DNA of 64,000 bases from assembly GCF_026151205.1 (NCBI RefSeq), contig NC_087084.1:15022322-15086321 (forward strand), written 5' to 3'. Positions 1 to 64,000 of the stretch are shown one piece after another. Each line of letters begins with the position of its first letter. Position 1 is the first letter of the stretch. The stretch is from Bolinopsis microptera. Its lineage: Eukaryota > Ctenophora > Tentaculata > Lobata > Bolinopsidae. The position numbers were made by a program, and so were the translations under genes. Under the pieces are notes generated by a model that worked only from the letters and a program-made list of their open reading frames with translations, was not told the origin of the DNA and ran no database searches.

Positions 1-1101
1 GCCGAGCTGCCATTAATTGACATCGTCAATTAATACATATACTGTTTGATACTTAAATTACAAGTAAAGCAAAATTTAAATTTTTGTTGCCATTACAATG
101 AATAATGATATCATAATAAATATAAGTAGACATCTGATAATAAACTTGTTAGGTCCAGTACAACCCAAAATGTCGGCCGACTAACAAAATAAAGAAAGCT
201 AGCATGTTCATTGTTTTTCAAACGAGTATATATGGGCAATTTCATGAAACATGAACAAGGAGGGAAAAAAATTAATTTCAGTTATGGCACTAGCTTTGAT
301 TGGAGTCTGAAAGAGAAGATTATAAACTGTTAGACACAAAAAACCGCTTATAAATATCTCACTTCGTTTCTGTGTTATCGCGTTTTCAAAATACCCATAA
401 ATTGTCATGTTTTACAGGCTAAAACTACTTTATAATAAAAGCTGTTTACTAAAAAGAGATTGTTGTAATATTCATTAATTCTTGATCTGTAAAGGTGCAT
501 ACCACTTCACTGAAGCTGTATGCAAAATTTGGGACTCAAAATTTAAGCAGATTCTGAGCAATGCTATTCTACTTTCTCCTGTTTTTAGTGTAAATTACTA
601 TACATAAAAAACAAAAAAGTTTTCTGCTGGCCACATTTCATGTTATTTCTTGCTGAAATCTTGCTAAAACAAGCTAATTCTGATGTCAAGACATAATGTA
701 CTTGTTTATTTAGATCCATAGATATCAGATCATGTCAATACCAGCGTCAAGTAAGTTACATGTCAAGTAATTTACGTGTCAAGTAATTTACACATATGCT
801 TTTTATTCAGTAATAGTAGTAAAACACAACAAGTAACGATTGTCAAACAGAATAAAAGTTATTTAAAAGTGATAATAGATTGGTTCTGGTCAGAATTTCA
901 TTAAAGAAATCTATAAAAATGGTTTAAAATGGTTAAAAATTGACTTTTCGAAAATATAATATAAATAATACTTTACTTTACAGAAAATTCAGTGGCCTGC
1001 TTGAACACAAATTTTTGAGCTGGGAAACATTCGTACATTTACGCCCACCTACCTACTCTGTATAACTGGGCTAACTGTGGACCCAATCAGTGGATCAATC
1101 A
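1..1101. other. AT-rich stretch without a recognisable gene
   Basis: I see no coding region or RNA gene. The only structure is a hairpin at 12-34 (listed separately) and scattered short motifs of the form GTAATTTAC or TTTACTTTAC near 757-795 and 970. Similar motifs recur near 1846, 2034 and 2213. Reading frames are short and lack family motifs. Confidence 0.6.
12..34. repeat. Short perfect hairpin with TTGAC-ATC-GTCAA core
   Basis: Two 10-bp arms are exactly complementary around the trinucleotide ATC. The 13-nt core TTGACATCGTCAA recurs in this window at 47054-47066 and 63511-63523 with different but still pairing flanks, so it is probably part of a dispersed repeat whose ends are not resolved here. 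Confidence 0.6.
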
Positions 1102-1700
1102 ACCAATTAAGGGCTTAAGGGGGCCGGGGGGTCTTCATCAAAATTCCCTCGAAATTGACTTTTTAGTTGTTTCTGATAGAAGGGAGTGATATCTATCAGA
1201 TGCTTTTAGTCCCATGGAAAAATATTATTCCTAGCCGAAATTATTGTCGGTCAAAGATCAGCACTTATGTGTAATTGTATTGCGCGAGCGAATTTCAATC
1301 ACGTGTCCTGAAAATCGAGTCTAAAAATCTATTTTCTCCTACATGTTTTGAGCAATCACCCTGAAACTTTCAGGATATGTTCTAGAGATAATTTAAAAGA
1401 GATGAGCCAAACAGAATTTTGAGATAGGCCTTTAAACATATTTTATTCGATTTTGAAAATCTTGAACCTCGTTTTTTGACGATTTTTTGAGGTCCAAGAT
1501 TTTCAAAAATTGAAAATCGCTCGCGCAATACAATTACACATAAGCGCTGACATTTGACCGATAATAATTTCGTCTAGGAACAATATTTTTCCATGGGACC
1601 AAAAGCATCTGATAGATATCAATCCCCTCTATTAGAAACAACTATAAAGTCAATTTCGAGAAAATTTTGATGAAGGCCCCCCCGGCCCCCTTAATTGGCT
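1102..1700. mobile_element. Foldback / MITE-like element with ~190-bp inverted arms
   Basis: The arms at about 1102-1300 and 1509-1699 are inverted copies at roughly 90% identity by eye. They start near CCAATTAAGGG and include the shared words CCATGGAAAAATATT and TGTAATTGTATTGCGCGAGC. The interior holds a second, smaller inverted repeat at about 1449-1508. There is no ORF, so this is a non-autonomous foldback element. I could not define a target-site duplication, so the exact ends are uncertain. Confidence 0.75.
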
Positions 1701-2712
1701 AATGATAAACTGATATATCATTATTAATCATATATTACATAGTTCATACACTTAGCAAACGAATTAAAGACAAAGGGGCAGCTTTAAACAGTTAAAATCA
1801 AAGGATTGTGTAACAGTGTAAACTACTTGACACAAAAGAGTAACTTACTTTACAAGGAACAAAGGCTTCTACAGAACACAGCTATTAACTATTTACCAAA
1901 ACAAACCCTTTCCAGTACAGGCAAGACATTTGCCAGTGTGCATGAAAAATATTTAAATGTTTACTCTCACACCTGGGCACGAAATGAGATTTCAATACAC
2001 GTTGGTCAGGAATGTCAATTTGTGCCCTGTAATTTACTTTACATTTTCAAACGTGCCTCACTCAAAAGCCATAGCAGTTGGAGTAAAAATCTTAATATAG
2101 CTGTGTGTGGAGTACATAAGAGATGTTTCATGCAATTTATCATGATTCTGTTATGTTTGTGTAATGCTTGAGAGTCAGAATAAGGCCAAATTTTTGTGCA
2201 AAGTGTAATTTACTTTACGTGAAATCGCCCATATACTCTTTGTGTTCATAAACATGATAGCCTGAAGTCCCCAGGTAAATACAGCCTAAGTATACTTAGG
2301 CTGTATTTACCTGGGGACTTCAGGCTATCATGTTTATGAACACAAAGATTAGGCGGAATGACAGGCTGAGTGCGGCCCAGTAAAGCTGTATGGAAATAGT
2401 TTTAATTCTATGTCATATAAAAAACTTAACATCATTTTTGAGTTACAAAAATAAAGGATATCAAATTTAGATAATATCAACAATCAAAACTGATTGGCAG
2501 AACCGAGTATGTTTTTAAAAATTATTTATACCTCTTTTGCTGCTTAGGCGCGGCCGCACCGCGCTTGACCCACATGTTATGCAACGTGTAGCAGAGCAAC
2601 GATTTTGTCATTTGCTTCGATGCGATGCAAGAAAACAACAATTTCAAGAAAACAACAATTTTATTCAGTATCAGTTAAAGCAGACAAAAACATATTTTAT
2701 ATATATAACTTT
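1701..2712. other. Non-coding stretch flanking the 112-bp palindrome
   Basis: No gene is supported. The longest open frame (about 1806-2171) begins at TTG and has no family features. The stretch contains the palindrome at 2237-2348 and a short GC-rich patch near 2548-2640. Confidence 0.5.
2237..2348. repeat. Perfect 112-bp palindrome with no spacer
   Basis: The two 56-bp halves meet at 2292/2293 with the centre CCTAAGTATACTTAGG. I checked base by base that the right half is the exact reverse complement of the left half; pairing fails at the next outer position. It could be a cruciform or hairpin-RNA source, a very young foldback insertion, or a sequencing or assembly fold-back artefact. Confidence 0.9.
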
Positions 2713-3048
2713 CAACACTACTATTATATAACAAATAATTTGAGGATGTACCATGGAAGTCTAGAGTACCCGCAACAAAGAATGCAGCTGTAAACGACTT
2801 GGTAATGGGGTGCATGTGAGCTCTTGGGGCCAGTGGCATCAGAAGACTGGCTATCAGCCTTGGAAATAAGATGAGTTTTCTTTAGATTCATGACACATCC
2901 GCACTGCATCTCCATCACCATGACACAAACATTCTTTCCTCCATTACCCCACCCTTGCCTAGCCCCACCCCTCCCTCCCTCTACCTGTTGCGGGTACTCT
3001 GGACTGCATGGACATCCTTGAATAGAGGTAATTTTTATAGTAGTGTTG
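2713..3048. repeat. Inverted-repeat unit with ~64-bp arms
   Basis: The left arm (2713-2777) and right arm (2986-3048) are imperfect inverted copies that share CAACACTACTAT at the outside and AGAGTACCCGCAACA at the inside. About 208 bp separate them. The unit has no ORF and lies just before the LINE at 3-9.5 kb, so it may be a MITE-like element or part of that LINE's 5' flank. Confidence 0.6.
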
Positions 3049-3485
3049 TGGTATTATCTTGAGTACATGTATCTATTATCTATATTCTATATCAACAAAC
3101 TAGTGTAGACGCCCTATCTAGCCCAACCCTTCCCTTAACCCTCTTCAGCCCCTTTACTCTATACATTGTACTCTTATCCCACGCCCAACCTGCTATAGAC
3201 ATTAAATTATCTCTATCCCTCCCCTTTGGGACCTTGCAGTCCAACCCGCCCCCGCTCCCCTGCCACAACATCACCACTACATACCACCATACACTCATTT
3301 ATTTAGGCTTTGTGCTCTTTGAAAATTCTCTCTGCTTATTCCTCTTGTTTAATCTATCTTTCCATTTGATATCACTCACTCATTTCAAAACTGTTTTACT
3401 CTCATCATCTTATTTTCAGGCTGTTGGTTGGTTCGATGGTGTCCTGGCCCCAATCTCATCATGTGCTCCCTACCATTCTCTCTTC

Positions 3486-5717
3486 ATGCAAGACATAACT
3501 ATTACTGAAGACAACCCTCGGTCTACTAGATCGAGAAACAACTCCTCTCCTTCTGACAGAAATATCATCGATTTTACGAAACCTATTACCATCACAACCC
3601 CTGGACAATACTTGCTCAGTAACCCTGACTCTGGTTGTAGTATTAGTCTCTTCCAGGATGTTTTTCCAAGTCAGCTATGTGATCAGTTCGCTTGTGAAAT
3701 TGAAAACACTGGTGCCCTCAAACAGTACACCACAATCCACAAGCAGGCTCAAGTACAGCTCCCACGACTGTCATCTTGGTATGGCCCTGTTGACTACGCA
3801 TTCTCAGGAATTGTAATGAAAGCCAACTCTGTGTCAGAATGTCCTCGTCTTATTGCAGCATATCAGCACATGGCGGAAAACATCTTTCAACCCAACAACA
3901 TCGATTGTTCCTCTGATTGCTTTTTGATCAACCAGTATAGGACAGGTCGAGATTCTTGTGGCGAACATAGCGATAATGAGCCAGAGGTTGACCTCTCTAA
4001 ACCTGTTGTTACTCTGTCACTCGGTCAACAACGCTGTATGCTCATTAGAGAGGCTAAGAACTCTGGAAATGCCATCACAATCAAACTTGACCAAGGCTCA
4101 GTTCTCGTTATGCATGGTACTGATTTCCAAAAAAAGTACACTCACCAAATACCCAAAGACAATGCAATCACTGCTGCACGCACTTCAGTGACCTATAGGA
4201 CCTGCAACTCCAGCTTCCTGCGTACCAGAAACGCTCTATCTACACCTCTTATTGATATGGCCATCACTCCTGTACTCGCGAACCTGTACTCGCGAACTGT
4301 ACCTGCCCCCAAGACCCCAGGAGACTCCGCAAGCTCCCAGTCGCTTCAAAACAGACGTAGATCTTCTCTTACACTAACATCACTACAAACCATCATCACT
4401 GGAAGCTCCCCAGTCGGATCTCCTCTGGCCTCAAGCTCTCCCTCCGTGACCAGCAGTAAAACTTCAGTCTCTGATAGTGAGACATTCCCTCTCAGTCTAG
4501 AAGCAATGTTAGAAGCCGTTGATTCATTAAAAGAAAAAATGGTGAAAAGTGAACTTTCTCGTCATGGTAGCTCAAACTCAGGGTCCCTCATTGACTGTAA
4601 GAAACGACTAAAGAAAGCTGTGAAAGCATGTCACAAACGCCTCAGCTTGCTTCTTCTTGAGCCTCCATCTACCTCAGCTGAGCCTGACTGCGTCACCCAC
4701 TCCCTCCAAACCATGGAAAACTCTGTTATTGACCTTCAAGCTAAAATTAGCCTGCAACATACCACCCTGCAAACTCTTGTCTTGTGCTCTGACTACAAAT
4801 CCAATCAAAAAGGTAGCCCCAGCTCCCCTAATTTGTCTAACGAGCTGAATACTGTGGACAAGAGACTTGAAAAGCTTGAGGAAATCATGAGTAGCATCAA
4901 CTCAAATCAACAAGACACTGCTACCTCCCTTAAAGCCTTTGAAGAAAATATCACTGCTATTAAAAACGAGGTTGAGGTCTCTAAGGCCTGCCTGCAGTCT
5001 CTCCAGCTCAATGGCCATAAAAATCCCCAAAAGAAAAGGCCCTCGCCTCATCCTGCTCAAAACCAGAACCGTGAAAGCTCAAATAGCACAACTCAGAACC
5101 CCCATAGAAAAACCAGAAAACAGAGAAAAGTGCTCCTCCTTCATGACTCTCAGATGAACGGATTTATAGCCGAGTCTTTCTCTTCTGGGTTCAAGGTTGA
5201 AAAAAAGAAAGTAGGTTCCTTTACTGACCTGAACGGTAAACACATGAGAGATGTGATCAAAGAACCAGAAGTTGACTGCTACATTCTTCAGCTCGGAGTT
5301 AATGATTACAGATATAATGACCGTCATGTTAATAAAGCAGTCAAGGATGCAAAAGAAGCCATCGACACACTCCTCTCAAGTTCCAGTGCTAAAATTGTTG
5401 TCTCCCTGCCCACTCCAACTCCTGGCCCAATAAGTGATCTAACAAATCAATTTGTTTCGGAGATCACCCAATTTGTCTCCACTAAAAGAGAGCTTAGTGA
5501 CTTATACCGGCGCCTCTTCACTGTAAACAACACTGGAAACTTCTCCCGAGCCATCTCTGCTGCTGAGTCATCTGAAGACTCTCCTAACCCTCTGAAGGAA
5601 GACCAACTTCATGTCTCAGAGTATGGTCTAAAAAAACTCTGTATGAATATCAAACTTGGCCTATACCGTGCCTTTGGTATGAGATCCTATAGAAAGCAGC
5701 CCCCCACAGAGCGTTAG
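3486..5717 (+). CDS. LINE-I ORF1: AlkB-like dioxygenase + coiled coil + SGNH esterase
   Basis: The frame is open from 3234, but the first ATG is at 3486 (protein starts MQDITITED), giving 743 residues. Residues about 45-240 form an AlkB-like Fe(II)/2-oxoglutarate dioxygenase core. It has an INQYRTG strand leading into GEHSDNE (metal ligands H161 and D163), YTHQI (H220) and RTSVTYR (R232 and R238, the 2-oxoglutarate-binding arginine pattern of ALKBH2/3-type enzymes). Residues about 330-520 are Ser/Thr-rich and then heptad-rich (KRLEKLEEIMSSINSN), likely a trimerising coiled coil. The C-terminal ~200 residues match SGNH/GDSL hydrolases: LLLHDS, LQLGVNDY and D706-x-x-H709 (DQLH). Esterase domains in LINE ORF1 are known from CR1-like elements; the AlkB part is the surprise. 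Inferred role: an RNP protein that may oxidatively demethylate element RNA or DNA. Confidence 0.87.
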   Translation: MQDITITEDNPRSTRSRNNSSPSDRNIIDFTKPITITTPGQYLLSNPDSGCSISLFQDVFPSQLCDQFACEIENTGALKQYTTIHKQAQVQLPRLSSWYGPVDYAFSGIVMKANSVSECPRLIAAYQHMAENIFQPNNIDCSSDCFLINQYRTGRDSCGEHSDNEPEVDLSKPVVTLSLGQQRCMLIREAKNSGNAITIKLDQGSVLVMHGTDFQKKYTHQIPKDNAITAARTSVTYRTCNSSFLRTRNALSTPLIDMAITPVLANLYSRTVPAPKTPGDSASSQSLQNRRRSSLTLTSLQTIITGSSPVGSPLASSSPSVTSSKTSVSDSETFPLSLEAMLEAVDSLKEKMVKSELSRHGSSNSGSLIDCKKRLKKAVKACHKRLSLLLLEPPSTSAEPDCVTHSLQTMENSVIDLQAKISLQHTTLQTLVLCSDYKSNQKGSPSSPNLSNELNTVDKRLEKLEEIMSSINSNQQDTATSLKAFEENITAIKNEVEVSKACLQSLQLNGHKNPQKKRPSPHPAQNQNRESSNSTTQNPHRKTRKQRKVLLLHDSQMNGFIAESFSSGFKVEKKKVGSFTDLNGKHMRDVIKEPEVDCYILQLGVNDYRYNDRHVNKAVKDAKEAIDTLLSSSSAKIVVSLPTPTPGPISDLTNQFVSEITQFVSTKRELSDLYRRLFTVNNTGNFSRAISAAESSEDSPNPLKEDQLHVSEYGLKKLCMNIKLGLYRAFGMRSYRKQPPTER

Positions 5718-5724
5718 AATAACC

Positions 5725-8700
5725 ATGAAATTCAATAAAAAACAAGCCTCACGAGATCAACTCGCTGTAATGTCCTGGAACATTCAGGACAGCACAGGAG
5801 ATGGGTCTAACAAATTTGAAAATAAAGAATTTCTTTCAATCCTCAATCAAGCTAACATTCTGTGTCTCCAAGAAACAAAGAAACAAGTTAAGATTGAAGG
5901 ATACCTTTCTTTTAATAGCAACCGCAAAAATTCTCGCTCAGGAGGGGTCTGCATTCTTGCTGAAAATGATTTAAGAAAAGGTGTTTCTTGTGTGCCTTGT
6001 AGCGAATCTGACGATATTATTGTTGTCAAACTTGACAAAAACTTTTTTAAGCTTGATTTTGACCTATTTTTAGTATGTTACTATATTAGCCCTGCATATT
6101 CGTCCTATGTCAAAAAAAATCCAGACTATACTGCTAATACTTTCTCCGCTCTTGACTCCATCTGTATCAGACTACGTCAAAAGGGAGAGGTTATCATGTG
6201 TGGCGATGCAAATGCAAGAACTGGAAAACTCCCAGACTATATCCTCTCTTGTAATGCACCTGCCATGCATGACATTTACAATGACATTGGACTTGAACAT
6301 GACATCGAAGAACCCAGAAACAACTCTGACCTGACTATATCTGAACCCCACTGCCAACATTTTCTTGACATGGTTATTAATAACCAACTCAAAATTCTTA
6401 ATGGCCGTACCCTCGGGGACACCACTGGAAAAATGACCTGTCACAAATACAATGGGAGCAGTGTGGTTGACTATTTCGTAATCACCTCATGGGCAAGGGA
6501 TCATGTAAACTCTCTCCAAGTGAAGGAGTTTACATCATACTCTGACCATTGTCCATTAGTCTTGAAACTTACCACATTTGAACCATTTGTTGCCAACTTC
6601 CAGCTCCCAGACTTTTCTAATTTTCCTTGTGGCTATAAGTGGGACAGCAACACCTCTCACTCACTATTTAAAACAGCCCTTAACTCGCCCGAAATTGTTA
6701 GTAACCTGGAAAACATTGCAGCAAACGAATTTAGCAGCACCTTGGAGGGCAATCATGAACTGAACGATGCAATTACTAACTGTCTCCACAGTGCTGCTGA
6801 TATAGCGTTAAAAGTGAAAAAACCTCCTAAAACTTCCGCCCACAAGAAATGGTTTGACCCACAAATCAACTCCTCGAGGCGAAACCTGAATAGGCTAGCA
6901 AACCGGCTAGGTAGTAAGCACTGCAACAATATTCTCAGACGTGAATATTACAAGCAGCGCAATAAGCACAGTAATCTTGTTAACAGTAAGAAATTATCTT
7001 TTCTTAGGAAGTTAAATGAAGCTATTGAAGAGGGTCATATTCTTGACTGGAAAAAATTTAAAAGGCTTAAACAAGAACATGACACTAGCCCCCTACTAGA
7101 CAAATTCGATCTAGCTAGCTTTCATGATTTCTTTGCATCCCTCTATAAGAAACCAGACCAGGAGCCCGATCCCACTCACCACAATCACAATCATTACCCT
7201 GAACCACCAGATCTGGATATCCTAAACAAGCTCATATCTGAACCCGAACTAACTTCTGCAATCAAAAAGCTCAAAAAGGGTAAAAGTTGCTCAAATGACT
7301 TGATCTCAAACGAAATGCTTCAGAGCCTAACTCCGCTTTGTCTCCAAGTCATCCTCAAAACGTTCAACCACTCTCTGGTCTCAGGTTACTATCCATGGCA
7401 TACCAGTATTATCACTCCTATCTACAAATCAGGCAACCCCTTCAGCCCAGACAATTACAGAGCAATAGCAGTTGGCAGTTGTATGGGTAAGCTGTTCTCT
7501 AGCATTTTACTTGAACGTCTGTTATACTTCAAAAAGCTCTACTGTCCTGATCCAAAAGAACAGCTCGGTTTCTCGAAGGGTGCTCAAACTAATGATCACG
7601 TTTTCACCCTTAAGACAGTCATTGATAAATACACTAAAGTTAAAAAAGCTCGTCTCTATGCATGCTTTGTTGATCTAAGAAAGGCCTTTGACACTGTATG
7701 TAGGGACCTTCTTCTGCACAAAATAACATGCCTTGGAATTACCGGTAACTTCTTTAACTGCTTAAGTGATATGTACAAAAACTCAATTGCTCATATAAAA
7801 ATCTCCAAACTCTTGTCCCCTAAAATTGATATTGGCAAAGGAACGGAGCAAGGACACCCCCTATCACCAGACCTTTTTAAAATCTATATTAATAACTTGT
7901 CATCTCTTCTGAAATCTGTTGGTGATTATCCAGTTCTTGCTGACGTTCTAATATCACATCTGCTCTGGGCTGACGATCTTGTCCTTCTTGCTCTAAGTCC
8001 CAAGGCCTTGCAAGTCAATATCAACATTCTATCTGACTTCTGTAACTCCATGGGCCTTGAAGTAAATATAAAGAAAACTAAGATTGTCATATTCAGCCCT
8101 CCCAAAAAGAAGCAGTCCCATGAAACATTTACATTGGGAGGTCAGCCCATCCAGCACACCGAAAAGTACTGCTATCTTGGCATAATATTCCACAGAAATG
8201 GATCCTTTACGGCAGCAAATACTGAGCTGAGGGCCAAAGCTCTCCGTGCTCTATATGGCCTTAAAGGCAATATAGTTAAAGATGCCCTCTCTCACCGTGC
8301 CCTTAATATTCTATTTGATTCCTTAATCAAACCAATCCTGCTTTATGGCTGTCAAGTCTTATGCCCCCACTCTAAAACAATGAGATACCTTTCAAAAATA
8401 GATGACAAAGCCAGCCCCCAGCATACCCTGAAGTACATTGCACAGGACCACTATGAGAAATTCCACCTAAAATTTATCAAGTGGTCTTTGTCCGTCCATT
8501 CAAAAGCATCAAATATAGGTTGCTGGGGCGAAAGTGGGCGCCACCCCCTATTCTTTGAAGCCTGCAAACTTGCAATAGATTACTATAGTCGCCTTGAAAG
8601 CACCGAAAATGAACTACTTTGTGCTGCATTTCACGAGCAGATCATGCTGGGCCTTCCTTGGTATACCAACATCTCAAAGCTTCTCACCAAATACAACTTC

Positions 8701-9258
8701 CCCCACTCATCTTCATCAAAATCTAAGCTCTCCACCCAAATCAGTCATAATATGAGGGAAGAATTCGTGAATACCTGGAAATCTGCCAAGGCCTCCTCAC
8801 CAAAACTAGAATTCTATAACTTAATTAAACATGATTTTGAACCAGAGGCATACCTACGAATAATCAAAGTACCTGATTTTCGAAAAAGCTTGACAAGGTT
8901 TCGTATCAGCTGCCACAACCTCTACGTTGAAAGGGGCAGATACGAAACCCCTCTTGTACCAAGAGAAGAACGTTGGTGCACTTACTGCTTTTTCAGTAAA
9001 GGGCTCAAACCTATCGAGGACGAAAGCCATGTATTAATTGACTGTTTGCTTTACTCCTCAGTTAGGGAAAAATTCAACTTTTATCCCCAAAACATCACTG
9101 ACCTAGCCGGTCTGCTCTCCAACAAAAATCTAGATCCTACCAAATTTACTGCCACAGCAAGAGCAATCCATTCAATTCTCTCTGTGAACGAACAATATAC
9201 AGCCTATTATAAGAGCCCAGATTTCCACTCAAATACTGGCAAGTGCATAATGCTCTAG
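5725..9258 (+). CDS. LINE-I ORF2: AP-like endonuclease + reverse transcriptase
   Basis: 1177 residues from an ATG 7 bp after the ORF1 stop. Residues about 15-280 are an apurinic-like endonuclease (MSWNIQD, CLQETK, MCGDANARTG, and the terminal YSDHCPLVLKL near residue 272). The reverse transcriptase occupies about 500-830: PIYKSG with NYRAIAVGS, FVDLRKAFDT near 648, EQGHPLSPDLF, and the catalytic WADD near 748 (W in place of the more usual F/Y). The C-terminus has a CxxC...HxxxxC zinc-knuckle-like motif (CTYC ... HVLIDC, about 1085-1115). There are no internal stops. It differs strongly from the ORF2 at 28.4-32.1 kb: no N-terminal PHD, different RT words. Clade assignment (I/Nimb-like, or another C-knuckle LINE) is not secure by eye. 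Confidence 0.92.
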   Translation: MKFNKKQASRDQLAVMSWNIQDSTGDGSNKFENKEFLSILNQANILCLQETKKQVKIEGYLSFNSNRKNSRSGGVCILAENDLRKGVSCVPCSESDDIIVVKLDKNFFKLDFDLFLVCYYISPAYSSYVKKNPDYTANTFSALDSICIRLRQKGEVIMCGDANARTGKLPDYILSCNAPAMHDIYNDIGLEHDIEEPRNNSDLTISEPHCQHFLDMVINNQLKILNGRTLGDTTGKMTCHKYNGSSVVDYFVITSWARDHVNSLQVKEFTSYSDHCPLVLKLTTFEPFVANFQLPDFSNFPCGYKWDSNTSHSLFKTALNSPEIVSNLENIAANEFSSTLEGNHELNDAITNCLHSAADIALKVKKPPKTSAHKKWFDPQINSSRRNLNRLANRLGSKHCNNILRREYYKQRNKHSNLVNSKKLSFLRKLNEAIEEGHILDWKKFKRLKQEHDTSPLLDKFDLASFHDFFASLYKKPDQEPDPTHHNHNHYPEPPDLDILNKLISEPELTSAIKKLKKGKSCSNDLISNEMLQSLTPLCLQVILKTFNHSLVSGYYPWHTSIITPIYKSGNPFSPDNYRAIAVGSCMGKLFSSILLERLLYFKKLYCPDPKEQLGFSKGAQTNDHVFTLKTVIDKYTKVKKARLYACFVDLRKAFDTVCRDLLLHKITCLGITGNFFNCLSDMYKNSIAHIKISKLLSPKIDIGKGTEQGHPLSPDLFKIYINNLSSLLKSVGDYPVLADVLISHLLWADDLVLLALSPKALQVNINILSDFCNSMGLEVNIKKTKIVIFSPPKKKQSHETFTLGGQPIQHTEKYCYLGIIFHRNGSFTAANTELRAKALRALYGLKGNIVKDALSHRALNILFDSLIKPILLYGCQVLCPHSKTMRYLSKIDDKASPQHTLKYIAQDHYEKFHLKFIKWSLSVHSKASNIGCWGESGRHPLFFEACKLAIDYYSRLESTENELLCAAFHEQIMLGLPWYTNISKLLTKYNFPHSSSSKSKLSTQISHNMREEFVNTWKSAKASSPKLEFYNLIKHDFEPEAYLRIIKVPDFRKSLTRFRISCHNLYVERGRYETPLVPREERWCTYCFFSKGLKPIEDESHVLIDCLLYSSVREKFNFYPQNITDLAGLLSNKNLDPTKFTATARAIHSILSVNEQYTAYYKSPDFHSNTGKCIML

Positions 9259-9428
9259 GAACTCAAAATAAACTCATGAACCATACAAATTTGATTTACT
9301 TAAAGAAAATAGCATTATATTATAACATTTCTATTTTATCCCTACACATTTGTAAATGATTAGAAGTGTGTAACTTAAATTATTTCAGAATTATAACTAT
9401 TGTGAACTCAATAAAATAATTATCACTT

Positions 9429-9466
9429 TTGTATCCTTGTATCCTTGTATCCTTGTATCCTTGTAT
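9429..9466 (+). repeat. (TTGTATCC)n LINE 3' tail
   Basis: Nearly five copies of an 8-bp unit directly follow the LINE-I 3' UTR and mark its 3' end. Confidence 0.8.
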
Positions 9467-10962
9467 AACTAGTGCAAACTTTAGACCATATATCTTAGGG
9501 GACTTGGAGTAGCAAGAGAGTGACCAGAAAGTATATGTATACTTTTACCAAAAATACGTCGAAATGAATCCAGGGTGATACATGATCTGAGAGTGCAGAC
9601 CATAAAGTTTACGCACCCACCCTTGCCTCCTGAATTCTTGGTTGGAAAGACAATTATGCAAAATTGGTCGTTTATACTCCAAGTCCCTTTGTTAATAGAA
9701 GTAGTATTATTTATGTCTGGAGTTAGCTTCATTCAATAATAACAATATCAATATAATCAATATTAATATCAATATCAGACTAAACTATCAAATAAATAAA
9801 TTATCAAATATCAATTATTAATTCACTCTGATTAAAAAGTTATAAATTAGGATATCTAATATTTAAGAATTACAACTACAAGTTGTTAAAAACGCCCAAA
9901 ATAGATCTGAGATATTTCCAGTCTGTAGTACAATAATGATAGCAATAGTTTAAATTATGTTATGTGCCGCTGCAATTAGATTAAATTACTGTAACTTAAA
10001 ATTGTTTGGAGTCCAAGTCTCTTTTAAGTCAGCAGCTTGTGATTGTATTAATAGTGCAAGAATGCTAGTTTGTGCGGCGCGTCGAAGCGGCGAAGTCCCT
10101 CAAGAGCTTTACTAGCACCCGATTTACCACTTTTGGAGCACAAACTCAAACCTAATAATAATACCGGCCGAGCGCGCGGGCACAAATTAATATGTTATTA
10201 CTACAATTGGGTGGATTGATTCTCAGAATATTATCAGCACGCAGCACTAATAATATAAAGTTGATTATCGAATTTTAGATGGGCCGTTGATTTGTAGCGC
10301 GATCATGCACTACTGGGCCATAATTTTGACGGATGTTACGTTGCTCTAACCAGAGCCCTCTCGCTTGCAGTAGCGCGCGTCACGCACGCGCAGTACGCGC
10401 GTCACGCAGTATATACGCGCATCACGCAGTACGCGCGTCACGCAGTACGCGTAGACACATGGCTATGTGAAGATGTTACGCTGTACGCGTCTAAATTTCT
10501 TCGAAGTGCGAAGTAGCGCCCTCCGCCGCTCTTTCTTTTCGAAATGCTGGCCCGATGGCAAGTGCTACGAAGTAGCGCGCGCCGGGCCAAACTATCACAC
10601 ATCAACTCAGATTTAAATTGAGAGTTGAGAAGTTTTTGATACATGTTTCGTATTCTGTATTCGGTTCTAATGACTTAATATAGTCGTTTAGATAATAAAA
10701 ATATTACAAAGATACCAAGTAAACTCACAAATATTGCAACTTGGTTAAAAACAATGCATTTAACTGTTTTGGTGGCGCGCGCGCGCGCGCCATCTCAGTC
10801 AATTACTCCCATATTTGGTCAAACAGGATAATAGGGACGCAGAATATGAGTCCCTCTAAAAAGTCCGATTTCCTTCATGGTGCATGGTATGCCCCTTAAC
10901 TTTTTCCACTTTCGGCGGCGTGCGCTTCGCGCGCGAAAAGTAGCATGCAACGTATGTCAAAG
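9467..10962. other. Non-coding AT-rich stretch followed by a CpG-rich patch
   Basis: 9467-10040 shows nothing recognisable. From about 10049 the sequence becomes CpG-rich. It includes an imperfect tandem repeat of about 16 bp (GCAGTACGCGCGTCAC-like) at 10367-10455, a GC dinucleotide run near 10773-10790, and a TGCGC-TTC-GCGCG hairpin near 10922. The words at 10049-10104 recur in inverted orientation at about 63419-63470, so this is dispersed-repeat sequence. No ORF here has family motifs. Confidence 0.55.
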
Positions 10963-11858
10963 GAGTTTTGATCGACCAACTTGTGTTTCATGAGGTTTTC
11001 TGATAACCGATTTTACGTTTTCTGGTCCAGAAAATACTCCGTCAAATGTTTTTTTTCTATTCAGGCTTGTTGTCAATAAATTTGGTTTGTTTTGTAAAAG
11101 CAGAGTTCAGGATGGTCATCAACTTGATTTCCAACCAGATAAGAAGCGTGTTACTAATAGATTCATCATGAGCAGACATCCACAGTCCACACATGGTCAG
11201 GCCGATTACATAGCAGAGAAGTTAGAATTAACAGCAAATTAATTGGCCCCAAGGGTCAAACTCCTCTCCAAGTCCAAGCTTGAAACTTCCCTATAAAAAT
11301 CAATATGTGATGATCTCAGGAGCAGCAAACAGAAAAAACCGAAATCCTCTAGTGGTGAATCTGGAATCAAAGGGTAATCTCTGCTTCTGAACCCTCGCCT
11401 AAGGAGACTCCCCCTCTCCAAAATTTAATCAAAGAAGACACTCCCTCGCAGATACACCACTTCCATTACAACACAACAATAATGATCCAAGCTTGAAAGT
11501 GAATCCAATCGAGTCTAATGAAGATCGAATAAATTTTTCTGAAAGGTCAGCTTCACCCTCAGACCCTGAAACTGGCGATTTTGACACGATTCAATTTTAG
11601 AGCTACAGATCATTCCTGATACTAATAAGTTCACTTCCTGACAGGCCAAAGAGAGAAAGAGAGAGGTCAAAGAGTTATTATCTGCCTCCTGATCGTGGGT
11701 TTGTTACAGTCAACTATTGCTTTTCGCCAGATAGACTCAATTCTGTTTGGATCGAACTCTAAAAAGATAATATAAAATCAACAAGTAATTGGTAACGTAA
11801 TAGTGAATACTAATAGTAATAGTAATACTTTTATAGTTTCAAAGAGAATTTATGGAGT

Positions 11859-12032
11859 TAGGGGTCGTTCACACTTCACATAATACGTAATCAGCCGAGG
11901 GGGAGGGGGGGTTCCAAATGATTACGCTAGTGTAATTTTGACACAATGAATATGTTTAAAAATGATTGCGGAGGGGAGAGGGGGTTAAGAATTGGCCAAA
12001 AAGTGATTACGTAATATGTGAACGGCCCCTTA
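11859..12032. mobile_element. Short MITE with GGGGYCGTTCACA terminal inverted repeats
   Basis: The left end AGGGGTCGTTCACA and right end TGTGAACGGCCCCT are inverted copies, each continuing into a TTACGTAATCA-like word. The interior is a G-rich 110 bp with no ORF. A further copy of the right end occurs at about 12204-12231. Copy B keeps only the left end (about 48464-48500). Confidence 0.6.
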
Positions 12033-12070
12033 GTGTTATGGTTTCAATTGCTACACGTTGTATACCTCTC

Positions 12071-12089
12071 GTGCACGCGAAGCGTGCAC
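12071..12089. repeat. Perfect hairpin GTGCACGC-GAA-GCGTGCAC
   Basis: 8-bp arms flank a GAA loop. The core GCGAAGC is the known unusually stable DNA mini-hairpin. The region is absent from copy B. Confidence 0.7.
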
Positions 12090-12136
12090 GCCGGCCGGCC
12101 GCGCGCGATCAAAAGGGGTTGCAGCGTGTGTCAAGG

Positions 12137-12300
12137 TTTCAAAGAGAAACAAGACATTAGCGTTTTGGGGTTATTATTCTCTAATGGAAAAGTATTCCAA
12201 GTGGTATGTGAACGGCCCCTTAGTGTTATGGCTTCAAAGAGAAACAAGACATTAGCGTTTTGGGGTTATTATTCTCTATAATGGAAAAGTATTCCAAGTG
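12137..12300. repeat. Local tandem duplication of ~95 bp
   Basis: The block beginning TTCAAAGAGAAACAAGACAT and ending CCAAGTG occurs at about 12138-12203 and again at about 12232-12300, separated by an extra copy of the MITE end. Copy B has one divergent, partial copy. Confidence 0.7.
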
Positions 12301-13628
12301 ATTTGTATTCATATTATATTTTTATTCATAATATTTGTATACCGCTTAGTCTTAAAATATTCTGATGGCTCAAAGCAATTAAAGTACATATTATTTTGAA
12401 AATTCTCGGAAAATACTTAATTTTCGTTATTATCCTCGCTCTAGTAATTTAAGTTTATATTACAAAGAAAACTATTATGTATATTAGTTCTGAAGGTTAT
12501 TATACCAAGCCATAAAAACAACGTTGAAGTTGTTAAATTTATAACAACCCTGTGGACTAACCACATTATCAAAACCGCAAAATTAAAGTAGCTTTACAAA
12601 TAAAATTAATAATAAACAACTGTTTAAAAATACCCTGATATAGTCTGATTATGATCGGTCAAATATAAAACAGTTTAACACTTTTACAAACATATCAGTT
12701 AGAAAATTTCTAACATAGACTAAAAGTGTTATTTTAAGGCAAAATAGTATTGGAAGAATTCAATAACACCCTATAGGATAGTTAGGCAATAATAATTTAA
12801 TTAGGTAATTTGACGAAAGTTAATTGAGGTTACATAACCTAGCTGAAACAGCTGAAACCGTAGATATACGGAACAATATCATATCTGAATGATATTAATA
12901 AAAAGTTTACATTTTTACTGGACGGTGACTATTGACTATAGCAGTGCAGCTGGATTTAAAAACTTAGTAAAATTTATTAACTCACAGCTAGACTTACAAT
13001 AAAAACCTATAGCTAAATGTTCATTGTTCTGACAACTCAATTCTTAGACATAAATATTGATTTACCCCACATTTTTAATATCATGTAACCAGACGGAATA
13101 TATCGCACAATCAGCGAATGCAGATATATTTTACTTAAGATGATGGAACCAGGAACAACTGTCTTTTTCACAGAGGTCAATCTTCTTAGGAAGGAACGGA
13201 AGATATGATGAAGAGGAGTGGAAAGGGTGGCAGTGCATTCTTTGGAAGGATGTTAAAGTTGGCAGCGCTCATAACCTGAGGAAAATAAAGTTTAACAGGT
13301 TTTTTGTTCTAAAACTACAGAACTAATCTAGACTTTTCAGACAGAAAATTATTATTTTTCCACGATGTAAAGTTTTCACCAGAAAGGCTAAAAATGAAAT
13401 TGAAAAGGATTTAACTTATAACATTCATTGATTGCATTTAATTGATTAATGATGATGATGACATTGATTACAGTTTAAATAATTAGAAAGATGATTATGT
13501 AGAATTAGTTTTTCTGTGCGGTTGTATCAAGTATAATCCGCTAAAATTGAAACTCACCTTTTGTTTAATGAGGAAGTGAAGTTAGCTCTAACACAAAAAG
13601 AAGTTCTTGACTCACAAACACTTGATGC

Positions 13629-14041
13629 CCATATAAGGGATATAAACACCGCTTTCTTCTCTGAAACAGTAAGGGTATAATATATTATACGGGTAAATTA
13701 TCGACCATCTCCTATTACAAACACCTTAGGCTTTATCAAACATTAATTTAAAAGTGCAACATGGTAGTGGTGCTCGTATTGGAACAACAACAGTAACCTT
13801 GGTAACCATGGTTACCTATATAGAGATCTTATGGTATACTAATGGCACGTGATGCCCATACAAGGGATATATTGAATCCTGACTACCAAATTGATTTTTC
13901 ACTGAATATAATATCATTGATAGCAATACGTAGATGTAATTCAACATAACCATAATTTCAACCTGCAGTATCAGTGAAGGAGTACAGGAGATAATGTGGG
14001 TGTGACTTGGAAGATAAGTGTCCTTATATGGGCATCACGTG
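13629..14041. promoter_or_regulatory. Three CArG-type boxes, two linked to CACGTG (copy A)
   Basis: CCATATAAGG occurs at 13629-13638, CCATACAAGG (one mismatch to the CArG consensus) at 13856-13865 and CCTTATATGG at 14022-14031. The second is preceded by CACGTG at 13846-13851 and the third, in inverted orientation, is followed by CACGTG at 14036-14041, always with the same 4-bp spacing. CC(A/T)6GG is the binding site of SRF-type MADS factors and CACGTG is a bHLH E-box. Whether they act as sites, or are just part of a repeat, is unknown. No adjacent gene is firmly identified. Confidence 0.4.
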
Positions 14042-14569
14042 TCTTTCAGTCGCCTTTCAGTCACATTACTATCTCCTGAGATGTAATTGAATAGAATTAT
14101 ATACATAATTAAGCTATATTTATGCAATAGGAAATGTCTTTATAATCATGGTAATAATAGAAATCTTTATGAAAGACATGTTTCCAATTTACAAGGGATA
14201 ACAAAACGTTTCTAGATAACTTGTACTGGAAACTTATTTTAAAATTATTTAAAACAGTTCATATATACGTGATCCACCCACTTTAATCTCAATTTACCAA
14301 ATTAGTGCAGGTGTCTCAACAGGATCAATTAAACGTGAGTGTCTAGGGTTACCATAGCGACCAACTAAACCACAAGTAAACTGCTCCTGATCACTGCTTT
14401 TCACTGATCCTCGACTAGTGAGAAACAAATTAGATAAAACAAGGGTATTACCTGACTTTCTACGGGCTTGTCCCTTTTACTATTTAGTAAATACCGGAAT
14501 TATAGAATACTTAAAAAACCTACATCAACATGAACTCGTATCATTTTGATGAACGACACAAAGTAAGTA

Positions 14570-15472
14570 CCTTACGAGACATATTTATATGGTACGAAAT
14601 TTGGGGATTTTTGGAAAAAATCCCCATATTTTCGTACTACCAAAATTGTGGCCGCCATTTCAAAATCCCACACATTAATTTTTATGTAATTGGCTTAAAT
14701 AGGGCTAATTTGAGGTGAATTTGTCAAATAAGTTGTTTTACGTGTTTTGTAAGACAAGGATACGCATTTCTCAGGTAAATAGAAAGTTACTTAGTATAAT
14801 AATTGAATAGAAAATATCTGAAAACTGAACAGAAAACTGAACAGAAAACTGAATAGAAAATACTGAGTGACGACTTGGCCGGACATCTATAACGGTGAGA
14901 TGGTAACTGTAGTCCGTGAAACAGACCCAGATTCTCTCCAGCATGATAGGTATGCTTGCTTTGTAAAAAGGATAAAGGAAGGGCGTGGAGTGCTATTGGC
15001 AAGACTGATAACTGTTGGACACGTGCCATTGGAAATCAGCAAGATATGTCACTATTTTATCAACCATGGTGGTGAGATATCTGGAACTGTCGAGGATTCA
15101 AAACCACGCCGATCGCTGATACCCTCTGGAGGGTTAGAAGTCAAACTTAGTCTCACATTCAAGATTAGGGAGACTTAATTGACAAGCTCAAACTCCTGTT
15201 GAGGGAGGCATACACCTGGGACTACACCGGTGAGCAGACTCAAGGTGAAAGAGACGACGATGAAGACGATTTAAACGAAGAGAATGATTTTTAATTAATT
15301 TAGTTTTTCACGATTTTTAAAAATTGATTTCTCTGAAATAATTTAGCGTGAAAATGCGACAATTTAATTTGGGGTACGAAATTTGGGGATTTCTGAAAAA
15401 AATCCCCATATTTTCGTTCCCCCATAATTCCGATCCCCAGAATTATGATCCACATAAATATGTCTTGTAAGG
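14570..15472. mobile_element. CCTTA-ended DNA element with TA target site, carrying a HIRAN-like ORF
   Basis: The ends CCTTACGAGACATATTTAT and its inverted partner (CCTTACAAGACATATTTAT read from the right) form 23-bp TIRs flanked by TA (14568-14569 and 15473-15474). Copy B has the empty site (AAGTAACC near 51620-51628), which fixes the boundaries. Just inside each end is a self-complementary block containing TTTGGGGATTT...AAATCCCCA (14591-14640 and 15373-15420). The interior carries a HIRAN-domain remnant but no recognisable transposase, so the element was presumably mobilised in trans. It inserted after the A/B duplication. Confidence 0.85.
14867..15294 (+). pseudogene. HIRAN-like domain protein remnant with acidic tail
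   Basis: The frame starting near 14867 (no clear ATG until GEMVTVV) encodes VTVVRETDPDSLQHDRYACF, then VGHVPLEISKICHYFINHGG, then SGGLEVKL, and stops at 15178. The D..R/KYA... VGHVPxExSK pattern followed by a glycine turn fits the HIRAN domain, which in HLTF/RAD5 proteins binds 3' single-stranded DNA ends. After a frame change near 15178 the coding pattern resumes (DKLKLLLREAYTWDYTGEQT) and ends with the acidic tail ERDDDEDDLNEENDF at 15294. It is therefore probably a degraded 3' part of a longer gene carried by the surrounding TIR element. The HIRAN call is by pattern only. Confidence 0.6.
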
Positions 15473-15474
15473 TA

Positions 15475-15914
15475 ACCTAAAGTGCAATTTGTAACAAATC
15501 TTAGGATCATTAAAAGCAAGTGGTAATGAACGAAAATTAAAATTACCTGTTATTTGAGAACTCAAATGTAGCGATTCTTGAGTTGCTTGCGGAGGTTTTT
15601 GTCTTTAAAGAGTCGGGTTGGATAGTGTTAAGTTGAGAAGGATAAAGAAAGTAAAAGAGAATTAATGATAATAAGATTAAGGTTAAAGGATAAAAATATC
15701 ATCATTGTATCCGTGAAAAGTATGAAATTGTTTCCTTTATAGAGAAAGCACTTCTGATTAAAGTTGTGAACACCGGTTTTCATCCTTAGATTAGATCTGT
15801 TGTGTCTTCTTCAAGGTGGGTTCTTGAAACTTTTGAATGATACGATAGGCATCATTTAATACTTACAAATAATAAATAAAACATAATAATAAAATACACA
15901 ATAAAGCTTTTAAA
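15475..15914. other. 3' flank of the copy A ankyrin/XK-like gene
   Basis: AT-rich and without an ORF; collinear with copy B 51626-52075. It contains AATAAA-type words near 15870-15905 (which read TTTATT on the gene's strand), but I cannot assign a polyadenylation site. Confidence 0.5.
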
Positions 15915-18900
15915 CTATACATGCGAGTCTTGGAATACCCCGTGTTCGTCTTCTGCTGGTGTAATGTCAGCTTCTACATTCTGAGCTTCAATATCACTGA
16001 TTTCCTCTTCCTGTATGTTTGCTAGAAGTGTGCTACGTTCCGTTTCAGTTTCATAACGATGAGTCTGAGTTGATAGTGGCAGGGTTGACAAAGAAAGTTC
16101 ATCTGAAGTAGTCTTACATCTGCAACAGATAGATTTAGAGCAAGACTTTTTGAAATAAGAGATTGGACAGCAGGCGGAAGCTTGTTCTTCATACTGCCCA
16201 TTTTTCGGAAGCTTTGCTTCGCTAAACTGTCTTAACAATATAGCTGCTGCAAGAAAGATAATCATCAGGATCACTAATACGATGATCACCCATTTCGGCT
16301 CCATCAGGCTAAATCTTGTCCTGGAGATTAAAGAACCTGCCATGTACCACATTATTAACCCATATCCACAGATAAAGGCTGACTTCATTCGGAAGTTTTT
16401 AAAGTTCGTTTTATTGACCTGGAAAATATAAGAAAGCAAAGTTATGAGGGTAGTTGAAATGATAAGTAGTGTTAGGTAGAGCCATCCCTGGTATTTGAAG
16501 ATATCAGTATTCCTACCGCAGGGGTAGTTATTCTCAACATAAACCGCGCCTATAACTCCCTCGACAAACATGTAGGTTGTTATGACCATCATCTCTTTCC
16601 AGGTCCTTAAAGTTGTGTAGCCTACTTCTGAGGGGGAAATAAGATATGCATTCGGTCGACGTAGCGAAATGACAATAACATCTCTAAAACTGAATAGCAG
16701 GAGAGACCACATATCACCAATACGTCGTAGTATCGTAAGTTCTTCTTCTTTATCCTTTGAAGTTGGTATTTTCTTGCTGGCTATACTTATCGTGATCTTA
16801 TTAACAACAAACCAAACTAAAGTTGATAATCCAAGATATCCAGCAACATAGAAGTGATTGGGGACTGAGTGCATAACTGCTGCAATTAGGAAGAGTCTAG
16901 AAGGAATCATCAGAACATAAGCTATATACAATAGCACGAGAGCAACAGTAGACATCTTTGGTGTTGCTGGATGGAGCTTCCGAAGTATCACTTCCAAACC
17001 GATCACGCTGTTGGGAATCTTCACAAACGGCACTATCATTGAATATACTTCCACCCATGACGCGCATATCTTTAATCTCAGTAGGTTTTCGACACACTCA
17101 AAATCCCCAGAATCGTAATCGAAACTATGATAGTCCGTACATCCAGAACTTCTAAAATCCCCATCTTCCCTCAAAATGTTGAAGTAGATTTGAAAAATGT
17201 AAAACTGGATAAGGAGCTCAGGAATCTGTTCCATCATCATATAGTATTGGGCAAGAGATTTGTCTTTGGCCTGCTGTCTATAGATGACTCGTAATTTAGA
17301 AGGTGAGTGCGTGAGAAATTGCAGACGATCAACAACTGGACGGAGCCAAAATATCGAGAGTACGTTGAAAAATACGGCTCTAACAGATGTTGATATTGAT
17401 GAATGTCCTTTTACTTTGAACGGCCAAAAGAATCGTCCTAGATATTTAAATGGCACCCACAATTCATGCCCATAGTTTAGTTCAGAACCTTTCCAATCTT
17501 CTGGTGTAAATGTGACTTTTCCAAGATTTGTCCGGAGTTGCTCTATTCCAGTAGCAAATGTTGAAATTGAAGAGCGGATATTCTCGTGGAACAAAGTCAC
17601 AAAAACAATGACTAGCATTAGTATCCCTAATCTTGAAGAAAAACCTTTTAGCGTTTTGAAGCCTACATAAGCATCAGAAGCAATGTCGGAAATATGAATT
17701 AATATTGCAAATAAGCAAGTAAAATAGTCAAAGCTTCCCCGAACACTACACTTGTGCGAAAACCTCCTAATGCATGCAGAAAAAAGACACTTTTCAATGT
17801 CCTCTTTAACATTTTCTATGGGAGCGCAGCATCCTTGATCCTCTTTAACATTGATCGATTCTTGTTCGTTCTCCGTCAAATAGGTTTTAGCGATACTTTT
17901 TGCTACAAGTTTTGCGTCAATGTCTCCTTCATATCCTTCATCTGAAATTCTATTTATTTGGGCGGAAAATCTTTCGAAAACAGCCTCTCCCAATGTTTCT
18001 CGAAGAAACTTTTTAAAAGCGTCTTTTTCGATCGCTTCTTTAGACTTCTTTGCTTCTTTGGATTTCTTTGGACTGTCTGGAGACTTGACCTCACCACAGT
18101 CACATTTGATGTTAGCCTGCAAACTTACGTACAATACATTCAATAAACTTGATAACTGGGTGTCATGAACGTCTGGATCTACGAAGATGTCAACAAGTGT
18201 TTTGAAGACGGAACTTTTACAGAACACATATATTGCCTGGTTGTTATCCACTTGCTCCATATTGACACAGCCTAATTGGTGAAGGTATTTAACTATATAA
18301 GCATGACCTTGCTCAGCAGCAGCAAGAAAGGGGGTATAACCTAAATTATTAACGTGGTTCTTATCCACGCCATTAACTTGGCACATTTGTTCCACAATGT
18401 CCAAATAACCCATCCTAGCAGCTATCAGGAGGGGAGTGTTACCCTCCTTACCCTCCTTCTTAACATCGATATTAATGTGTGCTAGTAGCTCTTTTACAAC
18501 ATCTATGTTACCCTCTCTAGCTAGTGCTGCACACAGTGGTGTATCAACCTTACTCCCCTTGTTCACATCAATATCACTTTGTTTTAACAGCTCTTTTACA
18601 ACGTCTGTGTGACCCTTCTCAGCTGCTACGTACAGTGGTGTACCTAACTCAACCCCCTTATTAACATCAATATCACGGTGTGTTAACAGCTCTTTTACAA
18701 CCTCTATGTTACCCTGCTTAGCTGCTACGTACAGTGGTGTACTTGACTCATCCCCCTTATTAACATCAATATCAGGGTGTGTTAACAGCTCTTTTACAAC
18801 CTCTGTGCGACCCTTCTCAGCTGCTCTGTACAGTGGTGTGCCTAACATACCCACCTTGTTAACAGCAATATCACGGTGTGTTAACAGCTGTTTTACAACA

Positions 18901-19448
18901 TCTGTGTGACCCTGATAAGCTGCTACGTACAGTGGTGTACTTGACTTATCCCCCTTATTAACAGTAATATCACGGTGTGTTAACAGCTCTTTTACAACCT
19001 CTGTTTTACCATAATAAGCTGCTATGTACAGTGGTGTACCCCACTTACTCCCCTTATTAACATCAATATCACGGTGTGTTAACAGCTCTTTTACAACCTC
19101 TGTTTTACCATAATCAGCTGCTCTGTACAGTGGTGTACCTGACACACCCTCCCAGTTAACATTAATATTAATGTGTGTTAACAGCTCTTTTACAACGTCT
19201 GTGTGACCCTTTAAGGCTGCTATGTACAGTGGTGTACCTGACTCACCCTCCCTGTTAACATTAATATCACGGTGTGTTAACAGCTCTTTTACAACCTCTA
19301 TGTTACCCTCCTTAGCTGCTATGTACAGTGGTGTACCTAACTCACCCTCCCTGTTAACATTAATATCACGGTGTGTTAACAGCTCTTTTACAACCTCTTT
19401 GTTACCCTGCCAAGCTGCTATGTACAGTTCAGTGCTCTGGTCAGACAT
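15915..19448 (-). CDS. Ankyrin-repeat protein with XK-related-like multi-span membrane domain (copy A)
   Basis: A single open frame of 1177 residues from the ATG at 19448 (MSDQSTELYIAA). Residues 1 to about 403 are 12 ankyrin repeats of 33 residues (GTPLYIAA..GHTDVVKELLTH), encoded by a 99-bp tandem repeat. A charged cytosolic linker follows (KKSKEAKKSKEA, about 450-555). Residues about 555-1085 contain roughly nine to eleven hydrophobic segments, with EQIPELLIQFYIF, HISDIASDAYVGF and YVLMIPSRLFLIAAV reminiscent of XK/XKR proteins, the phospholipid-scramblase family. The tail has a cysteine cluster (CCPISYFKKSCSKSICCRC, possibly palmitoylated) and ERSTLL, an acidic dileucine sorting motif. 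Inferred: an integral membrane protein with a cytosolic ankyrin arm. The lack of introns suggests a retrogene-like or lineage-expanded family. Ankyrin part certain; XK relation tentative. Confidence 0.85.
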   Translation of the reverse strand: MSDQSTELYIAAWQGNKEVVKELLTHRDINVNREGELGTPLYIAAKEGNIEVVKELLTHRDINVNREGESGTPLYIAALKGHTDVVKELLTHININVNWEGVSGTPLYRAADYGKTEVVKELLTHRDIDVNKGSKWGTPLYIAAYYGKTEVVKELLTHRDITVNKGDKSSTPLYVAAYQGHTDVVKQLLTHRDIAVNKVGMLGTPLYRAAEKGRTEVVKELLTHPDIDVNKGDESSTPLYVAAKQGNIEVVKELLTHRDIDVNKGVELGTPLYVAAEKGHTDVVKELLKQSDIDVNKGSKVDTPLCAALAREGNIDVVKELLAHINIDVKKEGKEGNTPLLIAARMGYLDIVEQMCQVNGVDKNHVNNLGYTPFLAAAEQGHAYIVKYLHQLGCVNMEQVDNNQAIYVFCKSSVFKTLVDIFVDPDVHDTQLSSLLNVLYVSLQANIKCDCGEVKSPDSPKKSKEAKKSKEAIEKDAFKKFLRETLGEAVFERFSAQINRISDEGYEGDIDAKLVAKSIAKTYLTENEQESINVKEDQGCCAPIENVKEDIEKCLFSACIRRFSHKCSVRGSFDYFTCLFAILIHISDIASDAYVGFKTLKGFSSRLGILMLVIVFVTLFHENIRSSISTFATGIEQLRTNLGKVTFTPEDWKGSELNYGHELWVPFKYLGRFFWPFKVKGHSSISTSVRAVFFNVLSIFWLRPVVDRLQFLTHSPSKLRVIYRQQAKDKSLAQYYMMMEQIPELLIQFYIFQIYFNILREDGDFRSSGCTDYHSFDYDSGDFECVENLLRLKICASWVEVYSMIVPFVKIPNSVIGLEVILRKLHPATPKMSTVALVLLYIAYVLMIPSRLFLIAAVMHSVPNHFYVAGYLGLSTLVWFVVNKITISIASKKIPTSKDKEEELTILRRIGDMWSLLLFSFRDVIVISLRRPNAYLISPSEVGYTTLRTWKEMMVITTYMFVEGVIGAVYVENNYPCGRNTDIFKYQGWLYLTLLIISTTLITLLSYIFQVNKTNFKNFRMKSAFICGYGLIMWYMAGSLISRTRFSLMEPKWVIIVLVILMIIFLAAAILLRQFSEAKLPKNGQYEEQASACCPISYFKKSCSKSICCRCKTTSDELSLSTLPLSTQTHRYETETERSTLLANIQEEEISDIEAQNVEADITPAEDEHGVFQDSHV

Positions 19449-19490
19449 CTTTACTGGTAGTTACCTAGAGAAATGTTAGTAGTCAGTAAC
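19449..19490 (-). promoter_or_regulatory. Short unique 5' flank of the copy A ankyrin gene
   Basis: Only about 42 bp separate the ATG from the first minisatellite unit. The same 42 bp are present in copy B (56017-56059). Any promoter must lie here, inside the minisatellite or beyond it. No TATA-like word is seen. Confidence 0.4.
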
Positions 19491-22400
19491 TGTGTTGTAC
19501 AGTTCAGTGTTGTGTTTTACAGTTCAGTGTTGTGATTTACAGTTCAGTGTTGTGTTTTACAGTTCAGTGTTGTGTTATACAGTTCAGTGTTGTGTTTTAC
19601 AGTTCTGTGTTGTGTTTTACAGTTCAGTGTTGTGTTATACAGTTCAGTGTTGTGTTTTACAGTTCAGTGTTGTGTTTCACAGTTCAGTGTTGTGTTTTAC
19701 AGTTCAGTGTTGTGTTTTACAGTTCAGTGTTGTGTTTTACAGTTCAGTGTTGTGTTTCACAGTTCAGTGTTGTGATTTACAGTTCAGTGTTGTGTTTTAC
19801 AGTTCAGTGCTGTGTTTTACAGTTCAGTGTTGTGTTTTACAGTTCAGTGTTGTGTTTTACAGTTCAGTGTTGTGTTTCACAGTTCAGTGTTGTGTTATAC
19901 AGTTCAGTGTTGTGTTTTACAGTTCAGTGTTGTGTTTTACAGTTCAGTGTTGTGTTTCACAGTTCAGTGTTGTGTTATACAGTTCAGTGTTGTGTTTTAC
20001 AGTTCCGTGTTGTGTTTTACAGTTCAGTGTTGTGTTTTACAGTTCAGTGTTGTGTTTTACAGTTCAGTGTTGTGTTATACAGTTCAGTGTTGTGTTTTAC
20101 AGTTCAGTGTTGTGTTTCACAGTTCAGTGTTGTGTTTTACAGTTCAGTGTTGTCTTTTACAGTTCAGTGTTGTGATTTACAGTTCAGTGTTGTGTTTTAC
20201 AGTTCAGTGTTGTGTTTTACAGTTCAGTGTTGTGTTTTACAGTTCAGTGTTGTGTTTTACAGTTCAGTGTTGTGTTTACAGTGCAGTGTTGTCTTTTACA
20301 GTTCAGTGTTGTGATTTACAGTTCAGTGTTGTGTTTTACAGTTCAGTGTTGTGTTTTACAGTTCAGTGTTGTGTTTTACAGTTCAGTGTTGTGTTTTACA
20401 GTTCAGTGTTGTGTTTAAAGTGCAGTGTTGTGTTTTACAGTTCAGTGTTGTGTTTACAGTGCAGTGTTGTGTTTTACAGTTCAGTGTTGTGTTTTACAGT
20501 TCAGTGTTGTGATTTACAGTTAAGTGTTATGATTTACAGTTCAGTGTTATGTTTTACAGTTCAGTGTTGTGTTTTACAGTTCAGTGTTGTGTTTTACAGT
20601 TCAGTGCTGTGTTTTACTGTTCAGTGTTGTGTTTTACAGTTCAGTGCTGTGTTATACAGTTCAGTGTTGTGTTTTACAGTTCAGTGTTGTGTTTTACAGT
20701 TCAGTGCTGTGTTTTACAGTTCAGTGTTGTGTTTTACAGTTCAGTGTTGTGTTTTACAGTTCAGTGCTGTGTTTTACAGTTCAGTGTTGTGTTTTACAGT
20801 TCAGTGCTGTGTTTTACAGTTCAGTGTTATGATTTACAGTTCAGTGCTATGATTTACAGTTCAGTGCTGTGTTTTACAGTTCAGTGTTGTGTTTTACAGT
20901 TCCGTGTTGTGTTTTACAGTTCAGTGTTGTGTTTTACAGTTCAGTGTTGTGTTTCACAGTCCAGTGTTGTGTTTCACAGTTCAGTGTTGTGTTTTACAGT
21001 TCAGTGTTGTGTTATACAGTTCGCTGTTGTGTTTACAGTGCAGTGTTGTGTTAAACAGTTCAGTGTTGTGTTATACAGTTCAGTGCTATGTTTTACAGTT
21101 CAGTGTTGTGATTTACAGTTCAGTGTTGTGTTTTACAGTTCAGTGCTGTGTTTTACAGTTCAGTGTTGTGTTTTACAGTTCAGTGTTGTGTTTTACAGTT
21201 CAGTGTTGTGTTTCACAGTTCAGTGTTGTGTTATACAGTTCAGTGTTGTGTTTTACAGTTCCGTGTTGTGTTTTACAGTTCAGTGTTGTGTTTTACAGTT
21301 CAGTGTTGTGTTTTACAGTTCAGTGTTGTGTTATACAGTTTAGTGTTGTGTTTTACAGTTCAGTGTTGTGTTTCACAGTTCAGTGTTGTGTTTTACAGTT
21401 CAGTGTTGTCTTTTACAGTTCAGTGTTGTGATTTACAGTTCAGTGTTGTGTTTTACAGTTCAGTGTTGTGTTTTACAGTTCAGTGTTGTGTTTTACAGTT
21501 CAGTGTTGTGTTTTACAGCTCAGTGTTGTGTTTACAGTGCAGTGTTGTCTTTTACAGTTCAGTGTTGTGATTTACAGTTCAGTGTTGTGTTTTACAGTTC
21601 AGTGTTGTGTTTTACAGTTCAGTGTTGTGTTTTACAGTTCAGTGTTGTGTTTTACAGTTCAGTGTTGTGTTTAAAGTGCAGTGTTGTGTTTTACAGTTCA
21701 GTGTTGTGTTTACAGTGCAGTGTTGTGTTTTACAGTTCAGTGTTGTGTTTTACAGTTCAGTGCTGTGTTTTACAGTTCAGTGTTATGATTTACAGTTCAG
21801 TGCTATGATTTACAGTTCAGTGCTGTGTTTTACAGTTCAGTGTTGTGTTTTACAGTTCCGTGTTGTGTTTTACAGTTCAGTGTTGTGTTTTACAGTTCAG
21901 TGCTGTGTTTTACAGTTCAGTGTTATGATTTACAGTTCAGTGCTAGTGATTTACAGTTCAGTGCTGTGTTTTACAGTTCAGTGTTGTGTTTTACAGTTCA
22001 GTGTTGTGTTTTACAGTTCAGTGTTGTGTTTTACAGTTCAGTGTTGTGTTTCACAGTCCAGTGTTGTGTTTCACAGTTCAGTGTTGTGTTTTACAGTTCA
22101 GTGTTGTGTTATACAGTTCGCTGTTGTGTTTACAGTGCAGTGTTGTGTTAAACAGTTCAGTGTTGTGTTTCACAGTCCAGTGTTGTGTTTCACAGTTCAG
22201 TGTTGTGTTTTACAGTTCAGTGTTGTGTTATACAGTTCGCTGTTGTGTTTACAGTGCAGTGTTGTGTTAAACAGTTCAGTGTTGTGTTAAACAGTTCAGT
22301 GTTGTGTTTACAGTGCAGTGTTGTGTTAAACAGTTCAGTGTTGTGTTATACAGTTCAGTGCTATGTTTTACAGTTCAGTGTTGTGATTTACAGTTCAGTG

Positions 22401-25400
22401 TTGTGTTTACAGTTCAGTGTTGTGTTTTACAGTTCAGTGTTGTGTTTTACAGTGTAGTGCTATGATTTACAGTTCAGTGCTGTGTTTTACAGTTCAGTGT
22501 TGTGTTTTACAGTTCAGTGTTGTGATTTACAGTTCAGTGTTGTGTTTACAGTTCAGTGTTGTGTTTTACAGTTCAGTGTTGTGTTTTACAGTTCAGTGTT
22601 GTGATTTACAGTTCAGTGCTGTGTTTTACAGTTCAGTGTTGTGATTTACAGTTCAGTGTTGTGTTATACAGTTCAGTGTTGTGTTTTACAGTTCAGTGTT
22701 GTGATTTACAGTTCAGTGTTGTGTTTTACAGTTCAGTGTTGTGATTTACAGTTCAGTGTTGTGTTTTACAGTTCAGTGTTGTGTTTTACAGTTCAGTGTT
22801 GTGTTTTACAGTTCAGTGTTGTGTTTCACAGTTCAGTGTTGTGTTATACAGTTCAGTGTTGTGTTTTACAGTTCAGTGTTGTGTTTTACAGTTCAGTGTT
22901 GTGTTTTACAGTTCAGTGTTGTGTTTTACAGTTCAGTGTTGTGTTATACAGTTCAGTGTTGTGTTTTACAGTTCAGTGTTGTGTTTCACAGTTCAGTGTT
23001 GTGTTTTACAGTTCAGTGTTGTCTTTTACAGTTCAGTGTTGTGATTTACAGTTCAGTGTTGTGTTTTACAGTTCAGTGTTGTGTTTTACAGTTCAGTGTT
23101 GTGTTTTACAGTTCAGTGTTGTGTTTTACAGTTCAGTGTTGTGTTTACAGTGCAGTGTTGTGTTTTACAGTTCAGTGTTGTGATTTACAGTTCAGTGTTG
23201 TGTTTTACAGTTCAGTGTTGTGTTTTACAGTTCAGTGTTGTGTTTTACAGTTCAGTGTTGTGTTTTACAGTTCAGTGTTGTGTTTAAAGTGCAGTGTTGT
23301 GTTTTACAGTTCAGTGTTGTGTTTACAGTGCAGTGTTGTGTTTTACAGTTCAGTGTTGTGTTTTACAGTTCAGTGTTGTGATTTATAGTTAAGTGCTATG
23401 ATTTACAGTTCAGTGTTGTGTTTACAGTTCAGTGTTGTGTTTTACAGTTCAGTGTTGTGTTTTACAGTTCAGTGCTGTGTTTTACTGTTCAGTGTTGTGT
23501 TTTACAGTTCAGTGCTGTGTTTTACAGTTCAGTGTTGTGTTATACAGTTCAGTGTTGTGTTTTACAGTTCAGTGTTGTGTTTTACAGTTCAGTGCTGTGT
23601 TTTACAGTTCAGTGTTGTGTTTTACAGTTCAGTGTTGTGTTTTACAGTTCAGTGCTGTGTTTTACAGTTCAGTGTTGTGTTTTACAGTTCAGTGCTGTGT
23701 TTTACAGTTCAGTGTTATGATTTACAGTTCAGTGCTATGATTTACAGTTCAGTGCTGTGTTTTACAGTTCAGTGTTGTGTTTTACAGTTCCGTGTTGTGT
23801 TTTACAGTTCAGTGTTGTGTTTTACAGTTCAGTGTTGTGTTTCACAGTCCAATGTTGTGTTTCACAGTTCAGTGTTGTGTTTTACAGTTCAGTGTTGTGT
23901 TATACAGTTCGCTGTTGTGTTTACAGTGCAGTGTTGTGTTAAACAGTTCAGTGTTGTGTTATACAGTTCAGTGCTATGTTTTACAGTTCAGTGTTGTGAT
24001 TTACAGTTCAGTGTTGTGTTTTACAGTTCAGTGCTGTGTTTTACAGTTCAGTGTTGTGTTTTACAGTTCAGTGTTGTGTTTTACAGTTCAGTGTTGTGTT
24101 TCACAGTTCAGTGTTTTGTTATACAGTTCAGTGTTGTGTTTTACAGTTCAGTGTTGTGTTTTACAGTTCAGTGTTGTGTTTTACAGTTCAGTGTTGTGTT
24201 TTACAGTTCAGTGTTGTGTTATACAGTTTAGTGTTGTGTTTTACAGTTCAGTGTTGTGTTTCACAGTTCAGTGTTGTGTTTTACAGTTCAGTGTTGTCTT
24301 TTACAGTTCCGTGTTGTGTTTTACAGTTCAGTGTTGTGTTTTACAGTTCAGTGTTGTGTTTTACAGTTCAGTGTTGTGTTATACAGTTTAGTGTTGTGTT
24401 ATACAGTTCGCTGTTGTGTTTACAGTGCAGTGTTGTGTTAAACAGTTCAGTGCTGTGTTTTACAGTTCAGTGTTGTGTTATACAGTTCAGTGTTGTGTTT
24501 TACAGTTCAGTGTTGTGTTTTACAGTTCAGTGCTGTGTTTTACAGTTCAGTGTTGTGTTTTACAGTTCAGTGTTGTGTTTTACAGTTCAGTGCTGTGTTT
24601 TACAGTTCAGTGTTGTGTTTTACAGTTCAGTGCTGTGTTTTACAGTTCAGTGTTGTGATTTACAGTTCAGTGCTATGATTTACAGTTAAGTGCTATGTTT
24701 TACAGTTCAGTGTTGTGTTTTACAGTTCCGTGTTGTGTTTTACAGTTCAGTGTTGTGTTTTACAGTTCAGTGTTGTGTTTCACAGTTCAGTGTTGTGTTT
24801 CACAGTTCAGTGTTGTGTTTTACAGTTCAGTGTTGTGTTATACAGTTCGCTGTTGTGTTTACAGTGCAGTGTTGTGTTAAACAGTTCAGTGTTGTGTTAT
24901 ACAGTTCAGTGCTATGTTTTACAGTTCAGTGTTGTGTTTTACAGTTCAGTGTTGTGTTTTACAGTTCAGTGCTGTGTTTTACAGTTCAGTGTTGTGTTTT
25001 ACAGTTCAGTGTTGTGTTTTACAGTTCAGTGTTGTGTTTACAGTTCAGTGTTGTGTTTTACAGTTCAGTGTTGTGTTTTACAGTTCAGTGTTGTGTTTTA
25101 CAGTTCAGTGTTGTGTTTTACAGTTCAGTGTTGTGTTTTACAGTTCAGTGTTGTGTTATACAGTTCAGTGTTGTGTTTTACAGTTCAGTGTTGTGTTTCA
25201 CAGTTCAGTGTTGTGTTTTACAGTTCAGTGTTGTGTTTTACAGTTCAGTGTTGTGATTTACAGTTCAGTGTTGTGTTTTACAGTTCAGTGTTGTGTTTTA
25301 CAGTTCAGTGTTGTGTTTTACAGTTCAGTGTTGTGTTTTACAGTTCAGTGCTGTGTTTTACAGTTCAGTGTTGTGTTTTACAGTTCAGTGCTGTGTTTTA

Positions 25401-27974
25401 CAGTTCAGTGTTGTGATTTACAGTTCAGTGTTGTGATTTACAGTTCAGTGCTGTGTTTTACAGTTCAGTGTTGTGTTTTACAGTTCAGTGTTGTGTTTTA
25501 CAGTTCAGTGTTGTGATTTACAGTTCAGTGTTGTGTTTACAGTCAGTGTTGTGTTTACAGTTCAGTGTTGTGTTTTACAGTTCAGTGTTGTGTTATACAG
25601 TTCAGCTGTTGTGTTTACAGTGCAGTGTTGTGTTTAACAGTTCAGTGTTGTGTTATACAGTTCAGTGCTTGTGTTTTACAGTTCAGTGTTGTGATTTACA
25701 GTTCAGTGTTGTGTTTTACAGTTCAGTGCTGTGTTTTACAGTTCAGTGTTGTGTTTTACAGTTCAGTGTTGTGTTTTACAGTTCAGTGTTGTGTTTTACA
25801 GTTCAGTGTTGTGTTATACAGTTCAGTGTTGTGTTTTACAGTTCAGTGTTGTGTTTTACAGTTCAGTGTTGTGTTTTACAGTTCAGTGTTGTGTTTTACA
25901 GTTCAGTGTTGTGTTATACAGTTCAGTGTTGTGTTTTACAGTTCAGTGTTGTGTTTCACAGTTCAGTGTTGTGTTTTACAGTTCAGTGTTGTCTTTTACA
26001 GTTCAGTGTTGTGATTTACAGTTCAGTGTTGTGTTTTACAGTTCAGTGTTGTGTTTTACAGTTCAGTGTTGTGTTTTACAGTTCAGTGTTGTGTTTTACA
26101 GTTCAGTGTTGTGTTTACAGTGCAGTGTTGTCTTTTACAGTTCAGTGTTGTGATTTACAGTTCAGTGTTGTGTTTTACAGTTCAGTGTTGTGTTTTACAG
26201 TTCAGTGTTGTGTTTTACAGTTCAGTGTTGTGTTTTACAGTTCAGTGTTGTGTTTAAAGTGCAGTGTTGTGTTTTACAGTTCAGTGTTGTGTTTACAGTG
26301 CAGTGTTGTGTTTTACAGTTCAGTGTTGTGTTTTACAGTTCAGTGCTGTGTTTTACAGTTCAGTGTTATGATTTACAGTTCAGTGCTATGATTTACAGTT
26401 CAGTGCTGTGTTTTACAGTTCAGTGTTGTGTTTTACAGTTCCGTGTTGTGTTTTACAGTTCAGTGTTGTGTTTTACAGTTCAGTGCTGTGTTTTACAGTT
26501 CAGTGTTATGATTTACAGTTCAGTGCTATGATTTACAGTTCAGTGCTGTGTTTTACAGTTCAGTGTTGTGTTTTACAGTTCAGTGTTGTGTTTTACAGTT
26601 CAGTGTTGTGTTTCACAGTCCAGTGTTGTGTTTCACAGTTCAGTGTTGTGTTTTACAGTTCAGTGTTGTGTTATACAGTTCGCTGTTGTGTTTACAGTGC
26701 AGTGTTGTGTTAAACAGTTCAGTGTTGTGTTATACAGTTCAGTGCTATGTTTTACAGTTCAGTGTTGTGATTTACAGTTCAGTGTTGTGTTTACAGTTCA
26801 GTGTTGTGTTTTACAGTTCAGTGTTGTGTTTTACAGTGTAGTGCTATGATTTACAGTTCAGTGCTGTGTTTTACAGTTCAGTGTTGTGTTTTACAGTTCA
26901 GTGTTGTGATTTACAGTTCAGTGTTGTGTTTCACAGTTCAGTGTTGCGTTTTACAGTTCAGTGTTGTGTTTTACAGTTCAGTGTTGTGATTTACAGTTAA
27001 GTGCTGTTATTTACAGTTCAGTGTTATGATTTACAGTTAAGTGTTGTGTTATACAGTTCAGTGTTGTGTTTTATAGTTCAGTGTTGTGATTTACAGTTCA
27101 GTGTTGTGTTTTACAGTTCAGTGTTGTGATTTACAGTTCAGTGTTGTGTTTTACAGTTAAGTATTGCTTTTTACAGTTCAGTGTTGTGATTTACAGTTAA
27201 GTGTTGTGTTATACAGTTCAGTGTTGTGTTTTATAGTTCAGTGTTGTGATTTACAGTTCAGTGTTGTGTTTTTCAGTTCAGTGTTGTGATTTACAGTTCA
27301 GTGTTGTGTTTTACAGTTCAGTGTTGTGTTTTACAGTTCAGTGTTGTGATTTACAGTTAAGTGTTGTGTTTTACAGTTCAGTGTTGTGATTTACAGTTCA
27401 GTGTTGTGTTTCACAGTTCAGTGTTGTGTTTTACAGTTCAGTGTTGTGATTTACAGTTAAGTGCTGTGATTTACAGTTCAGTGTTGTGATTTACAGTTAA
27501 GTGTTTTGTTATACAGTTCAGTGTTGTGTTTTATAGTTCAGTGTTGTGTTTTACAGTTAAGTGTTGTGTTTTACAGTTCAGTGTTGTGATTTACAGTTCA
27601 GTGTTGTGTTTTACAGTTCAGTGTTGTGATTTACAGTTCAGTGTTGTGTTATACAGTTCAGTGTTGTGTTTTTTAGTTCAGTGTTGTGATTTACAGTTCA
27701 GTGTTGTGTTTTTCAGTTCAGTGTTGTGATTTACAGTTCAGTGTTGTGTTTTACAGTTCAGTGTTGTGTTTTACAGTTCAGTGTTGTGATTTACAGTTAA
27801 GTGTTGTGTTTTACAGTTCAGTGTTGTGATTTACAGTTCAGTGTTGTGTTTCACAGTTCAGTGTTGTGTTTTACAGTTCAGTGTTGTGTTTTACAGTTCA
27901 GTGTTGTGATTTACAGTTAAGTGCTGTGATTTACAGTTCAGTGTTGTGATTTACAGTTAAGTGTTTTGTTATAG
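19491..27974 (+). repeat. 20-bp minisatellite array, copy A main block (~420 units)
   Basis: The unit is TGTTGTGTTTTACAGTTCAG. Variants affect mainly three positions: TTTTAC/ATTTAC/TTATAC/TTTCAC, TTCAG/TTAAG/TGCAG, and TGTTG/TGCTG. A minority of 19-bp units (TGTTTACAGTGCAG) change phase. Blocks of several hundred bp recur, for example around 20110, 21370, 22980 and 25940, so the array grew by large duplications as well as by single units. All + strand frames are open for long stretches only because 20 bp without a stop cycles through the three phases; they encode one 20-residue peptide (VLCFTVQCCVLQFSVVFYSS) and are not genes. The part after about 26980 is richer in TTAAG and GATTTAC variants, like the block after the inserted LINE. 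Confidence 0.95.
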
Positions 27975-28426
27975 TAGTAGTAAACCCGCGATGGGGTGGC
28001 ATGTGCCTCAATAAAAATATTACAATCATTTATTATTATATCAATGTATCATTAAATATTTCAAAAATATCAATAACGTATGGTTGATCCTTCACACTTG
28101 GTAAAATATATAAAAATAAAGTTAATCTACACTAAAGAATAAATAATCTATATTATATAAATCAACAATATTAACTCCCCATCTTCATGTAGTCATTTAT
28201 CAAAGCGGTAGAAATCCAAGTAATTTTAGTACGCGGTGCGCAAGGAATTTCGTTTTTTTTTTAAAATGTGTAGGCAAGATAAGCCTAAGTGTGGCAGTGA
28301 AAATTGAAAAATAAGTTGCAGAATAAATTGCAGTGACTGACTGTCAAATGCATTATCGCAGTTCATTTATTTGACTGCACTAACGTTTAGGATTCTTACA
28401 GCTGTTATATTTTGCTAATATTTTGT

Positions 28427-31400
28427 TTAAAAGTTGTAAAGGACAAAGTTCTTGTCCGTCCACGAAAGGTTTTCTAGGTCAAGTTTTTGTTTGTCCAGTA
28501 AGTAACGTACAATGTTGTCCTTGTATGAATTAATAAACTTATCTTGTAACTTAGGTACGTTGAAGGGAAGGATTTTGTTTATTTCGTTTATCGTGTTGTT
28601 ATATAATCGTGGTCCTACGTTAGAGATGCTATAATCGGTGATCCGTAATCTGTTGAACTTAATTTCAAAATACTTTGGATTTCTCCTTTCCGTTTGTCTA
28701 AGCGGTGATTTTTCAAATATACTACAGATACTCGATGGTGCTACTCCCATATAAACCTTGTGCATCAAAGTTAGACAGCTTTTAGCAATGAGGTTAGGAA
28801 GAGCCAAAATTCCTATTTTGTTGAAGATGGATTTTGTGTGAGATGGTAGTTTACGTTTTTCTTTGTCGTAAAAATAGTTATGATAATCTGAATCAGTGGC
28901 GCGAATAGCTTTCTTTTGAGCAGAGAATAAAGACTGAATGGAATTTAAAGATTTAGTACCCCAAACAGTAGCGCAGTAATACAGGTGAGATTGAATTAAA
29001 CTATTGTATAGCATTTTTTGAGCTTTATTCGGAATGGAACTTTTAAGTTTCATCATTACGCCTGCATTTCTGGATATTTTAGTCTTTAACTGTTTAATGT
29101 GCTGGCTCCAGCTAAGTTTTGAGTCAATAATGACACCTAAAAATCGTTCATGTTCACTTTTCACTAGTCGCTGTCCTTCTATACTAATATTTATATCCTC
29201 TGGTAATCTGTTAGTGAATATCATGTATTTAGTTTTTCCTATATTGAGTTTAAGACCGTTGTTTTTAACCCATGTCTGTACAGTATTTAATACTCTGTTT
29301 GCACGCATGTTCAGTTCAGTGTACGTGTCGGCAGAAACGATGATGTTTGCATCATCAGCGAAGAAAATATAATGGGCTATATCGCTTACATTTGCAAGGT
29401 CGTTTATGTAAATAATGAACAATATAGGACCAAGAATGGACCCTTGAGGAACTCCATGTTCCAATCCCATTTTTTCTGAACTGCAACCGTTGACGTGAAC
29501 ATACTGTTTCCGGTTAGTTAGATAAGACTCAAACCAGGATAAGCTAAGGCCTCTTACACCATAGTGCTCCAGCTTATGTAGCAGTATCTCACTGTCTACT
29601 AGGTCAAACGCCTTGGAGAAGTCAAGAAGCAGTAATGCTGACACTTGCTTCCTTTCTAGAGCTTTATGTATGTTAAACTGAGCTTCAAGCAACGCATGTT
29701 CACAACTGTGACCCGATCTAAAACCAAATTGCGACGCATATAGAATATTACGTGATTTTAGGTGCTTTACTAAACGTGCATGCATTATTTTTTCGAATAT
29801 CTTTGAGAAGCAGGACAAAAGTGAGATTGGTCTGTAGTTTGTAATTTCGCTGCGCGATCCTCCTTTATGGAGTGGGATAACCTTAGCAAGTTTGAGCTTT
29901 TCGGGGAATACTCCTTCGTGAAGGGAGTGTGAGATCAGGTGATTAACTACTGGAGACAGCACATTGCAAACCTTTTTAAGAGGCTGTATATTCATATCTG
30001 AAGTCGATTTGTTCTTAAGATCATGTATGATTTCAGCAATTTCGGAGGGCGAGGAGTCCTCCAGCTCCATATCAAAATCACATCGACTTGATTGGGGAAG
30101 AGAATGTCCTACTGATCCTGCACCGCGAACCAGATTGTTTTCGCTCTTTAGGTTCTCAGCTATATTAGTAAAATAATCATTAAAACTGTCAGCTATATCT
30201 TGTGAGTCGGTTATAACTCTATTTTTATAGTTAATCTTACTTATTTTTATTTTTTCTTTTGATTTCTTGTTTAATATTTGATTAATCATTTGCCATTGTA
30301 ATTTGCTATTGCTCGCATGCTTTTTAAAATATGATGCGTAATACTTCTTTTTCGCAATATCTACTTGTTTTTCAACAAACTTTTTCATATGCTTATAAGT
30401 TTTTTCATTTTTTTCAGTAGGCTCTTTAACAAAGGATTTATATAGTTGGTTCTTTCGATTGCATGCACATTGAAGCCAATCTAATATCCACGGTTTAGAG
30501 TTTTTTCTGTGGTTTGATTTTTTCTTTTTAACTGGAAAACACTCATTATAGACTTCTTCATATTTAGTGTGAAAAGCTTCAAATTTTGTATTTGTCCCGT
30601 CAACGTTGTGTAAAAAATTCCAATCAATAGACGCTATTTTCTCCTCAAAACGAGCGATTTTCTCTTCATTTATTACTCGGTTTGATGATTCACAAGTTTC
30701 ATTTTTCAATTTATTTCCTATTCTATTAGTGTCGAGAAGTATGCCGGTAAATGTGGCAAGGTGATCAGATAGCGATTCAGTTATAATGCCTGACTTTGTT
30801 ATAGCATGGCATTGGTTTACGAAAATGTGATCAATAAGTGTAGCACTGTGACAAGTAATACGAGTTGGTCGTGATATCGTTGGTGCGAATCCATACTCTG
30901 CAAAAATATCAACATATTTAGTAGTATGGTCATTTACGCCGTATTCTAATAGATTAATATTGGTATCACCTAGAAATAATACGTTTTTGTTGCTATGTCG
31001 CGCCAAATCTTTTAGGGTGTTTTCCAATTTTTCTAAGTAACTGGGGACATTACCACTGGGAGACCGATACATATTGCATAGTATGACGTTTTTGTGGCCA
31101 TTTTGAGCTATCTCTATTAACTGAAATTCGCCAACGTTTGGATCATCTCTATAAGATAATTCAGATCGTGCAGTGACATCAGATAATTCACAGAGATTCT
31201 TGTTTACATAGGTTACTAGACCACCGCCCTTACCAGAGTCCCTTGCGGGAGCCTGAATAAAGGGGGGATGAAAGCCTTCTAACTCTAATTCTTTTCCTTG
31301 AAATGCCATACTTACAACCGTGCAGTTTGTTTCGTTGAAACACAGAACATCAAATTTTAGGTGCTGTTCAATTTCATCACGTATATTAGAGATTGCTTTG

Positions 31401-32095
31401 CTCAAAGATCGAATATTAAGAGATTGAACTTTAAATTCATAAGGCCTACTCGTGTTGATTTGCCGTGGTTCGTAGTATTTACAGCTATTTAGTACATCTG
31501 AGCAGTTATCCCATGGATTAAAGTTTAAGTCATTGTTTTCTTCAAAAGTATTACCTATATAATTAGAGTCATGGTTTCTATGGTATGGGTTAAATTTTGC
31601 GCTATTCTCGTAATTACCGTGTACGGTGTATAATTGTCTAGGTGATACCTCGAAACCAGGAAACAATTCACGTGTGCAGCTTTTGCATCCTAACTCGCCC
31701 GCTGAGCATTTATTGTGCGAATAAGCGTCGCATATCCAGCAAACCGCCATTTTTGATTTGTTTCCTAGCTTTTTACAAGTTTTGCAACTCACCCTGGCAA
31801 AACATACTTTAGATTTAGCTTTTGTTTCTGTACTACAGGGTATGTAAGTGTTACACGAATTTTCATTAGTTAGAGTGGTAATATCAGTATTAGTAAACGG
31901 AAATATGTCAGTAGTACATGCCAAACAATACCAGTTTATGAAACTATTGTCTAATTTCATTCGATTTACGTCATTTGGTTCAAGATTAGCACATTTACGA
32001 TGAAAAATACCGTTACAAAGGCTGCATTTTAGCGGATCTTTACGTTCTAAACATTTTTTAGAACATAATCTACATCTACAAGACTCTTTGCACAT
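28427..32095 (-). CDS. LINE-II ORF2: PHD/zinc fingers + endonuclease + reverse transcriptase
   Basis: 1222 residues from the ATG at 32095. The N-terminus has a PHD-like finger (CRLCSKKC ... CSLCNGIFHRKC ... WYCLAC, residues about 7-60) and a second cysteine/histidine cluster (CKTCKKLG ... CWICDAYSHNKC ... CKSC, about 99-145). The endonuclease spans about 222-450: QSLNIRSLS, CFNETNC, FLGDTNINL, IDHIFVN and SLSDHLATF. The RT spans about 650-950: NYRPISLLSCFSKIFEK, QFGFRSGHS, LLLLDFSKAFD, GVPQGSILGP and the catalytic FADD near 907. The C-terminal segment LIAKSCLTLMHKVYMG recurs in the truncated LINE at 45.7 kb. PHD-bearing proteins are known in CR1-like LINEs, though there mainly in ORF1, so a CR1/Daphne-type lineage is likely but not proved. 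Confidence 0.92.
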   Translation of the reverse strand: MCKESCRCRLCSKKCLERKDPLKCSLCNGIFHRKCANLEPNDVNRMKLDNSFINWYCLACTTDIFPFTNTDITTLTNENSCNTYIPCSTETKAKSKVCFARVSCKTCKKLGNKSKMAVCWICDAYSHNKCSAGELGCKSCTRELFPGFEVSPRQLYTVHGNYENSAKFNPYHRNHDSNYIGNTFEENNDLNFNPWDNCSDVLNSCKYYEPRQINTSRPYEFKVQSLNIRSLSKAISNIRDEIEQHLKFDVLCFNETNCTVVSMAFQGKELELEGFHPPFIQAPARDSGKGGGLVTYVNKNLCELSDVTARSELSYRDDPNVGEFQLIEIAQNGHKNVILCNMYRSPSGNVPSYLEKLENTLKDLARHSNKNVLFLGDTNINLLEYGVNDHTTKYVDIFAEYGFAPTISRPTRITCHSATLIDHIFVNQCHAITKSGIITESLSDHLATFTGILLDTNRIGNKLKNETCESSNRVINEEKIARFEEKIASIDWNFLHNVDGTNTKFEAFHTKYEEVYNECFPVKKKKSNHRKNSKPWILDWLQCACNRKNQLYKSFVKEPTEKNEKTYKHMKKFVEKQVDIAKKKYYASYFKKHASNSKLQWQMINQILNKKSKEKIKISKINYKNRVITDSQDIADSFNDYFTNIAENLKSENNLVRGAGSVGHSLPQSSRCDFDMELEDSSPSEIAEIIHDLKNKSTSDMNIQPLKKVCNVLSPVVNHLISHSLHEGVFPEKLKLAKVIPLHKGGSRSEITNYRPISLLSCFSKIFEKIMHARLVKHLKSRNILYASQFGFRSGHSCEHALLEAQFNIHKALERKQVSALLLLDFSKAFDLVDSEILLHKLEHYGVRGLSLSWFESYLTNRKQYVHVNGCSSEKMGLEHGVPQGSILGPILFIIYINDLANVSDIAHYIFFADDANIIVSADTYTELNMRANRVLNTVQTWVKNNGLKLNIGKTKYMIFTNRLPEDINISIEGQRLVKSEHERFLGVIIDSKLSWSQHIKQLKTKISRNAGVMMKLKSSIPNKAQKMLYNSLIQSHLYYCATVWGTKSLNSIQSLFSAQKKAIRATDSDYHNYFYDKEKRKLPSHTKSIFNKIGILALPNLIAKSCLTLMHKVYMGVAPSSICSIFEKSPLRQTERRNPKYFEIKFNRLRITDYSISNVGPRLYNNTINEINKILPFNVPKLQDKFINSYKDNIVRYLLDKQKLDLENLSWTDKNFVLYNF

Positions 32096-32672
32096 CTTTA
32101 ATTTGCAAGTATAACTATAGATTACTGGTTATATGATATACGATAGATTACTGATTATCAATATAAAATTAAAGATCTAAAGAGATTTATACAGGAACTG
32201 TGGGTCAAGAAAACGGGTTAAGTTTTATGTTTGACTCCTAGTTCCAAAATCAGTCAAAATCTGTAAAGGTTAAATAATTGATTAAATAGTTAAAATATTT
32301 AAATATAAATACACTGAATTTACTCCAGTAATTCTACGCTTGTGTTGTGTTGAAATTAGTTCGGTCCGGATTTATGTTGTTGTTATCTGCAATTTTGCTT
32401 ATAACCGGTTCAGATAAGATAAGAAAGAGTAAAAAAACCGTTTAAAATTTACTGTGATACATTTACCATGGTCTATAAGCCATCGCAATAAAAAATAATT
32501 TATGATTAGAAAAGAAAAAAGAAGATAAGGGACTTGCTGTTTTTTTGAAAAATTTGAACTTAGGTACTTTCTGTGAACGTTACTATACGTTTAGCTTTGA
32601 AAAATTAAATTTGTTCAAAATTGTGTTGTAAACGATTATGTATTCGCGACGAAAAATTTGATTTAAGAATTT
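32096..32672 (-). other. Inter-ORF region of LINE-II
   Basis: 577 bp of AT-rich sequence without an ORF or obvious hairpin separate ORF1 from ORF2. Such a long gap, against 7 bp in LINE-I, would require internal initiation or a separate transcript for ORF2. It could also be a spliced or read-through region; nothing decisive is visible. Confidence 0.5.
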
Positions 32673-34490
32673 CTACTGCATTGGCAAAAGAGATCGGAAC
32701 TCATCCCTTAAAGGCCACACCTCTTCGATTACTGTCGGTCTTCGCCTGGCCAGTTCAATGATGCAGTCCAAGAGACGCGAAACGATCCCTTTCTTGGCTG
32801 CTAAGGTTAGATGAATACCGTTCCCATTTGGATCTAGTATAGTGCACCTTTTCCTCACCAGCTCAAAGCATATTTGATGCGAGTCAAACATCAATAGATT
32901 TTCAACCTTCGTGGTTAAAATAAATAAAGACTCGTTAAACCTACGAATTTCTGGATTTAGCCAGTGATAAGTGGTTAGTGTTATGGAGTTAAAGATGAAT
33001 GTGGTGTTTGGGTATCTCTCACAATAAGTACGCAGATCATTCGCCACGACATCAAACAACGAGTAAGAACGGTGATTATACCTGGACAAATCGTTGATGC
33101 CTGCCGAAATCACCACGTAACTCATGTGAGGGAATAGGTGCTCAAACTTGTGAAGATCAGTGATTTTGTACATTGTCTCCTTGGTGCATGGCAAGTGAGT
33201 AGGAAACAAGCTGACGGGTGTGGTTGAATGAATTGAATCCGTCAATAGCAGAACACGTTCCGTTGGAATCGGAGTCGGGTCTGTTTCTGGTCTACTAGAT
33301 TGGCGGATTGGTGGTATATGCTGTGGTGTGGTGGGAGCTGAGAGTCTGCGAAAAGTTAGTGATAGTCTCTCGCCTTGTGCTGTGGGATCTGCTTTAATAC
33401 CATGTTCCCAAAAGTCCTGGGAGGACCTTGACATGCAATAAGTCTGCCCGTGTTTGAGGTGTATGGATTGTGTCGTGAGAGGTCCTATTTTGCTGCGGAA
33501 GTCAATTGTTCGGGTAGCACCGAGACTGACTGTGATTATGTTACTGGGATTGACGATGCAAGCTTCGTTGTCACTGTGCATGGGAATTGAAGATTTACCG
33601 TTCTCATAACGAGTAAGAAGGCAAGTTATGTTGTCTGTGGTGAATGTTGGGTCTTCTGTGTGATGAGCGATTGAGTCTATGATTTCAAGGAGTGGGTGAT
33701 TCGTGGGAATATCAAGTGGTTTGTGTACTGTTCTGCCATAACGATACTCTGTTCTACCAAAAAATGCTGTCTGTCGATGCCCTATCTTAGTAAAATGTAC
33801 TCCGTGGCAAACTGTCTCCAGGTCTAAATGGTCAAAGTTTATATCACACGGTTCAACAGCACCTGGTATAGTTGGTAACGTCACCGTGTTGAGCTGTGCT
33901 GGTGCTGGTGGTGGCGGTGGGGTTGATGGAGGAGTTCTTCTAGAGTTGGCGGCGCTTTCATAAGCTAACATGTCCGTGATACACTGTTTCGCTGCCGCTA
34001 TCGACTCTGTTAGTTGTTCAATAATCCTCGCATGATGGCTTTCTGCTTCTTGAAGTTTCTCGGAAATGAGGGAGGTTACGGAAGTGAACTGATGCGAATT
34101 TTTAGAAATATCATCTACATTGCTAGTTAGGTGTTGCTCTAGGTGTTGCTTTAAATGTTCATAGGCATGTGCCTTTCTATCCCTAGTTAGCATCCCTACT
34201 CCTATTGTATGATCTGTAAAACCACAGATTGTTGAATGGTATTCCGATTCATGTTTAAGTTGTTCTTCTGTCAGGGTTGAGAAGAGCTCTAAACTTGTTT
34301 TAGGAGATAATAGTGCCGTCCTAAAAGTTTTATCGTACGTACCGTCTTGTTGTGGGGGTACCAGGCAGGTCTTTGAAGAGGTAGTGAGTGGGTCACTACC
34401 TGGTAGCCCCTTGTCATCTGATGAAGGATTCGTCTCGTGAGATGGGTGGGTGGTTGGCTGATCCAATAAGTTGAGCGCGGCGTCGACCAT
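32673..34490 (-). CDS. LINE-II ORF1: coiled coil + AlkB-like dioxygenase + SGNH-like domain
   Basis: The ATG at 34490 (MVDAALNLLDQ) sits in a strong initiation context (ACCATGG), giving 605 residues; a 7-codon extension upstream starts at TTG and is ignored. Residues about 110-190 are helical and heptad-rich (ISEKLQEAESHHARIIEQL), followed by a proline run. Residues about 225-385 are AlkB-like: FGRTEYRYG, LLTRYENGKSSIPMHSDNEA (H305, D307), WEHGI (H363) and RLSLTFR (arginines about 374 and 380). H-to-H and R-to-R spacings (58 and 6) match those in LINE-I ORF1 (59 and 6). The C-terminus is SGNH-like: RVLLLTDS, ISAGINDL and GNGIHLTLAA near 559, where the usual D of DxxH is N. The inferred role is as for LINE-I ORF1. 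The coiled coil lies before the AlkB domain here and after it in LINE-I. Confidence 0.85.
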   Translation of the reverse strand: MVDAALNLLDQPTTHPSHETNPSSDDKGLPGSDPLTTSSKTCLVPPQQDGTYDKTFRTALLSPKTSLELFSTLTEEQLKHESEYHSTICGFTDHTIGVGMLTRDRKAHAYEHLKQHLEQHLTSNVDDISKNSHQFTSVTSLISEKLQEAESHHARIIEQLTESIAAAKQCITDMLAYESAANSRRTPPSTPPPPPAPAQLNTVTLPTIPGAVEPCDINFDHLDLETVCHGVHFTKIGHRQTAFFGRTEYRYGRTVHKPLDIPTNHPLLEIIDSIAHHTEDPTFTTDNITCLLTRYENGKSSIPMHSDNEACIVNPSNIITVSLGATRTIDFRSKIGPLTTQSIHLKHGQTYCMSRSSQDFWEHGIKADPTAQGERLSLTFRRLSAPTTPQHIPPIRQSSRPETDPTPIPTERVLLLTDSIHSTTPVSLFPTHLPCTKETMYKITDLHKFEHLFPHMSYVVISAGINDLSRYNHRSYSLFDVVANDLRTYCERYPNTTFIFNSITLTTYHWLNPEIRRFNESLFILTTKVENLLMFDSHQICFELVRKRCTILDPNGNGIHLTLAAKKGIVSRLLDCIIELARRRPTVIEEVWPLRDEFRSLLPMQ

Positions 34491-34515
34491 GGTAAATTTT
34501 CTTATCAGCAAACGA

Positions 34516-34569
34516 ATTTCATGCGTAATGTAAAATACAAATATTTCATGCGTAATGTAAAATACAAAT
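34516..34569 (-). repeat. 27-bp tandem duplication at the 5' end of LINE-II
   Basis: Two exact 27-bp copies (34516-34542 and 34543-34569) lie between the ORF1 start and the array border. Tandem 5' units are known as promoter monomers in some LINEs; two copies of this size are only suggestive. Confidence 0.65.
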
Positions 34570-34570
34570 A

Positions 34571-35751
34571 TGATATACAGTTCAGTGTTGTGTTTTATAG
34601 TTCAGTGTTGTGATTTACATTTCAGTGTTGTGTTTTTCAGTTCAGTGTTGTGATTTACAGTTCAGTGTTGTGTTTTACAGTTCAGTGTTGTCTTTTACAG
34701 TTCAGTGTTGTCTTTTACAGTTCAGTGTTGTGTTTTACAGTTCAGTGTTGTGTTTTACAGTTCAGTGTTGTGATTTACAGTTCAGTGTTGTGTTTCACAG
34801 TTCAGTGTTGTGTTTTACAGTTCAGTGTTGTGTTTTACAGTTCAGTGTTGTGATTTACAGTTAAGTGCTGTGATTTACAGTTCAGTGTTGTGTTTTACAG
34901 TTCAGTGTTGTGATTTACAGTTCAGTGTTATGTTTTACAGTTCAGTGTTGTCTTTTACAGTTCAGTGTTGTGTTTTATAGTTCAGTGTTGTGATTTATAG
35001 TTCAGTGTTGTGTTTTACAGTTCAGTGTTGTGATTTACAGTTCAGTGTTGTGTTTTACAGTTAAGTGTTGTGTTTTATAGTTCAGTGTTGTGATTTACAG
35101 TTAAGTGTTGTGTTATACAGTTCAGTGTTGTGTTTTATAGTTCAGTGTTGTGATTTACAGTTCAGTGTTGTGTTTTTCAGTTCAGTGTTGTGATTTACAG
35201 TTCAGTGTTTTGTTATACAGTTCAGTGTTGTGTTTTATAGTTCAGTGTTGTGATTTACATTTCAGTGTTGTGTTTTTCAGTTCAGTGTTGTGATTTACAG
35301 TTCAGTGTTGTGTTTTACAGTTCAGTGTTGTCTTTTACAGTTCAGTGTTGTGTTTTACAGTTCAGTGTTGTGATTTACAGTTAAGTGTTGTGTTTTACAG
35401 TTCAGTGTTGTGATTTACAGTTCAGTGTTGTGTTTCACAGTTCAGTGTTGTGTTTTACAGTTCAGTGTTGTGTTTTACAGTTCAGTGTTGTGATTTACAG
35501 TTAAGTGCTGTGATTTACAGTTCAGTGTTGTGATTTACAGTTAAGTGTTGTGTTATACAGTTCAGTGTTGTGTTTTATAGTTCAGTGTTGTGATTTACAG
35601 TTCAGTGTTGTGTTTTACAGTTCAGTGTTGTGTTTTACAGTTCAGTGTTGTGTTTTACAGTTCAGTGTTGTGTTTTACAGTTCTGTGTTTTGTTTCACAG
35701 TTCAGTGTTGTGATTTACAGTTCAGTGTTGTGTTTTACAGTTCAGTGTTGT
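34571..35751 (+). repeat. 20-bp minisatellite array, copy A block beyond LINE-II (~59 units)
   Basis: The unit is the same as at 19491-27974 and the variant mix matches the last kilobase before the LINE (TTAAG, GATTTAC, TTTTATAG and TTTTTCAG types). The array therefore existed before the LINE split it. It ends abruptly at a GTAACTGCCC inverted-repeat terminus. Confidence 0.93.
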
Positions 35752-36226
35752 GTAACTGCCCACATGCAACCCTTTAATAACTTTAATCAGTAATCTCATC
35801 GGGACTATTCGCTAGCGAGCAACAATGAGACTCATTAGGCGGTAACGAGCCTGTTGGTGGATGACGATCTGATCAATTTGAGTGAATACTGATATTTAAT
35901 TGACGTTCCTTAAAACCGAAGAAATTTGCGTTATACTTATAGCGCTTTACTTCGGTTACTGTCCTATAAGCAGTTTACAACCAATCAGATCATTGATTGA
36001 GTGAAGATATCACTGATTAAGTGCTGGATCACGTATCTACAAGTTCTTAAAAGGGTCACAACTCGGTTAAATTGTGAACAACTAACTTGAAATTTCGGGA
36101 AAGCACTTCAATTATCAAGCCAAATGTGTCTAGAAATTTTGAAGTTCCTAGCTGGAAGCGTTCCCACTTTATGGCGACAATAGTGAAAAAAGGGAGTGGC
36201 GTGCCACACCCACTGTAATTAATTAA

Positions 36227-38011
36227 GTTGAATGAATCATACAGTACAACCGGTCAAATTAGACTAAGTCCAATTCAATGCTTTACGGACTACTTACCAA
36301 GGCCAAATACCTCAATTATATTTCTCAGCGATTGTACACCAGAAGAAATAGAGAAAATCATTAGCGAACTCAAAAATGGAAAAGCTAGTGACATCCCTAT
36401 TCACGTCATCAAACGAACGTCTAAGATTATAAGCCCACTCCTGTCAGTATTATTTAATGAACACATGAGAAATGGAACTTTTCCAGACCGACTGAAAATT
36501 GGTAAAATTAGCCCTATATACAAAAAAGACGGTACAGAATATCTCGAAAACTATAGGCCAGTATCTACCCTAGCTGTGTTCGGAAAGTTATTTGAGAAAG
36601 TAATCTATTCCCGTTTGTACATTTTTTCTTGTGTCGCAGAACGTTTTGTTTGAGAACCAGTTTGGTTTTAGGAAGAGTCACTCAACTAACCACGCCCTTA
36701 ATTACTCAGTTGACTATGTAAACTCCCATATAAAGGAAAAGCAACATGTTTTAGGTATCTTTATCGACTTATCAAAGGCATTTGACACTATCAGTCACGA
36801 TAAACTCCTCATAAAACTTGACAAATATGGTATAAGAGGTAACGCAAACGAGCTTATTGGAAGTTACCTATCTAACAGACAGCAGTACGTTTCAGTTTTA
36901 GGTGAGGAATCTGATAAACTACCTGTTATTTGTGGAGTACCACAAATGTGTTTTAGGACCGCTACTGTTTATAATTTACATAAACGATATCTATAACTCA
37001 TCAGACCTAGGAAAATTTATACTTTTCGCTGATGACACCAATATATTTGTAGTCGACAAATCTGTCCAGAATCTCTACCAAAAAGCTAATACTATAATGA
37101 ATTCTGTTTACAATTATATGAAATGCAATCTTCTCCACATTAACATCAAGAAATGCTGTTACATTCACTTTACACCAGGAAAGAAGGATGTAACTAGTAG
37201 TAGTAGTAGTAGTAATGATCTTATTTTAACGTTGAATAACACAGTCATTAAACGTGTTGATGAAACTAAATTCCTCGGCGTTATTATAGATAAAAACCTT
37301 AACTGGAAACCTCATACTGCATATCTTAGTTCTAAATTAAAGTGTGAAGTCGGTAAACTCTGCCGTATGAGAAGATGTATACCTAAAGAGCTGTATAATG
37401 ACCTCTACCACACCCTCTTCGAATCTCATCTAGGATATGGGATCTCAGTGTGGGGAGGCATATCGAACAATAGGCTTGAACCAATATTTAAAATTCAAAA
37501 AAAGTGCACTCGTATTCTATTTGGTGATCAAGAGGCGTACAGTAATAAGTTCAAAACATGTGCTAGAACCCGCCCAATTGGATCCCAAAAACTTGGAGCC
37601 GACTTCTATAAACGAGAATCAAGTAAACCCCTTCTCAGCAGAAACAAAATACTCTGCGTGCATAATTTGTATAAGTACCACTGTCTACTTGAAATGTTTA
37701 AAATAATCAAACTTCACACTCCAATACTGATGTACAATTTATTTCAAAAGTCACCCCGACGTGATAACTACTTTATTAACCCCGATGCAACCAATTTGTT
37801 TGTATATAAATCCTCGAATATGTGGAATAAATTCCTTAAACCTTCTAGTAAGATTGACTTCTCGTCCCCAATTGCACTTGTTAAAGGTCGCATTAAAAAT
37901 ATGCTACTCAATGCTCAAAAAGCTGGAAACACTGATGAATGGTCAGAACTCAACTTTGATGGAAATGACATGTGCCTATAAGGACACACAAACTATCTTA
38001 TCTTATCTTAT
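36227..38011 (+). mobile_element. 5'-truncated LINE insertion (RT part only)
   Basis: The sequence starts inside the region just before the RT and ends 13 bp after the ORF2 stop with an (ATCTT)n tail at 37994-38011. It opens a 5.4-kb block (36227-41644) that is absent from copy B and flanked by TTAATTAA on both sides (36219-36226 and 41645-41652). Whether the whole block came in at once is unclear. Confidence 0.7.
36228..37981 (+). pseudogene. Frameshifted LINE reverse transcriptase fragment
   Basis: Three overlapping frames together read like one CR1/Jockey-group RT. 36228-36653 covers NYRPVSTLAVFGKLFEKV. From about 36631 the second frame reads NQFGFRKSHSTNHAL and IFIDLSKAFDTISHD. From about 36945 the third gives VLGPLLFIIYINDI and the catalytic FADD, then runs through the thumb and C-terminal part to a stop at 37981. 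Frame changes lie near a T-run at about 36622 and within the GVPQG motif at about 36945. It also has a short AGT trinucleotide run (SSSSSS, about 37195-37213). Endonuclease and ORF1 are missing, so it is dead. Confidence 0.88.
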
Positions 38012-40263
38012 GAGGATTCGTTGCGACGCAACAAGGCCATCGAATGAGTCGACCACCTTTGTTATTTTACTTCGGCATTACCTGCATTACAATGTAAACC
38101 AGCACTTTCAAGGAAGAGCTTTACAAGAAGCCGAAGGATCGTTCCTAAGGCCAGCGACGGTTAAGGCAAATGTTTTAAGCAAATATTTCAATCTAACGTA
38201 ACTTAATCAATAGTTAATAATAACAATCAAACACAAATACTAGACATTTTACTTTTAATTAACGTGTATTATATTATATATTATGTGTTATGTATTACAT
38301 ATTAAACTTTTTACATCCTAATATGCAATTTATTCAATAATATGGTGTGAAAATCTTTAAACAATTTATATGTTTGTGCTTGCAGCTGATATCAGGCTTG
38401 GGGTGGTGCTTTAGAAATGGTATTTCGGGTATAAGTGAAACAAGACATTATGGACTATTTATTTATAAAATTTAAACATTTAGAAAACAAGTCAGTTGAG
38501 GAAATATATTTTTTGAATAACGTTCACTTCTGCTTTAGAATTTTTATTTAAATTTTGAATTGCGCTGATAAAAATGTATGATTGAGACGAATCTTCGAGT
38601 TAAGTAGTTCACTACTATATGGACACGTTCATTTGAGTTTGAGGATATTGGTAAATATAAGTGACCCTATTAAAAGGCACAGTGTAGTTGAATTTGTCAC
38701 ACTATGAAATTACACAAACCCTTGATGGTTAGGATAATCTCCTCATCCTCTAGGCTAACTTTGTCACATAACGATATCTTAATCAGGTGATAAGATATCG
38801 CTTAAATACGGCCGGCACGGGAATGGTTACATTGTCACACTATAAACATGTGACGGAGTAAATATGGACCCCTTGCTGCCGTTTTTGACCAAATTTTTGA
38901 GTGTCCAGTTGATTGGATGGGTACATACTACATATGACCATTACCTACTTATTTGACGACTTTTTTCGTTAGATGGTGCACTCAGGTTTACTCTGTCACA
39001 CATTTAAGAAAATATGTGAAGAATGTTTAGGGCACCCTGATAAGCAATGCTGAGTAGTGTAGGTTTATTTGATGGCCTGGAAGTGCTAGGAATTGTTATT
39101 ATATTGCATATAGTCGTAAGGAATTAAAACACAGAAGGCACAAACAAGTTTACTTTGTCACATAATCTTGATGATATCTGAACATGTGTGAAATTGAACA
39201 AATAATGATATACCAGCTTAAACCCCTTATATTACGTACTATGGATCAAACAACACTGCTAGTACCATGCGCCAGTCACATAAATCATTATCGGGTGTAA
39301 TATGTTAACAGTGTCACAATTAAACTACCGCAACATGGTCAAAAATAGGGTAATTTCGTCACAAACAAATTATTATAACTCTGTTAGCTCCTTGCTGGCA
39401 AAATAACTAGTTTATCGAAATTGTTTTGATGATAAAGTTACATAGTATTTTAATAGAGGTATAGTTCTTCAAAATAGGGACAAGACATGTTTACTTTGTC
39501 ACATCAGTTATTATTAGAGTTAGGTAATCGTCATCACATTAACAGATCTTTTTCGTAGTTTGGATCGATTAATATAGGCAATAAAGCAGCTTATGCTAAT
39601 TTTTACACACTATCTTGAAATTGTTGGGGCAGGAAAAGTTAATTTTGTCACATTTTTAGTGACTTTGACAAATTTAACCTAAAATTGTTAAACTTGAGCT
39701 CTGATGTTCTGAACAATATTCTACCAATTTTTTCTGAAAGAATGTTGAATTCTAATAGAGTTACAGAATATATAGATCTTCAAAATAGGGGCAAGAAATG
39801 TTTACTTTGTCACATCAGTTATTATAAGAGTTATTATAAGAGACTATTTCATTCTATAATCATTGTTTTTAACCTATTTACGATTTCGTATCATTTTTTG
39901 TGACAATGTAAACATCAACTGATCTTAACTTGCATCAACTGCATTGTCATCATATAAAGTTTTCCCGCCTTTCAAATCAAAATCAGATATAAATAATTCG
40001 CCCAAAATTTAAAATTCCATATATTGTGACAGGATTAACCTCATTTCCCAATAACCAAGTGCCTGTATTAGCTAACTATTCAAAACAACATATTTTAGCG
40101 CTATGATGGGTACATCAACCATCAAATAATGAGTTAAAAAATAAAAGGGTTTTGAGGACACCTCACAGTAGAATAGAGGTATGGTATTCTGACTGTGACA
40201 AAGTTACCCAAATATTGCCTTGTAACCGTTCGATCCATGCCCTTTAACCAATGTTGTATCGTA
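38012..40263. repeat. Degenerate long-period repeat with TTTACTTTGTCACA motifs
   Basis: No gene is seen. A GTCACA-centred word, best form TTTACTTTGTCACAT, recurs at 38696, 38764, 38834, 38995, 39157, 39313, 39358, 39498, 39647 and 39809, and inverted as GTGACA near 39901, 40027 and 40194. Many intervals are about 140-162 bp. Two copies (around 39470 and 39782) share a longer context, AAAATAGGG-CAAGA-ATG before the motif and TCAGTTATTAT after it. This looks like an old tandem repeat that has decayed except around the motif. Confidence 0.55.
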
Positions 40264-41201
40264 CCTTAGTTCCCAAAAATTTGTGTGCCATTATATTGAG
40301 CACAATTTATTTGAGCCCGAAAAATTTGGGCAGAAAATTTGAACTCATTTGGGCGACCGAAAATTTGGGCACAAATTCTTTGAAAAATGAACGATTTTCC
40401 ACTAAAATTTCAGTTAGATATTTGCCTTAGTTCATTATTATTCCTTATTATTCCAGTCATTTTGCTTTCAATTTTAAGCATGTAGGTGGTAGTATGAGTT
40501 GTTTCACATTATGAAATTTACGATCTGCCCAGTAACTACTAAAAAATACAGTGATGATGGCACAGTACAAAATGATAGATATACAATAGTGATATTTAGT
40601 CTCTCAATCAGATAGTTTAGTCTACTTACACTCAGCATATCTTATCATACCCCTTTCACATACAATTATCATCAGTTTCATCAGACAATGTGAAAATTGA
40701 TACCCGCTTGACAGTGATCCGTGAAGTACACGCTCGTTGGATCAACGAACTTTTTGTATATTTAAAAGGGAGGCAAGATGACATAAGGAAAGGCTTTGAG
40801 AAGTCGGGTATAACTGATGCTTGTAGATCAGACTTTACGGTGGATGATAATCCATTTGCAGATCTTGTTTAAATCTCTAGCTATCCGTACCTCTAGCCAT
40901 TTGTTTTATTAGTAGCTGTTAGCTATTCCAGTTATTTCTATTCATTTAAAATATAAGCCTTTTTACTTGGTCAAGCCATGAATGACAGATTAGAAAACTA
41001 AAATTTCAAATATTATTTCACTTGGATATGAAGAAAAAGCCATCTTTCTATAGATTTCAGGGCCACAGGCCAAATGCCAAAAGTTTGGTTAGCAAAAAAT
41101 TTAGCAGACGGAAAAAATGTATGCAATTAATTTGGTCTGCAAAAAATTTGGGCGAGAGGCCCGCTCAAATTTTTTGTCGCCCAAATTTTTGGGAATTAAG
41201 G
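40264..41201. mobile_element. CCTTA-ended DNA transposon remnant with TA target site
   Basis: The ends CCTTAGTTCCCAAAAATTTG and CCTTAATTCCCAAAAATTTG (read from the right) are inverted copies flanked by TA at 40262-40263 and 41202-41203. Sub-terminal AAATTTGGGC words are repeated at both ends (40320-40380 and 41140-41195). The interior has one short transposase-like coding remnant. Confidence 0.75.
40687..40872 (+). pseudogene. Possible transposase C-terminal fragment
   Basis: About 61 codons read TRLTVIREVHARWINELFVY and GFEKSGITDAC, ending PFADLV at 40872. The pattern LTxIxxxHAxWIxELxxYL..GFxxxGI resembles the C-terminal end of pogo/Tigger-type DDE transposases. It is preceded by a TTTCATCAG acceptor-like word, so it may be a last exon. 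The fragment is too short for a firm family call. Confidence 0.4.
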
Positions 41202-41734
41202 TAATTGTTAGATTGACCTAATCTACTATATTTCAGACCAAGGAATGATAATTAGACTGTAGACAACTACAGTTAACTAAGTCACACAAAATGTGACATT
41301 TGAAACATTATAGTGCTTAACAACAATAGATTTTCTTTCTGCGCAGTGCATATGGGAGTATGTGTTACGTGGCTAATGTTCAGAACTTCTGAACGTGCTA
41401 GGTTAATAGATGTCAAAATTAAGCCACTATCGTCGAAAACGCTATTATTTTTGTTTACCAATATCCTCAAACTCGAATAAACGTGTCCGTATAGTAAAAA
41501 GCTTATTTTACATTTCGTTAGCATATCCAATATTCATGAGTTTATTATCGGATGTTTAAGTTTAACTATGTTTATTATGATATTATTATTCATTGCAATA
41601 TGGCAATAAAATTTAAATTTTGTTTTACTTAAATTTTGTTTTACTTAATTAAATTTGACGGGACTTTTAGGATATCTAACTCTAAGTTTGACCCATATCT
41701 ATAATCTCTGAAATTTCTGTGCAATTCTAAGAAG
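41202..41734. other. Non-coding spacer
   Basis: Nothing coding is seen. There is a short hairpin GTCACACAAAATGTGAC at 41281-41297. A 16-bp word (TTAAATTTTGTTTTAC) is duplicated at about 41613-41644, just before the second TTAATTAA target copy. Confidence 0.5.
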
Positions 41735-42112
41735 GGGGGGAGACAAGTGGATATTTGTAGATATTTGTAGATTAATGTAAAATGGATAATCCACGAAAAA
41801 AGTGGATGACATTCTACAAATTTATACATTTATCTCCAAAAATTCAGTAGAATTTCTGGGCACATATTTGAGATTACATTTTTTGTAGATAAATGTAGAT
41901 ATTTGTAGATTATTGTCAATGGATAATTCACGAAAATTCTACAAATTTATACATTTATCTCCAAAAATTCAGTAGAATTTCTGGGCACATATTTGAGATA
42001 TACATTTTTTGTAGATAAATGTAGATATTTGTAGATTATTGTAATGGATAATTCACGAAAAAAGTGGATGACATTATCCAAATATCTACAAATATCCACT
42101 TGGCTCCCCCCT
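41735..42112. mobile_element. MITE with GGGGGGAG...AAGTGGATATTTG ends, absent from copy B
   Basis: Inverted ends start with a G-run and GTGGATATTTGTAGATATTT. The interior is a roughly 125-bp unit repeated twice to three times (words CTACAAATTTATACATTTAT and GGGCACATATTTGAGAT). The flanking TAAGAAG (7 bp, 8 if the adjacent C is counted) is duplicated; copy B has the uninterrupted site (AATTCTAAGAAGAATTACG near 59755). Confidence 0.85.
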
Positions 42113-43084
42113 AAGAAGAATTACGTGAGTTAATAAAGGGTTGCGTGTGGGCAGTTACTTTTGGGCCACCCTGTAGTTTAGTAATCGAATTCTAGTCATT
42201 GGATCGTATTGAAAGTACATTACAGCACTAAATTGCGTGTAAGATCGAATTGAAAGCTCAAACACTTCTTAATATACTTCATAATACACAGCTTCTTAAC
42301 TGTCATTTGAACCCTACCCAGGTTCTTGGTTGTCCGGCTGTTAGGATGGTTATAATATGGATCACATCACAAATTATACGTCACTGATTGGGCCATGTGA
42401 TGTGATACCTGTGGGAGCCGGGAATGAGAGGTTCCTAGTTGTCGGTCACCGATTGAAAGTAATACTACACCTAAGTGTATAAGATTTAGAGTAGAGCGAT
42501 ACTTGTGTTATCGTATCCTACGCCCCTTCACAGCAAGTACTGCTTGTACATTGTACAATGTAGAGGTTTGCGGTTATATTTGTGTACGATACCAATTATT
42601 GTACCTTCGTAATTCACATTATTATACAATACTTGATATTGTACCCTTTCTATTTACGCATACGATACTAAGATATTGTATCTATCGTGTTAGACTAGTG
42701 TTCGATACTTAATTATCGTGAGTAATTATAGTTTTTAGTCGCTAAACGACTAAATTAGTGCAGTGTGTAGTGTGTAGTACTTGTGAGCAGGCAAAGTTTA
42801 TCATTGGCACGCCCCGGGAGGACTAGTCTGGTTGCCGCCTTCTATTTCACACTAGCTGTGTTTTGCAGTACAGTGTTGCTTTTCATAGTGCAGTGCAATG
42901 TGTCCCATTAATGATTTTAATTAACACGGTTTGTTTAAACTTAAAGCTATTTGACTGTGTTACCAGGCTTTCTACTAAGAAATGTGACTACAATTCAAAA
43001 ATTCTAATTACTCTTGATACTTGTGTTACTAATGTGTATTTATGTAATTATCAATTCAAGTCTCCACGCCCTAGAGCCCTGGTT

Positions 43085-44752
43085 TGTAGGTCGCTTCCCT
43101 AGAGTCTCGGGTTCTAGAGTTTGGACCGCACTTAAATTACCATTTCAAAAGGACACAGCGAAATATATTTTTGGAAATAGTAGACGAATAATGCATAAAA
43201 TGGGTTTTATTGCACATGAGGAATGTATAATTAAAAAATTATAAATCTTCTACTACTCACAATTTGTTAAAACCGTGAGCTGGCAAATTTGTCTACTGTT
43301 TTTCACTGCAGCTGTTTTCCACCCTGAATTGTTGGTTGAGATTAGATGAAACATAAAACTCATAAGTCATAGCGACTATAATTATAATAATAAAATCATG
43401 TCATGGTTTATGGTTATCACAGTCATGCTGGCAAGCATGACCGTGGCTCTTATAGTTATATATTTTATACTATTATAAATATATCTATCTCATCGGAAGT
43501 CGTGTATTGGGAAGTGGGTTTTCTATTACAATTGTAAATGAATGGAAAAAGCGAGCGACCGGATTCATTATCAGTATCATATTGCATTTGCGGACAGTTA
43601 TTCAAATTAATATAGATATATATTCACGGTCCTTGATATACGAACGGCCATAGTTGGTTAGTACGGACGTTACGTAATTTTAAAGCAAGTTGCGAATTTT
43701 TCGTTGCCTCAAATAGTGTCTTTTATAATTCTTTAAAACACAACATTTATTTCCAAAAGTGACTGGCAGTTTTTCTTAACGGGTGAGATATACTCGTAAA
43801 AATAAAATATTTGTTCCAAACCCTATTAGATTTAGACCGTCAACGAGCGAGCGTGCTAAATCACTCTACAGTCGATCTTCGAGATTGTTCTAAAAGGGCC
43901 CCCGACAGTTGAAACCAACTTGAATCGATGTATTTTCGGACGCTGATTCCGAATCACCCCCATGACATAGGGTTAAAATGCTCTCTGGCGAGATATTGGC
44001 GAAAAACTGTCTCGATCACGTTGGGATCAGATTAGAGGGTCAGGGTTTTGAATAGTCGTTCAGGGCCAGCTAGAGAACGGGTTGAAGAAGTCACGTGACA
44101 GTCGAGTGTAGAGTGATTAATCATCTTCCGTCAACGAGTCCAACTCGGCACGCGTTTTGGTACGGTAGGTTATAAACTACAAAATTTTCCCCGATATTAG
44201 CAACCGTTCACGAATTACCATGGATGTAAACTTTACGGCACTTCGTATGACTTAACTTTGTTGTTTTAAGTGAAAAGTTTAAAATGTCTACCTTCTAGAA
44301 TTTTTGGTCTAGGTAGGTAATGGTAGTGCGCCATTTACAGTAAGCCGACGGTAAGATGATTTTTTAGCGCTAATTTCGGCCGCAACAAAATTCTTGGAAA
44401 AAAAAAGCATATTGTAATTGGGTAACCTTCCCTCGATACTTAAATTCGTAGGGCGCTGCCCCAGAGTCTCAAGCTCTAGAGTCCGGACCGCACTATAATT
44501 ACCATTTTAAAAGGATACTGAGAAATCTCCTTTTGGAAATATGAAATAGTAGACAAATAATGCATGTGTTTTATTGCACATGAGGAATGTTTAATTAAAA
44601 AGGTATACATTTTCTACTACTCACAATATGTAAAAAATAGTCAGCTGGCAAACTTGTCCACTGTTTTCGCTGTATAAGTTTTCATAACATTTTCCAGCCT
44701 GAATGGTAAGTTTTGATTAAATGAAACATAAAACTCATAGCGACTTTAAGAT
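43085..44752. repeat. Direct repeat pair ~1.37 kb apart
   Basis: About 43085-43400 and about 44450-44752 share a run including AGAGTCT..GGTTCTAGAGT, GACCGCACT, CACATGAGGAATGT and CTACTACTCACAAT. Copy B has the same pair (about 60440-60750 and 62905-63158), so it predates the duplication. No ORF in either has family features. Confidence 0.65.
43848..44127. mobile_element. Small element flanked by CCGTCAACGAG direct repeats
   Basis: The 11-bp word CCGTCAACGAG occurs at 43837-43847 and 44128-44138. Just inside are inverted words AATCACTCTACA and TGTAGAGTGATT. It is also present in copy B (about 61200-61490). There is no ORF. The 11-bp flank is long for a DNA-transposon duplication, so a retro-type insertion is possible. 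Confidence 0.45.
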
Positions 44753-45693
44753 TAAGTATGATAATAAAAATGTGTCGTGATTATTAGTATACACATATTT
44801 TATTTAGTAAATACCCAGTGTTTATATAACGTAAAGACAAAGTGAAACATCTCTATATACCAGGTACTTCGATATAATTACATCACCATCCTATTTTCTA
44901 GATACCAGGTTCATTCTATACCGTTTCCTACAAAATAACTGAGATATTTTTATATAAAATAAAGTCGACGTCTCTTCTATTTTCAGAAATATAGGATGGC
45001 CCACTTAGTGTAAAATAAGGTTGGCAACCAGATCGATCCTCCTGGGGCGAACCAATGGACAACACTGCCTGCTCACAAAGGTACGGTAACGAAGTGGCGT
45101 ACACGGGTAATTAAAATGTACAAGGGTACGATAGAGAAGTGTCGTACACGGTACTTAAAGAAATATACGGGTACGATATCGAAGTCTCGTACACGAATAC
45201 CTGCAAATCTCTAGCTCTCAAGCTCTGCAATTTCACTTTAGCTCTTACTGGCTACTGAGTGCCGTATGACTTTAAAAGATCGAATGACTTGATCGAGTCC
45301 TAAGTTAGGTAAGAACAAAGGAAACAGGGTGTTCGAACAATAAGTCTCGAATGGCAATAAATTACTATTTGATCAATAAACCAAGACTAGTGACCCGAAG
45401 GCCACGCTACACTGTTCTCGGAAGCGGTAACTTTTACAACCTTACCGTTAAATGCTCCTCGAAGAACTGCCGCTAACGGGGCAAGCAAACACTAACAGCA
45501 CTGGGTCACGTGACATCACATGGCGAACCACGTGACACCGCGCGGCCCAGTCTGTCCAATAACCTAACTTAACTAGCTAACCTGACTAACACGTGTCTAC
45601 CTCCGCAAAACCATCCATAATCTATTACACTAATCTAATCTAATCTTACACTAATCCTAACGGTTATTTAACACTTATACTAGAATATTCTAA
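44753..45693. other. Boundary region after copy A
   Basis: Homology to copy B stops at about 44752. Apart from the right end of the iteron element (45019-45194), I see no gene. CACGTGAC words cluster near 45508-45537. Confidence 0.45.
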
Positions 45694-46545
45694 AAGATAA
45701 CCAATACCACCGCTATTTTTATGACAAAGATCTGAATAGTACACCTTCACACACAAAGGAAATTTTCAATAAACTAGAAATATTAGCTTTACCGAACGTG
45801 ATAGCTAAATGTATATTATGCTTAATGCACAAAGTTTATTCTAACACTGCACCACCAAATATTATAGGAATGTTCACTGTTTCAAACTTAAACGCACCTA
45901 GAAGAGAACCTGAGTTCTTTGCAGTACCATTTAACCGTTTATGTAATTCAGACAAGAGCATTTCTTACATTGGGCCTAAGTTATATAACAAACAGTCAAC
46001 ATTATTAACAAGGACATAAAATACGTCACCACTTGCCTACAAGACAAATTCCTAAATTCATTCAAGTCTACAGTCAGCAAGCATGTGCTTACTGCACAAG
46101 CACTTATATATTAACCCGGATGACAAGGACTGGAACAACTCAAATTTCGTACTTTAGAAATTTAAATAATTTGGTACAACATACGATGATCATAATAACG
46201 AGCAACAAAACTTTAACCTCATAACGAATTATGACTATCTTCGAGCATTTTTTACAATGCTATCGATACCGCGCAATTTCACTGTCATTTACAACTTTTA
46301 AAAGATAAAAATATCACCGCGCATTCTTCAGACCCTGTGTCGCTGTTCTAAATTTATGTCAAGAGATAAGAGTTATTTAAAATTCTTAATAGCACTATTT
46401 AAATTTGCTAATAGCATAATCATATTTTATACATTATTAATATTTTATACATTGTGTGCATATATTTATATTTGATTGTAATTAAAGATTTTAAGGCGTT
46501 AGTGCCGAGTAATGCCTTCGGGTAGTGCTCCTCAATCAATCAAGA
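45694..46545 (+). pseudogene. 5'-truncated LINE related to LINE-II (C-terminal part and 3' UTR)
   Basis: From about 45694 the frame reads YFYDKDLNS, PSHTKEIFNKLEILALPN and IAKCILCLMHKVYSNTAPP, ending at 46019. These match the LINE-II ORF2 C-terminus (PSHTKSIFNKIGILALPN, LMHKVYMGVAPS) at moderate identity. After a frame change near 46000 the pattern continues as LQDKFLNSFKSTVSKHVL. The 3' end has GGCGTTAGTGCCGAGTAATGCC and a CAATCAATCAAG tail near 46532-46545. It is a related but different subfamily and is dead. Confidence 0.82.
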
Positions 46546-47552
46546 TCTAAAAAGCCTAAACCCTGCTGCAACCAGCTTACCATATTACACTACACTGATA
46601 AGGTCCGAAAATGCAGATCCTTAAGTTTTTGCGGACCTACTCGTGAAACAATTATATTTCAACAAAATATGCAACATGCAGGTGCAATGGGCGGGTTAAA
46701 ATTAAATTAAGTTAAAAATGTGGCCGATTGTTCAGTGTTCAAAATAAATAGGCCGAAATCTGTTAAAAAATCTACAGCATCCGAAGAAATCCTAAAAAAA
46801 TGTCTGTTCAATATTCTGATTCCGGGAAGCATTCTCTGTACGCGATCAGCATCATATTCTACGATGAGATGGTGATTTTAGAGGGTACGCCGGTAAAATC
46901 TCTAAAAAAGTGTGTTTCTAGAGCAAAACGCGCAGTTTTGCTAGTACTTAAGTTAAGTTTTCGAAATTGTCCAACATTCAAACGACGATTTGGCATCGAA
47001 GCAAGATGACGAGATCGTTGCTCTGAGCTTCGCGGAGCAACGATCTGGAAGGGTTGACATCGTCAATCAAGTCAACAGTCAAGTTCAGAATTGCTACTGA
47101 GAAGAGCTGTATAATTTTAGTTGTGCTGTCAAGTTTAGTATTGCTACTGAGAGTGAGAGGCCGTATTTCAGTTGTGTTGTCAAGTTTAGTATTGTTACTA
47201 GACTGAGAGACTCTTGCCATACGTTGCATGCAACATGTATCAAAGAGACTCCTCTGGTCAATTATAAATTCGTTAGATTTTGGTTTGGATGACTGCCGAG
47301 GATTGGAGGTATGTTTACTCATGACTATTTTATCATCTGATTTGGTAAACGAAGGTTCAGTACTAGTAGTCACACTAGTATCCGGTCTAGCAAGAGAATC
47401 ACTGTGTTCAGAGTCGGAAGTGGGGATTGCCTTTCAAGATTTTGGAACTGCTTCTCAGCTATAAAACTTTGAAGAATTCCTATTTCTCATATCATCAAGC
47501 TGAGGTGTGCTGGGAGTCTTCTCAGTGACTCAGATTTAGACTGAGAGTTGGG
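46546..47552. other. Spacer between the two duplication copies
   Basis: No gene is supported. The open frames near 46800-47009 and 46978-47464 show no family motifs. Two hairpins lie at 47012-47068 (listed separately). An internal 45-60 bp repetition around TGTCAAGTTTAGTATTGCTAC is seen near 47080-47210. Confidence 0.5.
47012..47068. repeat. Paired hairpins (AGATCGTTGCTC stem, then TTGAC-ATC-GTCAA stem)
   Basis: 12-bp perfect arms at 47012-47023 and 47035-47046 enclose a loop containing GCTTCGC. A second hairpin follows at 47052-47068 (7-bp arms with one G-T pair). The same two-hairpin arrangement in the same order occurs at 63476-63525. Confidence 0.65.
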
Positions 47553-48098
47553 AAGTTTTGATCGACCAACTTGTGTTTCATGAGGTTTTCTGATAACCGA
47601 TTTTACGTTTTCTGGTCCCGAAAATACTTCGTCAACTGTTCCTTCAGGCTTGTTGTCAATAAATTTGGTTTGTTTTGTAAGAGCAGAGTTCAGAATGGTC
47701 ATCAACTTTATTACCAACCAGAAGCGTGTCACTGATAGATTCATCAGCAGACATCCACTCATGGTCAGGATTACCAAGCAGAGAAGTCAAAATTAACGGC
47801 AAATTGGCCCCAGGGGTCACTCCTCTCCAAGCTTGAAACTTCCCTCTCACGAGCAGCACTAATTGCAAACGGAAAAGACCGAGATCCTAAAGTGTTGAAT
47901 CAAAGGGTAAATTGCTGTCCATCTCTGCTTCTGAACCCTCGCCTACGAATTAGGAGATGCTTCAGTGCAAATATATCTTCCTGAAGGGTCAGCTTCACCT
48001 TCAGTGGGAGGCGAACCAGGCACAATGAGTCTCGCAGACCCCGAAACTGGCGATTTTGACACGAGTCAATTTTAGAGCTACAGATAATACCCGATACT

Positions 48099-48290
<192 letters not shown>

Positions 48291-50006
48291 AAAGAGTTAT
48301 TATCCGCCTCCTGATCGTGGGTTTGTTACAGTCAACTATTGCTTTTCGCCAGATAGACTCAATTCTGTTTGGATTGAACTCTAAAAAGATAATAATATAA
48401 AATTAACTAGTAATAGTGAATACTAATAGTAATACTGTTATAGTTTCAAAGAGAAGTAAGGGGTCGTTCACACTTCACATAATTTACGTAATCAGCCGAG
48501 GGCGTTTTGGGTTTGTTATTCTCTATTGGAAAAGTATTCCAAGTAATTTGTATTAATATTATATTTTTATTCATAATATTTGTATACCGCTTAGTCTTTA
48601 AACATTCTGATGGCTCAAAGCAATTAAAGTATTATTTTGAAAAATTCTCGGAAAATACTTAATTTTCGTTATTATCCTCGCTCTAGTAATTTAAGTTTGT
48701 ATTACAAAGAAAACTATTATGTATATTAGTTCTGAAGGTCATTATACCAAGCCATAAAAAACAACGTTGAAGTAGTTAAATTTATAACAACCCTGTGGAT
48801 TTAACACATTATCAAAACCGCAAAATTAAAGTAGCTTTGCAAATAAAATTAATAATAAACAACTGAATCGCTGTTTTTAAAATGCCCTGATATATAATAG
48901 TCTGATTATGATCGGTCAAATTTAAAACAGTTTAACACTTTTACTAACATATCAGTTAGAAAATTTCTCACATAGACTAAAAGTGTTATTTTAAGGCAAA
49001 ATAGTACTGGAAGTTTCCAATAAAACCCTATAGGATAGTTGGGCAATAATAATTTAATTAGGTAATTTGACGAAAGTTAATTGAGGTTACATAACCTAGC
49101 TAAAACAGCTGAAAACGTAGATATACGGAACAATATCTGAGTGATATTAATAAAAAGTTTACATTTTTACTGGACGGTAACTACTGACTACAGCAGTGCA
49201 GCTGGATTTAAAAACTTAGTAAGATTTGTTAACTCACAACTATACTTACAATAAAAACCTATAGCTAAATGTTCATTTTTCTGACAACTCAATTCTTAGA
49301 CATAATTATTGATTTACCCCACATTTTTAATATCGTGTAACCAGACAGAATATATCGCACAATCAGCGAATGTAGATATATTTTACTTAAGATGATGGAA
49401 CCAGGAACAACTGTCTTTTTCACAGAGGTTAATCTTCTTAGGAGGGAACGGAAGGGATGATGAAGAGGAGTGGAAAGGGTGGCAGTGTATTCTTTGGAAG
49501 GATGTTAAAGTTGGCAGCGCTCATAACCTGAGGAAAATAAAGTTTAACAGGTTTGTTGTTCAAAAACTACAGTACTAATCTGGACAAACTCAACATTTTC
49601 AGACAGAAAATTATTATTTTGCCACGATGTAAAGTTTTCACCAGAAAGGCTAAAAATGAAATTGAAAAGGATTGAACTTATAATTACATTCATTGATTGC
49701 ATTTAATTGATTAAAAAGAAGAATTTTATTAAAGTTTAAATAATTAGAAAGATGATTTTATAGCATTAGCGTTTCTGTGTGGTTGTATCAAGTATAATCC
49801 GCTAAAATTGAAACTCACCTTTTGTTCAATGAGGAAGTGAAGTTAGCTCTAACACAAAAAGAAGTTCTTGACTCACAAACACGTGATACCCATATAAGGG
49901 ATATAAACACCGCTTTCTTCTCTGAAACAGTAAGGGTATAATATATTATACGGGTAAATTATCGACCATCTCCTATTACAAACACCTTAGGCTTTATCAA
50001 ACATTA

Positions 50007-50807
50007 CCTTACTCGGGATTATTATGACCGGGATAAAGTGGTGGGTTTAGGGTAATTTCGCCATATTTTTCCCGAACCACATTTTCACCGGTCGTTAATA
50101 AACCCGCCTACTCAGCTTTTAGGGTTCCCAAGGGGTATGGGTGCTCATATTTTAATCGTTGTCTTATATTCACTAAAGAAGACTATTGGGACACTTGTTG
50201 TAGGTTTTTCGACTTCATTTGGCTAAAATTGCAAAAAATTCACCTTTTTGCCCAATTCTTGTCATATATCCTTATTGTCAAATTTGATTTAAATAGGCCA
50301 ATTTTTAATTTCTTAGGTATTGACTATCTCTACATAATGAAATAGGACTCAAAGTAAAAGTAACAGTTAAATTAAAACTTGAATTAATTGAAACTGATGA
50401 AAGGGATGATCCAGATGAAGATAACGAAGATGATTACAACTTATTGGAAGACTAAACAGCTCTCCCTTTATCTTAATATCGATCTGGGTGTTACGCTTCA
50501 AATGTTAAAAATTATTTTCCATGTAGTTTGATTAACCACGAGTCATTATTTCTGTCTACTTTCAACAATTATTGATAATTCGACTTGTTTCACAAGTTTT
50601 AGCAATGCGAAAATTTCTAAACTTGCTTATCTCTAATAAGGAAATTTACATCTGAGACAAAATTTTTGAATCTAAAATTGAAAGGTTGGACACCGGTAAA
50701 ATGGCGACCGGGAAAATGTGGTGGGTTTTGAGCAATTTCGCCATATTTTTCCCGAACCATATTTTAACCGGTCGTTAATAAACCCGTCGTAATAATCCCG
50801 AGTAAGG
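50007..50807. mobile_element. CCTTA-ended DNA element with TA target site (copy B only)
   Basis: Ends CCTTACTCGGGATTATTA are inverted copies flanked by TA (50005-50006 and 50808-50809). Copy A has the empty site near 13744. Sub-terminal blocks around GTGGGTTT..G.AATTTCGCCATA and TTTTTCCCGAACCA repeat at both ends. The interior contains the end of a HIRAN-type reading frame. It shares terminus, target site and cargo with the element at 14570-15472, so both belong to one family. Confidence 0.85.
50345..50455 (+). pseudogene. C-terminal remnant of a HIRAN-type cargo protein
   Basis: Reads GLKVKVTVKLKLEL and then an acidic end ERDDPDEDNEDDYNLLED with a stop at 50453-50455. This aligns with the end of the 14.9-kb HIRAN remnant (GLEVKLSLTFKI ... 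ERDDDEDDLNEENDF). The rest of the protein is missing. Confidence 0.55.
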
Positions 50808-52075
50808 TAATTGAAAAGTTCAACATGGTGGTGGTGCTCGTATTGGAACAACAACAGTAACCATGGTAACCATGGTTACCTATATAGCGATCTCATGGTA
50901 TACTAATGGCACGTGATGCCCATATAAGGGATATATTGTATCCCGAGTACCAAATTGATTTTTCACTGAATATAATATCATTGAAAGCAATACGTAGATG
51001 TGATTAATTCAACATAACCATAATTTCAACCTGCAGTATCAGTGAAGGAGTACAGGAGGTACTGTGGGCGTGATTTGGAAGATAAGTGTCCTTATATGGG
51101 CATCACGTGTCTTTCAGTCGCCTTTCAGTCACATTACTATCTCCTGAGATGTAATTGTATAGAATTATATACATAATTAAGCTATATTTATACAATAGGA
51201 AATGTTTTATAATCATGGTAATAATAGAAATCTTTATGAAAGACATGTTTCCAATTTACAAGGGATAACAAAACGTTTCTAGATAACTTGTACTGGAAAC
51301 TTATTTTAAAATTATTTAAAACAGTTCATATATACGTGATCCACCCACTTTAATCTCAATTTACCAAATTAGTGCAGGTGTCTCAACAGGATCAGTTAAA
51401 CGTGAGTGTCTAGGGTTACCATAGCGACCAACTAAACCACAAGTAAACTGCTCCTGATCACTGCTTTTCACTGATCCTCGCCTAGTGAGAAACAAATAAA
51501 ACAAGGTTATTTCCTGACTTTCTACGGGCTTGTCCCTTTTGCTATTTAGTAAATACCGGAATTATAGAATACTTAAAAAACCTACGTGAACACGTATCAT
51601 TTTGAAGAACGAAACAAAGTAAGTAACCTAAAGTGCAATTTGTAACAAATCTTAGGATCATTAAAAGCAAATGGTAATGAACGAAAATGAAAATTACCTG
51701 TTATTTGAGAACTCAAATGTAGCGATTCTTGAGTTGCTTGCGGAGGTTTTTGTCTTTAAAGAGTCGGGTTGGATAGTGTTGAGTTGAGAAGGATAAAGAA
51801 AGTAAAAGAGAACTAATGATAATAAGATTAAGGTGAAAGGATAAAAATATCATCTTTGTATCCGTGAAAAGTATGAAATTGTTTCCCTTATAGAGGAAGC
51901 ACTTCTGATGAAAGTTGTGAACTCCGGTTCTCATCCTTATATTAGATCTATCAATATGTGTTGTGTCTTCTTCAAGGTGGGTTCTTGAAACATTTGAATG
52001 ATACGATAGGCATCATTTAAAACTTACAAATAATAAATAAAACATAATAATAAAAAATATAATAAAGCTTTTAAA

Positions 52076-55000
52076 CTATACATGCGAGTCTTGGAATACC
52101 CCGTGTTCGTCTTCTGCTGGTGTAATGTCAGCTTCTACATTCTGAGCTTCAATATCACTGATTTCCTCTTCCTGTATGTTTGCTAAAAGTGTGCTGCGTT
52201 CCGTTTCAGTTTCACAACGATGAGTCTGAGTTGATAGTGGCAGGGTTGACAAAGAAAGTTCATCTGAAGTAGTCTTACATCTGCAACAGATAGATTTAGA
52301 GCAAGACTTTTTGAAATAAGAGATTGGACAGCAGGCGGAAGCTTGTTTTTCTTGTTCTTCATCCTTCCCTTTTTTCGGTAGTTTTGCTTCACTAAACTTT
52401 CTTAACAATATAGCTGCTACAAGAAAGATAATCATCAGGATCACTAATACGATGATCACCAATATTAGCTCAATCAGGCCATGTCTTGTTCTCGAGATAA
52501 ACAACGTCAAAGATACTATTAACCACATTATTAACCCATATCCGCAGATAAAGGCTGACTTCATTCGGAAGTTTTTAAAGTTCGTTTTATTGACCTGGAG
52601 AATGTAAGAAAGCAAAGTTATGAGGGTAGTTGAAATAATTAGTAGTGTTAGGTAGAGCCATCCCTGGTATTTGAAGATATCAGTATTCCTACCGCAGGGG
52701 TAGTTATTCTCAACATAAACTGCGCCTATAACTCCCTCGACAAACATGTAGGTTGATATGAGCATCATCTCTTTCCAGGTCCGTAAAGTTTTGTAGCCTA
52801 CTTCTGAGGGGGAAATAAGATATGCATTCGGTCGACGTAGCGAAATGACAATAACATCTCTAAAACTGAATAGCAGGAGAGACCACATATCACCAATACG
52901 TCGTAGTATCGTAAGTTCTTCTTCTTTATCCTTTGAACTTGGTATTTTCTTGCTGGCTATACTTATCGTGATCTTATTAACAACAAACCAAACTAAAGTT
53001 GATAATCCAAGATATCCAGCAACATAGAAGTGATTGGGGACTGAGTGCATAACTGCTGCAATTAGGAAGAGTCTAGAAGGAATCATCAGAACATAAGCTA
53101 TATACAATAGCACGAGAGCAACAGTAGACATCTTTGGTGTTGCTGGATGGAGTTTCCGAAGTATCACTTCCAAACCGATCACGCTGTTGGGAATCTTCAC
53201 AAACGGCACTATCATTGAATATACTTCCACCCATGACGCGCATATCTTTAATCTCAGTAGGTTTTCGACACACTCAAAATCCCCAGAATCGTAATCGAAA
53301 CTATGATAGTCCGTACATCCAGAACTTCTTAAATCCCCATCTTCCCTCAAAATGTTGAAGTAGATTTGAAAAATGTAAAACTGGATGAGAAGCTCAGGAA
53401 TCTGTTCCATTATCATATAGTATTGGGCAAGAGATTTGTCTTTGGCCTGCTGTCTATAGATGACTCGTAATTTAGAAGGTGAGTGCGTGAGAAATTGCAG
53501 ACGATCAACAACTGGACGGAGCCAAAATATCGAGAGTACGTTGAAAAATACGGCTTTAACAGATGTTGATATTGATGTATGTCCTTTTACTTTGAACGGC
53601 CAAAAGAATCGTCCTAGATATTTAAATGGCACCCACAATTCATGCCCATAGTTTAGTTCAGAACCTTTCCAATCTTCTGGTGTAAATGTGACTTTTCCAA
53701 GATTTGTCCGGAGTTGCTCTATTCCAGTAGCAAATGTTGAAATTGAAGAGCGGATATTCTCGTGGAACAAAGTCACAAAAACAATGACTAGCATTAGTAT
53801 CCCTAATCTTGAAGAAAAACCTTTTAGCGTTTTGAAGCCTACATAAGCATCAGAAGCAATGTCGGAAATATGAATTAATATTGCAAATAAGCAAGTAAAA
53901 TAGTCAAAGCTTCCCCGAACACTACACTTGTGCGAAAACCTCCTAATGCATGCAGAAAACAGACACTTTTCAATGTCCTCTTTAACATTTTCTATGGGAG
54001 CGCAGCATCCTTGATCCTCTTTAACATTGATCGATTCTTGATCGTTCTCCGTCAAATAGGTTTTAGCGATACTTTTTGCTACAAGTTTTGCGTCAATGTC
54101 TCCTTCATATCCTTCATCAGAAATTCTATTTATTTGGGCGGAAAATCTTTCGAAAACAGCCTCTCCCAATGTTTCTCGAAGAAACTTTTTAAAAGCGTCT
54201 TTTTCGATGGCTTCTTTAGACTTCTTTGCTTCTTTGGATTTCTTTGGACTGTCTGGAGACTTGACCTCACCACAGTCACATTTGATGTTAGCCTGCAAAC
54301 TTACGTACAATACATTCAATAAACTTGATAACTGGGTGTCATGAACGTCTGGATCTACGAAGATGTCAACAAGTGTTTTGAAGACGGAACTTTTACAGAA
54401 CACATATATTGCCTGGCTGTTATCCACTTGCTCCATATTGACACAGCCTAATTGGTGAAGGTATTTAACTATATCAGCATGACCTTCCTCAGCAGCAGCG
54501 AGAAAGGGGGTATAACCTAAATTATTAACGTGGTTCTTATCCACGCCATTAACTTGGCACATTTGTTTCACAATGTCCAAATAACCCATCCTAGCAGCTT
54601 TCAGGAGGAGAGTGTCACCTTCCTTATTCTCCAATTTAACATCAATATTACTGTGTGTTAACAGCTCTTTTACAACATCTGCGTTACCCTTCTCAGCTGC
54701 TATACACAGTGGTGTACCCCACTTACCCTCCTGGTTAACATCAATTTTATTGTGTGTTAACAGCTCTTTTACAACCTCTGTGTGACCCTGATCAGCTGCT
54801 CTGTACAGTGGTGTACCTAACTCATCCCCCTTATTAACATCAATATCAGGGTGTGTTAACAGCTCTTTTACAACATCTGTGTGACCATTCTCAGCTGCTC
54901 TGTACAGTGGTGTAACTGACTCATCCCCCTTATTAACATCAATATTACTGTGTGTTAACAGCTCTTTTACAACCTCTGTGTGACCCCACTTAGCTGCTAC

Positions 55001-56016
55001 GTACAGTGGTGTACCTGACGCATCTTCCTTATTAACATCAATATCACTGTGTGTTAACAGCTCTTTTACAACATCTGTGTGACCCCGTGTAGCTGCTATG
55101 GACAGTGGTGTACCTGACTTACCCCCCTTATTAACATCAATATCACGGTGTGTTAACAGCTCTTTTACAACATCTGTGTGACCCTGCAGAGCTGCTATGG
55201 ACAGTGGTGGACCTAACTCACCCCCCTTATTAACATCAATATCACGGTGTGTTAACAGCTGTTTTACAATCTCTGTGTTACCCTGCTTAGCTGCTATGTA
55301 CAGTGGTGTATCTAACTTATCCTCCTTATTAACATCAATATCACTGTGTGTTAACAGCTCTTTTACAACCTCTGTGTGACCCCACTGAGCTGCTCTGTAC
55401 AGTGGTGTACCTAACACACCCCCCTTATTAACATCAATATCACGGTGTGCTAACAGCTGTTTTACAACGTCTGTGCGACCCTTCTCAGCTGCTCTGTACA
55501 GTGGTGTACCTAACAAACCCTCCTCGTTAACAGCAATATTACTGTGTGTTAACAGCTCTCTTACAACATCTGTGTGACCCCTATAAGCTGCTATGGACAG
55601 TGGTGTACCCAACTTACTCCCCTTGTTAACATCAATATCACTGTGTGTTAACAGCTCTTTTACAACGTCTGTGTGACCCTCTATAGCTGCTATGTACAGT
55701 GGTGTACCATACTTACCCACCTTGTTAACAGCAATATTACTGTGTGTTAACAGCTCTTTTACAACGTCTGTGTGCCCCTTCTAGCTGCTCTGTACAGTGG
55801 TGAACTCCCCTTACTCCCCGTGTTAACATCAATATTATTGTGTGTTAACAGCTCTTTTACAACATCTGTGCGACCCTCACCAGCTGCTCTGTACAGTGGT
55901 GTACCATACTTACCCACCTTGTTAACAGCAATATCACTGTGTGTTAACAGCTCTTTTACAACCTCTGTGTTACCCTTCTCAGCTGCTACGTACAGTTCAG
56001 TGCTCTGGTCAGACAT
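52076..56016 (-). pseudogene. Ankyrin/XK-like membrane protein gene, copy B, with a 1-bp frameshift
   Basis: The ATG at 56016 begins the same MSDQSTELY as copy A, but this frame ends at 55759 after two full ankyrin repeats. At 55782/55783 one C present in the other repeats is missing (CTTCTAGCTG instead of CTTCTCAGCTG), which also creates a TAG. Downstream the frame is open from about 55780 to 52076 with about 13 more ankyrin units, the KKSKEA linker and the full membrane part, but it has no ATG until far into the repeats. About 16 repeats are present against 12 in A. The membrane part is nearly identical to A apart from one divergent patch. Either a very young pseudogene or a single-base sequencing error in a functional gene. 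Confidence 0.85.
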
Positions 56017-56059
56017 CTTTACTGGTAGTTACCTAGAGAAATGTTAGTAGTCAGTAACT

Positions 56060-56572
56060 GTGTTGTACAGTTCAGTGCTATGTTTTACAGTTAAGTGTTG
56101 TGTTTTACAGTTCAGTGTAGTGTTTTACAGTTCAGTGTTGTGTTTTACAGTTCAGTGTTGTGTTATACAGTTCAGTGTTGTGTTTTACAGTTCTGTGTTG
56201 TGTTTTACAGTTCAGCGTTGTGTTTTACAGTTCAGTGATGAGTTATACAGTTCAGTGTTGTGTTTTACAGTTCAGTGTTGTGTTTTACAGTTCAGTGTTG
56301 TGTTTTACAGTTCAGTGTTGTGTTTCACAGTGCATTGTTGTGTTATACAGTTCAGTGTTGTGTTTTACAGTTCTGTGTTGTGTTTTACAGTTCAGTGTTG
56401 TGTTTTACAGTTCTGTGTTCTGTTAAACAGTTCAGTGTTGTGTTGTACAGTTCAGTGTTGTGTTTTACAGTTCAGTGTTGTGATTTACAGTTAAGTGCTG
56501 TGATTTACAGTTCAGTGCTGTGTTTTACAGTTCAGTGTTGTATTTTACAGTTCAGTGTTGTGTTATATATAT
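56060..56572 (+). repeat. 20-bp minisatellite, copy B block 1 (~25 units)
   Basis: Same unit and same position relative to the ankyrin ATG as in copy A. The units nearest the gene are more variable (GTAGTG, GATGAG, TTCTGTGTTC variants). Confidence 0.93.
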
Positions 56573-56676
56573 CCTGGCATTTGCCGACAAAGCGGTTTTT
56601 ATTTTTATGTTTTATAATCCTGTTGATTTGTATATACCGTTTTGAAAATTTTTCAAATCTAAAAAAAATCATCTAT
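56573..56676. other. Unique 104-bp interruption of the copy B minisatellite
   Basis: Non-repetitive AT-rich sequence (starts ATATATCCTGGCATTTGCCG) replaces the array. It has no ORF and no inverted ends. Not present in copy A. Confidence 0.7.
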
Positions 56677-57509
56677 ACAGTTCAGTGTTGTGATTTACAG
56701 TTCAGTGTTGTGTTTTACAGTTCAGTGTTCTGTTTTACAGTTCAGTGTTGTGTTTTACAGTTCATTGTTGTGTTTTACAGTTTAGTGTTGTGTTTTACAG
56801 TTCAGTGTTGTGTTTTACAGTTCAGTGTTGTGTTTTACAGTTCAGTGTTGTGTTTTACAGTTCAGTGTTGTGTTTTACAGTTCAGTGTTGTGATTTACAG
56901 TTCAGTGTTGTGTTTTACAGTTCAGTGTTGTGTTTTACAGTTCAGTGTTGTGTTTTACAGTTCAGTGTTGTGATTTACAGTTCAGTGTTGTGTTTTACAG
57001 TTCAGTGTTGTGTTTTACAGTTCAGTGTTGTGTTTTACAGTTTAGTGTTGTGTTTTACAGTTCAGTGTTGTGTTTTACAGTTCAGTGTTGTGTTTTACAG
57101 TTTAGTGTTGTGTTTTACAGTTCAGTGTTGTGATTTACAGCTCAGTGTTGTGTTTTACAGTTCAGTGTTGTGTTTTACAGTTCAGTGTTGTGTTTTACAG
57201 TTCAGTGTTGTGTTTTACAGTTCAGTGTTATGATTTACAGTTCAGTGTTGTGATTTACAGTTCAGTGTTGTGATTTACAGTTCAGTGCTGTGTTTTACAG
57301 TTCAGTCATCAGTGTTGTGTTATACAGTTCAATGCTGTGTTTTACAGTTCAGTGTTGTGTTTTACAGTTCAGTGTTGTGATTTACAGTTCAGTGCTGTGT
57401 TTTACAGTTTAGTGTTGTGTTTCACAGTTCAGTGTTGTGTTTCACAGTTCAGTGTTGTGTTTTACAGTTCAGTGTTATGATTTACAGTTCAGTGTTGTGT
57501 TTTACAGTT
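56677..57509 (+). repeat. 20-bp minisatellite, copy B block 2 (~42 units)
   Basis: Regular 20-bp units with one slipped unit near 57301-57320 (CAGTCATCAGTG). Confidence 0.93.
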
Positions 57510-57648
57510 ACAAAGCTGCCATATAGCCTGACTGACAATTTTCTCGACTGACTGACAATGTTTCTTCTTTTTCCCCATTTAGAATACAAAGATTAGTACA
57601 TTTTAGCTTATGATTAATATTATATTTTTACCTATAGTTTACCTAGAT
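57510..57648. other. Unique 139-bp interruption of the copy B minisatellite
   Basis: Contains a duplicated word GACTGACTGACAAT and otherwise AT-rich unique sequence; no ORF. Confidence 0.7.
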
Positions 57649-59313
57649 TGTGTTTTACAGTTCAGTATTGTGTTTTACAGTTCAGTGTTGTGTTTTACAG
57701 TTCAGTGTTGTGTTTTACAGTTCAGTGTTGTGTTTTACAGTTCAGTGTTGTGTTTTACAGTTCAGTGTTGTGTTTTACAGTTCAGTGTTGTGTTTTACAG
57801 TTCAATGCTGTGTTTTACAGTTCAGTGTTGTGTTTCACAGTTCAGTGTTGTGTTTTACAGTTCAATGCTGTGTTTTACAGTTCAATGCTGTGTTTTACAG
57901 TTCAGTGTTGTGTTTTACAGTTCATTGCTGTGTTTTACAGTTCAGTGCTGTTCACAGTTAAGTGCTATGTTTCACAGTTAAGTGCTATGTTTCACAGTTC
58001 AGTGTTGTGTTTTACAGTTCAGTGTTGTGTTTTACAGTTCAGTGTTGTGTTTTACAGTTTAGTATTGTGTTTTACAGTTCATTGTTGTGTTTTACAGTTC
58101 AGTGTTGTGTTTTACAGTTCATTGTTGTGTTTTACAGTTCAGTGTTGTGTTTTACAGTTCAGCGTTGTGTTTTACAGTTCAGCATTGTGTTTTACAGTTC
58201 AGTGTTGTGTTTTACAGTTCAGTGTTGTGTTTTACAGTTCAGTGTTGTGTTTTACAGTTCAGTGTTGTGTTTTACAGTTCAGTGTTGTGTTTTACAGTTC
58301 AGTGTTGTGTTTTACAGTTCAGTATTGTGTTTTACAGTTCATTGTTGTGTTTTACAGTTCAGTGTTGTGATTTACAGTGCAGTGTTGTGTTTTACAGTTC
58401 AGTGTTGTGTTTTACAGTGCAGTGTTGTGTTTTACAGTTCAGTGTTGTGTTTTACAGTTCAGTGTTGTGTTGTACAGTTCAGTGTTGTGTTTTACAGTGC
58501 AGTGTTGTGTTTTACAGTTCAGTGCTATGTTTTACAGTTCAGTGTTGTGTTTTACAGTTCAGTGTTGTGTTTTACAGTTCAGTGTTGTGTTTTACAGTTC
58601 AGTGTTGTGTTTTACAGTTCAGTGTTGTGTTTTACAGTTCAGTGTTGTGTTTTACAGTTCAGTGTTGTGTTTTACAGTTCAGTGTTGTGTTTTACAGTTC
58701 AGTATTGTGTTTTACAGTTCATTGTTGTGTTTTACAGTTCAGTGTTGTGTTTTACAGTGCAGTGTTGTGTTTTACAGTTCAGTGTTGTGTTTTACAGTTC
58801 AGTGTTGTGTTGTACAGTTCAGTGTTGTGTTTTACAGTGCAGTGTTGTGTTTTACAGTTCAGTGCTATGTTTTACAGTTCAGTGTTGTGTTTTACAGTTC
58901 AGTGTTGTGTTTTACAGTTCATTGTTGTGTTTTACAGTTCAGTGTTGTGATTTACAGTGCAGTGTTGTGTTTTACAGTTCAGTGTTGTGTTTTACAGTGC
59001 AGTGTTGTGTTTTACAGTTCAGTGTTGTGTTTTACAGTGCAGTGTTGTGTTTTACAGTTCAGTGTTGTGTTTTACAGTTCAGTGTTGTGTTGTACAGTTC
59101 AGTGTTGTGTTTTACAGTGCAGTGTTGTGTTTTACAGTTCAGTGCTATGTTTTACAGTTCAGTGTTGTGTTTTACAGTTCAGTGTTGTGTTTTACAGTTC
59201 ATTGTTGTGTTTTACAGTTCAGTGTTGTGTTTTACAGTGCAGTGTTGTGTTTTACAGTTCAGTGCTATGTTTTACAGTTCAGTGTTGTGTTTTACAGTTC
59301 AGTGTTGTGTTTT
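57649..59313 (+). repeat. 20-bp minisatellite, copy B block 3 (~83 units)
   Basis: Units here favour TTCATTG, TTCAATGCTG and TGCAG variants not common in copy A. Blocks of several hundred bp recur (for example 58370-58560 against about 58740-58880 and 58945-59160), showing block duplication independent of copy A. Confidence 0.93.
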
Positions 59314-59316
59314 TTC

Positions 59317-59805
59317 AGCCTGTTGATGGATGACGATCTGATCAATTTGAGTGAATACTGATATTGACGTTCCTTAAAACTGAAGAAATTTGCGTTATAC
59401 TCATAGCGCTTTACTTCGGTTGCTGTCCTATAAGCAGTTTACAACCAATCAGATCATTGATTGAGTGAAGATAACACTGATTAAGTGCTGGATCACGTAT
59501 CTACAAGTTCTTAAAAGAGTCACAACTCGGTTAAATTGTGAACAACTAACTTGAAATTTCGGGAAAGCACTTCAATTATCAAGCCAAATGTGTCTAGAAA
59601 TTTTGAAGTTCCTAGCTGGAAACGTTCCCACTTTATGGCGACAATAGTGAAAAAAGGGAGTGGCGTGCCACACCCACTGTAATTAATTAAATTTGACGGG
59701 ACTTTTAGGATATCTAAGTTTGACCCATATCTATAATCTCTGAAATTTCTGTACAATTCTAAGAAGAATTACGTGAGTAAATAAAGGGTTGCGTGTGGGC
59801 AGTTA
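59317..59805. mobile_element. Right part of the GTAACTGCCC element in copy B
   Basis: Collinear with copy A 35845-36226 joined directly to 41645-42158, i.e. without A's two insertions. The right TIR lies at about 59776-59805. It gives the empty-site reference for A. The left end has been lost at the array border. Confidence 0.7.
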
Positions 59806-62066
59806 CTTTTGGGCCACCCTGTAGTTTAGTAATCGAATTCTAGTCATTGGATCGTATTGAAAGTATAACAGCACTAAATTGCGTGTAAGATCGAATTGAA
59901 AGCTCAAACACTTCTTAATACTTTAATATACTCCATAATACACAGCTACTTAACTGTCATTATTATACAATAGGTACTTGATATTGTACCCTTTCTATTT
60001 ACGCATACGATACTAAGATGTCGTATCTATCGTGTTAGACTAGTGTACGATACTTAATTATCGTGAGTAATTATACTTTATAGTCTTTAGTCGCTGAACG
60101 ACTAAATTAGTGCGTAGTGTGTACCTAGTACTTGTGAGCAGGCAAAGTTTATCATTGGCACGCCCCGGGAGGACTAGTCTGGTTGCCGCCTTCTATTTCA
60201 CACTAGCTGTGTTTTGCAGTACAGTGTTGCTTTTCAAGGTGCAGTGCAATGTGTCCCATTAATGATTTTAATTAACACGGTTTGTTTAAACTTAAAGCTA
60301 TTTGACTGTGTTACCAGGCTTTCTACTAAGAAATGTGACTACAATTCTAAAATTCTAATTACTCTTGATACTTGTGTTACTAATGTGTATCTATGTAATT
60401 ATCAATTCAAGTCTCCACGCCCTAGAGCCCTGGTTTGTAGGTCGCTTCCCTAGAGTCTCGGGTTCTAGAGTTTGGACCGCACTTAAATTACCATTTCAAA
60501 AGGACACAGCGAAATATATTTTTGGAAATAGTAGACAAATAATGCACAAAATGTGTTTTATTGCACATGAGGAATGTATAATTAAAACATTATAAATCTT
60601 CTACTACTCACAATTTGTTAAAACCGTACTGAGCTGGCAAATTTTTCGACTGTATTTCACTGCAGCTGTTTTCATAGGATTTCCACCCTGAATTGTTGGT
60701 TGAGATTAGATGAAACATAAAACTCATAAGTCATAGCGACTATAATTATAATAATAAAATCATGTCATGGTTTATGGTTATCACAGTCATGCACTGGCAA
60801 GCATGACCGTGGCTCTTATAGTTATATATTTTATACTATTATATCTATCTCATCGGAAGTCGTGTATTGGGAAGTGGGTTTTCTATTACAATTGTAAATG
60901 AATGGAAAAAGCGAGCGACCGGATTCATTATCAGTATCATATTGCATTTGCGGACAGTTATTCAAATTAATATAGATATATATTCGCGGTCCTTGATATA
61001 CGAACGGCCATAGTTGGTTAGTACGCACGTTACGTACTTTTAAAGCAAGTTGCGAATTTTTCGTTGCCTCAAATAGTGTCTTTTATAATTCTTTAAAAAG
61101 CAACATTTATTTCCAAAAGTGACTGGCAGTTTTTCTTAACGGGTGAGATATACTCGTAAAAATAAAATATTTGTTCCAAATATTAGATTTAGACCGTCAA
61201 CGAGCGAGCGTGCTAAATCACTCTACAGTCGATCTTCGAGATTGTTCTAAAAGGGCCCCCGACAGTTGAATTCAACTTGAATCGATGTATTTTCGGACGC
61301 TGATTCCGAATCACCCCCATGACATAGGGTCAAAATGCTCTCTGGCGAGATATTGGCGAAAAACTGTCTCGATCACGTTGGGATCAGATTAGAGGGTCAG
61401 GGTTTTGAATAGTCGTTCAGGGCCAGCTAGAGAACGGGTTGAAGAAGTCACGTGACAGTCGAGTGTAGAGTGATTAATCATCTTCCGTCAACGAGTCCAA
61501 CTCGGCACGCGTTTTGGTACGGTAGGTTATAAACTACAAAATTTTCCCCGATATTAGCAACCGTTCACGAATTACCATGGATGTAAACTTAACGGCACTT
61601 CGTATGACTTAACTTTGTTGTTTAAGTGAAAAGTTTAAAATGTCTACCTTCTAGAAGTTTTAGTCTAGGTAGGCAATGGTAGTGCGCCATTAACAGTAAA
61701 CCGACTGTAACTGTAAGATGAATTTTTAGCGCTAATTTCTGCCCGCATATTGTAATTGGGTAACCATATTAATTCGTAGGGCGCTGCTCTACTTCTAGAG
61801 TCTCTAGTCAGTACTACACTAAAAGAGGGTGTGGTCAGCATGTGTGTAAAGAAAGGGAGTGTGGGAGAGAGAGTAAGGGGAGATCGACAAGATCCATGTT
61901 TTTGCAAACGGGAGCCTAAAACACATGTAATTATATAAATTATGTACGTATTTACAGATTTCAGGGCCTCCAAATACTCTGACACGACAAGCACTGATAG
62001 ATACGCCACAATAAGCTTTTAGGAAGGAGAAAACTTTAGTGTTATTGCTGCTGAGGCTGTTGGATA
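59806..62066. other. Right flank of copy B (non-coding)
   Basis: Collinear with copy A 42159-44470: left iteron units of the large element (about 59970-60065), its inverted-repeat end (60135-60192) and the small CCGTCAACGAG-flanked element. Short frames are conserved between the copies (about 60214-60595) but have no family motifs, and their conservation is explained by recent duplication. From about 61790 the sequence is B-specific. Confidence 0.55.
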
Positions 62067-62646
62067 CCCTAGTAAAGTAGTAACAGCCCTAGCAACCACT
62101 CTAGTAACTACCCTAGTAACTGCCCCAGTAACTACCCTAGTAACCACCCTAGTAACTACCCTAGTAACCACCCTAGTAACCATCCTAGTAACTACCCTAG
62201 TAACTACCCTAGTAACCACCCTAGTAACCACCCTAGTAACTACCCTAGTAACTACCCTAGTAACCACCCTAGTAACTACCCTAGTAACTACCCTAGTAAC
62301 CACCCTAGTAACTACCCCAGTAACTACCCTAGTAACTACCCCAGTAACTACCCTAGTAACCACCCTAGTAACTACCATAGTAACTACCCCAGTAACTACC
62401 CTAGTAACCACCCTAGTAACTACCCCAGTAACCACCCTAGTAACTACCCCAGTAACTACCCTAGTAACTACCCTAGTAACCACCCTAGTAACTACCCTAG
62501 TAACTACCCTAGTAACTACCCTAGTAACCACCCTAGTAACTACCCCAGTAACTACCCTAGTAACTACTCTAGTAACCACTCTAGTGACTACCCTAGTAAC
62601 TACCCTAGTAACTACCCTAGTAACTACCCTAGTAACTACCCTTGTT
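62067..62646. repeat. 12-bp satellite (CTAGTAACYACC)n, ~46-48 units
   Basis: Units CTAGTAACTACC and CTAGTAACCACC alternate irregularly, with occasional CCAGTAAC. Because 12 is a multiple of 3, the - strand gives a long Val-Val-Thr-Arg frame, which is not a gene. Absent from copy A. Confidence 0.93.
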
Positions 62647-64000
62647 TCGCTCCACCCTTTAGTGTTACTAGAAGGAACCCGTTTAACCATAAAATGGTGT
62701 CAAGACTCAATAGACTAAAATAATTATTACCTATTTAATTCGCGTTTTTAACACCACTTGGGGGTCCAAATTTTGGGCTCTAAAATCCTATCTTTTACGG
62801 TTTTTGCGGAAAGTCGCGTTAAAGTTGATGCTCTGGTGTCAGTAAAATGGTACGGATCCATCCATATATATCGTCTCGCTTTATAATTATATATAGTAAG
62901 ATTATTATTTTAAAAGGATACTGAGCGAGAAATATCTTTTTGGAAATATGAAATAGTAGACAAATAATGCATGTGTTTTATTGCACATGAGGAATGTTTA
63001 ATTAAAAAGGTATACATTTCTACTACTCACAATATGTAAAAAATAGTCAGCTGGCAAATTTGTCCACTGTTTTCGCTGTATAAGTTTTCATAACATTTTC
63101 CTCCCTGAATGGTAAGTTTTGATTAAATGAAACATAAAACTCATAGCGACTTTAAGATATCATATTATTATATTAATGATTACTAAAGTTTTATCAATTG
63201 GCTGGGATTCTGGTAGATAGGGAGCAAAACAAGAGTCGAAAGGAATTATATTATGTCTCGGTCACTAGGCCTTGGTACTCAGTATCACAGTATACAGACA
63301 CGTGTTTCAACCACAGCGCAGCTTCGGTATCACGTGACAAAATGAGTCCAGGATAAACCTTGATTAACATCGGGTTACTGAATGAAGTTCAGTGGTTACG
63401 AGGATCATGAATTGAGATTGGAGGACTTCGCCGCTTCGACGCGCCGCGCGAACTAGCATTCTTGCTTCGCCGATCGTTGCTCTGCTTCGCAGAGCAACCA
63501 TCTCGATGGGTTGACATCGTCAACCAAGAATTGAGAGTGTGATGGAGGAACCCTGGTCACGGTTAGCTCGTGAGTCAAGTTGAGGGATAATTTGTCCTAT
63601 AATACCGGATGAATGAACCCAACTTGGACTTTTCCTAGACATGGTAGCTCGGGAAAATAATTTTAAACCCAATCATAGTCTACCTAATTTACTTTGAAAC
63701 GACAACTGATTAACCCAATCGTCACTAGAAATAACTAACAGATAAACAGGTTTCCAAATACCGCTCTAGTTTAGGCTTAGCTGCTGCCTGGTTTCTAGCG
63801 CTATAATTTCGGAGACAAGACAGAGACAATATTTCATTTATGTTAATGTTAATTGGTAATTGTAATATATAATGATTATTACTTAAATATCCGACCACAT
63901 TTTTGGAAACCGGACCACTTTCCAAAAATTAGATATGAGATACCTATCCGGCGCAGATAATTAAGTTTAACTGATCGAGCCCTGAACTGCAGCTAACATA
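62647..64000. other. Right end of the window, no gene recognised
   Basis: 62905-63158 is the end of copy B. Beyond it is unique AT-rich sequence with CpG-rich words at 63419-63470 (inverted match to 10049-10104) and the two-hairpin unit at 63476-63525. The open frame at 63725-63925 shows no family features. Confidence 0.5.
63476..63525. repeat. Paired hairpins, second copy (GTTGCTCTGC-TTC-GCAGAGCAAC, then GGTTGAC-ATC-GTCAACC)
   Basis: The first hairpin has perfect 10-bp arms with a TTC loop (63476-63498). The second has perfect 7-bp arms (63509-63525). Same order and orientation as at 47012-47068. The two copies lie just outside the two ends of duplication copy B. Confidence 0.65.

What the first reader, a model, noticed from the sequence alone, without database searches (positions are those of the whole stretch)
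3486..5717. LINE ORF1 carrying an AlkB-like dioxygenase fused to an SGNH esterase
Seen: GEHSDNE, YTHQI and RTSVTYR supply the HxD...H...RxSxTxR set of AlkB/ALKBH2-3 enzymes with correct spacing, followed by a coiled coil and a complete SGNH set (HDS, GVND, DQLH). Known: esterase domains occur in CR1-like ORF1 proteins, and AlkB domains occur in replicases of some plant RNA viruses, where they are thought to demethylate viral RNA. I do not know of AlkB as a LINE ORF1 domain. Inference: the element may remove alkyl marks from its own RNA or cDNA, as repair or as escape from host RNA methylation.
Basis: partly seen in the sequence, partly recalled or inferred. Interest (0 to 1): 0.93.

Follow-up and report, generated by a model that had tools for sequence, protein, structure and literature searches.

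The report
AlkB demethylase domain in LINE retrotransposons
A jumping gene in this genome carries, in its first protein, an intact-looking copy of the AlkB type of enzyme that strips methyl damage off DNA and RNA bases, next to the esterase already known from such elements; the same pair sits in many other jumping-gene families of the same genome, which suggests that these elements clean their own genetic material before copying it.

Summary
Confirmed, and larger than reported. ORF1 at 3486-5717 holds an AlkB-type 2OG-Fe(II) dioxygenase (PF13532, E 2.9e-22; best solved relative ALKBH3, E 3.1e-15), a coiled coil and an SGNH esterase, 7 nt before an endonuclease-RT ORF2: a LINE of about 6.76 kb (2708-9466). 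The window holds a second, very different AlkB-SGNH LINE (27972-34544, minus). In the host genome PF13532 matches 151 places (a lower bound). Ten elements were read with their ORF2 (nine ORF2 types). In 12 divergent ORF1s the iron and 2OG ligands are invariant. AlkB is the most constrained part of the window's ORF1 (dN/dS about 0.05 between subfamilies; esterase 0.12-0.14). Eight AlkB places lie upstream of a Helitron Rep domain; the four of these inspected also have SGNH. Glu at the E. coli AlkB D135 position (12 of 12) and ALKBH3/ALKBH2 as nearest relatives favour m1A/m3C-type lesions, which block reverse transcription, over m6A. Ten searches of held papers listed none on AlkB in a LINE; [quoted passage not shown] Function is inferred: no fold was predicted, no activity tested.

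The parts
2708..9466 (+). LINE element 1 (whole)
   Evidence: of six other copies compared, L002, L003 and L008 begin their homology at window 2708, L004 at 2720, L005 and L007 further in; the C9 copy follows the window to 9461 and ends in the same (TTGTATCC)n tail
2708..3485 (+). 5' UTR of element 1; hairpin in its first 350 nt (arms 2758-2777 / 2986-3005)
   Evidence: no shuffle control for the fold
3486..5717 (+). ORF1, 743 aa
3645..4205 (+). AlkB-type 2OG-Fe(II) dioxygenase domain (about residues 54-240): H161, D163, E165, H220, R232, R238
   Evidence: PF13532 E 2.9e-22; ALKBH3 E 3.1e-15; invariance 12 of 12
4821..5021 (+). predicted coiled coil (residues about 446-512)
   Evidence: heptad score, 0 of 2000 shuffles reach it; weak coiled-coil Pfam matches
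5022..5126 (+). basic linker (residues 513-547; 9 K/R against 1 D/E), where ZfL2-1 ORF1p has its arginine-rich motif
   Evidence: comparison with PMC3905857 passages
5127..5690 (+). SGNH/GDSL esterase domain (about residues 548-735): S555, G604, N606, D706, H709
   Evidence: profile A7 finds 4c1b and PAF-AH chains; S555, G604, N606, H709 in 12 of 12 in A1
5725..9258 (+). ORF2, 1177 aa: AP-type endonuclease plus reverse transcriptase (RT about 7432-8187)
   Evidence: PF00078 E 9.3e-28, PF14529 E 2.1e-06
9429..9466 (+). 3' tail (TTGTATCC)4.8
27972..34544 (-). LINE element 2 (whole), 3' end in a (CTA)n run at about 27972-27985
   Evidence: homology limits of copies L010-L015 (34537 to 34552, four of six at 34544) and of the 3' ends L062-L065 (27972 or 27975)
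32673..34490 (-). ORF1 of element 2 (N-terminal part, AlkB, SGNH)
33342..33797 (-). AlkB domain of element 2 ORF1
   Evidence: PF13532 E 4.2e-19; ALKBH3 E 8.7e-12; 26% identical to element 1 over 186 aligned columns
32742..33269 (-). SGNH domain of element 2 ORF1 (S, G, N, H kept; the D of the last block is N)
28427..32095 (-). ORF2 of element 2: PHD-like finger (E 0.0057, below cut-off), endonuclease, RT
   Evidence: joined to this ORF1 in 7 of 7 other-copy loci L010-L016

Best explanation
The 3486-5717 protein is the ORF1p of a LINE that carries an ALKBH2/3-type nucleic-acid dealkylase with all its catalytic residues. Most likely mechanism: ORF1p multimerises through its coiled coil on the element's own RNA, and the tethered AlkB domain oxidatively removes Watson-Crick-face methyl groups (m1A, m3C and the like) from the RNA template, and perhaps from single-stranded cDNA, so that reverse transcription is not blocked. 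The SGNH domain acts at membranes or lipids, as proposed for other LINE ORF1 esterases. The same need (copying exposed single-stranded nucleic acid) would explain why AlkB with SGNH also sits in Helitrons of this genome. Shown: domains, catalytic residues, coupling to RT ORFs, copy number, purifying selection, presence in Helitrons. Inferred: enzymatic activity, substrate, tethering to RNA, benefit to transposition.
For: AlkB profile and ALKBH3/2 matches. Twelve ORF1s keep H161, D163, H220, R232, R238 and E165 in 12 of 12, and S555, G604, N606, H709 in 12 of 12, at 19-22% identity to the first sequence. In four comparisons between subfamilies dN/dS is 0.049-0.062 for AlkB, 0.12-0.14 for SGNH, 0.12-0.18 for the coiled coil, 0.25-0.28 for the Ser-rich linker and 0.18-0.78 for the short basic linker. 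38 of 150 AlkB places have an ORF2 648-1260 bp downstream on the same strand, using 100 of the 128 ORF2 places that three queries returned; 10 of 16 element-1-family AlkB places gain one with 29 of the 40 P0003 places. 8 of 150 AlkB places lie upstream of a Helitron Rep domain; one was read in full: SGNH, AlkB, Helitron_like_N and PIF1 in one frame. E165 is at the E. coli AlkB D135 position (H+4; the numbering is recalled): D135 lies next to N6 of m1A, D135I demethylates m6A, and such methylations block RT and are removed by AlkB (PMC7968990, passages).
Against: No activity, binding or expression data. RNA binding by these ORF1ps is untested; only a basic linker is seen in P0001. How common m1A/m3C is in LINE RNA of this host is unknown, and the substrate could equally be DNA. 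P0002 also has a weak match to a 'DNA N6-methyl adenine demethylase' (E 0.018). 104 of 150 AlkB places were not assigned to an ORF2 or Helitron by the few queries used. In three pairs of near-identical copies there are too few changes to compare domains (L003/L004: AlkB 3 synonymous and 1 nonsynonymous, SGNH 1 and 0; L005/L007: 1 and 1 in all; L001/L002: 2 nonsynonymous in all).
Confidence: 0.58

Rival explanations
1. The AlkB domain counters host DNA methylation: it repairs 3mC left by cytosine DNA methyltransferases, or other marks, on the element's DNA or single-stranded DNA intermediates, so that silenced or methylated elements stay copyable.
For: It fits both LINEs and Helitrons and the ALKBH2/3 type. 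Papers count ALKB2 with the DNMTs as part of the DNA-methylation toolkit of arthropods, for associated damage repair, and cnidarian transposons as methylation targets (PMC8857917, PMC11294593, passages). The chemical link of 3mC to DNMT activity is recalled, not read here.
Against: The enzyme sits in ORF1p, which in known LINEs acts in the RNA particle; no methylation data for this host; no nuclear or DNA-binding evidence.
Confidence: 0.2
2. Epitranscriptomic escape: the domain erases m6A or similar regulatory marks (or 6mA in DNA) from the element, as proposed for the ALKBH5-type protein of orchid Ty3/Gypsy elements.
For: That retrotransposon-borne AlkB demethylates m6A in single-stranded RNA in vitro (PMC9289625, passages). 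P0002 has a weak match to a DNA 6mA demethylase (E 0.018). Mouse ALKBH1 was reported to act on 6mA of young L1s (PMC4982230, PMC6015446, passages).
Against: These domains match ALKBH3 and ALKBH2 best; ALKBH5 and FTO are absent from the PDB lists of the two window proteins even at E up to 1. Glu at the AlkB D135 position in 12 of 12, where an Asp-to-Ile change gives m6A activity (PMC7968990).
Confidence: 0.13
3. The AlkB fold serves only as a structural or nucleic-acid-binding part of ORF1p and the chemistry is not used.
For: Esterase-type ORF1ps lack a defined RNA-binding domain (PMC3905857 passages), so a binding part would be useful.
Against: Iron and 2OG ligands invariant in 12 of 12 divergent ORF1s; lowest dN/dS of the protein between subfamilies.
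Confidence: 0.05
4. A recent chance capture of host ALKBH3 without lasting function.
For: AlkB of element 1 groups with host ALKBH2/3-type rows rather than with the other 15 TE rows in an unrooted tree (branch 97/96).
Against: Only 27-29% identity to the three host-type rows in the AlkB domain; subfamilies with overall dS 0.3-0.9 keep it under purifying selection; divergent families keep it.
Confidence: 0.02

Closest known systems
Type IV (esterase) ORF1p of CR1, L2 and RTEX LINEs, e.g. zebrafish ZfL2-1 (PDB 4c1a/4c1b; PMC3905857, PMC4120745, both seen as passages)
   Same: coiled coil, basic linker, SGNH esterase, upstream of endonuclease-RT ORF2; the SGNH profile finds 4c1b
   Different: an AlkB dioxygenase domain is added, before the coiled coil in element 1 and between the N-terminal part and the esterase in the other families; the word AlkB does not occur in either paper (listing)
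Orchid (Phalaenopsis) giant Ty3/Gypsy elements with an AlkB ORF (PMC9289625, passages)
   Same: a retrotransposon encodes an AlkB-type 2OG-Fe(II) enzyme with kept iron ligands
   Different: LTR element, separate ORF, ALKBH5-type with m6A activity; here non-LTR, fused in ORF1 with an esterase, ALKBH2/3-type
AlkB domains in replicases of plant RNA viruses (PMC544882, passages)
   Same: AlkB domain in the protein of a selfish element that copies RNA
   Different: RNA viruses with RdRp, plant hosts, no reverse transcription
Bdelloid rotifer Vesta LTR and Penelope-like elements with GDSL ORF3 (PMC5408684, passages)
   Same: one kind of accessory ORF shared between very different transposon classes of one host
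   Different: GDSL esterase without AlkB (the word does not occur there); not grouped with the LINE esterases in that paper
Human ALKBH3 / ALKBH2
   Same: closest solved relatives of the domain by sequence; HxDxE ... H ... RxNxTxR pattern
   Different: cellular repair enzymes; the TE versions read R-x-S-x-T-x-R and are fused to ORF1 parts
SGNH gene texim mobilised by fish Helitrons (PMC4021074, passages)
   Same: SGNH hydrolase travelling with a Helitron
   Different: a captured gene beside the Helitron, no AlkB; here SGNH and AlkB lie in one frame with the Rep-helicase

Membership tests
AlkB family of 2OG-Fe(II) dioxygenases | significant family profile match | tested here: met
   PF13532 E 2.9e-22 and 4.2e-19 for the two window ORF1s; 12 of 12 ORF1s
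AlkB family of 2OG-Fe(II) dioxygenases | HxD ... H ... RxxxxxR | tested here: met
   12 of 12; rule as given in PMC544882
AlkB family of 2OG-Fe(II) dioxygenases | double-stranded beta-helix (jelly-roll) fold | not testable with these tools
AlkB family of 2OG-Fe(II) dioxygenases | 2OG-dependent demethylase activity | not testable with these tools
   needs protein
Type IV (esterase) LINE ORF1p | SGNH hydrolase domain with S, G, N, H | tested here: met
   S555, G604, N606, H709 in 12 of 12 in A1; profile A7 finds 4c1b E 2.2e-06. Against: in the SGNH-only alignment the Ser column is not invariant, L049-L051 read SSS where others read xDS, the last-block Asp is D in 7 of 12, and only 8 of 12 match PF13472 at E up to 0.05
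Type IV (esterase) LINE ORF1p | coiled coil before the esterase | tested here: met
   P0001 only, by heptad score; other families not tested for it
Non-LTR retrotransposon (LINE) | ORF2 with AP-type endonuclease and RT | tested here: met
   P0003 and P0004 by Pfam; eight further ORF2s by blastp similarity to these
Non-LTR retrotransposon (LINE) | common 3' end, many copies cut at the 5' side | tested here: met
   shared 3' repeat tails; of 61 P0001 matches 26 reach the C-terminal end (738 or later) but not residue 1, and 6 the reverse, some being pieces of one broken copy
Non-LTR retrotransposon (LINE) | target-site duplications | tested here: inconclusive
   for the C9 copy an 8-bp word lies on both sides but 7 nt off the 5' end; none seen by eye for the window copy
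RTE/RTEX clade (element 1) and CR1/L2 group (element 2) | RT phylogeny with named reference elements | not tested
   no reference set held; clade names rest on recalled motifs. The ORF2s of elements 1 and 2 are 26% identical over 437-451 aa
Orchid AlkB-Gypsy type (ALKBH5-like) | nearest to ALKBH5, LTR element | tested here: not met
   nearest are ALKBH3 and ALKBH2; endonuclease-RT ORF2
Helitron with AlkB-SGNH | Rep (Helitron_like_N) and PIF1 helicase in the same frame | tested here: met
   one locus read (L040/L059): PF14214 E 3.8e-22, PF05970 E 7.8e-22, PF13532 E 1.9e-21, PF13472 E 3.4e-06; 8 of 150 AlkB places lie upstream of such a Rep

The most novel reading that the evidence does not exclude
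AlkB joined to an SGNH esterase is a mobile toolkit shared by several LINE lineages and by Helitrons of one animal genome. It was kept under strong selection because transposition intermediates (RNA template, single-stranded DNA) must be cleared of Watson-Crick-face methylation, either chemical damage or marks laid down by the host as a defence. This would be an arms race over base alkylation between transposons and their host.
Probability: 0.4. Interest if true: 0.93.

Novelty: new variant of a known kind. Interest (0 to 1): 0.86.

Why it matters
ORF1p is the least understood part of LINEs. A dealkylase with all its catalytic residues in it, kept under stronger constraint than the known esterase and spread over many families, says that base methylation of the template or intermediate probably limits transposition in at least one host. 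It makes the question directly testable with one catalytic mutant, links transposon biology to RNA/DNA alkylation repair, and parallels AlkB in plant RNA viruses and in an orchid LTR retrotransposon. LINE RT-AlkB pairs could also be of practical use for reverse transcription through methylated RNA.

Tried and rejected
AlkB call as a chance motif: rejected by profile scores, the second window element and 12 of 12 invariance. P0002 as a stray gene next to an unrelated element: rejected, because in 7 of 7 other-copy loci (L010-L016; L017 and L018 left out for broken frames) the same ORF2 follows, 98.6-99.7% identical to P0004; in the six with a full-length ORF1 match the gap is 571-587 nt. Inverted repeat at 2.7-3.05 kb as a separate small DNA transposon: rejected, since element copies begin at 2708 and include it.

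Relatives outside the host: scans of viral contigs with P0001, A4 and A5 and of genome contigs with A4 found none; these hold viral and bacterial/archaeal contigs, so this says little about other animals. A scan with A1 was not possible. Number of AlkB captures: left open. In an unrooted tree the 15 other TE rows part from element 1 plus host-type rows at 97/96; all 17 TE rows as one side has 84/76; the program warned of long branches. Helitron AlkB nested in the LINE rows: not secure (AU p 0.2 for the alternative). L021 (40.6% identical to the host ALKBH3-like row) was left unnamed.

Novelty: ten of ten paper searches (two were about mechanism, and 104 found nothing) listed no title or abstract start on AlkB in LINEs or Helitrons. 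The lists are cut: one search listed 25 of 201 papers, 15 of 10,072, 12 of 43. Passages were opened in 14 papers. AlkB passages in PMC4982230, PMC6015446, PMC8857917, PMC3750612, PMC11294593, PMC10161547 and PMC7915175 concern host genes, in PMC544882 plant viruses, in PMC7968990 the bacterial enzyme as a tool, in PMC9289625 the orchid element; the word does not occur in PMC5408684, PMC4021074, PMC3905857 and PMC4120745. Of the 15 papers holding both Helitron and AlkB three were opened. Subscription papers, preprints and Repbase were not searched. A 2016 BioEssays review on adenine methylation in eukaryotes, which I recall as possibly touching AlkB in transposons, is not held and was not read.
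Full report
What was claimed.

Check of the observation. The frame is open from 3486 to the stop at 5717, 743 aa, and 3486 is the first in-frame ATG after the upstream stop. PF13532 (2OG-FeII_Oxy_2) matches residues 74-238 at E 2.9e-22, 80.3 bits against a cut-off of 31.2. Against solved structures the best matches are ALKBH3 (8jnr, E 3.1e-15, residues 40-240), then ALKBH2 (1.2e-07); E. coli AlkB and ALKBH1 are marginal (0.04 and above); no ALKBH5 or FTO is listed at E up to 1. The SGNH part alone scores below Pfam's cut-off (E 0.05-0.08). A profile of 12 such domains finds a PAF-like hydrolase (2hsj, 2e-09) and 4c1b, the solved esterase of the zebrafish ZfL2-1 LINE ORF1p (2.2e-06).

The element. 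Of six other copies compared, three begin their homology at window 2708, one at 2720 and two further in; the C9 copy follows the window to 9461. The element ends in (TTGTATCC)4.8 at 9429-9466. ORF2 (5725-9258) begins 7 nt after the ORF1 stop and has an AP-type endonuclease and an RT (PF00078 E 9.3e-28). In the host genome P0001 matches 61 places; 9 of these, the window's own included, cover residue 1 to at least 741 without a stop. The C9 copy differs from the window in two residues. The ORF2 matches 40 places. Of the 61 P0001 matches 26 reach the C-terminal end but not residue 1, 6 the reverse, as expected of a LINE. The near-identical copies suggest recent activity (inference).

A second one in the same window. 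ORF 32673-34511(-) has PF13532 at E 4.2e-19 and ALKBH3 at 8.7e-12, followed by an SGNH domain. It is followed on its strand by an endonuclease-RT ORF with a weak PHD match (28427-32095). In 7 of 7 other-copy loci (L010-L016; two broken ones left out) this ORF1 is followed by that ORF2 at 98.6-99.7% identity, so they form one element, 27972-34544. Its ORF1 is 26% identical to that of element 1 over the AlkB stretch and its ORF2 26%.

A genome-wide module. PF13532 matches 151 places in the host genome; only the best 150 candidates of 587 were scored, so this is a lower bound. At least three are not ORF1-like and match ALKBH2 or ALKBH3 far better (L019 E 3.9e-60, L020 2.5e-39, L021 1.6e-27). Of ten further loci fetched (L049-L058), eight show an AlkB-SGNH ORF1 followed by an ORF2 that is similar to P0003 or P0004 by blastp: L049, L050, L051, L053, L054, L055, L056 and L058. 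L052 has the ORF1 but a nested insertion in its ORF2, and L057 has no ORF2 over 200 aa. With the two window elements that makes ten elements read with ORF2, of nine ORF2 types, since L049 and L051 share an ORF2 (98% identical) but have ORF1s 55% identical, a direct sign of ORF1 exchange. Of 150 listed AlkB places, 38 have an ORF2 648-1260 bp downstream on the same strand, 8 have a Helitron Rep within 6 kb, and 104 are unassigned; for this I used 100 of the 128 ORF2 places that three queries returned, leaving out mostly partial ones. With 29 of the 40 P0003 places, 10 of 16 element-1-family AlkB places gain an ORF2 within 4.5 kb. Of five ORF2 loci without a listed AlkB that I then fetched, four carry the AlkB motif upstream and one (L068) keeps only an SGNH remnant.

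Constraint. In the alignment of 12 ORF1s (P0001, P0002, L049-L058; 19-22% identity to the first), H161, D163, H220, R232, R238 and E165 are invariant, as are S555, G604, N606 and H709; the last-block Asp of SGNH is kept in 7 of 12. In an alignment of the SGNH parts alone the Ser column is not invariant (G65, N67, N115 and H170 are), and three families read SSS in block I, so the SGNH serine depends on the alignment. Between subfamilies of element 1, dN/dS (Nei-Gojobori) is 0.049-0.062 for AlkB, 0.10-0.16 for residues 1-50, 0.12-0.14 for SGNH, 0.12-0.18 for the coiled coil, 0.25-0.28 for the Ser-rich linker and 0.18-0.78 for the short basic linker (pairs L001/L003, L001/L005, L003/L005, L001/L035). 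Four closer pairs were also run; L005/L035 agrees (AlkB 0.038, SGNH 0.188), the other three have too few changes to tell. A strict pattern over 58 loci, several of which overlap, found the full motif in 43; of the 15 without it, ten fit a looser form (the Helitron-type rows and L054, L055, L057), three are the host-type rows, and L017 and L018 have broken frames.

Helitrons. Seven AlkB loci (L023, L033, L037, L040, L042, L047, L048; open frames 719-3388 aa) share one AlkB type; five of the seven have a detectable SGNH domain N-terminal to it, and four of the seven (L023, L040, L042, L048) have a Rep domain within 6 kb. One was read on: SGNH, Pro/Ala-rich repeats, AlkB, then Helitron_like_N (E 3.8e-22) and PIF1 (7.8e-22) in one frame of 3388 aa. 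9 of 41 Helitron_like_N places have a listed AlkB upstream; the other 32 have none listed. So part of the Helitrons has it.

Origin. In a 20-row unrooted AlkB tree the host ALKBH2/3-type rows, element 1, and the other 15 TE rows fall apart; the branch to the 15 has support 97/96. Element 1 may or may not share a capture with the rest (84/76 for all TE rows on one side). The three main LINE groups of the AlkB tree recur in the ORF2 tree, though inside one of them the pairing differs (AlkB joins L053 with L056, ORF2 joins P0002 with L056). AlkB has thus long travelled with ORF2 in those groups.

How it most likely works. From read passages: E. coli AlkB D135 lies near N6 of m1A and D135I demethylates m6A; m1A, m3C and similar marks hinder reverse transcription, and AlkB treatment removes them in tRNA sequencing (PMC7968990). 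The TE domains have Glu at that position in 12 of 12 (the equivalence rests on the H+4 spacing). Coiled coil, basic linker and SGNH match the plan of the ZfL2-1 ORF1p, whose esterase binds charged phospholipids and liposomes and whose ORF1p remodels nucleic acids in vitro (PMC3905857 passages). I infer that ORF1p carries a dealkylase onto the element's RNA or single-stranded DNA and clears blocks to copying. Helitrons, which copy through single-stranded DNA (recalled), share that need. Rivals: repair of 3mC linked to host DNA methylation, erasure of m6A or 6mA, a purely structural role; see the Rival explanations section. For the 6mA rival stands a weak match of P0002 to a DNA 6mA demethylase (E 0.018).

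Comparison and novelty. Esterase ORF1s are known in CR1, L2, RTEX and Penelope-like elements (PMC3905857, PMC4120745 passages), and GDSL ORFs shared between transposon classes in bdelloid rotifers (PMC5408684 passages). AlkB is known in plant RNA viruses (PMC544882 passages) and in an orchid Ty3/Gypsy lineage, there ALKBH5-like with m6A activity in vitro (PMC9289625 passages). Ten searches of the held papers listed none on AlkB in a LINE or Helitron; the lists were cut, and preprints, most subscription papers and Repbase were not covered. I therefore call it a new variant of a known kind: esterase-type LINE ORF1 with an added base dealkylase, in unusual breadth within one genome.

Limits. The host has no name here; that it is an animal is inferred. 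Clade names for the ORF2s were not tested. No fold was predicted. No activity, expression or modification data exist here.

Noticed in passing
window 19492-27975, 34575-35755, 56260-59330: 20-bp minisatellite (GTTCAGTGTTGTGTTTTACA-like) in large arrays; element 2 lies between two of them, its copy apparently inserted in the array.
   Followed up: partly
window 15915-19448(-) and 52076-55720(-): Two ankyrin-repeat ORFs, apparently with several membrane helices, in segments about 93-95% alike: a recent segmental duplication.
   Followed up: no
L049 and L051; L066 and L067 against L050: Nearly identical ORF2s (98%) joined to ORF1s only 55-67% identical: exchange of AlkB-SGNH ORF1s between LINE copies.
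   Followed up: partly
L052:2559-5567: A second, divergent AlkB-SGNH stretch in frame inside the endonuclease ORF2, followed by another PHD-endonuclease-like ORF: a nested insertion that keeps the frame.
   Followed up: partly
window 2708-3060: First 350 nt of element 1 fold into a long hairpin (-121 kcal/mol by ViennaRNA, no shuffle control), a 5' UTR structure at the element's start.
   Followed up: no
window 36324-37981(+): Fragment of a third RT, 32-43% identical to the ORF2 of element 2, in several frames.
   Followed up: no
L021:1063-1950 (G000:C5:22266892): An ALKBH3-like open frame 40.6% identical to the host ALKBH3-like gene; host paralogue or captured gene, not resolved.
   Followed up: partly
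window 62019-62690(-): Open frame made of VVTR tandem repeats.
   Followed up: no
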